Shown: positions 1 through 64,000 of the stretch, piece after piece | Layout of the letters: every line of letters starts with the position of its first letter | How positions within the stretch are numbered: position 1 is the first letter of the stretch | NCBI GenBank assembly: GCA_016932815.1 | Contig: JAFGCC010000024.1 | Location: 1-64,000 of the forward strand | DNA from: Microcaldota archaeon | GTDB lineage: Archaea; Micrarchaeota; Micrarchaeia; Anstonellales; Bilamarchaeaceae | Reading direction: 5' to 3' | Length of the DNA stretch: 64,000 nucleotides | Notes under the pieces: model-generated | What the model was told of the DNA's origin: nothing | Seen by the model: only the letters and a program-made list of their open reading frames with translations | The model's database searches: none | Position numbers and translations under genes: made by a program

Positions 1-42
1 AGGAGAACAATTGAAACTGGTTGATTTCGCCGAGCCGTAATG

Positions 43-62
43 CCCCATAGCTTGCTGTGGGG
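43..62. promoter_or_regulatory. Hairpin upstream of the AIPR gene
   Basis: An 8-bp stem (CCCCATAG against CTGTGGGG, one G-T pair) closes a CTTG loop. A further CGCC/GGCG pairing at 28-31 and 66-69 could extend it. It ends 13 nt before the TTG start at 76, so it could be a leader structure of that gene or the end of a unit lying left of the window. Function is unknown. Confidence 0.35.
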
Positions 63-75
63 ATAGGCGAGGCCG

Positions 76-2049
76 TTGCGTTTTACGTTTGTTAAAAAAG
101 TTTTTGATGAAGTGTCCTCCGTCCAAAAAGAACACGGGGAAGGCACTTTGGGTAACGCGTTCTCTATTTGGTTTACTTCCAATATCTTAAACGAGGATGA
201 GGATCGTGCTGCAAATGAATATTATATTGGAGCCAGTAAGGATGATAAACTTGATATTGGAATCTGTGATGATGAGCACGAACTTATTACCTTAGTACAG
301 TGTAAATTTCCCCAAACAGAGGGTATAGGAAAATATGGTTCTGATGATGTCGAAGAGATTCTTACTGCTAAAAAACGGATTACGGACTTTCCGGATAGGG
401 GGAATCATAAAAGACAAGAATTTGCAAAAAAATTCCAATTCCATCAAAAGGACAAACCACTTAAATTGATAATTGCAGGTTTCGGAACATTCAATACTGA
501 CGCGAAAAAGTATGCAATACAGAACGGGGTGGAAATTTTTGATTTCAAAAAAATAAAGGAAAGATGGACATACCTCAGAGGTTCCGCACCTGCGGATATC
601 CCAGAACTAGTTAGTATGAGAATCAAAGAGGGGAAATTTTTTGATGTTACAACCGAGGATTATGAAATGTTTTCGTTTCTGGTTCCTATTGAAGACATAC
701 ATACAATAGTTACTAAGTACCAAGACGGTATTTTTGAAGAAAACTTACGATATAAATTGGCCGAGAAAAGCAAAACATTGATTGGGAAGAGTATAATGGA
801 AACTATAAAATCCAACCCCCAAAAACTCGCAGTGATGAATAATGGTTTAACTATGACCTGTGGAGAAATGAAACCTTCGGATAATGCCATAACTTTGATT
901 CAGCCCCAAATAGTTAATGGGTGCCAAACTTCGTGGGCGATATTTGATGTACTTTCAGAGATGCAAGAAGCAGATGACCTCGGGGACTTATCTAAGGCAT
1001 ATGTTCCGGTGCGGGTTATCAAAACTTTGGATCATGCTTTGGTAAAAGAAGTAACAAAAGCCACTAATACGCAGAACCCCATAAGCCCGAGGGATCAGCA
1101 TTCTAAGGATGAATTCCAAAAGGATATTGATGCAGAATTCAACCAGCAGAACCCAAAAATATTATACTTGCATCGTGATGGTCAGTTAGCCAAGATTGTT
1201 CGGGAAAATAAACAAAGTTACTATCGGATAAAGGGCAGATTGTATCGAACAATAGACAATGTGCATACTGGTCAGATATATCTTGCGTTACTAGGAAAGC
1301 CTAACTCGTCTCGTAATGAAAAACGTATGATTTTTGGAAATGAGCGGTACAACAATACGATCTTCAATTATCGTTCTGTTGCCAAAGATAGATTTGCAAA
1401 TGATGAATTGAACCTAACTCCCGATTCTGTTTTTCTAAAAACTGGGGACATCTCTTTTTTTATAGATGATATCTTATTTGGTTTTGCCATATTTCGACTT
1501 AGTACTGCTCTTGCGGATATCTATGCTAAAAAATTGGATTTGTATAGCGAACAGGAAAAGAAAACAGATCGGGTTTATTCCGTTTTATCCAATAAATTGG
1601 ACTTTTTAACCAAATGGCAGTATTATTGTGTTGCTGGCATAAATTATGTTGCACATAACATGCCAAAATATGCTAAAATCGAAGAAAAATCTTTACGGGA
1701 ACATTTGGTGGGGAAATCTTCTGGAGAAGATGTTAATGTTTGGTGGTCCAAACACTTATCACAGAAGTTTAAGATAAACAATAATAAATATGAATATACT
1801 TTGTTAGATGGTGAGGCTCCTTCCGAACAATATCGACTTTTTTCTATTTGGACAATGAGTTTGGTCGAGTATATTAAGGAACTTGTAGAAGAAGACATGG
1901 GGGAAAATAAGTGGAAAAGTTCTCGGGCGTTTTTGGATTTGAAAACGGATACCTATGACCGTTTTATCCGTAAAATTGATGATACCCTAATGAGTCCGAA
2001 GCAAAGAGGAATTGATTTTCCATTACCCGAGGATATGCTCTCAAAATAA
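76..2049 (+). CDS. AIPR family abortive-infection protein
   Basis: A 657-residue protein resembling the AIPR family, which takes its name from phage-abortive-infection proteins. The N-terminal ~200 residues read like a nuclease-type fold with a GICDD stretch near residue 61 and a VQCKF strand soon after. The family signature lies in the middle: MNNGLT near residue 254 and IVNGCQTSW near residue 279. The rest is mixed helix and strand without membrane segments. The start is TTG at 76, because an in-frame stop lies at 64-66; GTG at 112 is an alternative. Base composition is visibly AT-richer than the core of the window, as in the next few genes, which suggests acquisition by transfer. The family assignment is firm; the biochemical activity is not shown by the sequence. 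Confidence 0.82.
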   Translation: MRFTFVKKVFDEVSSVQKEHGEGTLGNAFSIWFTSNILNEDEDRAANEYYIGASKDDKLDIGICDDEHELITLVQCKFPQTEGIGKYGSDDVEEILTAKKRITDFPDRGNHKRQEFAKKFQFHQKDKPLKLIIAGFGTFNTDAKKYAIQNGVEIFDFKKIKERWTYLRGSAPADIPELVSMRIKEGKFFDVTTEDYEMFSFLVPIEDIHTIVTKYQDGIFEENLRYKLAEKSKTLIGKSIMETIKSNPQKLAVMNNGLTMTCGEMKPSDNAITLIQPQIVNGCQTSWAIFDVLSEMQEADDLGDLSKAYVPVRVIKTLDHALVKEVTKATNTQNPISPRDQHSKDEFQKDIDAEFNQQNPKILYLHRDGQLAKIVRENKQSYYRIKGRLYRTIDNVHTGQIYLALLGKPNSSRNEKRMIFGNERYNNTIFNYRSVAKDRFANDELNLTPDSVFLKTGDISFFIDDILFGFAIFRLSTALADIYAKKLDLYSEQEKKTDRVYSVLSNKLDFLTKWQYYCVAGINYVAHNMPKYAKIEEKSLREHLVGKSSGEDVNVWWSKHLSQKFKINNNKYEYTLLDGEAPSEQYRLFSIWTMSLVEYIKELVEEDMGENKWKSSRAFLDLKTDTYDRFIRKIDDTLMSPKQRGIDFPLPEDMLSK

Positions 2050-2137
2050 TCGCTTTTTTGGAGTCGTTACGGGATCCTACAAGACTTGTTAATATCAAGT
2101 TGTTTCCACAATAGGATTCTTTATCAGGGTTTGTTTA

Positions 2138-2353
2138 TCACAACAGCGCCAATCTCCCAGCATCCGTAATGTAAAACTTCCCATCCACATACCCCATTTC
2201 CTTCAACTCCTTCAAATGCTGGTAAAGCATCCCCCGGGTTTTCCCCATTTCCTCCGCAATCTCGGAAATCGGCTTCCCATTTCGCTTCCCAAGCTCCTCT
2301 AAAAGCTCAACTTTTGGCTTGGTAAGCCCATGGCTCAGTTTGGGCAGGTCCAC
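2138..2353 (-). CDS. Small winged-helix DNA-binding protein
   Basis: A 71-residue protein with one winged helix-turn-helix: helix PKVELLEELGKR, turn and recognition region ISEIAEEMGKTRGMLYQHL, then a wing KFYITDAGRLALL. This resembles small archaeal MarR/ArsR-like regulators. Its 5' end overlaps the start of the open frame that carries the Res remnant on the other strand, so one was probably inserted beside or into the other. It may regulate its own or neighbouring island genes; no operator could be identified. Confidence 0.6.
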   Translation of the reverse strand: MDLPKLSHGLTKPKVELLEELGKRNGKPISEIAEEMGKTRGMLYQHLKELKEMGYVDGKFYITDAGRLALL

Positions 2354-2390
2354 AAGCTTCCTGATTTCAGTATCATTGCAGACAATCCTC

Positions 2391-2936
2391 CAAAAACATT
2401 TCTCTGAAGTGGGGGAATTAACCGTGAGAGAAAAATACGTCCTTGATGTAGCGAAATCTATTTATCCCAAAGTGGCATATCCTTCAAATAAAGGGGGTTT
2501 TGAAAAGGCGTTTATTGAGTTCATTGATTCTGACACGAAAGTAACCTCATTCGTAAAAATAAATGAATATCTCCACCTTTTCGCGAATATAGTGTATATC
2601 CGGGCAGATGGCTTACTTTCGCATTATTTTCCAGATTTTATGGTTAAAATCGGCAATAAAGTTTACTTAGTTGAGACAAAGGCCGAAAAGGATGTTAGCG
2701 ATATAAATGTGCAGCAAAAAAGGTTGGCAACCATCGATTGGGTGGACAAGATAAACGAGCTAAAAGCCGAAGATAGGATGGACTCTGTTTGGAGCTATGT
2801 TCTTCTGGGGGAGAACACCTTTTATGGGATGAGTAAAAAGGGGGCTACTACCGGGGAAATTCTTGAGTATGCAAAACTCAGCAAGGCCAAGATAAAGGGG
2901 ACCCTCTCAGATTACACTGGAGTTAAAGAGTATTAG
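2391..2936 (+). pseudogene. C-terminal remnant of a type III restriction enzyme Res subunit
   Basis: About 180 residues match the C-terminal part of Res-type helicase-nucleases: GGFEKAFIEFID, FVKINEYLHLFANIVYIRADG, then the PD-(D/E)XK nuclease core FPDFMVK...VYLVETKAEK, followed by WSYVLLGENTFYGMSKKGAT. The whole N-terminal DEAD/DEAH helicase (normally 700 or more residues) is missing. The frame is open back to 2319, but the residues before about 2391 are antisense to the winged-helix gene and look non-homologous. The nuclease residues (PD, E, K) are intact, so a stand-alone nuclease cannot be excluded; a truncated relic is simpler. Confidence 0.75.
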
Positions 2937-2982
2937 TTTGCCCAGAAACGACTTTGGTTTTAAGCTTGGTTATGGGCAAGGT

Positions 2983-3864
2983 TTATCTCGAAAAGGTGAG
3001 GGATTGTCCACCACCCTCTCCCCAGTTTGGGCTAGTTTTGATCGATAGTGCATCAGAAAAAATCATTATCTCCCGCCCGACATTATATTTGGCCACACTA
3101 TACCCAAGTTTGTACTCTTCTTGTCTAAATGGGGCGTACAACTTCTGGATGGGCAGTACATTATCATAGGTTACTATCCAATAGGGTAGTTTCAAGCGAC
3201 GTATTTTCGAGAATATCTCTTTGTGATCTTCGGGAACATAATGATTCAAATAGAGCTTATTTCCCTTAACATAGTATGGGGGGTCAAAATAGATAAGAGT
3301 TTTCTCTGGAAGGACCCGCGAGAGCGTTTTTATTAAGTCCATCGCATCTTGATTGTGGAGCTCTATCTGGTCCTTGTAGGACGCTATTTTTTTAATCCGT
3401 TTTATCAATGCCTCTTTGTTATAACGTGCGTTAATCTTCCACTGTCCCTCCTGCTTTAAGCCACCGATCACTCCAGCAGACAGGATGCCCGAGCGATTGG
3501 TTCGGTTCAAAAAGAAAGTGGAGAACCCTAATTCCAACAAGCCACATTCGTTTTTGCGTCCCTGTTTCTCTTTCTGAATTCTCCAATTCTTAACCGTTAC
3601 GGGAGTTTTTTCTATGAGATTACAAAGCTCATCTGTTTCGTTTAGAACCGAGTGCCAAAAAGCGTAGATGGATCGGTCGATGTCATTGATCACTACTCTG
3701 GACACATACCCATCAATGAGCAATGCAAGCGCAACCGACGCCCCCCCAGCGTACGGTTCCACATATACTCCATCCAACAATCCATTATCCTTTATAATTT
3801 GCTTAAAATATGCAATGAGCTTTCCCTTGCCCCCAGGGTACCTTAGTGGAGAGTATCTTGCCAT
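2983..3864 (-). CDS. Dam/DpnM-type DNA adenine N6-methyltransferase
   Basis: A 293-residue class D12 (alpha-class) N6-adenine methyltransferase. Motif X plus I is the N-terminal RYPGGKGKLIAYF; the acidic AdoMet-contacting segment is VINDIDRSIYAFW; the catalytic motif IV is IYFDPPYYVKG near residue 195. Length fits the Dam/DpnM family. It is convergent with the Res remnant. Nine bases separate its start from the end of the next upstream gene on the same strand, so the two are probably co-transcribed. With no intact restriction partner in view, it is an orphan methylase or the surviving half of a restriction system. Confidence 0.88.
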   Translation of the reverse strand: MARYSPLRYPGGKGKLIAYFKQIIKDNGLLDGVYVEPYAGGASVALALLIDGYVSRVVINDIDRSIYAFWHSVLNETDELCNLIEKTPVTVKNWRIQKEKQGRKNECGLLELGFSTFFLNRTNRSGILSAGVIGGLKQEGQWKINARYNKEALIKRIKKIASYKDQIELHNQDAMDLIKTLSRVLPEKTLIYFDPPYYVKGNKLYLNHYVPEDHKEIFSKIRRLKLPYWIVTYDNVLPIQKLYAPFRQEEYKLGYSVAKYNVGREIMIFSDALSIKTSPNWGEGGGQSLTFSR

Positions 3865-3873
3865 GGAACCACA

Positions 3874-4887
3874 CTACATACTTTCCCACATTCTCTTCAT
3901 AAATTCCTCAATATTGTCCCAGGCAGCAATCAAACTCTGGGGTGTTGGGGAATAGTATCTATTATGGATATATGCATGTAGTGTGTCTATGGATAGAATG
4001 TTGTGCTTGTCTTGAACGGATGTCCGAATCCCCTTACAAATCGTATTATCTGCAAATTTACGATTGACCATATCCGTTACTACTGCATTAATCTTGTTTC
4101 TCAGATAAATTGGGGTTTTTGGATTTGAGGTAACAGTTGGTTTGTATTTATCTATATAACAGTCACAACTAAGCTCCACGAATACTCTAAGCAATACGGA
4201 TACCGCGTTTGTAAACTTAGATATATCCAGTTTACACAGCTCGGAATATATATTGGCAAGCCGCTTGTTACTTACGCTGATATTTCCCTTCTTGATAAGG
4301 GTTTTCTGAGGTGAACTGCGGCGACCAGCGCTTCTTCCGCAAGCGGTAGATTTTGGTGTAGTTGTCTGAGCCTGCCAGGGCATTGTTGCCTTTTTACTGG
4401 TATCTGGTTTTGAAGTCTTGCTGAATTTAGCGATGTAGTTCTTTCTGTCCTCTTTTGAATCAATGTCCCTAACCGTGAATTTTGGGTCGAGTAAGTCCCT
4501 TGCAATTTGGGTTAATCCTTTAACCACTTCCTTTTGTGACGTTGTGGATTTTATAATGCCTCCTTCCACCTCAATCCCCAAAAATGACCTAACCTCCGGG
4601 TCTGAAACCAAGCGGCCCATGTTCGTAGTTTTTACTTCGCTTAATCTACTCTTAATCTCATTGGGAACATCTGAAGATTGCTCCAGAATCCTCATCGCTT
4701 GTAACGCTAGGGATGGCTTCTTCTTAATACGTTCATTGTATATGCTAACCTGCCTGCTATTCCAACGTACCGTGCCTATTCCATCATTTTCTCCGGTATG
4801 TTTTAGCCTAATCCATTTATCTGCCTCTGCCGGATTGTCAAAAACGATACATTCAATCTCTGAGGCGATGCTGTTAGCATACTTCAA
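3874..4887 (-). CDS. C-terminal part of a frameshifted ParB-like protein
   Basis: This 337-residue frame begins at TTG and reads on, one base out of phase, from the ParB-like N-terminal piece that stops at 4898. In this frame the sequence just before the TTG reads KKLHL and fits straight onto the end of that piece. It then gives CIVFDNPAEADKWIRLKHTGEN, the usual continuation of ParB/Srx-fold proteins of this type. The middle is low-complexity (SKTSKPDTSKK) and the last ~130 residues form a helical domain rich in Tyr and Asn. No known catalytic motif is evident. It lies directly upstream of the adenine methyltransferase. Confidence 0.55.
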   Translation of the reverse strand: MKYANSIASEIECIVFDNPAEADKWIRLKHTGENDGIGTVRWNSRQVSIYNERIKKKPSLALQAMRILEQSSDVPNEIKSRLSEVKTTNMGRLVSDPEVRSFLGIEVEGGIIKSTTSQKEVVKGLTQIARDLLDPKFTVRDIDSKEDRKNYIAKFSKTSKPDTSKKATMPWQAQTTTPKSTACGRSAGRRSSPQKTLIKKGNISVSNKRLANIYSELCKLDISKFTNAVSVLLRVFVELSCDCYIDKYKPTVTSNPKTPIYLRNKINAVVTDMVNRKFADNTICKGIRTSVQDKHNILSIDTLHAYIHNRYYSPTPQSLIAAWDNIEEFMKRMWESM

Positions 4888-4897
4888 ATGGAGCTTT

Positions 4898-5185
4898 TTA
4901 ATTATCTATCATCTCAGGGTTCAGGATAAGTTTTAATGATGTTATCCTTCGGTTTCCCTCTAGAACCTTGTACATTGAAGGATTATAATCGCATTTGCTA
5001 ACCTGTATTTTATCAATCGGACTTAGACCATTCTCAGCAATATCGCGCGCTAGGTTGTATAATTTTACCTTCTGATTGTCCATAATCTTGTCCATGGCTT
5101 CCTTTTGACTTGCAACTGCTTCAAAACGGTAGTTTTCAGTGTTCAGTTGGAGATTGTTTAGGGCAATTACTTTACTGTAGGCCAT
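4898..5185 (-). CDS. N-terminal ParB/sulfiredoxin-fold domain (split gene)
   Basis: A 95-residue piece carrying the ParB-like N-terminal domain: LNTENYRF, a segment LARDIAENGLSPIDKIQV, and the hallmark VLEGNRRITSLKLI, the nucleotide- or DNA-contacting motif of this fold. It ends ...NPEMIDN-stop beside a run of five A. Dropping one base there joins it in phase to the downstream frame, giving a protein of about 440 residues. The break may be a real inactivating mutation, a sequencing error or a programmed shift. ParB-fold proteins of this kind are common in plasmid and defence islands, which fits the AT-rich neighbourhood. Confidence 0.6.
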   Translation of the reverse strand: MAYSKVIALNNLQLNTENYRFEAVASQKEAMDKIMDNQKVKLYNLARDIAENGLSPIDKIQVSKCDYNPSMYKVLEGNRRITSLKLILNPEMIDN

Positions 5186-5295
5186 ACCGCATCATTGTTA
5201 ACTGCACCAGATAATATAAAAACCTTATTCCCCTAATGGGTAAAGGGTAGATTATGATATTCTTTTAGAATTACCAGCAGTTATTTAGAGGATGG

Positions 5296-5925
5296 GTGAT
5301 AACCTTGAATTCAATGAGATGGTGGGATTTTGAGCGTGCAATACAAAGCGTCTGCGGAGAAAAAGGCGTTCATGGCCTAGCTTCACTTTATGGAATGAAG
5401 ATTTCCAAGAGGAAAGACGCATTACTAAAGTGGGTGAAGAAAGTAAGGATGCGATGCATAGAAGTTACTAATCTAGATCCCCGGTTGAGGGATAGGCTGG
5501 TTAGTGATCTAGAAGACTTAGAACAGGAGACACAATTACTGGGGAAAGAAGAGGATATCGAATGGGACCTCATTACGCGCCTCCTGTTTATTTGCTCAAG
5601 GTTGCTCGGATATGACTGGATGGATGGAAAAATACACCGCCACGTCCTGTTCTTTCAGGATGATGTGCAAGAATGGGAGGACATAAAAACCGAAGGTAAG
5701 ATACCCCCATATATAGAGGTTTTGGATAAACGGCCGTTAATATCAGAGATTGAGGAATCCCTCGTGATTGATCTTCATGAAAAGGGACTTGATATCTATC
5801 ACATTACCACGCTATTGAAAACTAAGAAATCCAGAATTGAAAAGATACTGCGAGATTACCGTAAAAGTAAACCCAAAAAGAAATCACCGCGTAGCAGTAA
5901 ACTAAAACATGCTAAAAAGCCGTGA
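5296..5925 (+). CDS. Unknown protein with C-terminal HTH-like segment
   Basis: A protein of about 209 residues that I do not recognise. The N-terminal part is helical and Trp-rich (MRWWDFERAIQSV). The C-terminal region LDIYHITTLLKTKKSRIEKIL looks like a helix-turn-helix and is followed by a strongly basic tail ending KLKHAKKP, so nucleic-acid binding is plausible. Several starts are possible: GTG 5296, TTG 5305 (5 nt after GGTGAT) or ATG 5314. It is divergent from the ParB-like gene and has the same AT-rich composition as the rest of the left island. Confidence 0.55.
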   Translation: MITLNSMRWWDFERAIQSVCGEKGVHGLASLYGMKISKRKDALLKWVKKVRMRCIEVTNLDPRLRDRLVSDLEDLEQETQLLGKEEDIEWDLITRLLFICSRLLGYDWMDGKIHRHVLFFQDDVQEWEDIKTEGKIPPYIEVLDKRPLISEIEESLVIDLHEKGLDIYHITTLLKTKKSRIEKILRDYRKSKPKKKSPRSSKLKHAKKP

Positions 5926-6211
5926 ATTCTCATCTTTCCCCCAGTCCCCGCCGCGCAACCCAGCTTCCCGCTTCCAGCTTTCCAGCTCCACACCATAACA
6001 GTAAACCATAGGCCCAAAAACCTGCACGCAACCCAAGCAACGGTTTACCTACACAGTAACGGTATCCGATTTCAGTTTACCGTATCGGTATCTAAGCCAA
6101 AAACACTAGGTTTCCAAGCGCATTTTCAGCCCATTTTGTAAGGCTCGGAACCTACCCTATCAGCACAAAATAGCCCAAAAGATAAGAATCCATAAAACGA
6201 TACGTCGTAAC
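5926..6211. other. Gene-free stretch with short dyads at the island boundary
   Basis: No gene is visible here. The DNA passes from AT-rich island to GC-richer core. It contains a motif family: GTAAACC at 6001-6007, its inverse GGTTTACC at 6042-6049, and GTTTACC again at 6075-6081. A related pair, AACGGTATCCGAT (6058-6070) and ACCGTATCGGTA (6079-6090), forms an imperfect dyad. These could be operator sites or a boundary sequence; nothing shows which. Confidence 0.35.
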
Positions 6212-6802
6212 TCATTTCCCGCAGAGCAAAAAAAGGTGCCGGTCGTTGGAATCCCTGGGATTTGCCCAATCTTTTTCCCATAAAATCGTAAATCCGCATT
6301 TTTTCAAAAGTTCAATATTTCGTTTGCGGCCGTACCCGCTCCAAAACATTTTCGTTCCCAGGTAATCCTCCTCCCCCTCAGATTCTTCCAGATGCATGCA
6401 AACTAGCAGGTAACCGGGCGTTTTTAGCAGCTCATAAAACTTTCTTAGAATTTCTAAATGTTTTCTCCTATCAACATGGATGAGCGAATACATGCAAATA
6501 ATCCCATCGAAATATTCATTTTCAAATCCGGGCTCAAGCATATCCGCTTTTTTGAATTTTGCATTGGGGACCAACCGCTTTGCAAGCTCAATCTGCTTTG
6601 CGGAAATATCGATTCCAAAGACTTCGAACTTCCCGGACAAATATTTGGCAATTGGAATGCCGGCCCCGCAGCCAGCATCAAGTATCCTTGAGCCTGGTTC
6701 CAGCTGCTCTTCAAGTTTCCTGGCGAAGATAAGAGTATCATCGGTTTTGGTTTTGAGGTATTCTCCGGCGATTTTATCGTATTTGGCACCGACATCAATC
6801 AT
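6212..6802 (-). CDS. Class I SAM-dependent methyltransferase
   Basis: A 196-residue Rossmann-fold methyltransferase. Motif I is ILDAGCGAGIPIAKYL (residues ~40-55), motif II FEVFGIDISAKQIELAKR, motif III FKKADMLEPGFENEYFDGI, then IICMYSLIHVDRRKHLEILRKF, the typical order of small archaeal and bacterial methyltransferases (Methyltransf_11/25 type). The substrate cannot be told. The ATG at 6802 lies about 28 nt downstream of ATATAAAT (6827-6834), so the mRNA is probably leaderless. It is single and divergent from the acetyltransferase. Confidence 0.85.
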   Translation of the reverse strand: MIDVGAKYDKIAGEYLKTKTDDTLIFARKLEEQLEPGSRILDAGCGAGIPIAKYLSGKFEVFGIDISAKQIELAKRLVPNAKFKKADMLEPGFENEYFDGIICMYSLIHVDRRKHLEILRKFYELLKTPGYLLVCMHLEESEGEEDYLGTKMFWSGYGRKRNIELLKKCGFTILWEKDWANPRDSNDRHLFLLCGK

Positions 6803-7007
6803 AAAGGAGATATTGGTGGGGAAACATATAAATCCCCCATGATATAGAATTTATTAGAATTTCTAAAAGAGTATTAACAAGGCATTTTACGACCCATCTT
6901 GCAGGCGGGGACAGGATTAACCAATAAGTTTCGGATTAGCCAATACGCCCCTAATTAGCCGGGAAGGCCCCAAATAGTATATAATAATACGGGGGGACAT
7001 CCAGAAC

Positions 7008-7478
7008 ATGAAAATCAGGAAGGCTAAAAAAGCGGACCTAGAAAACCTGGCCGAACTCTCGCACGAGCTATTCAAGAACCAAATAAAAAACTGCAGCGTG
7101 GATTTCAGATTGAAAAAGAATTTCAGGAGCATCCAAAAAAAGGAGTTTTTGGAGAAACTACGAGACAAAACGTGCGTTTTCTTCGTCGCAGAAGTGGGGA
7201 AGGAACTAGCGGGATTCGTCTTAGGCCACACGGAAAGGGAATCAGGGGTTTTCGAAAACAGGCTAAAGGGAAACGTGGACCAGTTCTACGTAAGAGAATC
7301 GTTTAGGGGAAAGGGAATCGGGAAAAAGCTCTTTGCGCAAATAAAAGAATGGTTCAAAAAGAAGAAAGCTCCCTCGATAAGAATCCACGTGGCAAAATGC
7401 AACGTGGGCGCAAAGAGGATGTACGAATCCCTGGGATTCGGGCCTGCACAGTTTGAGCAGTTGGTTCTCAAATTATGA
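7008..7478 (+). CDS. GNAT-family N-acetyltransferase
   Basis: A 156-residue acetyltransferase. It opens with the GNAT start MKIRKAKKADLENLAELSH, followed by strand FFVAEVGKELAGFVLG and the acetyl-CoA pyrophosphate loop FRGKGIGKKLFAQI (motif A, R/Q-x-x-G-x-G/A). It closes with NVGAKRMYESLGFGPAQ, the classic motif B. The AT-rich element TATATAATAAT lies about 27 nt before the ATG, consistent with a leaderless transcript. The substrate is unknown. Confidence 0.88.
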   Translation: MKIRKAKKADLENLAELSHELFKNQIKNCSVDFRLKKNFRSIQKKEFLEKLRDKTCVFFVAEVGKELAGFVLGHTERESGVFENRLKGNVDQFYVRESFRGKGIGKKLFAQIKEWFKKKKAPSIRIHVAKCNVGAKRMYESLGFGPAQFEQLVLKL

Positions 7479-7589
7479 TATATAATAAAGTATAAGAAAA
7501 TACAAAAGAGTATTAGTAAGCATGAAAACACGTAAAGGGGGCGAAAAAAGATTGGGCAACTGCTAATTGGGGAATCCGGATGGTTCCCC

Positions 7590-7898
7590 CTAAGCAGTGG
7601 CAAGCAAATATGCAAGAAGCGCAAGAACGCTAATTGCAATAATAAATGCAAGCCAATTGCTGTGCTCCTGCTGCAATATAATCTCCGGGTCCGAGTAATC
7701 AACCGGGGAAGGAATCTTCTTCCCGGAAAATTTCAATTTAGAATATTCCTCTTCTGAAATGGACAGGAAGAACCCGAAAAAATTGCACCTTGGGCAGCGC
7801 ACTTTCCCGGTCCAGTCTATTGCGGATTCCCTCCTCTGCCCGACTGAGAAATCAGCGGATTTGAATCCGCAGTTGGGGCAAAACGTAACTTCTTCCAT
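7590..7898 (-). CDS. Zinc-ribbon protein with C-terminal membrane anchor
   Basis: A 102-residue protein. The N-terminal half has CPNCG (residues 7-11) and a second CPRCNFFGFF (~34-43), two CxxC knuckles that form a zinc ribbon. The C-terminal 22 residues (WLAFIIAISVLALLAYLLAT) are one transmembrane helix, giving a tail-anchored layout. It starts 6 nt after the stop of the large helical protein on the same strand and is probably co-transcribed with it. Function is unknown. Confidence 0.65.
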   Translation of the reverse strand: MEEVTFCPNCGFKSADFSVGQRRESAIDWTGKVRCPRCNFFGFFLSISEEEYSKLKFSGKKIPSPVDYSDPEIILQQEHSNWLAFIIAISVLALLAYLLATA

Positions 7899-7904
7899 CT
7901 AAAT

Positions 7905-9314
7905 TCACGTGCGCCTGCCCGGCTTGGGCTTTTCTTCCCTGGAAGCAACCTCTTTTTCGAATGCCGCGCGTATCTTGTTTAGGAATCCTGTTAGGCCATC
8001 CGCAACTTCTTCGGTAAGTTCGCCCTCTTCCCGTGCCTCATCTAGGAGCTGGTGGATTTCGGCAAACTTCTTTTTCACTCCCGCTATCCTCGTGGAGTCG
8101 GACTTGCCAGAAGATTCTTCGCGCGCCATCTTGAGCCCGGCCTTCCCTATTGCCTGGATGCCCATCTTTATCGTTTCCGCCCCGATTTCCACCTGCTCTT
8201 CTGCACGCCTCATCTCCGTTGCCCATGCCTGCTTTGCCTGAGTCTCAAGCTTCTGCATGGCCGCAAGGCTGCTGTTGGCCTTCTTGGGAGCATATCCAAT
8301 CCTCTTTGCAAGTGCGAGATCCTCCGCATTGTCCCTGGTTTTCTCCATCCCCCTGAGTTCGGATGCCCATTTGTCAAAGAGGGCGGAGTATTCTTTCTCC
8401 TCGCTCTGGCCCTCAACGCTCTTCATGAATGCCGCCTTGATTTTGGGCAGGCCCTCAATGGTCTTAGAATAGAGCGCCTTCAGGTTTTCCAGGTAGCTCT
8501 TGCGCACATCCAGGGCGGCCTTTATCAGCTTCTGGTCTTCGAAGGTGATTGTTGCCTTGTTGTAGTAGTATTCAAGCGTTTCCCCTGCGGTGTTGTATAT
8601 CTGGGTGTATTCGTGCGCCTTCTTCCTGAAAGCCTCATAGCCGGGCATGTTTTTCTTGAGCCAGCTGCGCAGGTATTTTTCAGGCTCGTATAGCTGCTCG
8701 GAAGTGAACACCATGGAGGCGCCCCCTTCTTTTGCGGGCTTTTTGGAAGATGCCTTTGCAGTTTCCTCTTCTGCGGAAATTGCCGGCTGCAGGAATTCCG
8801 AGGGTGCACGCGCAGCCTCTTTCCTCTCTGCTTTGGGAGCGCTGATTTTGGAGAGGGATTCCGCTTCGCTAAGAACGCTCTCGGAGTATTTTTTGAGGGG
8901 CTTGTTTACCCATTTGGCGTCTCCGGTATACTTCTTCTCCATTATCGCGAGGGATTTTGCAAACTGCGTTAATTTGGAAGCGGGTGCCATGGGGAATTTC
9001 TCGCTGAATTCCTTTGCAACCGACTCGTTCCCCATCTTTCCCATCGCATCAAGGCGCTTTACCATGCCATCTAGCGTCGATTTGTACGCAAGGAGGTTTG
9101 CCGCCTTCCACACTTCGTTGCTTGAGTCCCCTTTTTCTATTAGCTTGCCTTTTTCCGCAGCAGCCGCCCTTGAAGACAATTCGCCTATTTCCCCAAGGCT
9201 CTTTCCAACGTCCACTCCGAGTTGCCCGGAGAGCCATTGCTCCATCTGGGGAGTCATCCACGAGGGGGTTATGTCTGTTTTCGGGGCGTTTTTTTTGGTT
9301 TTTTGGGGGGACAT
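7905..9314 (-). CDS. Unknown large alpha-helical protein
   Basis: A 469-residue, Ala/Lys/Glu-rich, almost entirely helical soluble protein with no recognised domain. A flexible stretch (~residues 165-200, rich in S, A, E, K) separates an N-terminal helical part from a C-terminal part containing YTQIYNTAGETLEYYYNKA and long charged helices. Start: ATG 9314 has GGTG 6 nt upstream, and TATA sequence (TTATATTTATAAATA, about 9350-9364) lies ~43 nt upstream. It is followed by the zinc-ribbon membrane protein. No homology can be claimed. Confidence 0.6.
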   Translation of the reverse strand: MSPQKTKKNAPKTDITPSWMTPQMEQWLSGQLGVDVGKSLGEIGELSSRAAAAEKGKLIEKGDSSNEVWKAANLLAYKSTLDGMVKRLDAMGKMGNESVAKEFSEKFPMAPASKLTQFAKSLAIMEKKYTGDAKWVNKPLKKYSESVLSEAESLSKISAPKAERKEAARAPSEFLQPAISAEEETAKASSKKPAKEGGASMVFTSEQLYEPEKYLRSWLKKNMPGYEAFRKKAHEYTQIYNTAGETLEYYYNKATITFEDQKLIKAALDVRKSYLENLKALYSKTIEGLPKIKAAFMKSVEGQSEEKEYSALFDKWASELRGMEKTRDNAEDLALAKRIGYAPKKANSSLAAMQKLETQAKQAWATEMRRAEEQVEIGAETIKMGIQAIGKAGLKMAREESSGKSDSTRIAGVKKKFAEIHQLLDEAREEGELTEEVADGLTGFLNKIRAAFEKEVASREEKPKPGRRT

Positions 9315-9538
9315 GCAAACACCAATCGTATACCTATTTCAGAAAGGCACTTATATTTATAAATATGCCTTGGGCGGAAGCTTTGCCTCCCAGGCGGGAG
9401 AAGGGGCGGCTTCCGGTTGGGGTATCCCATAACTTTGCCGGGCTGCCCTGGCAGGCCTTGGGAAAATGGGCATGGGAGGCTCTAGGATAGGTGGCAGGGC
9501 GGGGGAATTCTTATAAATTGCGCATCATATGAACCTGC

Positions 9539-10162
9539 ATGGAAGTTCGCGCAATCATTCTTGCCGCGTTGTTCGCACTCTTGTGTGTTCCCTGTGCGCA
9601 TTCGCTTGTTTATTCAACCTTGGAGCTAACAGCACAAAGCGATTCCGGGGCCCCCATTGAAGGAGTGCATTTTTTCCTAGAGTGCAAGATGACTCTCTCA
9701 AGTGTTGAGAGGCATTTGTGCATTTCTAATTTAAGCGGGAGCTGCAAGAGCGCGTGCATGGATTGCGCAGGCGGGGAGCCGGCTTCCATACGCGCGCAAT
9801 ACGGGGAGGAGGAATCCACTTTTGAAATTCCCTCCTGGGCGGGAGAAGAGGCCTGCAAGGCGTACTATGAGCCGCTAAACTCCGTTGATGCGTTTGTTTT
9901 CGAGGTGCAGGGGGCCGTGTCCCCGCCCCCGGAAACCGAAGGGGAAGGGGCGCAGGAAAACCTCCCTGAGAATACGAACATAGAAACGCACGATTACCAC
10001 CTGGGGGAACTGGAAGATGAGGATTACGAATACACTTCATACCTTGATGAACTCGAAGAAGATGGGGAAGAAGATGATAAAGGCGGCACGTGCATCGGCG
10101 CATTCATCCTGCTTTGTGCATGCGCGGCATGCTTCTTTGCAGAAAGCAAGCGGATTGGGTAA
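9539..10162 (+). CDS. Exported Cys-rich, acidic, membrane-anchored protein
   Basis: A 207-residue predicted surface protein. A signal peptide (VRAIILAALFALLCVPCAHS) is followed by an ectodomain with about seven cysteines (CKM, CIS, CKSACMDC, CKAYY), probably disulfide-bonded. Next come a very acidic linker (residues ~150-185, runs of E and D) and a C-terminal transmembrane segment GAFILLCACAACFFAES. TTATAAAT lies ~24 nt before the ATG. It is not assignable to a known family. Confidence 0.6.
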   Translation: MEVRAIILAALFALLCVPCAHSLVYSTLELTAQSDSGAPIEGVHFFLECKMTLSSVERHLCISNLSGSCKSACMDCAGGEPASIRAQYGEEESTFEIPSWAGEEACKAYYEPLNSVDAFVFEVQGAVSPPPETEGEGAQENLPENTNIETHDYHLGELEDEDYEYTSYLDELEEDGEEDDKGGTCIGAFILLCACAACFFAESKRIG

Positions 10163-10257
10163 GCCTGCCAGGAAGTTCTTTTTTAATCCAATATGGTTTT
10201 CCCAGCCAGGAGGCCCGAGGTGTGCAAGTTATAAATACATCCAAGCACGAATCAATA

Positions 10258-10863
10258 ATGGAAACAAGATACCGTCCCAACTACCGGCAGTGGATATTCT
10301 TTACCTGCTTGTTTGTATTGATTGCGTTCGGCCTTTTTTATGTCGCCCTATTCGTCAACATCACGAACCTTTCGGGCAGCATGATTATCATCAATCCCCC
10401 CATCACCCTCATCCTGTTGGGATTTGCAGTGCTTGGAGTGGCATGCCTGGCATCCTCTGCCCCCACGGAATTCGTATTCACTGAAAAAGAGTTCAAAATG
10501 CGCAAAATATTCCGGAAGGGAACCGGCACAACGGTGCCCTACTCCGAGATTGAATCCGTAGCATTGGATACGATTGCGCCAAAGGTATGGGCATTCGGAA
10601 AGCGATACTCCCGCAGCTACGTGATTCGGGTCAACACCAAGAGGGGAAAAAGGATTGTCGTATCCGTGGGCCAGGGCCATACCCTTTCCATACTCGCAGG
10701 GAGAATTTACACGCTTGTTTCCGGCAGGGAAATCAAAAGCGTTGGCAAAGAAATACTAGATGATTTCGCCAAGAGGATAGGCCGGGAAAAGGTCTGCGAC
10801 AATATGGATAACGAGGTCAATGCAGACCACTGGGTCCTAGAGCGCATGGATGAACAAAGATAA
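10258..10863 (+). CDS. Two-TM protein with PH-like domain
   Basis: A 201-residue protein. Two adjacent transmembrane helices (FFTCLFVLIAFGLFYVALFV and ITLILLGFAVLGVACLASS) precede a beta-rich cytosolic part: FVFTEKEFKMRKIF, TTVPYSEIESVALD, YVIRVNTKRGKRIVV. That layout is typical of bacterial/archaeal PH-domain (bPH2-like) membrane proteins. ATG 10258 is chosen because TTATAAAT (10227-10234) is 27 nt upstream; the frame is open further upstream but would overlap the preceding gene. Role unknown. Confidence 0.62.
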   Translation: METRYRPNYRQWIFFTCLFVLIAFGLFYVALFVNITNLSGSMIIINPPITLILLGFAVLGVACLASSAPTEFVFTEKEFKMRKIFRKGTGTTVPYSEIESVALDTIAPKVWAFGKRYSRSYVIRVNTKRGKRIVVSVGQGHTLSILAGRIYTLVSGREIKSVGKEILDDFAKRIGREKVCDNMDNEVNADHWVLERMDEQR

Positions 10864-10948
10864 GGCGTCTGACTTAGGTGTGGAACATTCCGTTCTGCCA
10901 GGTCACTACAACGCATTTAATCGCTCTCCACTATGGGGGAGCCATGCT

Positions 10949-11893
10949 TCACTCCTCGTCTATTATTCCAAGTATTCTGGAAACTGATTCCGCGGGGCTC
11001 TCGTTGGCTATGTTGAGAGAATAAACGGGCACCTTCTCAAAGAGCTCCGAGAAGAATTTCTTCCTCCCCCAGGTTTTCCTTGGGCTCCTGCTTAATTGGT
11101 GGGGGTTGCAGAAATCGTTTTTGACGAGGTATTCCACCGCCTCTTCGGAATCAAGCTCTTCAAATGCCTTCTCGCCCTTCTTGTTTTTTAGGAGGACCAG
11201 CGCACCCATTACCGAGCGGGTGAATATCCTCTGCTCGCCAAAGAGCATCCTAACGTCGATTATGCTCCTTTCCCCGCACTCTTTTAGGCACATGTCCTTC
11301 ATTTTCCTTGAATACTCTTTCCAGTCTGCGCCTATGTTTGCGCGCACGTACGAATTCTTTTCCGAGGAATTTACCAGCACGTCGTTTGCAAGCCGCACGA
11401 ACATCCAGTCGTCTGTTAGGAAGTTCGCGTATTTTTCCAGGAGGAGGCCGTAGGTGAGCGTGGTTTTGCCGCTTCCGGATGGGCCGACCATTGCAATCCC
11501 GTTGCCCCCAAAATCCACGTATGAACCGTGTATGGAGTACCTGCGGTGCTCGGAGCGGAAGTCTTCTAAGAATTCGGCTACGAGGCCAAGGGCGATGGAT
11601 TTTATCCACCCATAGTAAGTGCAGTTCTCTATTATTGCGGTCTTGGAGATGGGCTCGTAGCTTACCCTAAGCCCCCTGCCGTTTTTTACGGAGATTACCC
11701 TCGCATGCGGCCGTATCTCTTCTAGCATGGGGTGGAAATTGTCCTCCCACATCTCCTTGTCCCCCCTGGAGTCTGTGAAGAATTTTATGCACGCCCCATA
11801 GATGTTCGCCTTGGATTCGTGGAGCGGCCGGGAGTAGATTTTGGATAATATCTTTTCTTTTTCCTCAAGCGTGATTTTGCGGACCTTGTACAT
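10949..11893 (-). CDS. HPr kinase-like P-loop protein
   Basis: A ~314-residue protein resembling HprK-related kinases. After an N-terminal domain of ~130 residues it shows YSIHGSYVDFGGNGIAMVGP, then the Walker A loop GPSGSGKTTLTYGLL, then FLTDDWMFV, the acidic segment that follows the P-loop in the HprK/PEPCK fold. In bacteria HprK phosphorylates HPr of the sugar phosphotransferase system; no PTS protein is seen here, so the substrate is unknown. ATG 11893 is chosen because ATTAAAAC (11919-11926) lies 29 nt upstream; ATG 11917 would be too close. The same AT element can serve the divergent gene at 11947. Confidence 0.62.
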   Translation of the reverse strand: MYKVRKITLEEKEKILSKIYSRPLHESKANIYGACIKFFTDSRGDKEMWEDNFHPMLEEIRPHARVISVKNGRGLRVSYEPISKTAIIENCTYYGWIKSIALGLVAEFLEDFRSEHRRYSIHGSYVDFGGNGIAMVGPSGSGKTTLTYGLLLEKYANFLTDDWMFVRLANDVLVNSSEKNSYVRANIGADWKEYSRKMKDMCLKECGERSIIDVRMLFGEQRIFTRSVMGALVLLKNKKGEKAFEELDSEEAVEYLVKNDFCNPHQLSRSPRKTWGRKKFFSELFEKVPVYSLNIANESPAESVSRILGIIDEE

Positions 11894-11946
11894 GCGCCCC
11901 ATATCTCTTCCAAGCATATTAAAACCTGCCCGTTTATAGGAATTGC

Positions 11947-12318
11947 ATGAAGCCTAAAGCTGGCGCAAAAAAGTATGCGGCCAAACCGGAAGGTGAAGCG
12001 GAGGTTCATCCAAAGCGCCTTAGGGACTTCGTGAAGGTTCCAAAGGAATTCGCATATGCGCTATGCGGGATTTTGCTGCTTTTCTCCCTTGCCGGGATAT
12101 TCGCTGCGATTACTATGGGGCTTAGCGGGCTAAAGCTCCTCTCCCCGGTCCTTTTGGGCCCTGGGCTCACGGTTTTCGGGCTTGGGCTCTTATACGATTT
12201 TACCATCCGCCCGCTTGCGGCATTCCACGAGGAATTGCACTCAATGATTGCGCGCACCTACCTTGCAATAGGCGGGCTCTTTTCCCTTCTGGGAATCGTC
12301 TTCTGGCATGTGGGATGA
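11947..12318 (+). CDS. Small integral membrane protein
   Basis: A 123-residue protein with a basic N-terminal ~30 residues and three transmembrane helices: YALCGILLLFSLAGIFAAIT, LLSPVLLGPGLTVFGLGLLY and TYLAIGGLFSLLGIVFW. It is divergent from the HPr-kinase-like gene and shares its 30-nt upstream region and AT element. No family recognised. Confidence 0.55.
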   Translation: MKPKAGAKKYAAKPEGEAEVHPKRLRDFVKVPKEFAYALCGILLLFSLAGIFAAITMGLSGLKLLSPVLLGPGLTVFGLGLLYDFTIRPLAAFHEELHSMIARTYLAIGGLFSLLGIVFWHVG

Positions 12319-12440
12319 AAGAGGCGCGGAAAGAAGCGGTTCCAAGCCTGCGAAGCGGGCAGGGAGTTCCGCTTTCTATTGTGCCCATTAGTGGTTATTT
12401 AAGGTGTATTTAAAAGGCTTTTGCTTCCTAATTAACCCCA

Positions 12441-13484
12441 GTGAAGAACATGGAAAGCAACAGAATGGCAGGTCCGGTTATTAGGTCCCCTTCGCAGGCG
12501 CCCCTTTTTAATATACGGCCCCAGACACGTGTGAGGGCAGCGGCTCCCCTCGTGGAAACTGCCCTGCAAAAGACGCTGTTTGGCATATGGAAAGAGAGGG
12601 CCTCCAACAAGGATGCGGAAGCAGGCAATCCCGCCTCAGAGTGGAAGCGCAGGATTCTTGGGGAAACAAACCCGCAGGCCATTGCCGATGCAATTTATGA
12701 AGCTGCAAGGAACAAGGATGCGGCCGCAATCCCCGCAATGATAGCACTTATCGGGTACCCCGATGGGAATTCCCGTGAAGCGCTAGAAACCGGCATGCCC
12801 GTTGAAGAGCCGATGCAAACGAAGGCGCGGAAGACTGCTTCCGCCATCTGGGGGGAGGCAAACCGCACCAGGAACACAGAAGGCGATGAACCGCTGCACA
12901 ATGAGATGCCCCCCTCGTGCATCCCCACGGTAATAGGGGAAACGGAGAATGCCCGCATGGCATTTGAGAGGAACGCCCTTGGCGAGAAGAGGATGGTTGC
13001 CGCTCCGCTTTATTCGCACTGCGCCAATGCAATCTGCAACATCATACTCAAAGGGCGCGAGCCCTTATCCGAAGAAGCAGTAGAAGAGCTAATTAGGATT
13101 TCAGAAGAAACGGCCAATCCGGAGGTTTCCGCAAGCATATACTGGCTTTTTGGGAATTTGGGCGAGAACCGGGCAGTTCCGGCATTGCTTAATGCCGTGC
13201 AGGAATATGCCTGCAATATGCACAGGGAAGAAATAATCTACCGCATGGCACGCAGCAGCCTCCTGCAAACGGAGATTTACCACTCAACCGGCCTAGAGGA
13301 AATAGAAGGCCCTGCAATTTTTGAAGAGGCATTTGCACGCGGAAAGGACCTGGACGTGGATAGGGGCATAACCGAATCCATGGACTGCCTGTGCCGTTTC
13401 CCAGAATCAAAAGCGGATGCCGCAGCGTCCGCCCTTGTGGCGTTAAGGCTGATAGGGGACTTGAGGGCGATAGAGGCCCCCTAA
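12441..13484 (+). CDS. Helical-repeat (HEAT-like) protein, N-terminal part of frameshifted gene
   Basis: A 347-residue frame made of paired helices reminiscent of HEAT/PBS-lyase repeats, such as AIPAMIALIGYPDGN, SASIYWLFGNLGENRAVPALL and VALRLIGDLRAIEA. It stops in a run of five C (13477-13481). A sixth C would carry it straight into the next frame (APLRELDTKLKGQDAYLK). GTG 12441 is 30 nt downstream of TATTTAAA (12407-12414) and would give a leaderless start; ATG 12450 is the alternative. Function unknown; such repeats usually mediate protein-protein binding. Confidence 0.55.
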   Translation: MKNMESNRMAGPVIRSPSQAPLFNIRPQTRVRAAAPLVETALQKTLFGIWKERASNKDAEAGNPASEWKRRILGETNPQAIADAIYEAARNKDAAAIPAMIALIGYPDGNSREALETGMPVEEPMQTKARKTASAIWGEANRTRNTEGDEPLHNEMPPSCIPTVIGETENARMAFERNALGEKRMVAAPLYSHCANAICNIILKGREPLSEEAVEELIRISEETANPEVSASIYWLFGNLGENRAVPALLNAVQEYACNMHREEIIYRMARSSLLQTEIYHSTGLEEIEGPAIFEEAFARGKDLDVDRGITESMDCLCRFPESKADAAASALVALRLIGDLRAIEAP

Positions 13485-13825
13485 GGGAGCTTGATACCAA
13501 GCTAAAAGGGCAGGACGCTTACCTCAAAATCGCCATCCACAGGCTTGATAGCATCGCAAGGAGCAACCGCCGCTACATAAACCTGCTTAAAGGCGAAGAA
13601 GAGCTTAGTTTGAAGGCCCTGCTCAGGGATACGCCTGCTGATATCCGGGAGAAAGTTGTTGAAATAGGGGAGGCGTTGGTTAAAAGCAGTAAAAACGCAG
13701 TTGAAAACCTCGCGGGGCGCAGGATAAACTGGGAGAGCCCGACTATTGAGGACAGGCTCCTCGTTGCAGAGGCGCAGGAAGTTGCGGATATTTTCGCAAA
13801 CCCGTATGCGCCGGGCCCACGCTAG
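13481..13825 (+). CDS. C-terminal part of the frameshifted helical-repeat protein
   Basis: The frame opening at CTA 13481 continues the helical-repeat protein (LRELDTKLKGQDAYLKIAIH) for ~114 residues to the stop at 13826. It has no plausible start or promoter of its own at the junction. The two parts would form a ~460-residue protein if the C-run had one more base. Either the gene is recently broken or the assembly lost a base. Confidence 0.5.
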   Translation, partial: LRELDTKLKGQDAYLKIAIHRLDSIARSNRRYINLLKGEEELSLKALLRDTPADIREKVVEIGEALVKSSKNAVENLAGRRINWESPTIEDRLLVAEAQEVADIFANPYAPGPR

Positions 13826-13907
13826 GCGTTCCCGAATCAAATTAAAAGAAGAAGGGGCATTGGCAGGGATTTCCCTGCGTGCCCCGTGTTTTCTTATTTT
13901 TTCAGCC

Positions 13908-15023
13908 TTATTCCTTAAGGGATTCAAAGCGGCCTTTTAGCTTCTCCATGACCTTTGGCATTGAAGTGTATTCCATATCCGTTGGAGGAAGCCTGTGCGG
14001 CTGGAAGGGCCCGTGCCTGCGCATATAATCTGCAACTTTTAGCGCCTTGCTCCGTGCCCGGTCATACGCGCCGTCTGCGAATATGTCGTTGGGGCCAACG
14101 AGCTTGCCTTCTGCAAGCTGGAAGCCCAAAGCGACTATCCTCGTAGGCCCATCAAATCGGGTGGGAATTGAATTGTCCATGCTGCATGGGTAAATTGGCC
14201 CAACGTGCGAGCCCCTCATCCACCCGGAAACCAGGTGGGGGAACGCATAGGGCTCAACGAGCTCCCCAATGGAAGGGAGCCCGCTCTGCCCGCGCGCAAT
14301 CGCAACCGGGTCGTCCTTTCCAACGTAGTCGCCCGCGATTTCGTAGAGCTTGTCGGTGCTTACTGCCGCAACCGCCTCAGTTTCCGGGACCTTGTTGTCC
14401 GCCCCAGGGTAAACGCGCTTTATTACGTATCTGCTTGTTGAGCCAATAAGTGCTAGCAGTTCGTATAGCTCGGAAGGGGTGTTGAGGAATACCCTCTTGT
14501 GCTCTTTTATGTCGTAAACTTCAAACCTGAACCCATTGCGCATATTCGGGTCTATTACCAGCCCTGCGGTGTTGAACGGGTCTGCGAACATCCGATATAC
14601 CGGGAAGTTGAATGCGCCGGGGTCTGTCTTGTCCATTAGGAAGCAGACTACGGGCTCGCTCTTGCGCTCTTCGAATTCCATTTCCGCGCACCCTGGGCCC
14701 ATTCCCTTTACGTTCCCGCTGAATGCATCGGAGAGGATGTCCTGGCCTGCCCCATAGAGCTTGAGCTTCTTTGCTTCGGCCGTTGCGTCCATGAACGCAT
14801 CCCATGCCGCCTTGTGCACCTTCTCGTTTCCCTCGCCCTTGTCATGCGTCATGATTAAGTCCAGGTCATCTCCGCAATGCGCAACGTAATAGTCTATGAG
14901 CGTTCCCGAAGCCTTTGCTTCCTTTAGGACCGCATCTGCCGCCTTGATCAGGTTTGCGTGGCACAGCTGGTGCCCGCAATAACTTCCAACGTCTGCCTTG
15001 ATTATGCTCAAAGTCGTCTTCAT
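13908..15023 (-). CDS. fbp: Fructose-1,6-bisphosphate aldolase/phosphatase (archaeal type V)
   Basis: A 371-residue enzyme of the bifunctional archaeal FBPA/P family. It condenses glyceraldehyde 3-phosphate and dihydroxyacetone phosphate and dephosphorylates the product to fructose 6-phosphate, making gluconeogenesis one-way. Hallmarks: N-terminal metal site SIIKADVGSYCGHQLCHAN, HCGDDLDLIMTHD, CFLMDKTDPGAFNFPVYRMF, DPFNTAGLVIDPNM, the Schiff-base-region Tyr/Lys segment KRVYPGADN, and PHLVSGWMRGSHVGP. Full length. ATG 15023 is preceded by GGTGA at 6 nt; an upstream GTG at 15032 overlaps that site and is unlikely. The enzyme indicates a gluconeogenic direction of carbon flow. Confidence 0.95.
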   Translation of the reverse strand: MKTTLSIIKADVGSYCGHQLCHANLIKAADAVLKEAKASGTLIDYYVAHCGDDLDLIMTHDKGEGNEKVHKAAWDAFMDATAEAKKLKLYGAGQDILSDAFSGNVKGMGPGCAEMEFEERKSEPVVCFLMDKTDPGAFNFPVYRMFADPFNTAGLVIDPNMRNGFRFEVYDIKEHKRVFLNTPSELYELLALIGSTSRYVIKRVYPGADNKVPETEAVAAVSTDKLYEIAGDYVGKDDPVAIARGQSGLPSIGELVEPYAFPHLVSGWMRGSHVGPIYPCSMDNSIPTRFDGPTRIVALGFQLAEGKLVGPNDIFADGAYDRARSKALKVADYMRRHGPFQPHRLPPTDMEYTSMPKVMEKLKGRFESLKE

Positions 15024-15137
15024 TGAGTTCACCCACTAAAAAACGGGAGTAATTACATCATAATACTTTAAAACGGGTGGGGTTTGAATTCTCCCCCAAT
15101 TTGCGTGTGCATAAGCGCATTCTGGAGGGGATGGGCA

Positions 15138-15821
15138 TTAGGGGGACGCCAGTTTTCCCTGCATCTTCCTGCACTGGCGATACTCATCGAAAAACTCTTC
15201 GCTGATTTCTGCGAACTCATCTTCCAGTGAGCAATCGCACAATTTATCAATCCCCTCGAACAACAAACTCATTTCACGGAAATCGCTTGAAATCAGGACT
15301 CCCTGCCTGCAGTCTCCTATCCGCGAATCCACGGACTGGAGGGGTATGGCGTACGCGTTTTTTCCTCCCTCCGCTTTCCTTGCTTCGGATAATTCGGCTT
15401 TTGCCCGCCCAAGGAGCAAAACCAGGCGTTCCATTCCTCCTTTTTTGATAAATCCCCAAGTGGCAGCATCACAAGCGCACAACTGCGAGCTTTGCAAATG
15501 AAGATAAGATTGCAATTCCCGCATCTTCTCTTTGCCGGGGGGCTTCCCATGCCCCATTGCCTTCTCCACATCGGTAAATACGGCCGTTATCCCCCCTAAT
15601 TTAATCCCTTTGAGTTCCCTTCTTGGGCCAAAACCAATAGGGTAGAGGTGGGAATCAAAGTATCCGCTAAAAAGCGCCCTTGCCGCCCGGTGGGTACGCG
15701 GATTACACAATAAATCATTGAGGGTTTCCCTTAATTGCAGGTAATTTTTTCTGCGGCGCTCTGGACCCTTGGGACTTTTGCCTGGGGAGCCCTTCTTTGG
15801 AGCCCTCTCGATTTGTTTCAT
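15138..15821 (-). CDS. Unknown protein, 227 residues
   Basis: A 227-residue soluble protein with a basic N-terminus (MKQIERAPKKGSPGKSPK) and several Cys (QLCACDAATW, DCRQG, LCDCSLEDE, YRQCRK). No recognised domain. The ATG lies 27 nt downstream of an AT element near 15844-15851, consistent with a leaderless mRNA. It sits between the FBPase and isopentenyl phosphate kinase genes on the same strand, each with its own promoter-like sequence. Confidence 0.5.
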   Translation of the reverse strand: MKQIERAPKKGSPGKSPKGPERRRKNYLQLRETLNDLLCNPRTHRAARALFSGYFDSHLYPIGFGPRRELKGIKLGGITAVFTDVEKAMGHGKPPGKEKMRELQSYLHLQSSQLCACDAATWGFIKKGGMERLVLLLGRAKAELSEARKAEGGKNAYAIPLQSVDSRIGDCRQGVLISSDFREMSLLFEGIDKLCDCSLEDEFAEISEEFFDEYRQCRKMQGKLASP

Positions 15822-15879
15822 GGGGGATCTTTCATGAGGAAGCCATTAAAACTCTTATTGGGGCAGCAGAGGGTGGCTC

Positions 15880-16641
15880 CTATGCATTATTTATCCTCGT
15901 GCATGCTGCATCCTCCCCCTGCAAGAGCGCGGCAATCCTTTCTGGGAAAAGCGCATTCACCACGTATGCGGGCTTCCCGATCTCCATTATTTCGCGGATT
16001 TTGCCCTCCATTCCCCCGGTTACGTCCGCATATTCTGGTTTTTTGAAATGCGAGGAGATTTCCGCAAAATTTCCGGGGGTTATTGATTCTATTAGCTTCC
16101 CGGAGCCATCTAGCACCCCGTCCACATTGGTCCCAAGGATTATGCGTTCCGCATCCTTGCCGAAAAAGGAAACGAGCTGGTCGCCGGAGCACACCCCGTA
16201 TCCAAGCTCCGAATCCTTCATCATGTCCCCGTGCAGGACGGGAAGTTTTCCTTCTTTGAGAACCTCCTCCACCGCTTCGGAATCAAATTCCTCTATGCGC
16301 CCGTTTTTGAGCGTGCCCAAATCGTATGGGTGCAGGGGGACTGCGGGCACCCCTTCCTTTTCCAGCGCATTAATTAGCATGTTGCAGAGCACAACGCAGG
16401 CGGAGTGGGTTTTCTCCACTCCCTTCTCCTGCTCAGGGGTTTCTATTTTGCCCGTTAGGCCGTACTTGACTACCAGGGGGTGCCCGAATGAGCCTGCGCC
16501 GTGAATCAGGATTATATCGCGGATTCCGGCCTTCCAGCTCGCCCCAAGCATTTTCGCAAGGGATTTGATGTTCGCAGAATCCTCCTCCATGAACCCTCCC
16601 TTCTTGGTCAGCACGCTTCCCCCGAACTTGAGCACCTGCAT
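15880..16641 (-). CDS. Isopentenyl phosphate kinase
   Basis: A 253-residue amino-acid-kinase-fold enzyme that phosphorylates isopentenyl phosphate to isopentenyl diphosphate with ATP, the last step of the modified archaeal mevalonate pathway. Visible: N-terminal LKFGGSVLTKKG, glycine loop with the catalytic His in LIHGAGSFGHPLVVKYGL, VLHGDMMKDSELGYGVCSGDQ, ILGTNVDGVLDGSG and VTGGMEGKIREIMEIG, matching archaeal IPK. ATG 16641 is chosen because ATTAAAAA (16664-16671) lies ~27 nt upstream; the longer open frame has a low-quality Pro-rich extension. It is divergent from ubiX, which acts in the same pathway. Confidence 0.92.
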   Translation of the reverse strand: MQVLKFGGSVLTKKGGFMEEDSANIKSLAKMLGASWKAGIRDIILIHGAGSFGHPLVVKYGLTGKIETPEQEKGVEKTHSACVVLCNMLINALEKEGVPAVPLHPYDLGTLKNGRIEEFDSEAVEEVLKEGKLPVLHGDMMKDSELGYGVCSGDQLVSFFGKDAERIILGTNVDGVLDGSGKLIESITPGNFAEISSHFKKPEYADVTGGMEGKIREIMEIGKPAYVVNALFPERIAALLQGEDAACTRINNA

Positions 16642-16845
16642 ACAGGAGGTTTGGAAAAGAGGGATTAAAAAGGTGGGCGGCGGGGGAAAAGGGCGGCCAG
16701 GATGGGCAAATGCCTCTGGACAATAAGGGGGCAGGGACATGGATGCGGGCCCCAATCCCAAAGGATTGGGCGATTGATGCATATACGGCAACAAACGGAA
16801 ATGCCGTGCGCCCCATTTAAATTACCTATTTCGGCAGTTAAATCC

Positions 16846-17388
16846 ATGAAGAAGCGGAAAATAGTGCTTGCAATCACCGGCGCATCCGGGCTCCAGTACG
16901 GAGTGAGGCTAAACGAGGTGCTGCGGGAGGGAGGGCATGAAGTCATGCTAATTAGGGGTTCGGGCGCGGAGGCAGTCGCAAAGGAGGAAGGCGTGAAGCT
17001 CCCAAAATTTGATTTTGACTGCAAGGAAGTTGGCGCACCCCCCGCATCCGGCTCGCACAAGGTGGATGGGATGATAATTGCCCCCTGCTCCCTCAAAACT
17101 TTAGGGGAAATCGCATCCGGAGTGGGCGGGAACCTCGTTTCAAGGTCGGCGGAAGTCATGCTAAAAGAGAGGAGGAAGCTCGTATTGGTAGTGCGCGAAA
17201 CCCCCCTATCCTATATCGCAATAAAGAACATGGAGAAGATAACACTCGCCGGAGGGGTAATCCTTCCCGCGTGCCCCGGATTCTACTCAAAGCCCAAAAA
17301 GATTGGGGAGCTAATCGATTTTGTTTGCGGCAAAACCCTTGACCAGTTCGATATCGAACATGCCCTCTTTACAAGGTGGAAAAGCTAG
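16846..17388 (+). CDS. ubiX: UbiX-type flavin prenyltransferase
   Basis: A 180-residue enzyme that makes prenylated FMN, the cofactor of UbiD-family decarboxylases, from FMN and dimethylallyl phosphate. It shows the N-terminal FMN loop LAITGASGLQYGVRL, SGSHKVDGMIIAPCSLKTLG, LVVRETPLSYIAIKNM and a C-terminal RW ending, all typical of UbiX. The leaderless start ATG 16846 is 28 nt after TTTAAATT. It is divergent from isopentenyl phosphate kinase and 2.7 kb from the ubiD-like gene, as expected if it activates that decarboxylase. Its 3' end overlaps the next convergent gene by 20 nt. Confidence 0.93.
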   Translation: MKKRKIVLAITGASGLQYGVRLNEVLREGGHEVMLIRGSGAEAVAKEEGVKLPKFDFDCKEVGAPPASGSHKVDGMIIAPCSLKTLGEIASGVGGNLVSRSAEVMLKERRKLVLVVRETPLSYIAIKNMEKITLAGGVILPACPGFYSKPKKIGELIDFVCGKTLDQFDIEHALFTRWKS

Positions 17389-18475
17389 TTCCTTCGGGAG
17401 CGGGCGGCGCAAACTTCTTAGCGTCCTCGAAATCCGTTTCCGCAGCCCCTCTTGCCGTGTCCAGGTCCAGCGCGTTCTTGGTCTTGTCCCCGATTTTCTT
17501 TAGCGTTTTGCCTGTTTTATAGACCGTTTCAAGCTCCTTTCCCGCCTTGAGCGCATTGGTTGCCTCCATTACTCCCGCTTCGGAAGCTGAAGCAAGAGTT
17601 GCCGCAAATGCGGTTTCTGCTCCCGCAGTGCCCGTTTCCACCCCGGCTTCCGCAACGGCTATGCCCATCCTTCCCGCACTTGAAGTAGCGGAATATAACG
17701 CGCCAATACCCTTTAGCCCAAGGTCCACCGCCTTCGCAGCCGCCATGCCCGTAACAATCGTAATCGCAACGTCCGCTGCCAGAGCGGCAACCCGCTGCTC
17801 TATTTGCCCCATTGAATGGGTGTATGAATTGAGCACGTATAGGGAATCCTCAAGCTTCCCTGCAGACTCCTTAAGGCCATCCAGGGTCCCGCGAAGCTCC
17901 GCGGATTTCTGGTCCGCAAGATTCTGGTCGCCTTTGAGCATCGCCCCCACCATCTCGTTGAATGCAAAATAGGTCTTGGAGTATGCCTCGCGGAAAACCT
18001 GGATTGTGCCCTTCTTCCCTTCCTCGGTTGCGGCTTTCGGGTCGCCAACTACCTCCTTGTGCGCGGCATCCATTCCTTCAAAGAACTCCCTGCGCTCCTT
18101 GGTGAGGGTGACCACCACTTCCTTTGGGCTTGCAATCTTGTCGCTGAATATGGAGCCTACCGAGCCTATGATTCCAAAAACCTGCGCCGCGCCGGTTCCC
18201 GCATAAACAATGGCCTTGTCGGCAGTCCCGGGCATCTCCTTCATCGCGGCGGAGAATTCCTTTTCCATGCCCCCATAGGCTTTCCTAAGAGACTGCATGG
18301 AATCTAGCATCTGCTCCATTTCGGGCAGGTATTTTTCGGCAAAATCCCTTGCCTGCTCCACGTTTTCCCCGGAGATATAGTCTCCCTTGAATTCGTTTCT
18401 CTGGAGGGCCTGCATCGTTTCCACTGTTTTTGCAAGCTGCTTTTCTTCCTTGGATATGGGGGCCTTGTATGCCAT
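17369..18475 (-). CDS. Unknown helical protein with central hydrophobic stretch
   Basis: A 368-residue Ala-rich helical protein without a recognised domain. The first ~220 residues are charged helices (YLPEMEQMLDSMQSLRKAYG). A hydrophobic stretch VAALAADVAITIVTGMAAAKA then follows, with Gly/Ala-rich segments that could insert in a membrane or pack as a bundle. ATG 18475 has GAGGTGA 5 nt upstream, and 4 nt separate it from the stop of the upstream gene at 18480, so the two are translationally coupled. Confidence 0.55.
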   Translation of the reverse strand: MAYKAPISKEEKQLAKTVETMQALQRNEFKGDYISGENVEQARDFAEKYLPEMEQMLDSMQSLRKAYGGMEKEFSAAMKEMPGTADKAIVYAGTGAAQVFGIIGSVGSIFSDKIASPKEVVVTLTKERREFFEGMDAAHKEVVGDPKAATEEGKKGTIQVFREAYSKTYFAFNEMVGAMLKGDQNLADQKSAELRGTLDGLKESAGKLEDSLYVLNSYTHSMGQIEQRVAALAADVAITIVTGMAAAKAVDLGLKGIGALYSATSSAGRMGIAVAEAGVETGTAGAETAFAATLASASEAGVMEATNALKAGKELETVYKTGKTLKKIGDKTKNALDLDTARGAAETDFEDAKKFAPPAPEGTSFSTL

Positions 18476-18479
18476 TTTT

Positions 18480-19352
18480 TCACCTCTGCGAAGGGCCGGA
18501 AACGGCAAGGACCTTCCGTACCAGGGCATCAAGCGAAGCGTCCCCGCTTAGTTCTTTCATCTGCGATTGGATTGCCTTATGCAGGTAATCCGGGGTGTCT
18601 TTTGCCCACGCAACCGAGCGCATTGCGGATGCCGCAAGGTATTTTACGTTCCCGTCCATCTGCGCATCCTCTACGACTGCGGAGAGCGAGAGCGGGTCCG
18701 CCACCCGGATTAAATTCACGAGCGCCGCCTTTGCGCCGGAAGAGAGTTCCCGCTTCCTAAGCCCCACGGATACGTCTTCCACCGCCTTCTTCAGGTCCAG
18801 GCTCCCAGACTGCACAAGGCAAGCGCACACCATGTTCGCAAACGGGCCAACAAGCGAGCTTTCCCTGCTTGAGAAACCCGGAAAATGGAATGCGGATTTT
18901 GCGGCATCCATCCCCGCAATCATGTCAACTGCGGCGCGGAATCCCGCATGCCCGCATTTTGCAAACCCGTAAGCCAGGGATTGTATATAACTAAGCCTCT
19001 CAGGCTCCTTTTTCGCAATATCCCCCAGGCTCATGGAAAAATCGGTTGAGATGGTGGCGGAAGCGCGCATTAGCAATTCGTCCAGGGCGGGGTTCCCTGT
19101 CCCGAATCCCTCCTTGCCCCCGCTCGCCCCGTACTTGAAAATGAAGGCGTTTACAAGGTTGTATTTCTCCTCCACCGGGGCGCTCCCCTGGAGGAAATTG
19201 AAAACCGTCGGCGAGGCATCCTCCAGGGATTTGGTTTTTATCGCGTTTAGCGCTTCCTTCTGCCCCGCGGACTCAGCCTTGGGCGCCATGCCCGAAACTG
19301 CCTGCGGCGCCGCATCCTCCCTTGCCTTCCTTGGAACCATTCGCTCTGCCAT
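18480..19352 (-). CDS. Unknown helical protein, coupled to the following gene
   Basis: A 290-residue soluble helical protein with repeat-like helix pairs (SYIQSLAYGFAKCGHAGFRAAV, SGAKAALVNLIRVADPLSLSAVV, VKYLAASAMRSVAWA) suggesting an armadillo/HEAT-type solenoid. The N-terminal ~30 residues are disordered. It ends 4 nt before the ATG of the next helical protein, forming a two-gene operon; the pair may form a complex. No family recognised. Confidence 0.52.
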   Translation of the reverse strand: MAERMVPRKAREDAAPQAVSGMAPKAESAGQKEALNAIKTKSLEDASPTVFNFLQGSAPVEEKYNLVNAFIFKYGASGGKEGFGTGNPALDELLMRASATISTDFSMSLGDIAKKEPERLSYIQSLAYGFAKCGHAGFRAAVDMIAGMDAAKSAFHFPGFSSRESSLVGPFANMVCACLVQSGSLDLKKAVEDVSVGLRKRELSSGAKAALVNLIRVADPLSLSAVVEDAQMDGNVKYLAASAMRSVAWAKDTPDYLHKAIQSQMKELSGDASLDALVRKVLAVSGPSQR

Positions 19353-19455
19353 TTTTCCACATCCCGCCTAAAGCATGAATTGCAAATATTGCAAATGCTG
19401 CTGATAATATCTCTGCGGATAGAATTAAAAAACATGGGAGGCAAAAGGCGGTGCA

Positions 19456-19977
19456 ATGGCATACCTCCAGGAGTTGCGGGCACTCCACAAAGCCAGGGAA
19501 TACGCAGAACTGCTTGAGTTTTGCAAGGGCAAGCTCCAGTTTAGCCCGGAGGATACGGACCTGCTATTCCACATGGCGTTGGCGCTTGAAGGGCTTGGGA
19601 GGCACGATGCGGCCAGGAACGCATTCGAGAAGCTATTTAGGATTACTCACGATGAACTATTCCGCATTTGCGAGGCGGTCCCGCAATTTTCCAAGGGGGA
19701 GCGCAAGAGCGCAATTTCCATCCTAAAATACGAAACCAGGAAAACCGAGGATGCGCCGCGCCTCTTTTTTGCGTTCCGCCTGGCAAGCGAGCAGGGGGAG
19801 GCCAATGTTGCGGCTGACGCCCTTAGGAAAGCGTTCGCAGTAGACCACAAGAAAACCCTCTCGCTCCTCCAGGGCTATTTTGAAGGGCTCCACGAGAAGA
19901 GGGCGCAGAGGGCATTGCTTTTTGTCACCCTGCTTGGAATCCTGCGCGAGAGCGGGGAGAAAACCTCCGCACGCTGA
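19456..19977 (+). CDS. TPR-like helical-repeat protein
   Basis: A 173-residue protein with tetratricopeptide-like helix pairs: YLQELRALHKAREYAELLEF, LLFHMALALEGLGRHDAARN, FEKLFRITHDELFRIC. It is probably a protein-binding scaffold. ATG 19456 is 29 nt after ATTAAAAA, consistent with leaderless transcription. It is divergent from the coupled helical pair. Family level is uncertain. Confidence 0.55.
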   Translation: MAYLQELRALHKAREYAELLEFCKGKLQFSPEDTDLLFHMALALEGLGRHDAARNAFEKLFRITHDELFRICEAVPQFSKGERKSAISILKYETRKTEDAPRLFFAFRLASEQGEANVAADALRKAFAVDHKKTLSLLQGYFEGLHEKRAQRALLFVTLLGILRESGEKTSAR

Positions 19978-20070
19978 TTTTGCAGGCAGGGAACTTCGGA
20001 AGCGCAGGGCATTCTTGCCCGCATGTGCGCGCTAGAATCGTTTTAAAGCGTTTTGCAGAAGATACCACTT

Positions 20071-21363
20071 ATGAAGCCATTCCGTGAGTTTATAGGGGAG
20101 CTGGAAGCTTCCGGCGAGCTAAAGAGGATAGAGCAGCCAATGAAGAAGTATCTTGAGATGGCGGGGGTGTTCTCCGCTTTTGAGCCAACTGCTGTCCTAG
20201 GCTATGCGGAGGATTCTAGCATCCGCTGCGTTTCCAACGTGTTTTCCACAAAAGAGAGGGTTGCAAAATATTTAGGGTGCGAAGTGAAGGAACTGCGCAA
20301 GAGGATGTCCTATGCGGTGGATAATCCTTCAAAGCCAAAGAAGGCGAAGAATGCGCCGGTTTTGGAGGAAACCTCCGCCTCCCTGGAGGAACTGCCCGTT
20401 CCCACGCACACCAGCCGGGATGGGGGGCCATACATCTGCTCCGCAATAGTTATCGCAAAGGACCCGGAACTGGGGCAGAACTGCTCTTTCCACAGGATGA
20501 TGATTTTGGATGGGGAGCGCATAGTAATGCGCATACTCCCTAGGCACCTGCACAAATTCCTAGAGCGCGCAGACGGGGAGCTTGATGTTGCCGTAATAAT
20601 CGGGGCGCCCGTGAACGTGCTCCTTGCATCCGCGATTTCCTCCAAACTTGGGCAGAACGAGCTTGAGATTGCAAATACCCTAATGCCCTTTGAGACTACC
20701 GAGCTAATGAACGGGATTGAGATTCCCGCAGAGTGCGAATACGCATTCATTGCGCACATAAGCACAAAGGAGCGGGAAACCGAAGGCCCGTTTGTGGACC
20801 TGACTAATACCTACGATGGGACAAGGAAGCAGCCGGTCATGCGCGTAAAGAAAATATACCATAGGAGCAACCCCATCTTCCATGCGCTCCTCCCGGGGGG
20901 GCTTGAGCACAAAATCCTAATGGGAATGCCCAGGGAGCCCACGATTTTCAACGAAGTAAATGCGGTTGCAAAATGCAGGGGCGTAAACGTGACTCCGGGG
21001 GGATGCTCCTGGCTGCACGCGGTCGTTTCCATACAAAAGGAATCCGGGGAGGATGGGAAGAAGGCGATAGAAGCCGCATTCAGGGGGCACAAGTCCCTAA
21101 AGCACGTGGTAATAGTGGATGATGATATAGATGTCAATAATCCAATGGAAGTGGAATGGGCAATCGCAACGCGCTTCCAGGCTTCTGTTGATTTGGTTGT
21201 AAAGGAGAAAGAGCGCGGCTCCTCCCTGGACCCATCTGCCGACTGCGGAAGCGAGGAGGCAAGCGTAACTTCAAAGATGGGGCTTGATGCAACCAAGCCG
21301 CTTGAACGGGCAAAGGATTTTGAGAAGGTGGAATTCCTTGAAGTGAACAAGGATGATTACTGA
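20071..21363 (+). CDS. UbiD-family decarboxylase, probable anhydromevalonate phosphate decarboxylase
   Basis: A 430-residue UbiD-family enzyme using prenylated FMN. Family signs: MKPFREFIGELEASGELKRI at the N-terminus, PVPTHTSRDGGPYICSAIVIA, CSFHRMMILDGERIVMRI, then IPAECEYAF with EGPFVDLTNTYDG, which carry the acidic catalytic residues, and GRHK-type GHKSLKHVVIVDDDIDV. In archaea with the modified mevalonate pathway a UbiD homologue converts trans-anhydromevalonate 5-phosphate to isopentenyl phosphate. The nearby AcnX dehydratase, isopentenyl phosphate kinase and ubiX make that role the best guess over an aromatic-acid substrate. ATG 20071 is 27 nt after TTTTAAAG, supporting this start. Confidence 0.88.
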   Translation: MKPFREFIGELEASGELKRIEQPMKKYLEMAGVFSAFEPTAVLGYAEDSSIRCVSNVFSTKERVAKYLGCEVKELRKRMSYAVDNPSKPKKAKNAPVLEETSASLEELPVPTHTSRDGGPYICSAIVIAKDPELGQNCSFHRMMILDGERIVMRILPRHLHKFLERADGELDVAVIIGAPVNVLLASAISSKLGQNELEIANTLMPFETTELMNGIEIPAECEYAFIAHISTKERETEGPFVDLTNTYDGTRKQPVMRVKKIYHRSNPIFHALLPGGLEHKILMGMPREPTIFNEVNAVAKCRGVNVTPGGCSWLHAVVSIQKESGEDGKKAIEAAFRGHKSLKHVVIVDDDIDVNNPMEVEWAIATRFQASVDLVVKEKERGSSLDPSADCGSEEASVTSKMGLDATKPLERAKDFEKVEFLEVNKDDY

Positions 21364-21471
21364 CGCTGGGGGCAGAGCCCGGATGCCCGCAGAAAACACC
21401 CTGGGCGCAGGAGGCATCGCTGACATTGAAACCGGCGGGATTGTCCTTGCGCAGAATGCGGAGTTGTGCAA

Positions 21472-21855
21472 ATGATTGAGGAGTATTCCTTTGGGAGAAT
21501 CGTGATTTCCGGAAAGGAGTATTCCAACGACGTGATTTTGATTGGAGGGAAGGTCTATCCGGAATGGTGGAGGAGGAAAGGGCACTTTTTATCCAGGGAG
21601 GATTTGGGGCCGATACTCAAGGCGCAAATACGCACGCTCATTATCGGGAAGGGATACAACTCCGTTATGCGGATCGGGGAGGATGTGCGCGAATACTGCA
21701 GGGAGAAGGGAATTGAGCTAATTGAACTTGGAAGCAGGGAAGCTGTGGAAAAAGTGAATGAGCTAATGTGGGGGAAGCGCCATGCAACGAAAGATGATGC
21801 GGATTCCGCAAAACCCGCAAAGGGAATCGCCGCGGGAATCCACCTAACCTGCTAG
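21472..21855 (+). CDS. Mth938-like domain protein
   Basis: A 127-residue protein of the Mth938/NDUFAF3-like fold: IEEYSFGRIVISGKEYSNDV, KVYPEWWRRKGHFLSREDL, ILKAQIRTLIIGKGYNSVM, EYCREKGIELIELGSREAVE. Members are small, widespread and of unclear function. It follows the ubiD-like gene by 108 nt on the same strand, and its stop overlaps the end of the convergent sigma-like gene by 4 nt. Confidence 0.78.
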   Translation: MIEEYSFGRIVISGKEYSNDVILIGGKVYPEWWRRKGHFLSREDLGPILKAQIRTLIIGKGYNSVMRIGEDVREYCREKGIELIELGSREAVEKVNELMWGKRHATKDDADSAKPAKGIAAGIHLTC

Positions 21856-22766
21856 CTTGTTGAGTAGTGCTCAAAGAGTTCAAGGCATTCGCGGAGCTCC
21901 CCCGCATGCTCCGAAGTTGCAAGCTTCATGCGCGCCCTCCCGATTATCTTGGTGACCATCTGCCTGGAGACTCCGGCCTCCCTGGCTATCTCTTCATGCC
22001 TGCACCCCTCCTCTCCGAGAGTCATCATCAGCACGCTAAATTCCCTCGGAGTCAGGACTTCCCTGAAGATTTCCTCCATCCTCCCCCTTATAGAGCAGAG
22101 GTCAGAGTACTCATCCCCTACGGGACTAGAATGGGCCGCTCTGCCCATGCACATGCGGCGCGAGTCCTTTATCCCAAGCCTCCCGCATTCATCTGGTTCT
22201 GGGTCCTTTGCCGAATTGAAGTGGCCGTGGGCGCCCACGATGTTCCGGTTTATGTGGATTGCCTGCACCGCGCAAATGATGCTATCCGCCTGGCCTTCCG
22301 GGACTCCGCTTTCTATTAGGAAATCGCGGAAAAGTACGTTCGAATCCGCAGGGCGCATGCAAAAGAATTTCATTGCCTTGCCCATATTGCCCCTCTTAAC
22401 CTGCACCATGCTGTGCAGTTGGCGCACCCACCAGATGCACTCCTTTGCGCATTCTATTGCATAGGGGGCAAATTCCGAGCCCCTCCCGTCCCAGGAAGTT
22501 GCGGAATTAAAAAGCGAGCAGGCAACCAGGCTTTCCACATCGGGGCGCATATCCTTGCGCACTTTCCTATGAAGCCCATACTTCCTGCAAATCTCAGGTA
22601 CCAGGTGCATGTTCTCCCTTACCATATGCCAGGCTTCATCCGGAGCCCTTATGCGGCATTTTATGTCCCGGTCCAGCAGGGTGTAGCAATAGTTCCTTTT
22701 TGGGGGGCTTCTTGCGGTAATTGCACCACGGGATTCGCGCTTTGATTCAGATGCCGCCTGCCCCAT
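21852..22766 (-). CDS. Sigma-70-like protein, paralogue 1
   Basis: A 304-residue member of a seven-gene tandem family that reads like bacterial sigma-70 factors. Region 2 spans ~44-120: EAWHMVRENMHLVPEICRKY, then SLFNSATSWDGRGSEFAPYA, the position where sigma contacts the polymerase clamp, then ECAKECIWWVRQ, matching region 2.3/2.4 (which in bacteria reads YATWWIRQ). Region 3 is poorly conserved. Region 4 spans ~238-304, with HTH HEEIAREAGVSRQMVTKIIG. The C-terminal tail HAGELRECLELFEHY is shared across the family. It starts 22 nt after paralogue 2 stops and is probably the last gene of a three-gene operon. Function in an archaeon is unknown. Confidence 0.75.
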   Translation of the reverse strand: MGQAASESKRESRGAITARSPPKRNYCYTLLDRDIKCRIRAPDEAWHMVRENMHLVPEICRKYGLHRKVRKDMRPDVESLVACSLFNSATSWDGRGSEFAPYAIECAKECIWWVRQLHSMVQVKRGNMGKAMKFFCMRPADSNVLFRDFLIESGVPEGQADSIICAVQAIHINRNIVGAHGHFNSAKDPEPDECGRLGIKDSRRMCMGRAAHSSPVGDEYSDLCSIRGRMEEIFREVLTPREFSVLMMTLGEEGCRHEEIAREAGVSRQMVTKIIGRARMKLATSEHAGELRECLELFEHYSTS

Positions 22767-22788
22767 ACAATCAACCCAATCCGGATAA

Positions 22789-23727
22789 TCACTTCAAAGA
22801 ATAATGCATCAGAGTTTCAAGATGCTCCTTAAGCTCTTGTGCATAAGGGAACTTGGACAACTTCTTTAGCGCCAGGCCCTCCAAGTGGGAAACCCACTGG
22901 CAGCTAAGGCGCATCCTCTTTGCAACCTCTTCCTGCGAGAGGGGGTTTTCCCTTAGAATCCTGTAATTTAGGACCCTGTACTCCCGCTTGTTTAGGGCAG
23001 CCTTGAGGATTGCCCTCACCCTCCCAAGCGCATGCTCCATGTCCCTCCGTTCTTCCACTTCGCCCTGCAATTCCATCTTGTTCTCCACTAACCTGCAATT
23101 ATCTATGCAAACACAAGGGGTTACCCTGGGCCCGCGCACATCCTCTGGCGCGCATACCCCGTTGAATATCTCGTGCCCGTCTATTGGAAAGCGGTTGGAG
23201 AGCATTGCCATTTCCGCCTTCCTGAGGCTTCGCACCTCCCCTGCGGGGATTTTTTCTTCCTCAACAAACCTGGCAAAGCTGTATCCCGGTTTTTCCCCCC
23301 TATTCTTTAGGAGCCTGGCTACCCGCTCCTGGTTCTCGCGGGCAATTGTAACCGTGCCGCTTCGCAGCTGGACTGCCCAGTATATGCATTCTTTTGCGCA
23401 GGCAAATGCGAATGGGCGGAAGTTCTTCTTGCCATCCCATTTTATCGCGGTGCGGAATAGCGAATAGAACACGGTCATCTCCACGTCCTCCCTGTTTGCA
23501 GTTCCCGCTAGGATATCAAGGTTGTAGCCGCGGATTATTGCGGGAATTAGCTTCTTATTCTCAAGGGCGATGTTCCATGCCTCCGCATCCCCCCTTGCCC
23601 TGCAGCGAGGTTCCCCTTCCAGGATTGTGCTTTTTCTGGGGGGCTTGGGCTTCCTGCGGGATTTGCTCCTGCTTGTGCCCTCCGTATCCGAGTGGGGTTT
23701 TTTCAGGGTTGCAGCTGCCAGCCTCAT
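22789..23727 (-). CDS. Sigma-70-like protein, paralogue 2
   Basis: A 312-residue paralogue. It has a basic Pro-rich N-terminus, region 2 with SLFRTAIKWDGKKNFRPFA followed by ACAKECIYWAVQL, and a region-3-like helix pair PGYSFARFVEEEKIPAGEV. Region 4 (~245-312) begins LNKREYRVLNYRIL and carries HTH QEEVAKRMRLSCQWVSHLEG; the tail is YAQELKEHLETLMHYS. ATG 23727 has GGTG about 7 nt upstream and begins 12 nt after paralogue 3 stops, so it is translated from the same mRNA. The conserved Cys pair in region 2.4 is present. Confidence 0.75.
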   Translation of the reverse strand: MRLAAATLKKPHSDTEGTSRSKSRRKPKPPRKSTILEGEPRCRARGDAEAWNIALENKKLIPAIIRGYNLDILAGTANREDVEMTVFYSLFRTAIKWDGKKNFRPFAFACAKECIYWAVQLRSGTVTIARENQERVARLLKNRGEKPGYSFARFVEEEKIPAGEVRSLRKAEMAMLSNRFPIDGHEIFNGVCAPEDVRGPRVTPCVCIDNCRLVENKMELQGEVEERRDMEHALGRVRAILKAALNKREYRVLNYRILRENPLSQEEVAKRMRLSCQWVSHLEGLALKKLSKFPYAQELKEHLETLMHYSLK

Positions 23728-23739
23728 ATAAACACCAAC

Positions 23740-24687
23740 TCATTTCTGGGAATATGCGGCAAGCGTCTTCAGGTGCATCCTGAGTTCCTCTGCATAGACT
23801 GACTTAGCAAGCCTCGCAAGGGATTTCTTTTCTATGCCCTGCGCCCCTCCTGTGGAAACCCCGAACATCAGGCCTAGTTCCTTTAGCCCCATGGGCTCCC
23901 CGTCTTTGGTGCCAATCCCAAAGCGCAGGAGCAGGAGGTCGCAGTTGCGCTCGCCTAAAACTTCAAGGAAGATTTCCCTCATCCTATTCGAGATTGTAAC
24001 GGTGTCCAGCCCCTGCTCCGCCTGCATCCTAACGTCCAGGGGGTTATCCATCTCCAACTGCCATTCGGTGTGCCCCCGCTCTTCTTCCGGGCAATTCGGA
24101 GGGGACTTTTCAAAAGGCGAATGGCGCTCGAACAGCCCCTTGGTGCCGATAAGCACGATGATGGCGGAGCGCAGGCATTTTACTCCCTCATCCGTAAGCT
24201 CGTTTTCCTCTGCGAATTTCTCGATAGTGTATCCAGGATTCTTCCTCATCCGGTTTAGGAAGTTGTAGGCCTGCCTCCTGGTGCCCCAGGGGACGTGTAT
24301 CGTTCCCCGCAGCTCGTATGCCCATTGCTTGCACTGCTTGCCGCAGTTTACAGCAAAGGTGTGGTAAGAATATGCCTTGCTATCCCATTTGAGTGCGGAA
24401 AGATAAAGTGAATACAAGACGATTTTTTCCATGTCTTCTGAGTTGCGCATTTGCGCAATCGCGTTTAGGCCGTATTTGCAGAGTATGGGAATGATAAGGG
24501 AATCTGCCGCTTCCTGGGCAAGCCTCCACGCTTCAATCCCGCTCCTCCTCCTGGTTTTTACCTCTGCATCCAATATGCTGCCCCTAATTGGCGGCCTGCC
24601 CGATAGGGGGTTTGGAGGATTGGTTTTGCGGCTTTTTTCAGGCTGCCTTTCTGCCCTGGGAGCATGGAGCGCCCTCTCTCTTGCCAT
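23740..24687 (-). CDS. Sigma-70-like protein, paralogue 3 (clearest sigma match)
   Basis: A 315-residue paralogue with the fullest sigma layout. Region 2 (~52-130): SLYLSALKWDSKAYSYHTFA, then NCGKQCKQWAYEL. Region 3.0/3.1 (~128-180): GTIHVPWGTRRQAYNFL and PGYTIEKFAEENELTDEGV, closely following the bacterial pattern of IRVP...P-T-x-E-E-L-A-E-E. Region 4 (~230-310): EVLGERNCDLLLLRFGIGT, KDGEPMGLKELGLMFGVS, then AQGIEKKSLARL, matching the bacterial RFGL-DGEP-TLEE-G order including the glycine turn. First gene of the operon with paralogues 2 and 1. ATG 24687 is 29 nt downstream of TTTATAAA (24713-24720), an archaeal-type leaderless promoter. Confidence 0.82.
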   Translation of the reverse strand: MARERALHAPRAERQPEKSRKTNPPNPLSGRPPIRGSILDAEVKTRRRSGIEAWRLAQEAADSLIIPILCKYGLNAIAQMRNSEDMEKIVLYSLYLSALKWDSKAYSYHTFAVNCGKQCKQWAYELRGTIHVPWGTRRQAYNFLNRMRKNPGYTIEKFAEENELTDEGVKCLRSAIIVLIGTKGLFERHSPFEKSPPNCPEEERGHTEWQLEMDNPLDVRMQAEQGLDTVTISNRMREIFLEVLGERNCDLLLLRFGIGTKDGEPMGLKELGLMFGVSTGGAQGIEKKSLARLAKSVYAEELRMHLKTLAAYSQK

Positions 24688-24704
24688 ACTCTAAGATATT
24701 TTGT

Positions 24705-24724
24705 AGAAAATGTTTATAAATGGG
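24705..24724 (-). promoter_or_regulatory. Conserved TATA promoter box, paralogue 3
   Basis: The plus-strand block agaaaatgtttataaatggg contains TTTATAAA centred 29 nt before the ATG of paralogue 3. Nearly the same block precedes paralogues 4, 6 and 7 at the same distance. A GGGGG-TGTT-CCCCC hairpin (24722-24735) adjoins it on the upstream side. This is consistent with TBP-dependent leaderless transcription. Confidence 0.7.
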
Positions 24725-24755
24725 GGTGTTCCCCCTACAATCCGAAAATGCCCGG

Positions 24756-25787
24756 CTATTCAAGCATCTCAAGGAGCCCGCGGAGTTCCCCGGCGCACTC
24801 CGACCCGGAAATCCGTTCAAAAAGCTTGTCCAGCTGGTGGTTCACGGCCTGCTTGCTCCGCGATTTTCCATTCCTGGCAGGGAATGCCCTGCCAAGTTCC
24901 GCCAGCTCCATGGGCTCGGGATTGCCTTCTCCTATGCCATAGCGCATCAGGAGCAGCTCAAGCTCCTGCGGAGAGAGGACGCCTTCTAAGGCGGAAACCA
25001 GCCTCTCGCGGATGTGTCCCAAATCGGCTTCCTCCTCGGTTCTCCCGTGGAGGTCCAATGGATTATGGAACTCCAAATCCCGCAATCCCGCAGACTGCCT
25101 TTTCCAGCCGCTGCCCATATCCTCATCCAGCCCCCCGTTGAAAATCCTGCTGCCGTCTATGAATCTCTTGCGTGCATTCATGGAACGGATTGCCTTGCGG
25201 ATGTAGTCTAGGCCTTTCGCACCGATATCGTGTTCGCTTGCGAATTCCTCTACCGTATAGCCCGGCCTGCGCCTCCTGAGCGCGAAGAACTTCCTCGTTC
25301 TCCTAAGCGTGGTGCGGCCCACGCTGAACTCGCTGCCCAGCCTGGCAACCTGCACCTTGCAGCCGATTGCGGAGGCAATCGCATAGGTGGCAAAAGAGCC
25401 ATTTTCCTCCTTCCAGCCCAAAGCGGACTTGGCCAATGATAGTTCCACTATCTCCGTTACTTTAGGCCAGTCCTCGGGCCCAAGGCCCTTCTTTAGCCCA
25501 TACTTGTCGCAGATTACCCGGATTAGTCCCCGGTTTTCACCTACAATCTTCCACGCTTCGGCTTCGCTCCTCACGAGGCCATCTCCGGAGCCTCCCTGGG
25601 CAAGAGGGTTCTCTGTGGGAACAATCTTCCCCCTGCCCTTTGCAGGGGAGCATCCCGCAGGCTGTGCGGGCAAATCCTGCGCCACGCAAAGGGCGCGTCC
25701 TCCAAAGCCTCTTGGGGGTTTTGCGCAACGCGGAGCCGCCTTCTTGGGCTCCCGCTGCGGGGGCATGAGTTTTTCTGCGTGTGACAT
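24756..25787 (-). CDS. Sigma-70-like protein, paralogue 4
   Basis: A 343-residue paralogue with a long basic N-terminus (MPPQREPKKAAPRC, RALCVAQDLPAQP) almost duplicated in paralogue 7. Region 2: ENRGLIRVICDKYGLKKGLG, SLAKSALGWKEENGSFATYA, then IASAIGCKVQVARL; only the second of the two family cysteines is kept. Region 3: RRRPGYTVEEFASEHDIGAK. Region 4 (~271-343): LSPQELELLLMRYGIGEG, NPEPMELAELGRAFPARNG; the HTH turn carries a small insertion. Single-gene unit; ATG 25787 is 28 nt after TTTATAAA. Confidence 0.78.
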   Translation of the reverse strand: MSHAEKLMPPQREPKKAAPRCAKPPRGFGGRALCVAQDLPAQPAGCSPAKGRGKIVPTENPLAQGGSGDGLVRSEAEAWKIVGENRGLIRVICDKYGLKKGLGPEDWPKVTEIVELSLAKSALGWKEENGSFATYAIASAIGCKVQVARLGSEFSVGRTTLRRTRKFFALRRRRPGYTVEEFASEHDIGAKGLDYIRKAIRSMNARKRFIDGSRIFNGGLDEDMGSGWKRQSAGLRDLEFHNPLDLHGRTEEEADLGHIRERLVSALEGVLSPQELELLLMRYGIGEGNPEPMELAELGRAFPARNGKSRSKQAVNHQLDKLFERISGSECAGELRGLLEMLE

Positions 25788-25803
25788 GACAGTATTTGTT
25801 TGT

Positions 25804-25823
25804 ATAAAATGTTTATAAATGGG
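25804..25823 (-). promoter_or_regulatory. Conserved TATA promoter box, paralogue 4
   Basis: The block ataaaatgtttataaatggg carries TTTATAAA at 25812-25819, 28-29 nt before the ATG. It is followed on the plus strand by the same GGGGG-TGTT-CCCCC hairpin (25821-25834) seen at paralogue 3, so box and hairpin were duplicated together. Confidence 0.7.
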
Positions 25824-25856
25824 GGTGTTCCCCCTTTTCCCCTTCCTAGGCGCGGG

Positions 25857-26909
25857 CTACCGGAACGCTTCCATGCAGGAGCGCAGTTCCCCCGAATGCT
25901 CTCGCGACTTCCTCAGCCTCTCAAGGGCCATGGCATGCGTTTTGTGGGCAGATTGGGTGCTGATTCCAAGCCGGTTCCCAATCTCCTCAAATGTCAGGCC
26001 TTCTTCGAAGTGCATCCACATAATTTCAAACTGGCGCGGAGTTAAGGCGGCTTCCAGCACATCCCAGAGCCTCCCGGAAACGGATTCCTCCTTTCTGCTG
26101 CCAAACAGGAGTTCGGTATCCAGGGGATTGTGGAGTTCGCGCATTTGCGCGCTTTTTAGCCTGGAAGAAGCATTCCCGTTCCTTTCTTCCCCGTCCCCTT
26201 TTTTGGGGCCGCCTCCGTTGAAATCGCCATCCGCGCACTCTGGGCGGGCTATGGCGTTCGCAATTGCATGGTAGCGTGCCGCATCTTCCGCTTCCCCGAT
26301 GCCGATTCCTGCATCCCTTGAATACTCCTCAGGTGTGCCCTGGGGGTTTTGGAGCTTCCACTTGCCATATTTTTTTCCCTCATCGTATTTTTTCGAGGGC
26401 ATGGGCACTAATTCATAGGTTTCCCGCATGGGCCTCCAGCACCCCTTCATGCGGTTTTGGAGGTAGGTTGAGAACTTCTTCTCCCCAGTCCATGTGCGGG
26501 CCGCCTGGAATGCTTCGTCGATTCCAAGTGCAAAATAGTGCTCGCCGTGCGGGCTGTGGGGATATAACACCCTTGCCCTGCGCATTGCATAGAAAACGTC
26601 CTCGAGGTTATCCAGGACCAGTTTCCATGCCTCTTCATTGCTGCGGAGGATTTTTTCAGGGCTTATTTTCGAATACAATGACTGGCATTTCATCCTTCTT
26701 GTGCGTGAGCGTATCCCCTCTGCATCTGTGGGCATTTCTTCGGGCAGGTTGCGCGGCTTTACGCGCTGGGGAACGAGATACGGGTTGCCTCCGGTCAGGT
26801 TAATCTGTTCCTGCGCCGAATCGAGGAGGCGGCGGCCGGAGAATTTCGGGTTGAGGGCGCCCCAGGGGCGCATGTTCCTTTTCGCTTTGAGCGGTTTTTC
26901 TTTTTGCAT
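25857..26909 (-). CDS. Sigma-70-like protein, paralogue 5 (divergent)
   Basis: A 350-residue, most divergent member. Region 2 has EEAWKLVLDNLEDVFYAMRR, then DEAFQAARTWTGEKKFSTYL and NRMKGCWRPM, lacking the first family cysteine. A linker rich in G, D, N and K precedes region 4 (~289-350): LTPRQFEIMWMHFEEGLTFE, HTH FEEIGNRLGISTQSAHKTHA, and tail HSGELRSCMEAF. Its upstream region lacks the conserved box; a weaker TTTTTAAT element lies about 28 nt before the ATG. It is probably transcribed separately. Confidence 0.7.
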   Translation of the reverse strand: MQKEKPLKAKRNMRPWGALNPKFSGRRLLDSAQEQINLTGGNPYLVPQRVKPRNLPEEMPTDAEGIRSRTRRMKCQSLYSKISPEKILRSNEEAWKLVLDNLEDVFYAMRRARVLYPHSPHGEHYFALGIDEAFQAARTWTGEKKFSTYLQNRMKGCWRPMRETYELVPMPSKKYDEGKKYGKWKLQNPQGTPEEYSRDAGIGIGEAEDAARYHAIANAIARPECADGDFNGGGPKKGDGEERNGNASSRLKSAQMRELHNPLDTELLFGSRKEESVSGRLWDVLEAALTPRQFEIMWMHFEEGLTFEEIGNRLGISTQSAHKTHAMALERLRKSREHSGELRSCMEAFR

Positions 26910-27009
26910 AACCCATATTTATACATACATTACAATTAAAAAGCTTGTCACTACAAGCGGATAACTGTGGGAGAGGAAAAATCCGGGTTTCAGGCGCTTC
27001 CCATAAGGC

Positions 27010-27981
27010 TCAGCGCAGGCGTGAAGAGTATTGCGCAAGAGCCCCAAGGTGCTCCCTGAGCTCCCCTGCATAGATGGAGTTTGCAAGCTTCTCTTCCGAA
27101 TGCTTCCCTATGTTCTGGGCGCGGGCGCGGGAAATACCGAACATGGATGCAATCTCCGTATAGGTTCTCTCTTCGCCATCCTCTGTCCCAACGCCATAGT
27201 GCAACAGGAGTATCCTGGCATTGCGCTCCCCAAGCACTTCCACGGAGATTTCTTCCACCCTCTTAGCCACATTTCCCAAGTCCATCCGCATCTCCGAATG
27301 GGAATGGAGGTCGGCGGGATTGCAGAATGCGGCTTCGCCCCCGCGCGGCCTAGAAGGCCTGGAGAACTCACCCTCCTCCTCTGCGAACCCGCGGTTTTCC
27401 CCCGGAATCGCATCCATGCTCAATGGAAGGCTGTTTGCCCGTATTGCCAGCAGGGCGTAGCGCACACTCCGTGCCTTCTCCGCACTAAACTCCCGCTGTT
27501 CCGCGAACTCCCTGAAGGTAACTTCCGGATGCCGTGCCTTCATAGTAAGGAAATTGAATGCTTCTGTGGAATAGCCGGAATTAACCCAGATTTGGCTCTT
27601 TAGGAGGTTTACCCAGTATACGCACTCCCTGCCGCACTTTATTGCGTGCGTTGAAAACTCCCCCTTGCTCTTGTCCCAGGTCCGAGCGGAGTTGTAGAGA
27701 GAGTAAATCACTATCCTCTCCACGTCCGCCCTGTAGGATTTGTGCACTATCCTATCAAGATGGTATTTGTAGATTATCTGCCGGATTAGCTTCCTGCGCT
27801 CCTTGTCCAGGGCAATTTCCCAGGCTTCAGTCCCGGTATTCTGCGGATTCTTTATTCTCCTATCCAGGATGGTTTGCCGATGGTCGTCATTCGTCCCACG
27901 CATGGTAAGCGGCTTGAGGGCAGGGCTTTTCCTGGGATTATCCTTCAGGTTTGGGGCACGGAGTGCCTGCTGGAATGCCAT
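27010..27981 (-). CDS. Sigma-70-like protein, paralogue 6
   Basis: A 323-residue paralogue close to paralogue 3. Before region 2 is ILDRRIKNPQNTGTEAW. Region 2: SLYNSARTWDKSKGEFSTHA, then KCGRECVYWVNLL with both cysteines. Region 3: HPEVTFREFAEQREFSAEKA. Region 4 (~250-323): LGERNARILLLHYGVGTEDG, HTH YTEIASMFGISRARAQNIGK, tail YAGELREHLGALAQYS. ATG 27981 is chosen because TTTATAAA (28007-28014) lies 29-30 nt upstream; an upstream in-frame extension would run through the promoter. Confidence 0.8.
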   Translation of the reverse strand: MAFQQALRAPNLKDNPRKSPALKPLTMRGTNDDHRQTILDRRIKNPQNTGTEAWEIALDKERRKLIRQIIYKYHLDRIVHKSYRADVERIVIYSLYNSARTWDKSKGEFSTHAIKCGRECVYWVNLLKSQIWVNSGYSTEAFNFLTMKARHPEVTFREFAEQREFSAEKARSVRYALLAIRANSLPLSMDAIPGENRGFAEEEGEFSRPSRPRGGEAAFCNPADLHSHSEMRMDLGNVAKRVEEISVEVLGERNARILLLHYGVGTEDGEERTYTEIASMFGISRARAQNIGKHSEEKLANSIYAGELREHLGALAQYSSRLR

Positions 27982-27998
27982 AGTTTGATATATTTTGT

Positions 27999-28018
27999 AG
28001 AAAATGTTTATAAATGGG
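27999..28018 (-). promoter_or_regulatory. Conserved TATA promoter box, paralogue 6
   Basis: The block agaaaatgtttataaatggg is identical to that of paralogue 3 over these 20 bases, with TTTATAAA at 28007-28014. The adjoining hairpin seen at paralogues 3 and 4 is replaced by a different GC-rich sequence. Confidence 0.7.
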
Positions 28019-28050
28019 CGAGGTTTTCCCGCTCGATGCGGCAACCAACA

Positions 28051-29046
28051 CTAATTCCCGGGGCACTTCGCAAGCAGTTTGAGGTGCTCCCTGAGCTCCC
28101 CGGCGTATCTGCACCCTGAGAGTACGGAAGATGCCTCGCCAACCATCTGCTTTACCCTCTGCTTGCTAACGCCCATGATTCCCCCTATCTGCTCAAAAGT
28201 CAGCCCGGAACCGTCATCCGGAACCAGGTCGCAGGTGGATTCATTCTCCACCCCAAAATGGAGCAGCATCGCCATGCGCTTCCTCTCATCTAGCACCTCT
28301 TTGAGGATTTCCCCCAGCCGGGATTTCGCCCACATTATCTCGCCTGCCCGGGAAGGCGTGGAGTGGAACGCTCCCGGCTGCACCCTGAGCGCCCTGGAGA
28401 GATGGCCGGCCTCCGGCAGCCACTTTTTTGTGCCATCGAATATTGCATTTGCGCCAATCATTTCCCTGCCCCTGCGGGAGACTGCAGCCAGGGCTTTCCT
28501 GAGCAGGGCTTCGCTTTTTCCGGAGATGCCCTTATCCTCAATGAATTGGCTAAATTCATAACCCGCCTTCCGCCTCCGGGCCTTGAAATATGCCCCCAGC
28601 CCCTGGTAGGTCCTTGCGCTTATCGAAGGGTCATTTAGGCGGCATACGTGCCCTATGCACTCTATTGCGCAGGCAAGGGCATACGTCCTAAAAGACGCAA
28701 CGCCCCCTTCCTTCCACGCATAAGCGGAATTCAGGATTGAACACATCACTATCGTCCGCACCTCGCCCTGAAGCGACTTCTCCACCATGGAAAACAGCTT
28801 GTATTTGTTGATTGCCCTTGGGATTAGCCATTCCTTGTGCAGGCTAAGGAGTGCCTCGGCTCCTTCCCTGCTTCTCTGGGGATTGGAAATTTTCCTGTCA
28901 AAGAGGCTCTTTAGCCTCGGCTGCGCAGGCGAATCCTGCACCGCGCAAAGGGCGCGCTTTCCAAATCCCCTCGTAGGCCCCGCCTTCCTGGCGCGTGCCT
29001 TTTTGGGCCCCCTCTGCGGAGGCATGGATGTTTCTGCGTGGTGCAT
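28051..29046 (-). CDS. Sigma-70-like protein, paralogue 7
   Basis: A 331-residue first member of the array. The N-terminus (MPPQRGPKKARAR, RALCAVQDSPAQP) nearly repeats paralogue 4. Region 2: SILNSAYAWKEGGVASFRTY followed by ACAIECIGHVCRL (both cysteines). Region 3: RRRKAGYEFSQFIEDKGISG. Region 4 (~252-331) has an insertion before HTH FEQIGGIMGVSKQRVKQMVG; tail YAGELREHLKLLAKC. ATG 29046 is 28-29 nt after TTTATAAA (29071-29078). It is divergent from the phosphomevalonate dehydratase operon. Confidence 0.78.
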   Translation of the reverse strand: MHHAETSMPPQRGPKKARARKAGPTRGFGKRALCAVQDSPAQPRLKSLFDRKISNPQRSREGAEALLSLHKEWLIPRAINKYKLFSMVEKSLQGEVRTIVMCSILNSAYAWKEGGVASFRTYALACAIECIGHVCRLNDPSISARTYQGLGAYFKARRRKAGYEFSQFIEDKGISGKSEALLRKALAAVSRRGREMIGANAIFDGTKKWLPEAGHLSRALRVQPGAFHSTPSRAGEIMWAKSRLGEILKEVLDERKRMAMLLHFGVENESTCDLVPDDGSGLTFEQIGGIMGVSKQRVKQMVGEASSVLSGCRYAGELREHLKLLAKCPGN

Positions 29047-29062
29047 AAAGGTAGTTATTTGC

Positions 29063-29082
29063 AGAAAATGTTTATAAATGAT
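29063..29082 (-). promoter_or_regulatory. Conserved TATA promoter box, paralogue 7
   Basis: The block agaaaatgtttataaatgat carries TTTATAAA at 29071-29078, the same spacing to the ATG as in paralogues 3, 4 and 6. Conservation stops just past the TATA element. Confidence 0.68.
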
Positions 29083-29185
29083 GCACGATTGATGCCAAAA
29101 AGCCACAAAACGGCGATTGCACGATTGCCCGCACAATAGATATTTAAATTAAGAAAGGGGTATCTTGGATGCAAGGTGGATTCTC

Positions 29186-30427
29186 TTGGAACTAACCCGC
29201 GATGAAGAAGCGATGCTGCATGGAAAATACGGGGGGGCAAAGCAGAAGGCGATGGAGATACTCCTTGCGCTGGGAAAAATATACGGCGCATCCCGCATGA
29301 TTAAGGTTACTTCCGCGCAGATTGCGGGGGTATCTTATAAGACGATTGGGGATGCTGGGCTCGAATACCTAAAGCACATGGCGGCTTTGGGGGGGAGGGT
29401 GGAAATCCCTTCGTTTTTGAATCCGGCTGGGATGGATACCGAGCAATGGGAGGAGCTTGGGGTGCCGGAGGATTTTGCGAAAAAGCAAATTGAGATTCTG
29501 GATGCGTATTCAACTATGGGAATTTCCACTACGTGCACCTGCACCCCGTATTTGTGCGGGATACGGCCTGCGGAGGGCGAGCACGTTGCGTGGAGCGAGA
29601 GTTCCGCGGTTTCCTTTGCAAACTCGGTTTTGGGTGCCCGTACCAACCGGGAAGGAGGGCCTTCGGCTTTGTGCGCCGCTTTGTGCGGGGCAACGCCCCT
29701 ATACGGGCTGCATTTGGAAGAAAACCGGGTAGCCAGGCTCATTGTGCGCGTGGAGGGGAAGCTGGAAAATCGGGCGGATTACGGGCTTTTGGGGCTGCTT
29801 GTGGGAAGGGAGGCAAAAGGGAGGATACCTGCGTTTATTTTCGGTGAAAATACCCGCGGGGCGGGGGGAGGTTGCCCCAAAACGGAAGAAGGATGCGGGG
29901 CGGGCTGCCCGAAGCATTCAATAAGCGAGAGCAAGCTCAAGTACCTGGGTGCTGCAATGGCGGCATCCGGCTCGGTTCCACTTTATTTCGTAAAGGGGGT
30001 TACGCCCGAATGGAGGGTGGATGAAGGTGCGGAGGAGATTGTTGTTTCGCAGGGGCAGATTATGGAATTGAAGGCGAAGCTCAATGAGGCTGATGAGGCG
30101 GACCTGATTACGGTCGGGTGCCCGCACGCATCGATAGAAGAGCTAGAAGAGATTGCACAACTGCTTGAGCGCAAACCCGTAAAAAAGCCGTTTTGGATAT
30201 GCCTTGGGCGCTCGGTGAAAAAGGAGGCGCAGGATTGCGGGATTGCAGAAAGGATTGAGCGCGGGGGCGGGAAGCTGGTTGCGGATACGTGCATGGTCGT
30301 TTCTCCCTTGGAGGAGATGGGCTTTTCAAAAACCGCGATTGATTCCGGGAAGGCATCGGTTTACCTGCCCACCATGTGCAAGCAGAAACTGCTCTTTGGA
30401 AAACTGGAGGAAATCTTATGGAAATGA
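29186..30427 (+). CDS. Phosphomevalonate dehydratase large subunit (aconitase X)
   Basis: A ~413-residue aconitase-X catalytic subunit. With the small subunit it dehydrates (R)-5-phosphomevalonate to trans-anhydromevalonate 5-phosphate using an iron-sulfur cluster, the first special step of the modified archaeal mevalonate pathway. Motifs: SAQIAGVSYKTIGDAGLEYL, FLNPAGMD, TCTCTPYLCGIRPAEGEHVA, SSAVSFANSVLGARTNREGG, LITVGCPHASIEELEEIA and a late DTCMVVSP; the Cys in CTCTPY, GCPH and TCMVV are the likely cluster ligands. TTG 29186 follows AGGTGGA by 6 nt; TATTTAAA at 29141-29148 is the promoter. TTG 29165 would start before the expected transcript start. Confidence 0.9.
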   Translation: MELTRDEEAMLHGKYGGAKQKAMEILLALGKIYGASRMIKVTSAQIAGVSYKTIGDAGLEYLKHMAALGGRVEIPSFLNPAGMDTEQWEELGVPEDFAKKQIEILDAYSTMGISTTCTCTPYLCGIRPAEGEHVAWSESSAVSFANSVLGARTNREGGPSALCAALCGATPLYGLHLEENRVARLIVRVEGKLENRADYGLLGLLVGREAKGRIPAFIFGENTRGAGGGCPKTEEGCGAGCPKHSISESKLKYLGAAMAASGSVPLYFVKGVTPEWRVDEGAEEIVVSQGQIMELKAKLNEADEADLITVGCPHASIEELEEIAQLLERKPVKKPFWICLGRSVKKEAQDCGIAERIERGGGKLVADTCMVVSPLEEMGFSKTAIDSGKASVYLPTMCKQKLLFGKLEEILWK

Positions 30428-30885
30428 GCAACGCCTCTTCTGGAAGCATGAAAGAGGACATTCTAAGGGACATGGGAACAAGGGGACTGGGAATAAAGGC
30501 AAGGGGAATCTCCAAAGGGATTGGGAGGGGAAAAATACTAATCAGCAGGGAGCCACTATCTTTCCTGGGCGGGGTGGATGCCAAAACCGGAATCGTGCTT
30601 GAAAAGGGGCATCCCCTAGAAGGCAAATGCGTAAAGGGAAGCGTGCTGGTATTCCCGCGCGGAAAAGGCTCGACCGTTGGCTCGTATGTGATGCTGGGGC
30701 TAAAACAGAATGGGGTTGCCCCATCCGCAATTATAAACCTGGAAGCCGAAACGATTATCGCAGTCGGCGCAATCATCTCCGAAATCCCGATGGTGGACAA
30801 GCCGGAAGAAGACGTTTTTTCCATCCTAGAAGAAGGAATGGAAGCGGAAGTGGACGGGGAGAAAGGGGAAATAATCCTCCTCTGA
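30418..30885 (+). CDS. Phosphomevalonate dehydratase small subunit (DUF126)
   Basis: A ~155-residue small subunit of the aconitase-X type dehydratase (swivelling DUF126 domain). Visible: ARGISKGIGRGKILISREPL, GVDAKTGIVLEKGHPLEGKC, VFPRGKGSTVGSYVMLGLKQ and AETIIAVGAIISEIPMVD; the serine of KGSTVGSY is the substrate-binding residue expected in this family. ATG 30418 overlaps the end of the large-subunit gene by 10 nt (later ATG codons exist at 30424 and 30448), so the two are co-transcribed and translationally coupled. Confidence 0.9.
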   Translation: MEMSNASSGSMKEDILRDMGTRGLGIKARGISKGIGRGKILISREPLSFLGGVDAKTGIVLEKGHPLEGKCVKGSVLVFPRGKGSTVGSYVMLGLKQNGVAPSAIINLEAETIIAVGAIISEIPMVDKPEEDVFSILEEGMEAEVDGEKGEIILL

Positions 30886-30897
30886 AGTACGCAGAGA

Positions 30898-31125
30898 TTA
30901 GAGTTCTTCCAAGAATCGTTCCTTGCTTATTCCGCTTCTACGGATTATGTTGAGAAGTGTCCCAGGCGCAATTTCCTTATGTTCCGGAACCACCACGATA
31001 AGAGCATCATTGCCGATCCCCTTTTTCATCCGTATGTGGCTGCCCTTGCGCCCCACAATCTCAAATCCGTGCCTGGAGAGGAGGCGGATTACATCCCTAG
31101 CAGGGGGATGGGGAAGCTTTGGCAT
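30898..31125 (-). CDS. hicA: HicA-family toxin (mRNA interferase), pair 1
   Basis: A 75-residue HicA-fold protein: ARDVIRLLSRHGFEIVGRKG, the catalytic-type SHIRMKK, VVVPEHKEIAPGTLLNIIRR and SGISKERFLEEL. HicA toxins cleave mRNA through a dsRBD-like fold with one His, here in GSHIRM. The ATG at 31125 lies inside the 3' end of the HicB gene (overlap 29 nt), so antitoxin is made first. It is convergent with the dehydratase operon. Confidence 0.85.
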   Translation of the reverse strand: MPKLPHPPARDVIRLLSRHGFEIVGRKGSHIRMKKGIGNDALIVVVPEHKEIAPGTLLNIIRRSGISKERFLEEL

Positions 31126-31324
31126 CCTTTCCAACCCTCATGGGATAAATAACTAGTTCCCCGGAGCCTGCGGCCGCATCCTCGTCTTCCAAATAAAGTT
31201 CGACTGCTTCACGGATATTATGCATGGCTTCTTCGATTGTTTTGCCCTGGGATACGATGTCCACTTCCACCGCCCTTGCAACATACCAGTCGCCTTCTTT
31301 CTTGATTATGACCGTGGTTTCCAT
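31097..31324 (-). CDS. hicB: HicB-family antitoxin, pair 1
   Basis: A 75-residue HicB-like antitoxin: TVIIKKEGDWYVARAVEVDI, SQGKTIEEAMHNIREAVELY. The partial RNase-H-like fold is typical; no separate DNA-binding domain is attached, so regulation may rely on the complex. ATTATAAA-type sequence at 31345-31352 lies about 25 nt upstream. It overlaps hicA downstream. Confidence 0.82.
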   Translation of the reverse strand: METTVIIKKEGDWYVARAVEVDIVSQGKTIEEAMHNIREAVELYLEDEDAAAGSGELVIYPMRVGKDAKASPSPC

Positions 31325-31396
31325 GAGGTTATTTATGCTTTTCCGGTTTATAATCCTTGCCCAAACCGGGCAAATCATGGAATGCATGGTGGATGG

Positions 31397-31843
31397 ATGG
31401 TGAAAACTTACCACAAAGGTGCAAGGGCCGAGCGCGAACTAATCAGGTTCTTCTCCGAGCACGGGTTCATGGTTATGCGGGGAGCCGGAAGCGGCACTTC
31501 CGGGCTCAGCCCGGATGTTCTCGCATTCAAGGGCATACGGCAATACGTAATAGAAGCGAAGGCGCAGGAAGCAGAGCGGCTCTCAATAGACCGCGAGCAG
31601 TTTGACAACCTAAAAAAATGGGGGGAAGTAACCAACATGGAGACCTACGTTGCCTGGAGGAGGAAAAAGGAGGCTGTGGAAAAAGGGGACGAATCCGCTG
31701 AAGCATGGGAGAAAAAAGGGGTTGGAATGCATTACCGCTGGAGGTTCATACCTCTCGTATTTTTCAGGGAAAATCCGAAGGGATACTCAATTTCATGGGA
31801 GGAAGCGAGAAAGTATGGAAAGGAAATCTCGCACCTTATTTAA
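31397..31843 (+). CDS. hjc: Archaeal Holliday junction resolvase Hjc
   Basis: A 148-residue archaeal resolvase that cuts four-way DNA junctions during recombinational repair. The nuclease core is GARAERELIRFF (first catalytic Glu), FMVMRGAGSGTSGLSPDVLA and YVIEAKAQ, the PD...ExK metal site, followed by REQFDNLKKWGE. Length fits Hjc with a slightly long C-terminal part. ATG 31397 begins the homologous region; a longer upstream frame has no similarity. It is divergent from HicAB pair 1. Confidence 0.92.
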   Translation: MVKTYHKGARAERELIRFFSEHGFMVMRGAGSGTSGLSPDVLAFKGIRQYVIEAKAQEAERLSIDREQFDNLKKWGEVTNMETYVAWRRKKEAVEKGDESAEAWEKKGVGMHYRWRFIPLVFFRENPKGYSISWEEARKYGKEISHLI

Positions 31844-31877
31844 ATTGAATGGAATAATGATAAATCGGTGAAGGAAA

Positions 31878-32270
31878 ATGGCTCTTGGGCAAAAAGGAAT
31901 GCAAAAAAAAGAGATGAGCTTGGAAGAGCGCGAGGATGCGGCGCAAAGGGCGGGTGCCCTTGCGGGAATCCCCGGATTCCACATGCCCAGGAGCAGGCAG
32001 GAAGAGCTTTCCGACACCCTTAAAGAGAAGATTGCAAGCTGCCCTGCCGGAGCACAGCTTAGGGGCGAGCTTGATGCCATAATAGAAGGGCTCTGGTCGC
32101 ACGCGGAAAAAGTCCGCGAAGGAAAGGCGGCAAAAAGCAACTTCGTTTTTGAAAACGAAATGGTCGCAGGGGAAGCGCGCTCTGTCCTTGCCGGAATGAG
32201 GATGTTCGGCAGCGTAACCCAGAAAGGAGACCTCGTAACGCTCAATTATTCTCCTAAAGAGAACTCCTGA
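31878..32270 (+). CDS. Unknown protein downstream of hjc
   Basis: A 130-residue soluble, charged, helical protein with a short beta ending (RMFGSVTQKGDLVTLNYSPK). No recognised family. It starts 34 nt after hjc and may be co-transcribed with it. GAAGGAA lies just before the ATG as a weak ribosome-binding site. Confidence 0.5.
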   Translation: MALGQKGMQKKEMSLEEREDAAQRAGALAGIPGFHMPRSRQEELSDTLKEKIASCPAGAQLRGELDAIIEGLWSHAEKVREGKAAKSNFVFENEMVAGEARSVLAGMRMFGSVTQKGDLVTLNYSPKENS

Positions 32271-32331
32271 AAATCCTTTTCCGGAATCCCGGAATTTCAT
32301 TCTGGATTCTTAATCATCCCTCTTGTCATTC

Positions 32332-34464
32332 TCAATCTTTCAATAGTTTCTTTGCAATTTCCTTCCCCGCATCCTTGTCCAGGAACCGGTTGTCGTTTCC
32401 GCACATCGGGTCCAAAATGCACTTTGGGCATCCCTTCTCGCAGGGGCATTTCTCCAGCCGGTCTTTTGCCATCTGCACGATTATCTCAAACTTGGAGAAC
32501 ACGGTCTGGGTTACTCCGCTTCCTTCTTCGACCGCATCGTAAACGTACATCCTCCCCGAAGGATACGAAATGCCTCCCAGTTCCTTGGGGTCTGCGCCCG
32601 TGATTGCGGGCATCATGGAAATTGAGACGTGCTCAAATGCGTGCAGCCCGCTCCCGAATTCCGGGATATCATAAACCAGTCCCTCCAAATCAATCCAGAG
32701 AGCATACGTATCGTACTCATAGATGTAGGGCTTCTCAAAAATGTGCTCTGCAATCCTCATTGAGCCGAAGATGTCCTTTACCAAATAGCCGTAAACTTCT
32801 TCTGTGATATGCACTTTCCCAAAAGAAAGCTTGTGCCCTAGGCACTCGCGCGAAGCTAGCTCCTCCACAACTTCCGCGCTCCTGTTGCTTGAAGCGCTGG
32901 TGTATTCTTCCACTGCATGCTCCATGGGCTCAACCCATGCTTCCATCTTCTCCAAATCCAGCTTCGTTGAGAGGTATGCCCTTCCCCCGTGCAGGTAGAT
33001 TGCGCCTTCAAAGAGCTCCTTGATTGCCATGGAGATTCCGCGCTCCCCGATTCTTTTTTCGGTCTGCGTGTTGTATATTTTCACGGATGCCCCCGCACTG
33101 CGCAGGTTCATGAGGCGCGCACGCATCGAGCCTTCTTTTGTTACGCTGTAGAAGGTTCCCCACTTCTTTACCATCCCCTCTTCTTCCAGGGATTCTAGGC
33201 TCTTTTGTATTTCCCCTTCCATCTCATCCGGGGAGAACATCAGGTCCTTTGCGGCGGAGAGGATGTGCATCCTGCGGATGTTCCCATTGTGAGGGTTTAT
33301 GTAGCAGTTCTCAGGTTCCCCATACAGGTATTCGTTTGGGTTCTCCACGTAATACTGGTCCAGGGGCCCTTCCTTTGCAACGAAAACCCCATACCCCGGA
33401 TTGTCCTTCCTTCCGCATCTTCCTATGCGCTGGCGCACCCGCGTAATGGTTCCGGGGAAGCCCGCAAGGACCACGGCATCCGTATCCCCTATGTCTATTC
33501 CCAATTCAAGGGCGGAGGTCGTTGCAAGGAGCTTTATCCTGCCTTCCCTAAAATCGGATTCAATCTGCCTTCTTGCATCCTGCCTCAAGCCTGAGCGGTA
33601 AACCGCCAAAGGGATGTCCATCCTTGAAGCCATTAGCCCCATGCGCTCAACTAGGGAGTGCGAATTTCCGAAGATTAATGCCTTTGCGCCAAGTTCGTCT
33701 GCGATGCGCAGTGATGCAACCGAGTAGCTCTCGCTTGGGGAAATTAAGAGGTGGTGGAATTCCGCGCGCGGAGCGGAATTCCCGTCTATTAGCACGAACT
33801 CTTCTGCGCAGAGCGCTTCCGCGAACTCCTTTGCGTTCCCGATTGTGGCGGAAGTGGATATGAACTGTATTTCCCTGTTGAATTTCTTTTTTAGGAGGCG
33901 CTTTAGCCTCCAGAGGACATTGGATGCATGCGCCCCGAACACCCCGGAATAAATGTGGAGCTCGTCTAGGACCACGTATTTTAGCCTGGAGAAGAACTTG
34001 GAGAACAATCCATTGTTTAGGAGGATAAAATGCAGCATGTCCATATTGGAGATTAGGATTTGGGGGGGGTTTGCGCGTATCCTCTCCCTTCTTCCCTGGG
34101 GCGTATCCCCATCGTATGTTTCGGTTCTTACCCCATATAGCGCGAATTCTGAGAAGCGCACGTGCTGGTCGCGCGCAAGGGCTTTTGTGGGATACAAAAG
34201 GAGGGTGTTCTCCCCCTTGACTGCCGCATCAACTGCCGGGACTATGAACACTTCGCTCTTCCCTCCGGCTGTGGGTGCGGCGACCACCACGTTCTTTCCC
34301 GCTTCAACCTGCATGATTCCTTCTGCCTGGTGGCGGTAGAGGGAAGTTATGCCCCGTGAAGAGAAAACGGCCTCCACCATTCCAGAGAGGGGATAGTCCG
34401 AATACTGTGCCTCCCTGCGCTCTTCAACGTGCTCTATTGGGGCGTATTCTTCAAGCACGCCCAT
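32332..34464 (-). CDS. MrfA/YprA-like DEAD-box DNA helicase
   Basis: A 710-residue SF2 helicase with the C-terminal zinc-binding signature of the DUF1998/MrfA group. Q/Walker A region: YRHQAEGIMQVEAGKNVVVA, APTAGGKSEVF; motif II LDELHIYSG; motif III STSATIGNAKEFA; C-terminal RecA lobe with TTSALELGIDIGDTDAVVLA and QRIGRCGRKDNPGYG; C-terminal CPCEKGCPKCILDPMCGNDN cluster of cysteines. In bacteria MrfA excises mitomycin-type lesions, so a DNA-repair role is likely. It overlaps the HD-domain gene by 14 nt. Confidence 0.88.
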   Translation of the reverse strand: MGVLEEYAPIEHVEERREAQYSDYPLSGMVEAVFSSRGITSLYRHQAEGIMQVEAGKNVVVAAPTAGGKSEVFIVPAVDAAVKGENTLLLYPTKALARDQHVRFSEFALYGVRTETYDGDTPQGRRERIRANPPQILISNMDMLHFILLNNGLFSKFFSRLKYVVLDELHIYSGVFGAHASNVLWRLKRLLKKKFNREIQFISTSATIGNAKEFAEALCAEEFVLIDGNSAPRAEFHHLLISPSESYSVASLRIADELGAKALIFGNSHSLVERMGLMASRMDIPLAVYRSGLRQDARRQIESDFREGRIKLLATTSALELGIDIGDTDAVVLAGFPGTITRVRQRIGRCGRKDNPGYGVFVAKEGPLDQYYVENPNEYLYGEPENCYINPHNGNIRRMHILSAAKDLMFSPDEMEGEIQKSLESLEEEGMVKKWGTFYSVTKEGSMRARLMNLRSAGASVKIYNTQTEKRIGERGISMAIKELFEGAIYLHGGRAYLSTKLDLEKMEAWVEPMEHAVEEYTSASSNRSAEVVEELASRECLGHKLSFGKVHITEEVYGYLVKDIFGSMRIAEHIFEKPYIYEYDTYALWIDLEGLVYDIPEFGSGLHAFEHVSISMMPAITGADPKELGGISYPSGRMYVYDAVEEGSGVTQTVFSKFEIIVQMAKDRLEKCPCEKGCPKCILDPMCGNDNRFLDKDAGKEIAKKLLKD

Positions 34465-35035
34465 GCACCTTCCTGTGCTCCCTAATTAGCGCGGAAAACA
34501 GGGGGCGCATGAGCTTCGCTTTTTCCCTCACGATTTTCCTTGCGCTCTTTGTATGGAAGCGCGCCTCAAAGAACCTGTATTCGCTAATTGAGTGTGGGAC
34601 CCCTTTCTCCTGCCCCTCCATCATCAGCGTGTAGCGCAAATGCCTCATGAAGAACCAGTATGGGCCTACTATCTGGAGCTTGTCTGCGTCCCAGAGCACC
34701 TGCCTCTCAAGCGGGCCTTTGCGGAATCCCTTGTTGTGGAAGTAGATTGCATCATAGACTTTCTCTATGAAGGAATCTTCAGCCCCGATTGATTTTAGGA
34801 ACTTCCTTGCCTTGTTTGCGCCTTCTGTGCCGTGGTTTCCCTTCTCGGATTTGCAGATGTCATGCAGCAATGCGGAAACCCAGCACACTTCCTCATCCGC
34901 CCCTTCCTTTTTTGCGAGCATTACCGCGTTTTTGGCAACGTGTTGGAGGTGGGAGAAATCGTGGAACATATCGTTGGAGCTTGCGCATTTTTTCGCAAAC
35001 GCCTCTATTTTCCTTTTCTGAATGGGGCTTAGCAT
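34451..35035 (-). CDS. HD-domain phosphohydrolase
   Basis: A 194-residue HD-superfamily metal hydrolase. Visible: first His in MFHDFSHLQHVAKNAVMLAK, the HD pair in SALLHDICKSEKGNHGTEGA, and the late Asp in VLWDADKLQIVGPYWFFM. The layout (H...HD...D) matches small YfbR/YedJ-type phosphohydrolases acting on nucleotides or similar phosphate esters. ATG 35035 overlaps nothing upstream and follows the gltX stop by 5 nt; the downstream helicase overlaps by 14 nt, giving the operon gltX-HD-helicase. Confidence 0.85.
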   Translation of the reverse strand: MLSPIQKRKIEAFAKKCASSNDMFHDFSHLQHVAKNAVMLAKKEGADEEVCWVSALLHDICKSEKGNHGTEGANKARKFLKSIGAEDSFIEKVYDAIYFHNKGFRKGPLERQVLWDADKLQIVGPYWFFMRHLRYTLMMEGQEKGVPHSISEYRFFEARFHTKSARKIVREKAKLMRPLFSALIREHRKVHGRA

Positions 35036-35040
35036 ACTAA

Positions 35041-36720
35041 TCAACAGGTGTAGATGAACCTCAAAGGCTCAAGGGAATCGAGCCTGCAGAAGCCGTAGCG
35101 CTCAAACTGGATTAAGGTCCCCTTCTTAAGTTCAAGGACCGCCTTCTCGCAGTAGCCTTTTTCCGCAACCAGGCTCTCCGGATTGTATTTCCCGTCTTTT
35201 AGGAGGTCGCCTACTTTGAGTACTTCGCATTCGTTGGGTTCACTTACCCATTGGAGCTTCTTCCCTTTTGTAAGCTCATCTCCGGCGTATTTTGCGCGCG
35301 CTTCCCCTTCCCCCTTGCTCGTAACCTCAACGTTGTACAAATCCTTGAGGCGGAAAACCTCCCCCTCCTGCATCCCCTCAAGCTCATTTCCGGGCACGAA
35401 GAAGGTTTCTCCCACCCTGTACTTGCGCACGCCCTCTTTCTGGGGGTGCAGCTTTAGCTCCACTTCCCGTGATTCTGCGCCCTCAACCACCAGCTTTACC
35501 GGGTTGGGAACGAAGAAATAATGGTTTGCCTCCTTGTCCAGGAGCTTGCGGTTCTCATTTAGGAGCTTCTCCCATCCCGGCTCGCTCTCCACTTTTGAAA
35601 TCCCAAAAGAGAGGACGAAATTCTTGATTGCTTCCGGGAGGATTCCCCTCCTCCTAAGCCCGCGCAGGGTGGGAAGCCGCGGGTCGTCCCAGCCCCCAAC
35701 CTTCCCCTCTTTTACCAAAGGAGTGATGTAGCGCTTGCTAATTGGGGCGTTCTTTATCGCCAGCCGTGCATATTCTATTAGTTCGGGCTTGCGCAGGCCC
35801 AGATCCTCAAGAACCGCGAAATAAAGCGGGTTCCTAAGTTCGTATTCCTTTGTGCGCATCGCATGGGTTACCCCTTCGGTTGAATCCATTATGGGGGCTG
35901 CAAAATCATAAGATGGCCATACCCTGTATCTTTCGCCCTGCCTATAGTGCGCAAAGAGCATTATCCGAAACAGTGTGGGGTCGCGCATCGCGGTGTTCTC
36001 CGCCTGGAGGTCCAGCTTGTAGCGCAGGATTGCCTCTCCCGCCCCGTATTTGGAGCCTAGCATCCCCTCCCATCTTTGGAGGTTTTCTTCTGCGGAAAGG
36101 CTCCTGCACGCGCACGCAACACCTGTTTCCCTGCTCTTTTTCACGTTCTCGCTGCTGCAGTCGCAGACATACGCCTTGCCCGCCTCAATTAGCTTCTTCG
36201 CATATGAATAGAAATCCTCCATGCAATCTGAAGTGTAGGTTTCCTCCCCATCCCATTTTACCCCAAGCCATGCAAACCCGTCTTTTATCGCATCCACGTA
36301 TTCGGGCTTTTCCTTCTCCGGGTTCGTATCGTCGAAACGAAGGAGCATTTTTCCCTTGTATGCGTTTGCCACTTCGCGATTTAGGAAGATTGCCTTTGCA
36401 TGCCCAACGTGCGGGTAGCCGGAAGGCTCCGGGGGGAAGCGGGTAATGACCTTCCCTTCTTGTGCGTTGGGGAGCTCGAGGCCCTTCTCCTCCTGCTTCT
36501 TCTCCTCAAAAGTGTATTCGGAGAGTTCGGCTTCCAGCGCCGCATCATCAAGCGCATTCACTTCCCCGCAAATCCTAGCGGCATCCTGCATGGTTTTTCC
36601 CATGTCCGCTTTTGCTTCGGGAAAGTCGGCAATCACCTTGCCGATTATTGATTTGGGGTTTGTGGAGCCGTACTGCTTCCGGTTCTTTAGCGCGTGCTTC
36701 CTTATGATATCATTGAGCAT
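35041..36720 (-). CDS. gltX: Glutamyl-tRNA synthetase (archaeal type)
   Basis: A 559-residue class I synthetase charging tRNA with glutamate. Motifs: RFPPEPSGYPHVGHAKAIFL (HIGH motif as HVGH), RFDDTNPEKEKPEYVDAI, SCLC-region YVCDCSSENVKK, ATG-like YDFAAPIMDSTEGVTHAMR, and APISKRYITPLVKEG near the KMSKS position. The C-terminal half is the beta-barrel anticodon-binding domain of archaeal/eukaryotic GluRS rather than the bacterial alpha-helical cage. ATG 36720 starts the homologous region. First gene of the gltX-HD-helicase operon. Confidence 0.93.
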   Translation of the reverse strand: MLNDIIRKHALKNRKQYGSTNPKSIIGKVIADFPEAKADMGKTMQDAARICGEVNALDDAALEAELSEYTFEEKKQEEKGLELPNAQEGKVITRFPPEPSGYPHVGHAKAIFLNREVANAYKGKMLLRFDDTNPEKEKPEYVDAIKDGFAWLGVKWDGEETYTSDCMEDFYSYAKKLIEAGKAYVCDCSSENVKKSRETGVACACRSLSAEENLQRWEGMLGSKYGAGEAILRYKLDLQAENTAMRDPTLFRIMLFAHYRQGERYRVWPSYDFAAPIMDSTEGVTHAMRTKEYELRNPLYFAVLEDLGLRKPELIEYARLAIKNAPISKRYITPLVKEGKVGGWDDPRLPTLRGLRRRGILPEAIKNFVLSFGISKVESEPGWEKLLNENRKLLDKEANHYFFVPNPVKLVVEGAESREVELKLHPQKEGVRKYRVGETFFVPGNELEGMQEGEVFRLKDLYNVEVTSKGEGEARAKYAGDELTKGKKLQWVSEPNECEVLKVGDLLKDGKYNPESLVAEKGYCEKAVLELKKGTLIQFERYGFCRLDSLEPLRFIYTC

Positions 36721-36758
36721 GAAGTGGATTTGGGATAAAGCTATTAAAAAGGTAAGGA

Positions 36759-36797
36759 GGGCGGCATTCCGCAACATGTGCGCGAAGCGGCTATTTC
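36759..36797. repeat. 39-nt direct repeat, left copy, flanking HicAB pair 2
   Basis: The 39 bases here recur at 37417-37455 with a single mismatch (T at 36792, C at 37450). The core reads GCGGCATTCCGCAACATGTG and then CGCGAAGCGG. The copies are in the same orientation and bracket exactly the second HicBA module with its promoter, suggesting cassette insertion or tandem duplication. Confidence 0.8.
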
Positions 36798-36832
36798 TGG
36801 GCTTCGGGATGGCATTGGCTTTCCGAATCACC

Positions 36833-37066
36833 TTATGATTTTTTGAGCAACTCAAAATAGTTCTCCCTGGACAATCCAATCTCCCGCAAAATCAGGGAAA
36901 GCAGCCCCACGCCCACCTTCTTGGTGGAATGGAAAGGCACCACGGTTATCCTCCCAGTTTCCGCGTGCTCGAAGATTACGTGGGAACCCTTCTTCCGTAC
37001 TGGGAAATATCCAACGTGCCCTAGGACTTTTGCCAGCTTAGAGGGGGCCACGGGAACTAGCTTCAT
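36833..37066 (-). CDS. hicA: HicA-family toxin, pair 2
   Basis: A 77-residue HicA/YcfA-like protein: PSKLAKVLGHVGYFPVRKKG, SHVIFEHAETGRITVVPFHS, LSLILREIGLSRENYFELLK. The catalytic-type His is in KGSHVIFEH. Its ATG overlaps the stop of the HicB gene by 4 nt, the usual coupled antitoxin-toxin arrangement. It is only distantly similar to the HicA of pair 1. Confidence 0.9.
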   Translation of the reverse strand: MKLVPVAPSKLAKVLGHVGYFPVRKKGSHVIFEHAETGRITVVPFHSTKKVGVGLLSLILREIGLSRENYFELLKKS

Positions 37067-37314
37067 GCCCCTGCCTTCTCTGGGGAGCGCACCCGCCTAA
37101 CGCCTACAAACTTGAGGGGATTCTCAATCCTCCCTTTTGCATGCTCTAAGTAAAGCGCTATTGCCTCGGAAACATTTTCCATCACTTCTTCGAGGCTGTC
37201 CCCCTGGGTATGGCATCCTGGAAGTTCGGGTACATGGGCAATGTATATTCCGTCCTCATCCTGTTCGATAACAACGTCGTATTCGCTTGTGCGCTTAGCC
37301 TGGGGCATTCCCAT
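37063..37314 (-). CDS. hicB: HicB-family antitoxin, pair 2
   Basis: An 83-residue HicB-like antitoxin with the family core YDVVIEQDEDGIYIAHVPEL, PGCHTQGDSLEEVMENVSEA and IALYLEHA. ATG 37314 (or 37308) lies ~27 nt after TATTTAAT (37337-37344), giving a leaderless start. The module lies between the two 39-nt direct repeats. Confidence 0.9.
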   Translation of the reverse strand: MGMPQAKRTSEYDVVIEQDEDGIYIAHVPELPGCHTQGDSLEEVMENVSEAIALYLEHAKGRIENPLKFVGVRRVRSPEKAGA

Positions 37315-37416
37315 GATTCCACTTGTGCAACCGGAATATTTAATCCTTTCTGGGATTTCTCCATACATATTGCATCGGAGAGAGTGTGGGGGGAAAACAA
37401 TAAAAACGAAAAGAGG

Positions 37417-37455
37417 GGGCGGCATTCCGCAACATGTGCGCGAAGCGGCCATTTC
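37417..37455. repeat. 39-nt direct repeat, right copy, flanking HicAB pair 2
   Basis: Second copy of the repeat at 36759-36797, 38 of 39 bases identical, same orientation. It lies between the HicB promoter and the end of the unknown gene at 37500. Confidence 0.8.
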
Positions 37456-37499
37456 CGCGTTACTGGATGACGGAGGCATTCCGAAAACAATGTGGATGC

Positions 37500-38333
37500 T
37501 CAATCCGCGTTTTCCCTGAAGGCCTTAACGTCCGAATCCGGCACACGGACTAGCACAGTGTCTATAGCTTCAAACGGGGAAACGTTCATGAACACGTCCT
37601 TCTCGGCGGCAATGTCTCCCTGCGCGCCCATGCGCACAATAAAGCCCGCAAAAGCCTCTTTTGCCCGGTGGATTATCTTGCCTGAGCGGCATTCAACTAC
37701 TCCCCCGATTGCCCTAAACGCGGCTTTGATTAGCGGGAATATCCGCTCCTGCTTTTTATCCTGCGGAGTCCCGGTTTGGGGCACAAAATATTTGTGCGGC
37801 TCAGAGGGGAACGCTGGAAACTCGATAATCCTTTCACTAGGCACATTAAGCCGCAGCTCGCTGCCATTGAACTCCAAATCCGAAATCGAAACGTCCGGAA
37901 CCAATAGTGCGGACATCTTTCCGCAGAATTCCCCGGTAGGGAAAACAAACGTGCTGCCAGAAGAATCGGTAAATGAAAGTTCCTCTGGAAGCTTTCCCCC
38001 TGTCGCCGGATACGCGAATACCGTATTCGTTGCGAACCTGCCTTTTTCAAAAGAATATCCCGTGGAAACCCCGGACATCTGCAATATGGATTTCGCCATT
38101 GCCCCGGTTATTCCGGGGCGTGCTGCAGTCGGGTTTACGATTAGTTCCGCTTCCTGCGGGGTAACAAGCCTTATGGAAGTTTTGTGCGCGGAGTTGAATC
38201 CGGAGAGCCTATGGAAGAGTTCTGGCACGTTGGCCCCCCTGCCTTTCCATTTGGAGAACTGCCCGACCTGAATCCGCGTATTGTCCTTGAGCAGTATCTT
38301 GCATAAGTTTGCTCTTTGGGCTGGAGCCGCCAT
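37500..38333 (-). CDS. Unknown protein, 277 residues
   Basis: A 277-residue soluble beta-rich protein without a recognised domain; segments include SIRLVTPQEAELIVNPTAAR, FATNTVFAYPATGGKLPEEL and EAIDTVLVRVPDSDVKAF. ATG 38333 is 28 nt after TTTTTAAG on the plus strand (38358-38365; CTTAAAAA on the coding strand), the same TATA form used by the Tyr-Cys family genes downstream. Function unknown. Confidence 0.5.
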   Translation of the reverse strand: MAAPAQRANLCKILLKDNTRIQVGQFSKWKGRGANVPELFHRLSGFNSAHKTSIRLVTPQEAELIVNPTAARPGITGAMAKSILQMSGVSTGYSFEKGRFATNTVFAYPATGGKLPEELSFTDSSGSTFVFPTGEFCGKMSALLVPDVSISDLEFNGSELRLNVPSERIIEFPAFPSEPHKYFVPQTGTPQDKKQERIFPLIKAAFRAIGGVVECRSGKIIHRAKEAFAGFIVRMGAQGDIAAEKDVFMNVSPFEAIDTVLVRVPDSDVKAFRENAD

Positions 38334-38509
38334 GCTACAAACTAATGCTCCGGCAGGTTTTTAAGCGGGTGTCCCAGAACATCCCGACTACTCAATGGGA
38401 AGAAGGATGAGTGGGAGTTTCCAAAGAAAAACGTTTTTGCGATATTACTCAAGTGAACCCAACTGCATGATTTATAATGGGTTCAACTCTAATCTCCTGC
38501 ACACGTTTC

Positions 38510-38582
38510 GGGGCCGTGAGCCAACCTGGTAAGCTGCAAGCTTCGGGAGCTTGTTATCTGAGTTCAAATCTCGGCGGCCCCA
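38510..38582 (+). tRNA. tRNA-Pro (CGG)
   Basis: A 73-nt cloverleaf. Acceptor GGGGCCG pairs with CGGCCCC and A73 follows. The anticodon stem CAAGC/GCTTG closes loop TTCGGGA, giving anticodon CGG for proline codon CCG. The T-arm is CTGAG-TTCAAAT-CTCGG with a 4-nt variable loop. The D-stem is weak, with one mismatch. No CCA is encoded and no intron is present. Confidence 0.9.
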
Positions 38583-38590
38583 CAGCCTTT

Positions 38591-39364
38591 TTACATCTTA
38601 ACTAGTATCCGCATGAGCTTCATGCCAGAATCAACGAGCGCCCGTGCATCCGAAGGCTTGAGCCTCTCTCCCTGCGCAACCCTGTTCCGAATTGAGATTA
38701 TCGCGTTTATTCCCTCAAAGAGGGAGTCGCCGAATACTCCCTGCGAGCGGAGTTCCGAGAGCATCTGCCTGAAGCGCGCATAGCCTCCCGCTTTGGCGCT
38801 TTTTGAATAAACCCTGGAAACCTGTTTTTCCAGTTCCGTAGAGAGGGAAACGACCGCCGCTCCGGGGTTGGAATCGGCTTCCTCGTACAAACTGGCTTCA
38901 AGTGTGGCAATCCCGTCTTCCGCAGGGGATTCCTGGGGCAAAAAGTCTAGTGGGGGAAGCGCCATCTTGTATAATCCCTTTGCGTGCACCTGCGCCTGGG
39001 GCGCCTGCGCCTTGTCCTTCTTGGAGGTTTTCCCTTTAGCCGCCGCGGGCTGCTCCTTCTGCGCCTCATCCGCCTTTTTCTTTGCCTCCTCCACTTCGGA
39101 GCTGTCGACCATCACGACTTCAATGTCCTTGAACTTGATTTTCTGTATGCGGTCAATTAGGGGCAGGAGGATTAGTATCACTAGCAGCCCAAGGGTATAA
39201 TCATCTACTGCTATCTTGATTATGCCCGTGAGATAAAGAACAAGTATTGTGGCAACTGCAAAACCCACGAACTTGAGGTAGTGCTCCCTCCAGTTTATTC
39301 CCTTCTTTGCCCCGGAGGATTCCCTTTTTTGAGCATCCTTTGGAGCGGAATCGTTTTTGCCCAT
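38591..39364 (-). CDS. Unknown membrane-anchored protein with C-terminal helical domain
   Basis: A 257-residue protein. A charged N-terminus is followed by two close transmembrane helices (FVGFAVATILVLYLTGII and YTLGLLVILILLPLIDRI), a Lys/Glu/Ala-rich coiled linker (AKKKADEAQKEQPAAAKGKT) and a helical domain with ARFRQMLSELRSQGVFGDSL and IRNRVAQGERLKPSDARALV. Its 3' end lies 9 nt from the convergent tRNA-Pro. No family recognised. Confidence 0.52.
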   Translation of the reverse strand: MGKNDSAPKDAQKRESSGAKKGINWREHYLKFVGFAVATILVLYLTGIIKIAVDDYTLGLLVILILLPLIDRIQKIKFKDIEVVMVDSSEVEEAKKKADEAQKEQPAAAKGKTSKKDKAQAPQAQVHAKGLYKMALPPLDFLPQESPAEDGIATLEASLYEEADSNPGAAVVSLSTELEKQVSRVYSKSAKAGGYARFRQMLSELRSQGVFGDSLFEGINAIISIRNRVAQGERLKPSDARALVDSGMKLMRILVKM

Positions 39365-39412
39365 GCAAGAAAATCTGCGGGTTGGTTTTTATGCGTTGCG
39401 CCTGCGCAGCAA

Positions 39413-40366
39413 CTATATCCTGCGGAGCCTCATTGGGCGCTTCTGCTGCATCCTCGGAGGGGGAACCTTCCTCTGCGGAAACCTTTTGCGGGGGGCATTC
39501 ACTTCCTCAAATGGCTTTGGGCCAAGGTGCTTTTGCCACCAGTTCCGCGTATCCGGAGGGGATATTTGCGGGTTGCCGGATTTCCTCTCAAAGCCCACCC
39601 CGAAAGGATACCTCTTTGAGGTTACCCAGAAGGGGAGTATCCTTATCTCCTTCTCCCCGGAACCATAAACGTATTCCCGGATTTTGTAGTGGCCTTCGAA
39701 GGCAACTTTTCTCTCGAAAAAATACGGGTTGCCGCCCTTGTCCTTGAAAATCCCGAAGAAATGGGCTATGCCCTGCGAATTGTCTTTGCTAAGGGCGAGG
39801 ATTTTATACTGGCAGCTAAGGGGCTTGCCTTCGGGGCGCGGCCCGTATTCCCTTGCCTTGAGCCCATCTAGCATCGCGGAAAAGTCCTGCCCGCCGCCAA
39901 GGCCCAGGGCATCATCCTGCGCGTTGGTTGTTCCGGGCGCAGTTGCAGCAGCTGAAGATGCGCTTAGGTACCTGCAGTACCTGTCCCCCTCCATCCACAG
40001 CTCCTTCCACATCACCTTACGAAGCTTAGTATCGAAAACCGCTGATGCCGGAACCGCATTCTTCCCCTCCCCCCCAGAGCGCGAGGAATAGTCTCCTGCG
40101 GGACCCCTCAAATAGGAAGGAAGAAGGAGGGGCACTGCAAGAACCAGGGCAGTCGTAAAGGCCATTGCCTTGATTCCCGCAACCGTAATTCTGCGTATTA
40201 GGAATTTCTTCTCCCTGCAAACCTGCTCCGGAGAATCCTCAGCCGAATTAGCGCCATCTTCAAGTATCCTTCCTAAGTAGAGCTCAACAGAAAGGCTGCG
40301 AGGGGAAGGAAGGGCGGGATTTTGCTCCCCGGAATCCTGCTCTCCTGCAGATGAATCTTTGGGCAT
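39413..40366 (-). CDS. Tyr-Cys family exported protein 1 (anchored)
   Basis: A 317-residue member of a five-gene tandem family. About 60 cytoplasmic residues precede one transmembrane segment (MAFTTALVLAVPLLLPSYL). The outside part carries the family features: ELWMEGDRYCRYL (helix with Tyr-Cys), YGPRPEGKPLSCQYKI (Tyr-Gly-Pro then Cys), NPYFFERKVAFEGHYK (strand), LPFWVTSKRYPFGVGFER, and a basic Pro/Arg tail PPPRMQQKRPMRLRRI. The two cysteines probably form a disulfide. A CTTAATTT element lies ~28 nt before the ATG. Function unknown. Confidence 0.6.
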   Translation of the reverse strand: MPKDSSAGEQDSGEQNPALPSPRSLSVELYLGRILEDGANSAEDSPEQVCREKKFLIRRITVAGIKAMAFTTALVLAVPLLLPSYLRGPAGDYSSRSGGEGKNAVPASAVFDTKLRKVMWKELWMEGDRYCRYLSASSAAATAPGTTNAQDDALGLGGGQDFSAMLDGLKAREYGPRPEGKPLSCQYKILALSKDNSQGIAHFFGIFKDKGGNPYFFERKVAFEGHYKIREYVYGSGEKEIRILPFWVTSKRYPFGVGFERKSGNPQISPPDTRNWWQKHLGPKPFEEVNAPRKRFPQRKVPPPRMQQKRPMRLRRI

Positions 40367-40429
40367 AAGTTAAATTAGCCTGGAAAAAATTAAGAAAGCG
40401 CATTAGGCTGCCCAGGCGGCCCTGGAGGG

Positions 40430-41182
40430 TTATCTACGGGAGTTTATATGTTTATTTGGAGGCATCCGCGGCACGATTGGCCTCTTCCGCAGGCGCTTGC
40501 CCATAAGGAAATCCCTTGAGGGCTTTTCCAGCTTGTACTTGATGTTCCTAAAGCGCCTCCTGGATATTACCCCGAAGTCGAACTCGTCGGAAGTCTTCCA
40601 TACGGGATATGCCCCTGGCCCACGCCCCGCCGGGGTTACCGCCCCAGGGAATGCGCCCCCAAGCCATACCGAAAACGAGCCTTCGAATGCAACCCTCAGC
40701 TGGATTGTTTTGCCATCATAACTGTCGTTGCGGGCGCCTGAAAACTGCACGACCGCAAGGAAGTTGCGCTCGTTTACCCCAAGGATGTCGAAGCCGCAGG
40801 AATCAAGGGACTCCGCTCTTGGCCCATAGAGTATGCGGTTTAATTCCTCAAGCCTTTCTGCCTGTTCCTGGGGAAAGGGGGCATTTCCCTTGTGCGCGGC
40901 AACCCAGGGGCGCTTTTCCCCGGATCCTAATAGGTATGCACAATACTTCCTGCACTCTAGCCTGAGAGATTCCCACATATCATTTGAGAGCCGCTCGGAG
41001 GCAGTGCCCCGGGATTCCCCTTTTTCCGGCTCCCCATTTCCTGCAAGGTTTGCCAAATCGAGCTTCTCCGCTAGGAGGGCGGCTGCCGCAGCCGAAGCCG
41101 CAACGCACCATGCGCGCACCATGAACGCCTTCACTTTATGGCTGGAAGTTGAGTTATCAGAAGGGGTTTTGCATGAACCCAT
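40430..41182 (-). CDS. Tyr-Cys family exported protein 2
   Basis: A 250-residue paralogue. A hydrophobic segment FMVRAWCVAASAAAAALLAE acts as signal or anchor. Conserved blocks: MWESLRLECRKYCAYLLG, YGPRAESLDSCGFDILG, IQLRVAFEGSFSVW, YPVWKTSDEFDFGVISRRRF, and a basic tail PIVPRMPPNKHINSRR. ATG 41182 lies about 27 nt after CTTAAATT. It is separated from its neighbours by its own promoter-like sequence. Confidence 0.6.
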   Translation of the reverse strand: MGSCKTPSDNSTSSHKVKAFMVRAWCVAASAAAAALLAEKLDLANLAGNGEPEKGESRGTASERLSNDMWESLRLECRKYCAYLLGSGEKRPWVAAHKGNAPFPQEQAERLEELNRILYGPRAESLDSCGFDILGVNERNFLAVVQFSGARNDSYDGKTIQLRVAFEGSFSVWLGGAFPGAVTPAGRGPGAYPVWKTSDEFDFGVISRRRFRNIKYKLEKPSRDFLMGKRLRKRPIVPRMPPNKHINSRR

Positions 41183-41246
41183 GAATATATCTTCTCCTCA
41201 AAAGAATTTAAGAATGCGGCGGCTCTGCGTAGGCGGGAGTGCGCAA

Positions 41247-41930
41247 TTACCCGCGCACCCTTGCAAGCTCCCCTGAGCGCACCATGTGTTTTCTTGGCGC
41301 GGGAATGCTCTTCCTAATTAGCTTTTTGGGGAGCGCCTGCATTCCCTCCCCGGATGCTTTGGGGTTGCGCCTGCCCCTGGATTTTCCAAGGTCCCTGCCC
41401 AATTCTTCTGAGAGTATCCCATTGCGGGAATTTCCGGGAATGCTCCATACCGGAAACAGGGTTGTCCTGCTGTGCCCGCTCTCAAGATTGCTATCTGCAT
41501 TTGGCACATATCCAAAAGAGAATGCAACCCTCCTGTTGATTACGTAGCGCTTCCCTGCCTTGTTCTCAAGCCCAATTGCAAAGCGCACCTGCGCAGTAGC
41601 CCCCTCCACATCCATCTTCTCAGGGACAGAGTAGCAGAAGAGCACCTTCCCCTTTATCTTCGGGCCATACTGCGCGGATTTCATGGGCCCGTATGCGTGC
41701 CCAAGGATTCCAAGGAGCTCCGGGTCCGCATAGGAGAGGAACGAGGCCTTATCCCCTTTCATATAAGCGCAATAGCCCCTGCATTCGTTTTCAAGCGAGG
41801 CCTCCATTTTCTGCCTGAGGATGAGTGCCGGCATCGAATGCACGGATACGCTCCCCATGGGAGCCTTGCATGAAATAACCGAAAGTGCCGCTGCCGCAAT
41901 GATGGGCGCAAGCCCGGAAGTATTCTTCAT
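41247..41930 (-). CDS. Tyr-Cys family lipoprotein-like protein 3
   Basis: A 227-residue paralogue. The N-terminus IIAAAALSVISCKAPMG looks like a lipoprotein signal with a Cys at the cleavage site. Core blocks: ASLENECRGYCAYMKGDKAS, YGPKIKGKVLFCYSVPE, AQVRFAIGLENKAGKRYVIN, RRVAFSFGYVPNADSN and LFPVWSIPGNSRNGILSEE; tail PAPRKHMVRSGELARVRG. The TATA form CTTAAAAA lies at 41954-41961, ~28 nt before the ATG. Confidence 0.62.
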   Translation of the reverse strand: MKNTSGLAPIIAAAALSVISCKAPMGSVSVHSMPALILRQKMEASLENECRGYCAYMKGDKASFLSYADPELLGILGHAYGPMKSAQYGPKIKGKVLFCYSVPEKMDVEGATAQVRFAIGLENKAGKRYVINRRVAFSFGYVPNADSNLESGHSRTTLFPVWSIPGNSRNGILSEELGRDLGKSRGRRNPKASGEGMQALPKKLIRKSIPAPRKHMVRSGELARVRG

Positions 41931-42026
41931 AAGATACTGAGTGAGGAAAAATGTTTTTAAGCGGATGCTTTTGCATTCCTGTTCCCCTGGGGCGCCCTGG
42001 GCGATGCGGAGAATGGCATTTGGAAG

Positions 42027-42758
42027 CTACCTTCTTGCGCAACGCCTCAGCTGGTTCTCCGGCACCCTGCGCGAGGGATGGTTCCTGCGCAGGAATTTTT
42101 TGGGGGGTTCCTGCAAACCCTCGGTAGGGCCCGGCTTCCTTTCCTTCGGGGCGCTTTTTCGCTTCTTTCTGGGCGCGCGGGAAACGCCTGCCTCCTTCTC
42201 TTGGGAAACAATCCCGAACTGGTAATCCGGGTGGGAACTCCACACGGGAATCAGCCGGATTATGTTCACCCCGGTTGCGCTTGCACTCTCGTTAGGCGCA
42301 TACTTGAACGAAAATGCCACCCTCCGCTTGATTGTGTATGTCCATCCGGAGGCGTTTTCCACCCCAATCCTAAAAAGCGCCCTTGCGCTGGAGCTTTCTG
42401 GATTTGCCTCCTCCTGCACATAGTCGCAAAAGAGCACCCTGCCTTTAACCTTCGGGCCGTAGTTGAGCGCCTTGTTTAGCAAATCCAGCGCGGAGAATAC
42501 CGTCGCAACCCCTCCATCCGTCCCGGAAGGAAGCTCCCGAATGCCGCCGGAAATGTAGGTGCAGTACCTCCTGCACTCTTTCTCCAATGAAGCCGCCATT
42601 GTTTTCCTGGCATTGGCCAATGGAACAGAATACATGCACACTTCCTTCCGGGCTTGTTCTCCCGCGTGCAAAGGCTCGGGGACTCCCGCGCTCCTGCAGG
42701 ACAATATAGAAAGTGCGGCGGCTGCAATCAGGGAGATGGCTCCCGGGCTGTTGCTCAT
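42027..42758 (-). CDS. Tyr-Cys family lipoprotein-like protein 4
   Basis: A 243-residue paralogue. The signal with lipobox-like Cys is SLIAAAALSILSCRSAG. Core blocks: AASLEKECRRYCTYISGG, YGPKVKGRVLFCDYVQEE, ARALFRIGVENASGWTYTIK, RRVAFSFKYAPNES and IPVWSSHPDYQFGIVSQEK. A Lys/Arg/Pro-rich C-terminus ends KKFLRRNHPSRRVPENQLRR. ATG 42758 is preferred over an upstream in-frame start because CTTAAAAA (42784-42791) is 29-30 nt upstream. It is closest to paralogue 3. Confidence 0.62.
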   Translation of the reverse strand: MSNSPGAISLIAAAALSILSCRSAGVPEPLHAGEQARKEVCMYSVPLANARKTMAASLEKECRRYCTYISGGIRELPSGTDGGVATVFSALDLLNKALNYGPKVKGRVLFCDYVQEEANPESSSARALFRIGVENASGWTYTIKRRVAFSFKYAPNESASATGVNIIRLIPVWSSHPDYQFGIVSQEKEAGVSRAPRKKRKSAPKERKPGPTEGLQEPPKKFLRRNHPSRRVPENQLRRCARR

Positions 42759-42838
42759 AATCTGGCTCCTATACAATAAAGTGTTTTTAAGAGGATGCAC
42801 CTGCGGGAGAGGTTTTTATCTCCTAGGGGGGATGTTTT

Positions 42839-43708
42839 TTACGCCCTGCGGGGAATGCGCATCCTCTGCAAGGTATGGGGCGGGCGGGGATTTCCCCTCC
42901 TTAGAAACTTACGGGGAGGCTTCTGCAATCCGCTTGTAGGCTGCACGCCGCCCCGCTTTCCTGCTGCGCCCGGAGTTTTATCCGGGTTTGGCGCAGGCGC
43001 CCCTTCCTTTTTCTGCCATGGATTCGGGCTGCCTGCGGAGCCTTCCTTTTTCCCTCCGGGTTTTGGCCCTCCCGCTGCGCCCTTCTTTTTCCCTTTTGGA
43101 ACTATCCCGAAGGGGAATTCCCGCGAAGGCCCCCATGCGGGCTGTGCGGGAAGCGTACCCGTTTCCTCATCGTATTGGTTTGCATCCAGAATATAGGTGA
43201 ACCTGAATGAAACTGTGCGCCCAATCGAATATGCCGCGCGCCCGGAACCTTTTTCCACTTCAATCCTGAAATGGACCGTTGCGCTCCCGGAATCGTGGGA
43301 AAATTCGTCAATCGAATAATTGCAGGAAGAGACTCTCCCCTCAACCTTCGGGCCGTACATGCGCTCCATGGCTTTTGTGTAGAAGTGGATGCGCCCGGCC
43401 CTAAGCTCCTTCCCTTCTCCTTCATAGCGCGGAACCGGGCTCGTATCCCCGCGCATATGCTTGCAGTAATTAGCGCATTCCCGCTTCAATTCATCATGCA
43501 TGATTTCCGAATTCGCCACAAGGTCGGGAACAATGCAGTTGCCATCCCCCGCAAACATAGGCTGCAGGCGCACCGGGCGCGCAGGCGGCCTGGGTTCGGG
43601 GCTGCCTGCTTTAGGCTCCTCGGCTCCGGGCAGTGTCGCATTCCTGCAGGAGGGAGTAGTGCAGGCAGAAAGTGCAAGGGCAAGCGCAAGGTGTGCGAGG
43701 TTTTTCAT
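42839..43708 (-). CDS. Tyr-Cys family lipoprotein-like protein 5 with Gly/Pro/Lys repeats
   Basis: A 289-residue paralogue. The signal and lipobox-like Cys are LAHLALALALSACTTPSC. Core blocks: MHDELKRECANYCKHMRGD, YGPKVEGRVSSCNYSIDE, VHFRIEVEKGSGRAAYSIG, RTVSFRFTYILDANQYDEE and WGPSREFPFGIVPKGKKK. Between core and tail is a low-complexity stretch with three imperfect repeats of the type GGKKEGSAGSPNP, then RKFLRRGNPRPPHTLQRMR. CTTAAAAA lies at 43734-43741, ~30 nt before the ATG. First gene of the array. Confidence 0.62.
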   Translation of the reverse strand: MKNLAHLALALALSACTTPSCRNATLPGAEEPKAGSPEPRPPARPVRLQPMFAGDGNCIVPDLVANSEIMHDELKRECANYCKHMRGDTSPVPRYEGEGKELRAGRIHFYTKAMERMYGPKVEGRVSSCNYSIDEFSHDSGSATVHFRIEVEKGSGRAAYSIGRTVSFRFTYILDANQYDEETGTLPAQPAWGPSREFPFGIVPKGKKKGAAGGPKPGGKKEGSAGSPNPWQKKEGAPAPNPDKTPGAAGKRGGVQPTSGLQKPPRKFLRRGNPRPPHTLQRMRIPRRA

Positions 43709-43787
43709 TGGAGAATATTATTGGCTGGAAATCTTTTTAAGCAGTTACATGGGCGATTAATTTCCACCACAGAGATAATATGGGTGC

Positions 43788-44756
43788 TCAGAAGCCCATG
43801 GAGGCAAGCATTAAGGAGAGGAGCCCGCAGAAGAGGGCTGCAAGCGAATACTTGCGCGCCTTTGAGAGGAACGCGTCTTCCCGCCTATAAAATAGCGAGA
43901 AAGCTATTGCGAGAATCGGGACGTCGGCCAGGAACAATAGCGCGCCGGAAACAATCCCCAACGAAAGCTCAATCATGAACGGGACAACGGTCAGGGGCAC
44001 AAAAAGCAAAAATAGCATCCCGGAAACGGTTATGCTCTGCTCCCTCCCGATTATGAGGGGGAGGGTTTTCGAGCCCCTCGCCTTAGAGTCCCCAACCATG
44101 TCTTCTGTGGATTTTAGGATTTCGCGCGCAAGCCCGGAGATGAACCCAAGCAATGCGATTGCGAGAATTGTCATGGAAGGTGCTTCCGAATATGCATACG
44201 CCCCAAAAATAAACGGAATCGCCATCGTGGTGGCAATGAAAGCGTTTCCCGCAAGGGGGAGGTCCTTGAGTTTCGTATTGTATAATATTGCAAGGAGATT
44301 ATAGAAGACCGCAATTATGAGGGCTGGAAGGTTTATGAAAAACGCTGCGACAATCGAGGTTGCAAAGGAGAACATGGAAAGGGTGAATGCGGATTGCTTC
44401 TTTATTGTCCCATCAACGAGCGGGCGGCCCTTAACCTTGTTTATGCGGTCTGCCTCCACGTCCATGTAGTCGTTTAGCGCAAAAGAGCCCATCTCGCTGA
44501 ATACCGGAACGATTAATGTGAGGAAGAAAAGGGTTTCAAGCGGGGGGAATGTTCCAAGCACGATTATTTCCGCAATTATTACCGCAACTGCGAGCATTAG
44601 CGCGTGCTCAAACCTCGTGAGCTTCCAGTATTCGCCGATTAGCCCCAAAAACGGGGGCTTGCGCCTTGCGGCCTTTGCGGCAATCGCCCCATCCCCTCCC
44701 TGGGATTCCGGGTTTTTGCCCCTTTTTTTGGCTGGGGCAGGAAGCTTTCCCTTCAT
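43788..44756 (-). CDS. UbiA-family prenyltransferase, probable digeranylgeranylglyceryl phosphate synthase
   Basis: A 322-residue integral membrane prenyltransferase with about eight or nine transmembrane helices. The first Asp-rich motif is LNDYMDVEADRINKVKGRPL (family pattern NDxxDxxxD); the second is STEDMVGDSKARGSKTLPLI (DxxGDxxxG). In archaea the usual member attaches the second geranylgeranyl chain to geranylgeranylglyceryl phosphate, making the archaeal lipid core; other prenyl acceptors are possible. ATG 44756 is 29 nt after the AT element ATATAAAA (44781-44788), which also serves the divergent agmatinase gene. Confidence 0.85.
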   Translation of the reverse strand: MKGKLPAPAKKRGKNPESQGGDGAIAAKAARRKPPFLGLIGEYWKLTRFEHALMLAVAVIIAEIIVLGTFPPLETLFFLTLIVPVFSEMGSFALNDYMDVEADRINKVKGRPLVDGTIKKQSAFTLSMFSFATSIVAAFFINLPALIIAVFYNLLAILYNTKLKDLPLAGNAFIATTMAIPFIFGAYAYSEAPSMTILAIALLGFISGLAREILKSTEDMVGDSKARGSKTLPLIIGREQSITVSGMLFLLFVPLTVVPFMIELSLGIVSGALLFLADVPILAIAFSLFYRREDAFLSKARKYSLAALFCGLLSLMLASMGF

Positions 44757-44780
44757 AGCTTGCATAAACGGGAGAAAACA

Positions 44781-44790
44781 ATATAAAAAG
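44781..44790. promoter_or_regulatory. Shared bidirectional TATA element between ubiA-like and speB genes
   Basis: ATATAAAAAG lies 27-28 nt before the speB ATG (44812) on the plus strand and 28-29 nt before the UbiA ATG (44756) on the minus strand. Only 55 bp separate the two ATG codons, so one TBP-binding site probably drives both leaderless transcripts. Confidence 0.6.
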
Positions 44791-44811
44791 TATGCTAATA
44801 GAAAAGGGGGC

Positions 44812-45720
44812 ATGGAACTCCATTTCCTAGGAAGGAACGCGGGATTTGAAGAGGCGAAAGCCTGCCTCCTCCCAGTCCCCTACGAGGGGACCGTGTGCTT
44901 CGGCAAGGGCGCTGCAAAAGGGCCGGAGGGCATAATGTTCGGGAGCAGGGAGGTCGAGCTCTACGACATGGAACTAGGGAGGTGCATAATCGGCGGGGAT
45001 TTCCCAAACGGATTCCACGTTTCCGGGCCGCTAAATATTGAGGGCAAAGATTCCAAAGCGGTAACCGCTGATGTGGAGGCCTGGGCATCCGGGATGCTCG
45101 ATTCCGGGAAACTCCCGATTGTCCTTGGCGGAGAGCACAGCGTTTCGATTGGGGCTGTGCGGGCTGCCGCAAAGAGGTTCCCCGGGCTCTGCATCCTGCA
45201 TATAGATGCGCACGCGGACCTCCGCGATGAATACCAGGGAAACACATACTCGCACGCGTGCGCGATGCGCAGGATAATAGAAAGCGAAGGAGTGGGCAAA
45301 TACGCCCAGGTAGGAATACGGAGCATGAGCGCAGAATGCGCAGAATGCGCAAAGGAGCAGGCTGCAAAGGGGCGGGGGCGCGTTTTCGGCGGGGAATTCG
45401 ATGTTGCGCAGGTGCTAGAAGCCCTTGGGGATGCCGAGCACATATACATCACAATCGATTTGGACGGCTTTGACCCTTCGGAAGTTCCGGGGGTGGGAAC
45501 GCCCCAGCCGGGAGGAATAAGCTGGTTTGGGGGGCTTGAGCTTCTCCGCGAGGTTGCAAGGAAAAAGAAAATCGTGGGCTTTGACATAGTGGAACTGGCC
45601 CCCATAATGGAGCAGGCAAAAAGCGAGATGTTCGCGGCAACGCTGCTCTACAGGCTCGTTGGGTATGCGCTTTTCCCCGAATCTATTCCGAAGGAGAATC
45701 CTTGCGCTCCCCGATTTTGA
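44812..45720 (+). CDS. speB: Agmatinase / ureohydrolase family enzyme
   Basis: A 302-residue ureohydrolase that most likely hydrolyses agmatine to putrescine and urea in polyamine synthesis. All manganese-site motifs are present: VLGGEHSVSIG, LHIDAHADLRDEYQGNTYSH and ITIDLDGFDPSEVPGVGTP, followed by VGFDIVELAP. Arginase or another guanidino hydrolase cannot be fully excluded, but length and motifs fit archaeal agmatinase. Polyamine supply would also serve hypusine formation on the aIF5A encoded at 60.4 kb. It overlaps the convergent unknown gene by 38 nt. Confidence 0.92.
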   Translation: MELHFLGRNAGFEEAKACLLPVPYEGTVCFGKGAAKGPEGIMFGSREVELYDMELGRCIIGGDFPNGFHVSGPLNIEGKDSKAVTADVEAWASGMLDSGKLPIVLGGEHSVSIGAVRAAAKRFPGLCILHIDAHADLRDEYQGNTYSHACAMRRIIESEGVGKYAQVGIRSMSAECAECAKEQAAKGRGRVFGGEFDVAQVLEALGDAEHIYITIDLDGFDPSEVPGVGTPQPGGISWFGGLELLREVARKKKIVGFDIVELAPIMEQAKSEMFAATLLYRLVGYALFPESIPKENPCAPRF

Positions 45721-46477
45721 ATCCCAAATGCTCTGCAAAATAATCCATTACGTGCTCCTGGAACTCCCTGTTTGAGCCAAAGCCGAATTCACTATTGAAG
45801 CGCAGCAGGAACGGGTGCGGGGACATATGCGAAACCGAAACCACGTATCCTTCCAAATCCGCGGAAGCAAAAAGCGAGGAAACGTTGCCGCGCGCCCCAT
45901 AAACCCTCTTTACATAAGAAGATTGCGCGGCCTGCTGCTTAGAGAGGATCCTCCCTTCCATTTTCTGGTGCACAAAGGAGAAGCGGATGCGCTTTTTCTC
46001 AGGCTTCTTTGTTATGAGGTTTTTTAGGGTTTTTTCGCAATCGACCGATATTTGGAGGTCGTTGCCGTCGTACTTGAACGAATACTCGTTCTTCTCAAAA
46101 TGCGTAAATAAGAATGATGAGAGGAATGGGCGGCCGTTCTCCTGCCCCACGGTCTTGGATAATAGCACCAGCCTGTCCTTTGAGAAGAACACCGAGCGGG
46201 TTGCCCCATGCGCAAAATGGTTGCCCATAGGCTCGTTTCCAAGATATAGCTTCTGGAAGTAGTTGTGCGGAACCGCGAATGCCGCCCTTGCCTCAAATAG
46301 GGGCTTATTCAGGCTTGAAGGCCATTTCAAGGAAGTGTACAAATTGGATTTGAGTGAGGGGAACATCTCAAGGAAATCGTTTGTGGATTCTAGCCTGTGC
46401 AAATCCTGCTGTTGCATCTCATCTAAAATCCGCTTGTATTCGGGATTGCTGGATGCGGCTTCGCAGATTTTGCACAT
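45683..46477 (-). CDS. Unknown 264-residue protein with N-terminal CxxC
   Basis: A 264-residue soluble protein starting MCKICEAASSNPEYKRIL; the CxxC could bind metal with Cys or His elsewhere. The middle is beta-rich (FTHFEKNEYSFKYDGNDLQI, KKRIRFSFVHQKMEGRI). No recognised family. ATG 46477 is 28 nt after TTTTTAAG (46502-46509), so it is probably leaderless. It is convergent with speB. Confidence 0.5.
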   Translation of the reverse strand: MCKICEAASSNPEYKRILDEMQQQDLHRLESTNDFLEMFPSLKSNLYTSLKWPSSLNKPLFEARAAFAVPHNYFQKLYLGNEPMGNHFAHGATRSVFFSKDRLVLLSKTVGQENGRPFLSSFLFTHFEKNEYSFKYDGNDLQISVDCEKTLKNLITKKPEKKRIRFSFVHQKMEGRILSKQQAAQSSYVKRVYGARGNVSSLFASADLEGYVVSVSHMSPHPFLLRFNSEFGFGSNREFQEHVMDYFAEHLGFKIGERKDSPSE

Positions 46478-46550
46478 TGGAGTGTAGCTATGCGAGCATT
46501 CTTTTTAAGCTATGGTTTGGGAGGTGCCAGAACCTGCATGGGTTGCGGGG

Positions 46551-46609
46551 TTTGGGCACCCGCCCTTTGGAAGGCTCATGCTTGTTTGGGAGCTTTGGGC
46601 ACCCGCCCT
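46551..46609. repeat. Pair of 16-nt direct repeats
   Basis: TTTGGGCACCCGCCCT occurs at 46551-46566 and again at 46594-46609, in the gap between the unknown gene and the FKBP gene. Only two copies exist and the spacer is 27 nt. No function is evident. Confidence 0.45.
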
Positions 46610-46627
46610 CCCGTGTAACCTGGGCGC

Positions 46628-47275
46628 TTATTCCTCTTTGAGTTCAACCTTCTTTATGCCCGCAACCTTGGAGCGCAAAGTGACTAAGAGCATCGCCTTG
46701 TGCAATTCGTAATCCTGCCCCTCGCCCTTTTTGAGCTTCACTTCCACTTCCCCGGAATCGGAGAGGGTGTAGGTTCCATCCAATGAGAGGTATTTGATTA
46801 GGGCTTCCACTTTCTTTCCCGTCTCGCTAAAGACGTCTACGAGCTTTATCTTGTAATCCACGTCCTGCCCGGCAATCGGGTGGTTGAAATCAACCATTAC
46901 CCTTCCCCCGTTCACGCTCTTTATCGTCCCGTATAACCTTCCGGTGTCGGTGTCCACGTGGACTACGAGCCCCGGCTCGGGGTTCACCCTGTGCTTTGCA
47001 AAATCGGAAGAGGGCATTATCTTGACTAGGTCCTTCTTGCGCATCCCAAATGCCTCATCCGGACCCATGTGCACGTCTTTCTGCTCATCCTTCTTCATTG
47101 CGGAGAGCGCCTTGTGCAGGCCTGGGATGAGCCTGTCCATCCCATAAACTACGAGAAGCGGGCCTTCTTTCCCGTGCAGGTTTTCCGCAATCTTGCCGGA
47201 AGTGGAATCAAATACCCTCCCGTTTTCGTCTTTTCCCTCCAGTTCCAGCAGTATGAAGTCTCCTTTTTCTACCAT
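46628..47275 (-). CDS. FKBP-type peptidyl-prolyl isomerase (SlyD-like, archaeal long type)
   Basis: A 215-residue archaeal long-type FKBP acting as folding catalyst and chaperone. Visible: DFILLELEGKDENGRVFDST, PLLVVYGMDRLIPGLHKALS, the insert-in-flap region with DEAFGMRKKDLVKIMPSSDF and VVHVDTDTGRLYGTIKSVNG, VMVDFNHPIAGQDVDYKIKL, then a C-terminal ~80-residue domain typical of archaeal FKBP26-like proteins. ATG 47275 has GGTG about 6 nt upstream. Confidence 0.9.
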   Translation of the reverse strand: MVEKGDFILLELEGKDENGRVFDSTSGKIAENLHGKEGPLLVVYGMDRLIPGLHKALSAMKKDEQKDVHMGPDEAFGMRKKDLVKIMPSSDFAKHRVNPEPGLVVHVDTDTGRLYGTIKSVNGGRVMVDFNHPIAGQDVDYKIKLVDVFSETGKKVEALIKYLSLDGTYTLSDSGEVEVKLKKGEGQDYELHKAMLLVTLRSKVAGIKKVELKEE

Positions 47276-47389
47276 TGCTAACACCACGTCAATCAAAGGC
47301 GCCCTATTCGTGGGAAAGGGGCATGGAGGTATAATTAGGGCTGTTCGTTTTAAAAGTGTTTTCAATTCATATCCAAAGGAGTGTTTTTT

Positions 47390-48496
47390 ATGGACAAAGG
47401 GCTTATCGTCAAAATCCTGGTGGTATTCCTTGCAGGGCTCTTCCTTCTTGAGCCTTTTGCAATGACAATGAGCAACTGGATGGGCAACTCCGGGGGAGAA
47501 GCGGGGGAGTATTACTCCGGGGCCGCGAACGTGAACGTGACCATCTACGGATACGGGGCATTCCTGTACGTGCAGGGGCCAACCCAGCTCCAGCTAACCC
47601 AGATTGAAAACAACGCTGAAGTCCTGAGCCTAGAGGACGTGGGGGATTCGGTTTACCGCATAACCCTCCGCGATTCCGCAAAGACCAGGGAGGTTTACCT
47701 TGGCTTTGAGGAGATGGGAATAAGCACGCTCGCCATTGCGCAAATCGGGCTGCCAGAAGAATACGACCTTGTCCTATCAGACGGGAGCACCATAAACATC
47801 TCAGGGGGCTATGAGCAGCTTGCAATGGCGCCCGCAATAGAGGCCGGGAACAAGGTGAGCTACATTTTAGAGATTGTGAGTGACGGGAAGGGCACTCTTG
47901 GGATAACCAACGCGCAAAGCTACACTTACGAAGTCGGGCTTGAGATCCCGGGGGCCATTTCGGATTCTGCAGCCAGCAAGTATGTGTTCTCGGTTCCATG
48001 GGAAGAGAGGAACCTGGAGCTTGCGGAACTTGAATCAGAATACGGCGAAGGCAACGTTGCCTACTCCCGCGCCGACTACATAATATTTGAGCCGGAACTG
48101 GGCATGGAGGAAACCCTGATGCTAAAGAGGGATTACATGACCTATATCTCCAGTTCAAGCGCAACCGTTGCCGCAAACTTCACGGACACTTCGCTTGTGG
48201 AAGGGGATTTCGCAGAAAGGGCAGTGTTCCCCAATTCAAGCCTCATCATCACTTCCCCGGAAGTCCCGGAACTCGGATACGACTACGTTTCAATAAGGAA
48301 CTATGAAGTTTCCATACCCAATAGCGCTTCGGGATACTCAATTGGCATAAGCCTGCTGAACCTGACCTCCGCAGAAGAATTCTCCGAAGGGGATTCCGTG
48401 GTGCTAAAAGCCACCGCAACGGTTACAGGCGACATGGTCATCCTGATTCGGGAAATCTCCATGGAAGCTGCGCAAGCAGCCCCTGAAACCTCCTAG
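47390..48496 (+). CDS. Unknown membrane-anchored or secreted beta-rich protein
   Basis: A 368-residue protein. An N-terminal hydrophobic segment (LIVKILVVFLAGLFLLEPFA) anchors or exports a long beta-rich, acidic region with VNVTIYGYGAFLYVQGPTQL, YEVGLEIPGAISDSAASKYV and YEVSIPNSASGYSIGISLLN, suggestive of immunoglobulin-like or jelly-roll domains. GGAG lies 8 nt before ATG 47390. No family recognised; probably an envelope protein. Confidence 0.58.
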   Translation: MDKGLIVKILVVFLAGLFLLEPFAMTMSNWMGNSGGEAGEYYSGAANVNVTIYGYGAFLYVQGPTQLQLTQIENNAEVLSLEDVGDSVYRITLRDSAKTREVYLGFEEMGISTLAIAQIGLPEEYDLVLSDGSTINISGGYEQLAMAPAIEAGNKVSYILEIVSDGKGTLGITNAQSYTYEVGLEIPGAISDSAASKYVFSVPWEERNLELAELESEYGEGNVAYSRADYIIFEPELGMEETLMLKRDYMTYISSSSATVAANFTDTSLVEGDFAERAVFPNSSLIITSPEVPELGYDYVSIRNYEVSIPNSASGYSIGISLLNLTSAEEFSEGDSVVLKATATVTGDMVILIREISMEAAQAAPETS

Positions 48497-48576
48497 GGGC
48501 GCCTGCCCCCGCTTCCTTGCGCGGGCGGGGAACTGCCTGCCTTCCCTTTTTATATATTTTTTAGCAAGATTGGCCC

Positions 48577-49422
48577 ATGGGACTATTGGGAATCGCTTTC
48601 GCCCTGCTTACGCCCAACCTCTGGGCACTCTCCGACTTGGGGCTCAAGTTCTGCCTAAAAAAGGAATCCTGGTGGAAAATCCTCGTTCTGGCCCAGCTTT
48701 TTGGGGGGATATTCATGCTCGCAGTATCCCTTCTTGCAGGGGAAAACCTTTCTTTCCCCATAGAGTGGATAGGGTGGGTAATCCTGCTCTCCTTAATAGC
48801 CCTGGTTGCCACAGCGGCATATTACAGGGCCATGGACGAGAGGGAAATGGCGCTGGCATCTCCAATCTGCAACTCATGGGGCATAGTAACCATCCTCCTT
48901 GGAGTGCTGTTCCTGGGGGAAGCAGTAAATCCTATGCAATGGGCGGCAATCCTCCTGATTATGGGGGGAGTGTTCGCGATTTCGCTTAAGAAGGGCGCTA
49001 AGCTGGAATTCGACATATCCCTTGCGCACGCCGTAGTTTCCATGCTGTTCTGGGGGATGTTCTTCTTCCTGCTCAAGCTCCCGGGGGAGGTAGTTGGCGC
49101 CGCGTTCATAATCGCCATAGCAAAACTTCTAACCGGCACCCTCATATTCCCGATGCTATCGCGCAAGGGAATCTCCATCCGGGATACCGCACTATCCAGC
49201 ATTGCCCTGATAGCGCTCATGGGAGCGCTTGATGCGGGGGGGTTCCTCGCATACCTGCTTGCGATAAACGAACTGCCCCTCTACCTTGTGGCTCCGATTG
49301 CATCCGCGGTCCCGGTCCTCGGGGTGCTGCTGGGAGTCCTGGTATTAAAAGAGAGGCCGGGAAGGCTCCAGGCATTGGGGATAGTTTGCGCAATAGCCGG
49401 AACCATTATCCTCGCTTTGTAA
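48577..49422 (+). CDS. EamA/DMT-family transporter
   Basis: A 281-residue, ten-helix membrane protein with two EamA repeats: residues ~1-140 ending VLFLGEAVNPMQWAAILLIM and ~145-281 ending VLKERPGRLQALGIVCAIAG. Both carry the family's end-of-repeat pattern (conserved E before the last helix). DMT transporters export or import small metabolites; the substrate is unknown. ATG 48577 is 26 nt after TTTATATATT. Its stop abuts the end of the convergent smc gene. Confidence 0.85.
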   Translation: MGLLGIAFALLTPNLWALSDLGLKFCLKKESWWKILVLAQLFGGIFMLAVSLLAGENLSFPIEWIGWVILLSLIALVATAAYYRAMDEREMALASPICNSWGIVTILLGVLFLGEAVNPMQWAAILLIMGGVFAISLKKGAKLEFDISLAHAVVSMLFWGMFFFLLKLPGEVVGAAFIIAIAKLLTGTLIFPMLSRKGISIRDTALSSIALIALMGALDAGGFLAYLLAINELPLYLVAPIASAVPVLGVLLGVLVLKERPGRLQALGIVCAIAGTIILAL

Positions 49423-52400
49423 TTAGGAAGTGGCGGCTGGGGAAACCTTCTGCGAATCCGGCCCTTCAACGGCTAGCCCCTTGTCCCCCTTGCCCAGTTT
49501 TACTCCCACGATTTTGGAAACCCCGTCCACCCTGCTAACTCCGAGCATCGCACTTGCCATCCCCATCATTATGTCGTTGTGGCTGACAACCAGGAACTGG
49601 GAGCGGGGGGCCAGCTCTTTTAGGAGCTTTGCGAGGTTCTTGGTGTTTACCTTGTCCAATGGCGCATCCACCTCATCTAGGACGTAGAACGGGGAGGGCT
49701 TGTAGAACTGCAGGGCGAATACGAACATTAGGGCAACGAGGCTCTTCTCCCCTCCGGATAAGGATTCCAGGGAGTGCTCCCTGTTTCCGCGCTTGAGCTT
49801 TATGTACAGCCCGGATTCAAACGGGGTTGAGGGCTTATCCAGGTACAAGTATCCCTCCCCCAGGTCAATTAGCTTGAATAATTTGCGGAACTCCTTGTCT
49901 ACTGCATGGAAGGAGTCAAAGAACGCTTCTTTTTTCCTCTCTTCTATCCCGCTTATCATCTCTATTATCGCGTCTTTTTCCACGCGGAGCCTCTCTATTT
50001 TCTCGTTCATTTCCGCAAGCTCTTTTTCCTTCTCCAGATACATTTCGGGAGCTGCGAGGTTCACGTTCCCAAGGTTGTTGATTAACGATTCTGCGGCCTT
50101 CATTTTCTCCAGGAGTTCCTCCCTGCTTCCTTCTAGCTGCTCTACCCCCTCAAATTCCCCTAGTTCCGCAGAAAGGTCCGCTATGCGCGTATCGAGGTTG
50201 TTGATTTCCACTTCCGCAACTGTGAGCGTTTTCTCGTGCTTTGACATCTCGGAGTTGAACTTTCCGCGCAGGCCCCCAAGCTCCACGAGCTTTGCCTCAA
50301 ACTCCTTTATCTTCTCCATCAGCTTGCGGATTGCGCGGTCGGATGCTCCCATGCGCTCCTCCAATTTGTGCAAATCGTCTTCGCCCCTTGAAATCTGGGT
50401 GGAGAGCGTTTTCTCCCGCAAAACGAGGTCCTTGTGCGTGGAGGTTAGGCCCCCCAGCCTGCGCTCCTTGTCCGCAAGGCCGTCTGTGCGCACCTCAAAC
50501 TCGCGCTTTTTGGAGTCCGCCTGCGCCCGCAATGATGTATAGAACTTGGTTTTTTCCTCCCTCTCTTTTTCCATCATTTCGTTTGCGCTTGATTCCTGCT
50601 CTATTTCGGATTCCAATTTTTTTTGCGTGTCCAGGAGCTTCGCTTCCGCCTCCGAGAGGTTCTTTTCGTATGATGAGAGCTTTGAGCCGGAATGCTCAAG
50701 CGAGGAATTGAGCTTGCCTATTTCCTGCTGCGCCTCTTCTTTGCGCTTCTGCTTCTTTTTTAGCTCGCCCATCTTTTCCCTGAAGGAATCCAGCTCCACT
50801 TCCCTTTTTCTAATTGCGATTTCCGCCTCCACTTTCTCCCTGCGCAAATTCCCCATTTCCTCGCGGATTTGGGAGAGGTCGTCTAATATCCCGCTCTTGC
50901 GCTCCTTTGTGGACTCTAGTTCCGCCTCCATCTTGGTCAATTGGGCTGCGGAAGCCACTCCCCCCCTCGTCTTTCCTCCCGTAATTATCCCGGACTTGTC
51001 AAAGAGGTCGCCGTCTATTGTAACCATGCGCTCTTTTCCCACCCCGATTGATTTTGCCTCCTTCGCATCCTCGACTAAGAGGGTGTTCCCGAAAACGAAC
51101 TCCAGCGCTTTTGAGTATTTTGGGCTAAATTCAATGTAATTTAGGAGCGGGCCCATTCCCCCCACAGCAGTAACGCTTGGGCAGGAAACTTCGCGCAGCG
51201 GGATGAATGTCGCCCTTCCCCTGCCGGTTTTTTTAAGGTATGAGACCGCCTTTATCGCAACGTCCGCCGAATCAACCACCACATACAGGAGCCTTGAGCC
51301 TCCCGCCGCGTCAATCGCCTTTGAATAGTCCGGCTTGAACTTTATTAGGTCCGCAACCGTTCCGTGGATTCCGTTTATCTCCCCGGATTCCTTTAGTTCC
51401 GAAATCGCGGAGAGCGCGGGGTTGCGCACGCTCGCAGATGTTTGCGCGCGCAGCGTTGCGACCTTTTCCCTGAGGGATAACAGGTTGCGGTCAAGTTCCG
51501 CATTCTCGGTATTCAGCTCCTTTTCCCTCTTGAATAGGGCATCCTGGGAGCTTATTATCCCGGATAGCTTTTCTTTTAGGCCCTCTATTTCGGATTCTAT
51601 CCCCGTGAGGTCTGCTGCCTCTCCCCCATCTTCCTCGTCTAGCGCCCTCTGCTTCTCCCCGATTAATGATTGCGATTTTTCTATTTCCCCCCGTAGTATC
51701 AGCATCTGCTCGCGGATTCTTGAGCGCTCCGCCTCCAATGCGGATAATTCCCTGCGGATTTTGGATACCGCTTCGCTCTCCTTGTGCTCTAAGCGGAGGT
51801 TCTCAAGCGGAGCCATTTTTTCCCGGAGCGCGGCCTCCTCCTTTGAGAGCGAATCCAGGATTCCCTTCTCTGTTTCTATGTCCCCCTTGAGCGATTCTAT
51901 TGAGGATAATGCTTTTGAAACCCCTTCGGAGGATTCTTGCAGTGCCTCCTTCTTTGCGGAGAGTTCTGCCTTTGTTTTCTCTATTTCGCGCAGGAGGCGC
52001 TCGCGCTCCTCCTTCGCCCCTATTTCCGCGCTCACTTTCTCCTTCTTGGTTTCCTCCTCTTTTACCTGGGATTCCACCTTTGCAAGGCCCGCCTTTGCAT
52101 CATCCACGCCCTTTTTCGCTTCCAGGAGCGAATCCTCAAGCTTCTCCTTCCTCCGGGTTGCTTTTTCAAGCTCCATTCCTATTAGGGTGGCCTTTGTGCG
52201 CTTTACCGTATCCACCGATGAAGAGTATTTGAGCGCGCGCTCTTTTTCAGATGCCAGTTCGCGCAGGAATGCCGTGCGCTCTCCAAGAACGAGGTTTGCG
52301 TCCCTCATCCTCCCCTCCACCACTTCCAGCTCCTTCATCGCTTCCTTTTTCTTCTCCTCAAATTCGGAGATTCCGGCGACCGCGTCCACTATCCCCCTGC

Positions 52401-52824
52401 GCTCTTTTCCGCTGATTTCAACTATCCTCTGCGTGTCGCCCTGTGCGATTATGTTCCTCCCGCTATTGTCCAGGTTGTATTTTTTTAGGAGCTCCAGGAT
52501 TGCGCTGCGGGTCGTAGTCTTCCCATTTAGCACGTACTTTATCTTCCCGTCTTCGCGGATTGCCCTGCGCAATTCGTATTTCTTGTCGTCCTGGAAGTTG
52601 ATTATCACTTCCGCGTATTTGGAATTGTGGCAGATTAGGTCGCTCACCTTCCTTGCGCGCAGGGATTTTAGGGATTTTTCCCCGAGGCCAAAGCGCACCG
52701 CATCAAGCACGTTGGTCTTGCCGCTCCCGTTTGGGCCTGCAAGGCAGATGAAATCGGGCGGAAGCTCTAAGTCCGCCTTCTTGAAGGACTTGAATCCCCG
52801 CAGTTTCATGCTCGATATGTGCAT
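49423..52824 (-). CDS. smc: Chromosome segregation SMC ATPase
   Basis: A 1133-residue full-length SMC protein, which organises and compacts chromosomes as an ATP-driven ring. N-terminal head with Walker A AGPNGSGKTNVLDAVRFGLG; two long coiled coils (~170-490 and ~660-960); a hinge around residues 500-640 with FKPDYSKAIDAAGGSRLLYV and GDLFDKSGIITGGKTRGG; C-terminal head with signature SLSGGEKSLVALMFVFALQF, Walker B YVLDEVDAPLD and the D-loop. No ScpA or ScpB partner is adjacent. Long open frames on the other strand are codon-usage shadows. Confidence 0.97.
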   Translation of the reverse strand: MHISSMKLRGFKSFKKADLELPPDFICLAGPNGSGKTNVLDAVRFGLGEKSLKSLRARKVSDLICHNSKYAEVIINFQDDKKYELRRAIREDGKIKYVLNGKTTTRSAILELLKKYNLDNSGRNIIAQGDTQRIVEISGKERRGIVDAVAGISEFEEKKKEAMKELEVVEGRMRDANLVLGERTAFLRELASEKERALKYSSSVDTVKRTKATLIGMELEKATRRKEKLEDSLLEAKKGVDDAKAGLAKVESQVKEEETKKEKVSAEIGAKEERERLLREIEKTKAELSAKKEALQESSEGVSKALSSIESLKGDIETEKGILDSLSKEEAALREKMAPLENLRLEHKESEAVSKIRRELSALEAERSRIREQMLILRGEIEKSQSLIGEKQRALDEEDGGEAADLTGIESEIEGLKEKLSGIISSQDALFKREKELNTENAELDRNLLSLREKVATLRAQTSASVRNPALSAISELKESGEINGIHGTVADLIKFKPDYSKAIDAAGGSRLLYVVVDSADVAIKAVSYLKKTGRGRATFIPLREVSCPSVTAVGGMGPLLNYIEFSPKYSKALEFVFGNTLLVEDAKEAKSIGVGKERMVTIDGDLFDKSGIITGGKTRGGVASAAQLTKMEAELESTKERKSGILDDLSQIREEMGNLRREKVEAEIAIRKREVELDSFREKMGELKKKQKRKEEAQQEIGKLNSSLEHSGSKLSSYEKNLSEAEAKLLDTQKKLESEIEQESSANEMMEKEREEKTKFYTSLRAQADSKKREFEVRTDGLADKERRLGGLTSTHKDLVLREKTLSTQISRGEDDLHKLEERMGASDRAIRKLMEKIKEFEAKLVELGGLRGKFNSEMSKHEKTLTVAEVEINNLDTRIADLSAELGEFEGVEQLEGSREELLEKMKAAESLINNLGNVNLAAPEMYLEKEKELAEMNEKIERLRVEKDAIIEMISGIEERKKEAFFDSFHAVDKEFRKLFKLIDLGEGYLYLDKPSTPFESGLYIKLKRGNREHSLESLSGGEKSLVALMFVFALQFYKPSPFYVLDEVDAPLDKVNTKNLAKLLKELAPRSQFLVVSHNDIMMGMASAMLGVSRVDGVSKIVGVKLGKGDKGLAVEGPDSQKVSPAATS

Positions 52825-53093
52825 ATATTTACCCTCGAAAGAAAGTTAGCCCATTTCGCAGTTTTATTTTAAAAATGCTTCGGCAAATCCGGGGCGCAAA
52901 AACGAGAGTGGGAGGGCCATTTGTCCCAGATTCTGTGGATATGCGGGGATTCCTGCGCAAAGGGTTATAAAGAAGGGCGCGCATATTTGGTGCGGAAGGG
53001 AGTCGTTCCCCAAAGCCCCATCCCAGAGATTGCCTCTAGGGAAAGGAAAACCTAAGCCGCCTTGTGCGGATGTGCAATTGAGGTGAATTGGAC

Positions 53094-53523
53094 ATGGGCA
53101 GGTTTTACGTTGCAGGGTGCTTTGCGGACGAAATAATCGTGGAAAAGGACAGGAATACTATTCAAAAGAAGGAGGGGGGGCCAGCAGGATTCATTACCCG
53201 CGTTTTAGGGGAACTCGGAGAGGATTACGAGGTCGCTTCCGGCAAGAGGGCCATTTGCGAAATACACGTGTGCAGAGAAGGCGAGATAGGGAGGGTTTCC
53301 GAGCAGGCTAGAATCAGCCCTTCGCCCATTTCCGCGCAGGTTGTCCTTGCTTCCTCGAGAGCGAATACCGCATAAGCGAGGGCCCGCTATTTTACAAGCG
53401 CGGGCTGCGGGACGCGCTTTTTGCGGCGTTTTCCTGCGAATATGCGAAAACCGATGATGCGAAAAAAGCGATGGAATTTGCCGTGCATTATGCGCGGAAG
53501 TTCATCGTGCGCCCTGCTGATTA
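53094..53523 (+). pseudogene. Decayed PfkB-type carbohydrate kinase
   Basis: ATG 53094 follows GAGGTGA by 7 nt and opens FYVAGCFADEIIVEKDRNTI then GGPAGFITRVLGELGEDYEV, the start of a ribokinase/PfkB-fold kinase with its GG motif. After about 60 residues the similarity ends and the frame stops at 53373-53375. In another phase, YKRGLRDALFAAFSCEYAKT and AMEFAVHYARKFIV, ending at 53523, resemble the family's C-terminal end (normally GAGDTFxAAF). The central ~170 residues are missing. This looks like an internally deleted and frameshifted relic. Confidence 0.55.
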
Positions 53524-53544
53524 AGGGGATTGGCCAGCGGTGCC

Positions 53545-55146
53545 CTACTCTTCATTGGCGAAAGGGTTTTCCCTGAAGCCTGAGTCTTCTGGCACTTCCT
53601 CTCCCAAAACGAACTTCGCCCCAACTCCTTTGGAATATTTGACGGAGAGTATTTCCCCCTTATCTCCGAACTCAAAACCCATCAGGGAGGAGGGTGCCTT
53701 GGGGGCAAAAAGCGTCGCCCCAAACGCCCAGGACATTTTAGGCCCAAGCTTCTGCCCGGTGCTGCATGCCTCCAAGATTATCAGGGGGTTTTCCCCAAGG
53801 ATTTTCCCCAACAGCTCGAATTCCCTCTTGTCGTTGAGGTCGAGGTAGTATTCTTCCGATTCTCCGGGGCCGAGCCGGATATTGCCTTCCTGCCCATGCC
53901 CTCCGAAGAGGACGGCGCTTATTTTGGAATATTTGCCAAACTTCCTGGCCATCCTGAAGAACTCCTCTTCGGTTTCCACTTCTATGGGGATTATCTGGTA
54001 GTATCCTTTTTCCACTACCCTGCTCATATCAGAAGAATAAAACGCCTTGTTATAGTCGTATTTGTTGTAAACCCTAAAGAGCACGGGGCGCTTGTCCGTT
54101 TTCTTTGACATCCTCCCGATTTGTTCGTATGCATCATCGAGCTCTTTTTGGGTGTATCTTGCAAAGTATTCGATTCCGAATTCCCTGTGCAGGGCAATCG
54201 CCTTCTCCTTCCCGATTTTATCCTGCGCATAGGCGAAATTCAGGAACACCTCCCGGTCCTCTATTTTCACTCCCGCTTCGCGCGCAAGCTTCCTCCCATC
54301 TTCCCATTTTTCCCGATACTGGCTCACATCCGTATAGGTAATCCTGCTAAAAGGCTCCGGCTGCCCGGAGTAATTGATGCAAAGCGAATAGTAATGGCCC
54401 TCCTCCTTTTCCATCGCATCATATTTGTCCACGGCCTCAACTAGCGCGTCGAAGAACCCTTCTGAGGGCCTGTCCTTGAGGTCCACGATTATGCCCCAGC
54501 AGGCTGAAGCTTCCGCGATTTTCAATGTGTCCTCCGGGCGCTTTGCAAAAACTTCCGGGAGTTCTCCATTGTTCATTATATCAAAGAAAAGCCCTGCGCC
54601 CCTGCCGCAGATTTTCGAGATTTCGATTAACTCTTTTGCAACCTTTTTAGGGTCCGCCTCAAATGCCTTTGCAACGGTATGCGTATCCAGGAGGTAAAAC
54701 GCAGAGGCCGCCCCGGTTCCCGCGGCCTTGAGTATGGAGATTAGCTCTTTTGGGTGGTTGCTGATAAGAGAAGGCATGTGCTTCCCGTACAATGCCCATG
54801 GGAGCAGGTTCTTCCCTCCCAGTTTGCAGGCTGCGCTAATCGTTTCCGCATTCTCAACTAGAAAATCGGCGGTTCTCCTCCACGGCTTCAGGTAGTTCCT
54901 AAAGAAACTGTATCTGAGGGAGAATGCCTCTTCCCCATTTTCCCGCGATTCGCGCAGGAGCGTGCAGATATGGGAGAACGCACGCAGCTTCTCCGTGCTC
55001 CCCGACTCCGCAACCGCATCGATAATCCTGCCTGAGATATTCTTCCCGTAAGCGGATTCAAGCACCTCTTCCACGTAATCGGTATCGAATTTGGGCGTCA
55101 TATTCAGGGAAGCTTCCTTCTGCCTGCGCCTCTCCTTCATTGCCAT
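53545..55146 (-). CDS. Caspase-fold (clan CD) cysteine-protease-like protein
   Basis: A ~533-residue protein. The first ~360 residues are mainly helical and unrecognised. The C-terminal ~170 read like a caspase-type domain: strand VLFRVYNKYDYNKAFYSS, strand YYQIIPIEVE, strand AVLFGGHGQEGNI with the candidate catalytic His near residue 417, and LIILEACSTGQKL with the candidate Cys near 461. The 44-residue His-Cys spacing and the GGHG and EACS contexts fit metacaspases, CHAT and related clan CD peptidases. GGTG precedes ATG 55146. The substrate and role (regulated proteolysis, stress or defence) are unknown. Confidence 0.6.
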   Translation of the reverse strand: MAMKERRRQKEASLNMTPKFDTDYVEEVLESAYGKNISGRIIDAVAESGSTEKLRAFSHICTLLRESRENGEEAFSLRYSFFRNYLKPWRRTADFLVENAETISAACKLGGKNLLPWALYGKHMPSLISNHPKELISILKAAGTGAASAFYLLDTHTVAKAFEADPKKVAKELIEISKICGRGAGLFFDIMNNGELPEVFAKRPEDTLKIAEASACWGIIVDLKDRPSEGFFDALVEAVDKYDAMEKEEGHYYSLCINYSGQPEPFSRITYTDVSQYREKWEDGRKLAREAGVKIEDREVFLNFAYAQDKIGKEKAIALHREFGIEYFARYTQKELDDAYEQIGRMSKKTDKRPVLFRVYNKYDYNKAFYSSDMSRVVEKGYYQIIPIEVETEEEFFRMARKFGKYSKISAVLFGGHGQEGNIRLGPGESEEYYLDLNDKREFELLGKILGENPLIILEACSTGQKLGPKMSWAFGATLFAPKAPSSLMGFEFGDKGEILSVKYSKGVGAKFVLGEEVPEDSGFRENPFANEE

Positions 55147-55152
55147 TGCCAC

Positions 55153-55516
55153 ACCGCTTGTGGGATATTTGAGAATAAGATATATTAATTGGTGCGCCTT
55201 GGGGCAGGGAATTCGATACTGCCCAAATGGAGATGAGTTCGATTAAGGATTAATAGTCAAGCGAAAATACGAATTATGGGGGGAGGTGGTTCCACCAGAG
55301 GCAGGAGCTCCCGCTAAGAGAGTAATACGCTCATAACCGGGGGTTGGTTAACGGGAGGAGTTACTAATTAAGAGGGGGGTTGGTCCCACCAGGAGGGGGG
55401 ACGCTTCCCCATAGTGTGTAGCTCCCGCGTGCAGCAGATATATGGGATTATAGGTAAAGGGAAAAACGGGGCTGCACGCGACATCCGAGCTACACACTAT
55501 GCCCCCACATGGTGAA
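55153..55516. ncRNA. Structured gene-free stretch beside tRNA-Ala
   Basis: No coding frame is visible over ~360 nt. The left half has three imperfect copies of a G-rich unit (near 55278-55300, 55339-55360 and 55374-55398) built around GGTGGTTCCACC, GGTTGGTTAACG and GGTTGGTCCCACC, each able to form a short stem. The right part holds a long near-perfect hairpin (55410-55501). The arrangement suggests a structured RNA or mobile-element remnant; it does not match tRNA, 5S, SRP or RNase P signatures that I can recall. Strand is uncertain. Confidence 0.35.
55410..55501. repeat. Long inverted repeat (25-bp stem)
   Basis: CATAGTGTGTAGCTC (55410-55424) pairs perfectly with GAGCTACACACTATG (55487-55501). 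CGCGTGCAGC (55426-55435) pairs with GCTGCACGCG (55471-55480). Bulges of 1 and 6 nt separate the two stems, and a 35-nt AT-rich loop closes the structure. It lies 15 nt from the 3' end of tRNA-Ala. It could be a transcript hairpin, a processing site or a small palindromic element. Confidence 0.7.
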
Positions 55517-55623
55517 TGGACTTGGGGGGAGTCGCACCCCCGGCCTCTCCCAGTTTGGATTGCTCCTGCTGATAATGCAGGTGCATTTGCCAAGGGAGCG
55601 CTCTACTACTGAGCTACAAGCCC
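55517..55623 (-). tRNA. tRNA-Ala (GGC) with a 35-nt intron
   Basis: Acceptor GGGCTTG pairs with CAAGTCC, A73 follows. D-arm GCTC/GAGC; anticodon stem CTCCC/GGGAG with loop T-T-G-G-C-A-(intron)-T giving anticodon GGC; T-arm GGGGG-TGCGACT-CCCCC. The intron (55553-55587) lies between positions 37 and 38, the canonical archaeal site cut by the tRNA splicing endonuclease. No CCA is encoded. Length without the intron is 72 nt. Confidence 0.92.
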
Positions 55624-55642
55624 GAGAATCAAAAACAAAAAC

Positions 55643-55867
55643 CTAGGAAGGGGAGATGTAGACCACGCTGTCCCCGCGCAGGAGGCAGGTGCCGATTCCC
55701 TTCTTCACTTCGTCGTTTTCAAGGAGTTCCGCCTTGTCCAAGACGAGGTTCATGTGCACATCATATGCAGAGAGGGTCCCGCGGAAGGTCACTCCCCCCT
55801 TGAGCCCGATAACAACGGTGTTGTTTAGCGAATTGTTCAGTATGTCAAATGGCCTTTTTTCACCCAT
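55643..55867 (-). CDS. LSm/Sm-like archaeal protein
   Basis: A 74-residue Sm-fold RNA-binding protein that forms rings in archaeal RNA metabolism. Sm1: RPFDILNNSLNNTVVIGLKG, GVTFRGTLSAYDVHMNLVLD (the GxLxxYDxHxNLVL signature); Sm2: LLRGDSVVYIS (IRGxxVxxI pattern). ATG 55867 is chosen because AGGTG lies 6 nt upstream; a GTG at 55876 overlaps that site. It is just upstream of tRNA-Ala on the same strand. Confidence 0.93.
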   Translation of the reverse strand: MGEKRPFDILNNSLNNTVVIGLKGGVTFRGTLSAYDVHMNLVLDKAELLENDEVKKGIGTCLLRGDSVVYISPS

Positions 55868-55937
55868 GTATTTCACCTAGATTCAAATCGGAATAACCTT
55901 CTATAGAAGCATTTTTAAAGCTGCTATTCTCGGAGGA

Positions 55938-56549
55938 TTACTTCCTGTTGTGCTTTACCACCACGATTTTCATTCCCTTCTGCAGGATGAACGAAGGCTC
56001 TGCGGGCTGGAAGTCCCTGCCGTCATAGACTGCGGCAATCGTGAATTTCTGGCTCTCTGAGGCCTCCGCAACGCTCTTGTTCACCATCCCTCCCGTGACT
56101 TCCTTCTCGAGCATCTCTATCTGCGAAAAGCGCGGGTCCAGCAGCTGGCTGATTACCGGGTGCATGACCATGTTCGCCAGTTCGCGCGCAAGAGTGGATT
56201 CCGGAAGGAGCGGCTCCACTTCAAGCCTCTCCATGAGCCTTGAGTATTTGGCTTCGGATGCCCTGCACACTACCCTCTTCGCCCTTGCATGTTTTGCATA
56301 GAGCGAAACGAGGAAGTTCGCCTCCTCGTGCCCGGTTACCGCGAAAACGAAATCCGCGGTTCCCAGCTTGAGCTGGTCTAGCCTGTCCGGGTCTGTTGTG
56401 TCCCCGCAGATTACCTGCAAATCCGATTCGCTTGCTATGCGGTCGCACACGTCTTTGTCGCGGTCGAGCACGATTACCTCGTGCTTTTTCTCCAGGAACT
56501 TAGCCAGGTTAAGCCCCACCCTTCCTGCTCCGAAAATCAATATCCTCAT
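55938..56549 (-). CDS. trkA: TrkA-type potassium uptake regulator
   Basis: A 203-residue regulatory subunit of Trk/Ktr potassium uptake. N-terminal RCK NAD-binding domain: MRILIFGAGRVGLNLAKFLE, VIVLDRDKDVCDRIASESD, VICGDTTDPDRLDQLKLGTA. A short C-terminal RCK_C (TrkA_C) domain follows, with AVYDGRDFQPAEPSFILQKG. Binding of NAD(H) or nucleotides gates the membrane partner TrkH, encoded 97 nt upstream on the same strand. Confidence 0.92.
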   Translation of the reverse strand: MRILIFGAGRVGLNLAKFLEKKHEVIVLDRDKDVCDRIASESDLQVICGDTTDPDRLDQLKLGTADFVFAVTGHEEANFLVSLYAKHARAKRVVCRASEAKYSRLMERLEVEPLLPESTLARELANMVMHPVISQLLDPRFSQIEMLEKEVTGGMVNKSVAEASESQKFTIAAVYDGRDFQPAEPSFILQKGMKIVVVKHNRK

Positions 56550-56646
56550 TTTTTCTCCTCTTTTTTTGCCTTAAAGCCTTTCTTCCCGGGGGTTTTGCCC
56601 CGGGCATTTCCTCCCTTTTTTTGGGGCTTTGCCGCCCCGTCCCACG

Positions 56647-58098
56647 CTACCTCTTAGTAAGGAACCGTATCAATGCAAGGCTCGGGAAAATCTCGATACG
56701 GCCTAAATACATCAGGATAATTAAAAAAATCTTCGCTTCCTGCCCCATCAGGGGGATTGGGATTATTGCAAGCCCGACGTTTCCCATTGCGGATGCTATC
56801 ATGAACATCGAATCCTCTATCCCGTAGTCGGCGGCTATGAACACTCCGCAGCCAAAGAGAAAGATAATCATGTACGCGAAAATGAATGTGGAGCTCTCCA
56901 CGATCGATTCTTCGGCTATTGCCTTCCCGTTGATTTTTACGACCTGCACGGTCCCTGCGGGCAGGAAGGCGGATTTTACGTTGCGGAATATGGATTTTAG
57001 GACAACTAGTATCCTCCATAGCTTGATTCCTCCGCATGTTGAGCCCATCATTCCCCCCATTAGCATCAGCACTATGAGGATGTAAATCGGGAACGCGTGG
57101 AGAATCGGGAGGTCCCCCACCTCAAAGCCCGTGGAGGATATAGACGATATTGAGGTTAGGAGAGTATTGTACACGTCCTCCTGGGAAACAAACCAGATTA
57201 GCATGATTGCTAGGGCGGCTATTAGGACGTAGAAAATCAATTCCTCATCCAGCAGGGCTTCGCGCACCTTCCCTGCGGCCAGTTTCCGGTAGATCAGGAA
57301 GCTCGTTGCGCCGCAGAACATCAGGACGGTAAGCGAGGTTTTCTGCAGGTCGTTGAAAGCAAAGGAATCAAACGGGAAGAACCCCCCGCTTGAAACTCCG
57401 GAAAAAGTGAGGTTCACCGAATTTATTGGGTCTATCCCGGACACGATTAAGAGCACGATGCCGATTGTGGTAATCATGAGGTAGGTTCCCCAGATGCTTC
57501 CTGCGGCCTTGCTGATTCCCACTTCTTCGGATGTCCTGCCTTCGGCTTTTAGGAAGTGCTTTGCCTCCCTTCCCTTCATTACCGTGAGCATCAAGATTAC
57601 GATTCCCAACCCCCCAACCCACTGGGTTACGCTGCGGTATAAGAGTATGCTGGAGGGAAGCCCATCTAGGACCGGGATTGCCGAGAGCCCGGTGGAAGTC
57701 CATCCGGATAGGCTCTCAAAGAATGCATCAACGGGCCCCATCCCGTAGGCGAGGTAGGGGATTGCGGAAACCGCGGGGATTATGAGCCATGCCGCGGAGA
57801 CTAGTGCGAGGATTTGGCCGAGGGTTAGTTCGGACACTTCCTCCCTCATTTTCTCCAGGTCCACCAGCCTTGCAAACGTGAATGCGGTATCCTGCTGCAC
57901 GAGTGCCAGCACGAAATTCCTTATGTTCTCGTATATGTGCTGGAGGAGCTGGGGCACTGCGGGCAGCGCCATCACTAAAATCGTGAATCCAATTGTCGCC
58001 CACGCCCCATCGTTTAGGAAGATGCTGTACCCAAAGGGAATAAGGAGTGGAAGTGATGCATAAAACATCAAAATCATTAGCCGTTTTAGGAAAAGCAT
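56647..58098 (-). CDS. trkH: TrkH-type potassium transporter
   Basis: A 483-residue potassium-translocating membrane protein with four repeated M-P-M units. Selectivity-filter regions include SLSGWTSTGLSAIP, LTFSGVSSGGFFPFDS, ISSISSTGFEVGDLP and ASAMGNVGLAIIP, each with the conserved Gly. The C-terminal helices end MYLGRIEIFPSLALIRFL, typical of TrkH. It is the upstream partner of trkA. The 140-nt gap to the upstream Kae1 gene holds no other gene. Confidence 0.93.
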   Translation of the reverse strand: MLFLKRLMILMFYASLPLLIPFGYSIFLNDGAWATIGFTILVMALPAVPQLLQHIYENIRNFVLALVQQDTAFTFARLVDLEKMREEVSELTLGQILALVSAAWLIIPAVSAIPYLAYGMGPVDAFFESLSGWTSTGLSAIPVLDGLPSSILLYRSVTQWVGGLGIVILMLTVMKGREAKHFLKAEGRTSEEVGISKAAGSIWGTYLMITTIGIVLLIVSGIDPINSVNLTFSGVSSGGFFPFDSFAFNDLQKTSLTVLMFCGATSFLIYRKLAAGKVREALLDEELIFYVLIAALAIMLIWFVSQEDVYNTLLTSISSISSTGFEVGDLPILHAFPIYILIVLMLMGGMMGSTCGGIKLWRILVVLKSIFRNVKSAFLPAGTVQVVKINGKAIAEESIVESSTFIFAYMIIFLFGCGVFIAADYGIEDSMFMIASAMGNVGLAIIPIPLMGQEAKIFLIILMYLGRIEIFPSLALIRFLTKR

Positions 58099-58238
58099 CG
58101 GTTTCCCCTATCAATCAACATTTTTATTATTATCTGCGGAGGTGGAAAATGTGCATTTGTGGTGACTTCGGAGGCGGCTGCGGGAAGCAGATGGCTGGGA
58201 GATTTCGGCTGGGCAAATGCGGCGCTCTCCACCCCGGT

Positions 58239-59213
58239 TCAGATTGCAAAGGAGTCTATCCTCTGGTTCGGCTCAGTCTTCCATTCCTTTACTGGTTTTG
58301 TGCCCCTCTTTTTGTAGAGGAGCTCTCCCGCGTATGCAATCATTGCGCCATTGTCCCTGTTGAATTCATCGGGTGCGCCCCCGTATTGGACGCCGTCTTC
58401 TTCTGCTAGGGTTTTGAGCATTTCCTTTAAGCGCTTGTTCTGGGCTACTCCGCCGCAGGAAATTATCCCTTTTCTTTTTGTTAAGAATAAGGAGCGCTCC
58501 AGGGCTTCGAGGCACATTGAAAGCGAGGTTTCGACTAAGGAGTAGGTTACGTCTTTTAGCGGGTGTTCCCCTAAGGCACGGATTGCCGCAGTCTGCAGGC
58601 CCGTAAAAGAGAGGTTAGTCCCCTTTACGGTGTAGGGCAGGGGAACGTATTTTCCCCCTTTTGCTATTTCTTCTAGCATGGAGCCGTGCGCGTATTCCAG
58701 CTTTGCGGCCCTCAGGAACGTGTCGTATAGGTTCCCTATTCCTATGTCCAGGGTTTCTCCTAGAACGCGGAACCTGCCTTTTTCTTCTATTAGGATTTGG
58801 GTGTTTCCCCCACTCACATACAGGATTAGGGGATTTTTTATTCCGCTGTATTCCTCTGCGATTTTTATGTGCGCATACGGGTGGTTTACGCCTATTAGGG
58901 GTTTTTCGCATTTTATTGCGAGTGCTCGTGCGGCTGTGCATCCTACCTGCAGCGGGGAGCCAATACCAGGGCCCTGCGCAAAGGAGAACAAGCCTACTTC
59001 ATCCAGAGAAACTCCCGCGGAATCCAGGCTCCTTTTGAGAACTTCCCCAAACACTTCCGCGTGGTGGTCTGCTGCCTTCCTGGGCACAATCCCCTCGTTC
59101 TTGGGCTTGTATGTGTCGTTTTCGTTTGAGAGCACGTTCCCGTTTTTTACTATCCCCACACCCAGGGTGTGCGCCGTGCTCTCAATTCCTAAGCAAATCA
59201 GCCAATCACCCAA
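58239..59213 (-). CDS. kae1: Kae1/TsaD tRNA threonylcarbamoyladenosine synthase subunit
   Basis: A 324-residue catalytic subunit of the KEOPS complex, which makes N6-threonylcarbamoyladenosine at position 37 of ANN-decoding tRNAs. Motifs: LGIESTAHTLGVGIVKNGNV, the metal-binding His pair GVNHPYAHIKIAEE, LYVSGGNTQILIEEKG, ISCGGVAQNKRLKEMLKTL and FNRDNGAMIAYAG. It is not fused to the Bud32 kinase, as it is in some archaea, and Bud32 is not in the window. Clustering with S24e and S27ae is common in archaea. It overlaps the CPBP gene by 16 nt. Confidence 0.95.
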   Translation of the reverse strand: MGDWLICLGIESTAHTLGVGIVKNGNVLSNENDTYKPKNEGIVPRKAADHHAEVFGEVLKRSLDSAGVSLDEVGLFSFAQGPGIGSPLQVGCTAARALAIKCEKPLIGVNHPYAHIKIAEEYSGIKNPLILYVSGGNTQILIEEKGRFRVLGETLDIGIGNLYDTFLRAAKLEYAHGSMLEEIAKGGKYVPLPYTVKGTNLSFTGLQTAAIRALGEHPLKDVTYSLVETSLSMCLEALERSLFLTKRKGIISCGGVAQNKRLKEMLKTLAEEDGVQYGGAPDEFNRDNGAMIAYAGELLYKKRGTKPVKEWKTEPNQRIDSFAI

Positions 59214-59941
59214 AACATAATCGAGATTGAGAGCGCGTTGAATAGCGCGTGCGCGATTATGCAGGGAACCGGGTCCTCAAGGTAGTAGTAGGCGTTTGCG
59301 AGCACGAAGCCCAGGAAGAATGCGCCTATGAACTCAACTCCGGAGCCGTATGCGGAGTGGACCATCATAAAGAGGAGTGTAGAGATTGGGACCCCGATTC
59401 TTGGGACCATTAATGCGCGGAATAAGAGCTCTTCGCTTATCGGGGCTATTGTAAAACTCAAGATTATCAGGTATAGGGGAAGGGTGGAAACGACCTCCAC
59501 CACCTTTGCCTGGTCTGAGAAGCCAAAGTGGATGGCAACTAAATTCGCGCAGAGTGCTGCCGCCACCATCAATATGAATAGCCCGACTCCCAGGAGAACC
59601 CTCTTTAGGGGGCTTCCGCATCCTTGGATTAGCTTGTCCCTCTGCGGCCAGAGGAAGTAGGCTGCCATTGAGAGGAAGCTCATGTGCAAAAACAACGTGC
59701 TTATGTGCGGCATTCCCCATAGGAATCCGTACGCTATTGTGGAGAGCGCAGAAACCATGAAAGCTTTTGTTCCGAATTTAACGTAAATTAGGCCCGCTGA
59801 TAAGAGCAGGAGGAAAATCAGCCCATATTGCGCCTGTGGATAATCAATCGACAGGAATGCCCCTGCTAAACAAAGAAAAGATGAAACAAAAAGGGATAAG
59901 AAGAGGTTTCTGGTCCCTACTTCTTCCCGTAGTAGCCGCAT
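59198..59941 (-). CDS. CPBP/CAAX-type intramembrane metalloprotease
   Basis: A 247-residue protein with about eight transmembrane helices and the three motifs of the CPBP (Abi/CAAX) family: [14 protein letters not shown] (EExxxR), [12 protein letters not shown] (FxxxH) and [12 protein letters not shown] (HxxxN/D). These glutamate/His residues form the zinc site of intramembrane proteases. ATG 59941 lies inside the 3' end of the S27ae gene (25-nt overlap in another phase); the frame is open further up but would overlap S27ae more. The substrate is unknown. Confidence 0.85.
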
Positions 59942-60087
59942 TTTCCGCAGGAGCTCCTGTTTGCGTGCTCTGCAAGTTTTACGCCCGGCCCGCATTTTGG
60001 GCAGTGCTTTCCCTTCTTGTAGGGCTTGGTTATGGTGCCTTCCTTCTTCGGTTTTTCCTTCTTGCCTTCTTCTTTTTTCTTAGCCAT
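59917..60087 (-). CDS. rps27ae: 30S ribosomal protein S27ae
   Basis: A 56-residue protein. The Lys/Glu-rich N-terminus ([17 protein letters not shown]) is followed by a zinc ribbon: [20 protein letters not shown] then GKCGYYGKK, with four Cys in two CxxC knuckles. This is S27ae, a small-subunit protein found in archaea and eukaryotes. It starts 9 nt after the S24e stop. Confidence 0.93.
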
Positions 60088-60096
60088 CTATGACAC

Positions 60097-60420
60097 CTAC
60101 TCTTTCTTCTCTTCCGCGGGAGCCTCTTCCTTGGGCGCTTGCTGCCCTACGCCGTTGCTCTTTAGCACGTGGGCTTCTTCCACCCTCTTTAGCTGCTCGG
60201 GAGCCTTGTAGATGTGCGCCCTTACGGTCATTGCCTTCTGCCCGAAGCGGGGTTCGGCTTTGCTAATTACCATCAGGTCCGGGTTGCATCCTAGTTTCTG
60301 CACGATTGTATCCCTCATTTCTTTTGTTGAGGGAGTTGCCGCAGAAAAAGAGATTTCCGCTTTTACTTCCGTGCGCTCTAGGAGCGCGTTCTCCTTCTTC
60401 TCTATTATCTTGAATTCCAT
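60097..60420 (-). CDS. rps24e: 30S ribosomal protein S24e
   Basis: A 107-residue archaeal/eukaryotic small-subunit protein. Core: FKIIEKKENALLERTEVKAE, TPSTKEMRDTIVQKLGCNPD, LMVISKAEPRFGQKAMTVRA, HIYKAPEQLKRVE, then a low-complexity acidic tail (EEAPAEEKKE). It starts 7 nt after the stop of the aIF5A gene and is followed by S27ae, the usual archaeal order. Confidence 0.95.
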   Translation of the reverse strand: MEFKIIEKKENALLERTEVKAEISFSAATPSTKEMRDTIVQKLGCNPDLMVISKAEPRFGQKAMTVRAHIYKAPEQLKRVEEAHVLKSNGVGQQAPKEEAPAEEKKE

Positions 60421-60427
60421 TGTAAAT

Positions 60428-60820
60428 TCACCTTTTGCGAAGTATGACTCTCTTGCCCATTGCTTCCATGATTTCGACTTCGTCTCCCGCGTTTACCTGG
60501 CCTACTAGTTCGGGGGGGACTGCGATGTCCACGGTTTCATATGTCTGCGGGTCCATGATTTGCGCGCTGTCGCCCGAAATCGAGAGGACCTGGGCGTTCT
60601 TCCTCTCTATGATTGGGACTTCGACATCCGAACCGGTAGTGGTTAGGAGGTTCTTTTTTTGCCCCGTGAAAATGTCAACTGCGACGATTCTCAATTTTGC
60701 CGCCCCGTGCTTTCCCGGCTTGGACTTGTCCATGCTCACTACCCTGCATGGGAAATCCTCAATGAGGACGTATTTCCCCACTTTCAAATCCTTTGCCGAC
60801 GCAAATACTTTCTCGCTCAT
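60428..60820 (-). CDS. eif5a: Translation initiation factor 5A (aIF5A)
   Basis: A 130-residue elongation-promoting factor with a KOW-like N-terminal domain and an OB-fold C-terminal domain. The hypusination loop is KSKPGKHGAAKLRIVAVDIF, with the modified lysine at residue 37 (PGKHG). The C-terminal half includes ERKNAQVLSISGDSAQIMDP. ATG 60820 begins the homologous region. It heads an operon with S24e, S27ae, CPBP protease and Kae1. Agmatinase in this window could supply the polyamine precursor for hypusine. Confidence 0.96.
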   Translation of the reverse strand: MSEKVFASAKDLKVGKYVLIEDFPCRVVSMDKSKPGKHGAAKLRIVAVDIFTGQKKNLLTTTGSDVEVPIIERKNAQVLSISGDSAQIMDPQTYETVDIAVPPELVGQVNAGDEVEIMEAMGKRVILRKR

Positions 60821-60891
60821 AAAATCCACCGCTTAAAGAAGCATTAAAAAGCTCAATAGATTTATAACCCTACTCTTTATAAAGGATAGGC

Positions 60892-61638
60892 ATGGGCGCT
60901 TATTCATTAATCGACGCGCACTGCCACCTTGAATCCTTCAAGAAACATACGCTTGATTCGCTTCCTGCTGACATCCTTCCGGTTACTTCCGGGTATTCGC
61001 ATTCTTCTAATATGAAAAATTATGAGATTGCTTCTGGGCTGGGGATTCCTTACTCTTTGGGGATTGCTCCCCAGACTGCCTTGAAGGAGGGGACTGCTGA
61101 ACTTGATTCGTGGGTTTCCTTTATTGAATCTGCTTCGCCCAATGCGATTGGGGAGTGCGGGCTGGACTTCCACTGGGGCAAAACCCAGGAAGAGCACGAA
61201 CTTGAGGAGGCTGTGTTTTTGCGCATGATTTCGTTGGCCCGCAAGATGGGGCTTCCTTTGGTTTTGCACTCACGGAAGGCGGAAACTGCCTGCCTGGATG
61301 TTTTGGAGCGCGAGGGCTGGGAGGGGGGATTTATGATGCACTTTTTTTCCGGGACCTTGGAAGAGGCACAGCGCGCGGTGGAAATGGGGGGAATAATTTC
61401 CATTGTTTCCCTGCATTCCAAAAACCGGAAGAAGGTCATTGCGGACATCCCTCTTGAGAAGTTGGTCGTTGAGACGGATGCTCCGTATGTACACCGGAAC
61501 ATAGATGGGGTTATTGAGGCTGTGAAGTATATTTCCGAAGTTAAGGGGGTTTCGGAGGAGGAAGTTGGGCGGGCTACGGTGGAGAATGCGCGGGGATTTT
61601 TTGGAATTCGTGTGGGTATCAAAACTGATTCGTTTTAG
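60892..61638 (+). CDS. tatD: TatD-family metal-dependent hydrolase
   Basis: A 248-residue TIM-barrel deoxyribonuclease/hydrolase. Metal ligands: LIDAHCHLESF (HxH), AIGECGLDFHWG (Glu), LVLHSRKAETA, MMHFFSGTLEEA and VVETDAPYVHRN (Asp), in the order expected for TatD. The ATG lies 28 nt after GATTTATAAC (60859-60868). It is divergent from the aIF5A operon. It probably acts in DNA repair or degradation. Confidence 0.92.
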   Translation: MGAYSLIDAHCHLESFKKHTLDSLPADILPVTSGYSHSSNMKNYEIASGLGIPYSLGIAPQTALKEGTAELDSWVSFIESASPNAIGECGLDFHWGKTQEEHELEEAVFLRMISLARKMGLPLVLHSRKAETACLDVLEREGWEGGFMMHFFSGTLEEAQRAVEMGGIISIVSLHSKNRKKVIADIPLEKLVVETDAPYVHRNIDGVIEAVKYISEVKGVSEEEVGRATVENARGFFGIRVGIKTDSF

Positions 61639-61689
61639 TTAAGTGATTAAATGGACTGGGGAGTATAAGACTGAGTAGGAGTGCAAGTC

Positions 61690-62028
61690 ATGTGTGGGAA
61701 AGCGCATTTCATAGTGGGAGACGTAAGATGTGATGCCAACGGCAGTGATGACAAACTTACTGTAACAGGTAAAATAAATGAGCCCCGGGTTTTTGAGATG
61801 GAGATAGATCCTGGTCCCCTTCCTCCATTCAATTACGATAACGACATTAAAATTTTCGCAAACGAATATGGCAAGGACCACATTCTGTTTAACGGGGACA
61901 TATTGCAGTCCAGAATGAAAGGCTCGACCTTGAGGATTAGTGGTGCAGACGCACTAGAGCAAACAAAGAAGTTGCTTATCTCTGTAACGTTTAATGCGAA
62001 GCTGTTGAGGACATTATCTATACTCTAA
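61690..62028 (+). CDS. N-terminal part of a frameshifted HEPN-type protein
   Basis: A 112-residue frame in AT-richer DNA. It opens with beta-rich sequence (KAHFIVGDVRCDANGSDDKL, RVFEMEIDPGPLPPFNYDND), then GADALEQTKKLLISVTFNA, after which the phase is lost near 61997. Restoring one base joins it to EAVEDIIYTLTKSIGLKSN in the following frame. No promoter or start for a separate second protein is evident. The N-terminal beta domain plus C-terminal HEPN domain resembles ApeA-like defence proteins in layout. Confidence 0.45.
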   Translation: MCGKAHFIVGDVRCDANGSDDKLTVTGKINEPRVFEMEIDPGPLPPFNYDNDIKIFANEYGKDHILFNGDILQSRMKGSTLRISGADALEQTKKLLISVTFNAKLLRTLSIL

Positions 62029-62042
62029 CGAAAAGCATTGGG

Positions 62043-63032
62043 TTGAAGTCCAATATCTCTGGAACAACATTTGATGGGCGCATCCTCGTGTTTACCATAA
62101 TCGTTCCTATAAAAAACCTCAAGCTAGGCACTAAAAAAATAACATTTGGTGAGTTGAGGATTAGTGGCCAACTCAATAAACATATCTCTACCTTCCTGGA
62201 GGGAAAAATCGCCCCATTTATAGAAGAGGGCACATCTTTCGCCACCACAGAAGTGGCTGCAGTAGATTTCATCGAAGCATACCAACATGCGATTAAACAG
62301 ATAGACCACTTCTTAGATTGGGTATCCTATTTACGAAATTTTAGCTTGAGCAAAGTCGGTGGGAAAGTGAGGGAGTGGGATAGAGAATTAAGTGCTACGG
62401 AGCCACGAATCACAGGTTGGTTTTATGGGGAGGTTGCTGGCATCGACTGCAGAGTAGCGATGGATTCTAGGAACAGGAAGGCTAATGAAACCCTAGTTAT
62501 TACTTCTGACAACGAAGGCTTTTTGGATTTATACGCTGATGAGTTTAAAGGGATGTATCATCGCAAAGATGAAAAAATGATAAATGCTGTCCACTGGTTG
62601 AGGAGGGCCAGGGAAGAAGGCACATTGAAGGACAGATTATTAGATCATTTTACTTCGATGGAATTCCTAGTTAGTAATCAGAAAGTAAAAAAGATTTTTA
62701 GCAAAGAGAAGAGGGATGAGATACTTGAATTAGTTAGTAGTAGTATGACTGAGAAGGAATTTCAAAGATTCGGAGAGCACTTTTCTATGATAAACTCGCC
62801 CTCTTTCAAATTACGGATTGATAGTTTCATCTCAGACAGGTCGATCCCCATGTCTCGTTCTGAAAAGGAGTGCCTAGAGAGAATGAGACGTGCCAGAAAC
62901 TCAATAGAACATGGATTGGGAGATGTTGATGTAAACGAGACTGATTTGAGAAGCTTGGGAAACGTCGTAGAAAAATTAATCATATACGCTATAGCGAAGG
63001 ATAAATCTAACAAACCTAAGATCAAAGTATAA
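62043..63032 (+). CDS. HEPN-domain protein (C-terminal part of frameshifted gene)
   Basis: A 329-residue frame; its real beginning is probably in the preceding frame, since coding sense is visible back to 61995 (EAVEDIIYTLTKSIG) before the TTG at 62043. The C-terminal ~130 residues are helical and carry MRRARNSIEHGLGDVD, the R-(N)-x-x-x-H motif of HEPN ribonucleases. Many HEPN proteins act in phage defence or toxin-antitoxin systems by cleaving RNA. The composition is AT-rich, as in the left island, suggesting horizontal acquisition. Confidence 0.55.
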   Translation: MKSNISGTTFDGRILVFTIIVPIKNLKLGTKKITFGELRISGQLNKHISTFLEGKIAPFIEEGTSFATTEVAAVDFIEAYQHAIKQIDHFLDWVSYLRNFSLSKVGGKVREWDRELSATEPRITGWFYGEVAGIDCRVAMDSRNRKANETLVITSDNEGFLDLYADEFKGMYHRKDEKMINAVHWLRRAREEGTLKDRLLDHFTSMEFLVSNQKVKKIFSKEKRDEILELVSSSMTEKEFQRFGEHFSMINSPSFKLRIDSFISDRSIPMSRSEKECLERMRRARNSIEHGLGDVDVNETDLRSLGNVVEKLIIYAIAKDKSNKPKIKV

Positions 63033-63081
63033 AACCATCGACCTCTTGGCAATCTTCTTTATGCCTGGTTACGGGTGGAAA

Positions 63082-63348
63082 TCATCCAACCATCGCCATT
63101 AACCCTTCAACCTGAAAAATGCCCTTGCTAGTAAGCTGCAAAAACCCGTTTTCCTCCTCCACCAATCGGAGACGCTTCAACTCCTTCAACCCGGAAAGCG
63201 CAGGCTTGCCGAAACGCTCGGTAATGTCCGCCCTGCTGGCTTTCGGGCTGTACTCCGCAAGATACAGGAGAATATCAATATTTTTGCCCTTCAGAAGAAC
63301 TTTCTTTAAGTCCTCTACTTCCAAGAACAATCTACTAACACTCTGCAT
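63082..63348 (-). CDS. Small winged-helix transcription regulator
   Basis: An 88-residue winged-helix protein: LKGKNIDILLYLAEYSPKAS, RADITERFGKPALSGLKELK, RLRLVEEENGFLQLTSKGIF. Architecture is like archaeal ArsR/MarR regulators and like the small regulator at 2138-2353. It starts 15 nt after the preceding gene on the same strand, so the two are probably co-transcribed. Confidence 0.6.
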   Translation of the reverse strand: MQSVSRLFLEVEDLKKVLLKGKNIDILLYLAEYSPKASRADITERFGKPALSGLKELKRLRLVEEENGFLQLTSKGIFQVEGLMAMVG

Positions 63349-63363
63349 GCTTCACCAATCCCT

Positions 63364-64000
63364 CTATTCAACATCCGCTTTCCTAGGATAAACAACCCCG
63401 ATTACCAGATACGTCCCGAACCGAAAATGCGTACCGACCACAAAGTAAACATGCCCGTATTTGGTTATTGAACGCTCCCCACTGAACATCTTCTCCCCCA
63501 CCTTCTGATGCACGACTTCCATGGAAGGGTATTTGCCATCCTCAAATCGCTTCTTGCACCCGCTATAGAGCCTCTCAAGCTCCCAGTCCTCGCAGAGCAT
63601 ATTGTGAGGCCTCTTCTCTTTGGGCACGTCCTTGAATGTGTACTGGTATTTGTATTCCGGCGGCTCCAGGCGGTACGCTTTGCCCCCTTCAAGAGTAGTC
63701 TGCTTGCCCATCTCCAGAACTTTCCTGTACTGGGCGTTGTCCATGGGAGCAAAACCCAGTATTTCCGGTTTAACGACTCCTAGAGAAACGTTCTTGGCGC
63801 CACTCGCCATCAAGTCTTCAATCGTAGTAAGCCTCGCCTCCAACAGCCTTTCAATTTCGGAAAACTTCGCCTCTCCAAGCACCTTTATGCTAGCAGGCTT
63901 AATTTTTCGGCTCTCGGGGCGATAATCCGAAGGGCCCTCACCTTCCAGCTCGTATTCTATCCATTGCTTCTTCTTGAACTTCTTGCCGCTGCTCCCCCAA
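63364..64000 (-). CDS. Unknown protein, 5' end beyond the window
   Basis: The frame is open from the right window edge to the stop at 63364, ~211 residues visible. It begins in a basic segment (GKKFKKKQWIEYELEGEG), continues with helices (EAKFSEIERLLEARLTTIED) and ends beta-rich (GHVYFVVGTHFRFGTYLVIG). A GTG at 63882 could be an internal start, but coding sense continues upstream of it. No family recognised. It is followed by the small winged-helix gene. Confidence 0.55.
   Translation of the reverse strand, partial: WGSSGKKFKKKQWIEYELEGEGPSDYRPESRKIKPASIKVLGEAKFSEIERLLEARLTTIEDLMASGAKNVSLGVVKPEILGFAPMDNAQYRKVLEMGKQTTLEGGKAYRLEPPEYKYQYTFKDVPKEKRPHNMLCEDWELERLYSGCKKRFEDGKYPSMEVVHQKVGEKMFSGERSITKYGHVYFVVGTHFRFGTYLVIGVVYPRKADVE

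Follow-up and report, generated by a model that had tools for sequence, protein, structure and literature searches.

Introduction

Why does an archaeon carry seven consecutive genes that resemble those of bacterial sigma factors, and could their products still act in transcription initiation? The same problem is solved by sigma factors and by TFB/TFIIB, which share either no ancestry or a very remote one, and we know of no archaeon that has been shown to use sigma factors. Sigma-70 genes have been reported in DPANN genomes (mainly Woesearchaeota) with ordinary TBP/TFB, mis-binning being excluded (Castelle et al. 2021, PMC8204110); that work describes the presence of such genes, and their likeness to the array treated here is one by description. 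Haloarchaea possess lineage-specific multiple TFB/TBP sets, for which a role resembling that of alternative sigma factors has been proposed (PMC3404096); these are likewise multiplied initiation factors, but native archaeal ones from another protein family. Here we analyze a 64,000-nucleotide window from a Microcaldota archaeon (contig JAFGCC010000024.1, positions 1 to 64,000), in which an earlier note had recognized seven sigma-70-like genes on one strand.

Sigma-70 Family Membership of the Array

The array consists of seven consecutive minus-strand ORFs (p1 to p7, positions 21852-29046; 304-350 aa) without internal stops (Table 1). Profile and fold searches placed them in the sigma-70 family, in agreement with the first reading; judged from these sequence and model comparisons, the seven genes, all intact, are very probably diverged paralogues produced by expansion of this family. 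For p6 and p7, the ATG starts that follow the common upstream element described below are preferred, and longer TTG starts (28044 and 29136, respectively) are less likely.

Table 1. Features of the array and its surroundings (window positions).
Feature	Position	Strand	Description	Evidence or remark
UbiD	20053..21363	+	UbiD-family decarboxylase, probably anhydromevalonate-phosphate decarboxylase	TIGR00148 328.9 bits; synteny; left boundary of insertion
DUF498	21466..21855	+	DUF498 (Mth938-like)	Within same gap in most same-genus genomes
p1	21852..22766	-	304 aa, sigma-70-like paralogue	Sigma70_r4 28.1 bits; TIGR02937 32.9 bits over 47-283
p2	22789..23727	-	312 aa, sigma-70-like paralogue	Sigma70_r4 28.2; TIGR02937 41.5 bits; AF2 fold search finds sigma factors
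p3	23740..24687	-	315 aa, sigma-70-like paralogue	Sigma70_r4 22.6 bits (just below cut-off); RpoD/SigB C-terminal models
p3 element	24700..24721	-	22-bp element ATTTATAAACATTTTCTACAAA	
p3 inverted repeat	24712..24735	-	GGGGGAACACCCCC, running into p3 TATA element	24 bp identical to 25811-25834
p4	24756..25787	-	343 aa, sigma-70-like paralogue	No Pfam match; RpoD_Cterm E 0.009 only; end-to-end alignment with family
p4 element	25799..25820	-	Common upstream element	
p4 inverted repeat	25811..25834	-	Second copy, inverted repeat and TATA	
p5	25857..26909	-	350 aa, most diverged	Sigma70_r4 39.3; TIGR02937 43.7 bits (above curated cut-off); AF2 fold search topped by sigma factors
p6	27010..27981	-	323 aa, sigma-70-like paralogue, ATG start	Sigma70_r4 27.1 bits
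p6 element	27994..28015	-	Common upstream element	
p7	28051..29046	-	331 aa, sigma-70-like paralogue, ATG start	Sigma70_r4 26.2 bits
p7 element	29058..29079	-	Common upstream element	
AcnX large	29165..30427	+	AcnX large subunit, probably phosphomevalonate dehydratase	PF04412 E 1e-151; divergent right boundary
AcnX small	30430..30885	+	AcnX small (swivel) subunit	PF01989

A region-4 helix-turn-helix had been claimed for all seven proteins. The family profile covers it in each of them, and Pfam Sigma70_r4 exceeds its gathering score in five (p1, p2, p5, p6, and p7), but p3 falls just below (22.6 versus 24.1 bits) and p4 has no Pfam match. The NCBIfam model TIGR02937, which spans regions 2 to 4, passes its cut-off of 42.9 bits in p5, comes near it in p2, is weaker in p1, p3, p6, and p7, and is absent in p4.

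The region-2-like block previously seen in each protein was recovered by family profile and fold search, although Pfam Sigma70_r2 had no match in the genome scan or in any single paralogue; TIGR02937 in p5 excepted, region 2 is detectable by family profile and not from single array members. Close relatives outside the array do exceed the 24-bit threshold of Sigma70_r2 (L038, 25.1 bits; L033, 25.6 bits). A profile built from the seven alone matched B. subtilis SigA at E 2.9e-11 over residues 126-371, collinearly through regions 2 to 4, and a profile of 19 sequences (the seven plus relatives) reached E 5.1e-32. The AF2 models for p2 and p5 have mean pLDDT values of 79.9 and 72.0. When each was compared with the PDB, sigma factors made up all 50 matches listed; the whole-chain TM scores were low (0.19-0.31, normalized to query length), which is the expected outcome if the individual domains do not adopt their RNAP-bound arrangement. 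The concern that a region-2 fold might be absent was thus answered by family profile and fold search, and a generic HTH regulator with sigma likeness limited to region 4 was rejected because the similarity runs collinearly through region 2.

Region 3 is the weakest part. The spacer aligns with regions 3.0-3.2, as had been suggested for several of the proteins, but mean pairwise identity among the seven is 18%, and Pfam Sigma70_r3 matched none of the array proteins. In the alignment, the region 2-3-4 order is retained in all seven.

In a tree, six of the seven paralogues grouped together (96/96) and p5 was unplaced; a single clade of seven was not rejected. The N-terminal tails of p4 and p7 share 58% identity, compared with 28% in the body. 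The N-terminal tails of the array proteins are basic and probably disordered.

The array resembles bacterial sigma-70 (SigA/RpoD; SigB and FliA of group 3) in its collinear regions 2, 3 (weakly), and 4, and sigma factors are its best PDB matches by profile and by fold. It differs in lying within an archaeal genome with TBP/TFB, in having seven copies in a row, in its hypervariable recognition helix, and in the lack of any region 1 match. ECF sigma factors are small two-domain promoter-specificity factors that also go without a conserved W-dyad. They join regions 2 and 4 by a short linker, whereas the array proteins keep, by alignment, a poorly conserved region-3 spacer and a sigma-3.2-like linker.

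Genomic Context and Distribution

The array is inserted between two mevalonate-pathway genes, UbiD and AcnX, which adjoin directly in sister genera. This gap is filled by sigma-like genes in five genomes of the genus, with a species-specific content of 7, at least 3, 2, and 2 genes as well as proteins of ~1,000 aa. Relatives of 993 and 1031 aa at the same locus carry ~7 extra region-4-like repeats beside a single sigma-like module, which is incomplete in the 993-aa protein; other relatives are 594- and 716-aa forms with an N-terminal repeat domain. A scan of the genome collection with a narrower family alignment placed the genus in Ca. Micrarchaeota. The full-length family (E<=1e-20) occurs in 9 of 301 genomes of this phylum. 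Five of these come from this genus, which is represented by six genomes, and three of the other four belong to sister genera. This distribution upholds the proposal of a lineage-specific expansion.

Sigma-70 is a bacterial family and the genome is a 25-contig draft, features that would suit a mis-binned bacterial contig or a chimeric assembly. Archaeal genes, however, flank the array on both sides within one contig (UbiD/AcnX, Hjc, and an archaeal GltX), and the genome holds one TFB and one TBP elsewhere, confirming the presumed archaeal source. The contamination estimate is 0.12%, the array has the base composition of its neighbors, and the same arrangement recurs in other genomes of the genus. 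This shared synteny rules out mis-binning, to which we assign a negligible probability, and settles the earlier question of a mixed contig. Nor is the array a recent import, a view already taken from its composition and now joined by saturated synonymous divergence between paralogues and by the conserved locus.

A fixed locus whose content and copy number are species-specific, together with very high divergence of the paralogues and their basic, probably disordered tails, could also reflect a conflict or interaction system. Here, the proteins would be fast-changing decoys or hijackers of the transcription of a virus, a plasmid, or a partner cell, the archaeon being probably symbiotic. We consider this unlikely, given that tblastn with p2 gave no phage relative, phage sigma profiles match only weakly, an informal look brought no secretion gene to notice, and the neighbors are housekeeping genes. 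Anti-initiation decoys, as the earlier note had envisaged, found no direct support.

Upstream Elements

A 22-bp element containing an archaeal TATA box is present in exact form upstream of p3, p4, p6, and p7, and no further copy with up to three mismatches was found elsewhere in the 1.25 Mb genome. A wider search for the TATA element returned one more near-match, located before a gene read by eye as a tRNA 2'-O-methyltransferase, which looks like an ordinary TATA promoter. Upstream of p3 and p4, an inverted repeat is predicted to form a hairpin whose stability is not clearly above that of shuffles, so we make no terminator claim. The one common TATA element at four genes suggests that p3, p4, p6, and p7 are probably switched on together. 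By sequence, the promoters of the array genes themselves look like ordinary TBP-type TATA promoters, and consequently no promoter was seen to need a sigma-like factor.

Conservation of Putative Functional Residues

The equivalents of W433/W434, involved in -10 melting, are lost in all seven proteins and replaced by A/E/N/K and C/S/R. Equivalents of Q406 and E407, which are among the best-known clamp contacts, are kept in none, and the D403 position is mostly acidic (Asp in p1, p2, p3, and p6; Glu in p7). Region 2 of the array carries an invariant Cys at position 438, a further difference from bacterial sigma-70.

In region 4, exposed positions of the recognition helix share 15% identity, below the 34% mean for the region (p 0.0036 by permutation), and identity rises to 62% in the C-terminal segment that matches E. 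coli 603-611 (p 0.0014), in a test designed post hoc with the alignment already seen. Positions 606 (E) and 607 (L) are invariant across the seven. This contrast between a variable helix and a conserved C-terminus was not seen in relatives outside the array. In bacteria, the C-terminal face of region 4 contacts the RNAP flap, and our assignment of regions to RNAP contacts derives from knowledge of bacterial sigma factors.

Within conserved codons, fourfold-degenerate sites have diverged almost to saturation, the C-terminal 40 codons included (for example, the same at 5/13, 2/7, and 6/9). As synonymous sites are saturated, the conserved C-terminus points to selection at the protein level, and recent gene conversion as the source of the conserved ends is disfavored, although p4 and p7 are closer in their N-terminal tails than in their bodies. 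High divergence and unequal retention of sigma residues might instead indicate decaying tandem duplicates without present function; against this stand seven intact reading frames, residues that are invariant despite the synonymous saturation, and an upstream element exact in four copies, which make decay very improbable.

Proposed Role

A sigma-70-family protein has very probably expanded within this one genus of Micrarchaeota, and the expansion has long been maintained. We propose that each paralogue is a promoter-specificity factor, and we give this overall explanation an even chance of being right. Diversified promoter-specificity factors are favored by the variable recognition helix, the conserved C-terminal face, and the common 22-bp element. 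In this scheme, all seven would use the conserved C-terminal face of region 4 to dock on a common partner, for which the RNA polymerase flap is the likeliest candidate, and their divergent recognition helices would read different upstream DNA. Region 2 may bind the polymerase clamp or the promoter, although it lacks the tryptophan wedge of classical sigma factors. With W433/W434 and Q406/E407 absent, a sigma-like mechanism with the archaeal RNAP is our inference, and we rate promoter specificity through polymerase docking slightly below an even chance. The clamp itself is not the same in archaea and bacteria.

A serious rival is that the proteins are sigma-derived DNA-binding regulators and no longer initiation factors, which is quite possible if short of probable. 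In this reading, a sigma-4 HTH with a sigma-2 remnant would bind particular promoters and activate or repress TBP/TFB-dependent transcription, including that of the array or the flanking mevalonate genes. Loss of the promoter-melting tryptophans and clamp residues agrees with such regulators, as do the standard TATA promoters upstream of the array genes; the 993/1031-aa and 594/716-aa relatives are also more readily understood as proteins that bind DNA at several sites than as subunits of a polymerase. On the other hand, the strongest region-4 conservation lies on the presumed polymerase-facing C-terminus and not on the DNA-reading side, and the full region 2-3-4 order has been kept seven times. 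Promoter-specificity factors may also be cast more boldly, as hybrid initiation in which basal TBP/TFB would coexist with seven sigma factors docking on the archaeal RNAP at separate promoter classes, the set being rewritten per species at one hotspot; this we advance only tentatively.

The tandem array, the conserved genomic hotspot, and the ~8 region-4 modules per protein appear to be new, as we found no report of them. A sigma-type family has been kept, multiplied, and diversified within an archaeal genus, such that the DNA-reading surface varies and the presumed polymerase-facing surface is conserved. The architectures in sister species, with many region-4 modules per protein, are informative on the reuse of sigma domains, and the array provides concrete proteins for testing whether an archaeal RNA polymerase works with sigma-type subunits.

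Identity of the array

Seven successive reading frames of 304–350 codons occupy the minus strand at 21852–29046, as the earlier note described, and p1, the first of them (p1 to p7), shares 25–34% identity with the other members, identifying them as paralogues. A profile built from the seven alone matched Bacillus subtilis SigA at E 2.9e-11, the alignment running collinearly from region 2 up to the C-terminal end, and with twelve relatives added the match to SigA/RpoD reached 5e-32. The proposed region-4 HTH exceeded the Pfam cut-off in five of the seven and fell slightly under it in p3, but p4 had no region-4 match in Pfam. The region-2-like block was supported by the family profile, although the Pfam region-2 model matched none of the paralogues searched singly. 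The cut-off of TIGR02937, a sigma-70 superfamily model spanning regions 2 to 4, was exceeded by p5, the most diverged paralogue, and nearly reached by p2. All 50 PDB matches listed for the AlphaFold2 models of p2 and p5 were sigma factors; as the domains have no fixed placement with respect to one another, whole-chain TM scores were low, and these matches speak for local agreement only. The profile and fold comparisons, suggested earlier as a check, place sigma similarity from region 2 to the C-terminus, and the array is almost certainly an expansion within the sigma-70 family.

Conservation of the locus

The array separates UbiD from AcnX, presumably components of the archaeal modified mevalonate pathway, whose substrate assignment we infer. 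In six sister-genus genomes (G013, G021, G024, G022, G037, G047), UbiD directly adjoins AcnX (spacing at most ~25 bases, or a slight overlap), and on sister-genus contigs of sufficient length the downstream order AcnX-small, Hjc, helicase, GltX is that of the window. Within the window's genus, by contrast, sigma-like genes fill this gap, always opposed in orientation to the mevalonate genes and in most genomes accompanied by a DUF498 gene. Seven are present in the window's genome (G000) and, up to the contig end, at least three in G001; G002 and G003 have two each, those of G003 encoding 594 and 1031 aa in a gap without a match to DUF498, while G005 carries a 993-aa protein and a 370-aa repeat protein. 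Unrelated genes occupy the gap in G012 and G017, other family members; G011, of another genus, has two more canonical sigma-70 genes near the mevalonate cluster.

At full length (E ≤ 1e-20), the family occurs in 9 of the phylum's 301 genomes. Five are among the six genomes of the window's genus, three represent sister genera with a single copy each, and the ninth, from elsewhere in the order, has a weaker member. The proposed lineage-specific expansion therefore held, and the locus, kept across the genus, marks the array as a retained lineage feature. Sigma-like genes at the same locus in other genomes of the genus rule out contamination, and archaeal Hjc, archaeal-type GltX, UbiD and AcnX genes on the contig likewise argue against mixed organisms.

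Sigma-like and associated genes outside the array (L numbers, loci in related genomes)
Feature	Location	Strand	Remarks
Multi-region-4 protein, 1031 aa	L033:7996-11088	+	Same genus and locus; full sigma-like module, then ~7 more region-4-like repeats
Multi-region-4 protein, 993 aa	L041:5730-8708	-	Same genus and locus; partial sigma-like module, then ~7 more region-4-like repeats
N-terminal repeat domain ahead of sigma-like module	L032:192-2339	-	
N-terminal repeat domain ahead of sigma-like module	L033:6278-8059	+	
Same repeat domain, stand-alone 370-aa gene	L041:8844-9953	-	
Single sigma-like gene and TrmB-type regulator	L034:6507-7289 and 7348-8385		Divergent neighbours; sister genus
Single sigma-like gene and TrmB-type regulator	L035:8441-9319 and 9302-10168		Divergent neighbours; second sister genus
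Two tandem, more canonical sigma-70 genes	L047:6231-8855	-	Another genus of the family; adjoin mevalonate-pathway cluster; larger gene (7338-8855) above cut-off for Pfam regions 2, 3 and 4

The repeat domain is helical-looking (motif 'L.eeL...A......gi.sr..l......LY..L.kRgl') and has no Pfam match. The sigma-like genes beside TrmB-type regulators possibly form functional pairs with them. Two adjacent window genes at 17369–19352 (387 and 290 aa), neither with an NCBIfam match, are kept at the same place in L041.

Sigma-like genes have reportedly been seen in archaeal single-cell genomes. Sigma-70 genes in DPANN archaea are already on record (Castelle et al. 2021, PMC8204110); searches of a largely open-access literature brought up no description of an array in tandem, of a hotspot or of a multi-region-4 protein.

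Upstream elements and proposed function

Between paralogues, the fourfold-degenerate sites of conserved codons have diverged almost to saturation, which makes the duplications old. A 22-bp element, ATTTATAAACATTTTNTNCAAA, nevertheless lies ~12 bases upstream of the ATG of p3, p4, p6 and p7, exact in all four places (chance expectation in the window, 0.01) and with no further genomic copy at up to three mismatches; such non-coding identity points to selection or local copying. The element includes a TATA box ~25 nt ahead of the ATG, a spacing like that of leaderless archaeal genes. Identical GGGGGAACACCCCC inverted repeats (24722–24735 and 25821–25834) immediately precede the TATA element of p3/p4.

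The window's genome, 91.5% complete and thus possibly holding further copies, encodes one TFB (two cyclin repeats) and one TBP. The main rival reading, a serious though less likely one, is that the paralogues are sigma-derived DNA-binding regulators working on TBP/TFB promoters, and the multi-region-4 proteins found in sister species speak for it. A conflict or partner-directed role would fit the species-specific content of the locus and appears improbable. Equivalents of sigma-70 W433/W434 and Q406/E407 are lost in the array, and bacterial-style promoter melting or clamp holding therefore cannot be assumed.

Residues 603–611 of E. coli sigma-70 lie within the flap-binding part of region 4 in bacteria. 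The aligned C-terminal segment is 62% identical among the seven, with E and L invariant (permutation p 0.0014 within region 4), whereas exposed recognition-helix residues are just 15% identical (p 0.0036), a contrast absent from relatives outside the array. Both tests were chosen post hoc from the alignment, with positions taken from sigma-70 structures, and are thus suggestive rather than formal. Each paralogue may combine a shared polymerase-side surface with a private DNA-reading surface. As such surfaces are expected of alternative promoter-specificity factors, we tentatively favour, at somewhat under an even chance, the reading that the seven would constitute a set of them.
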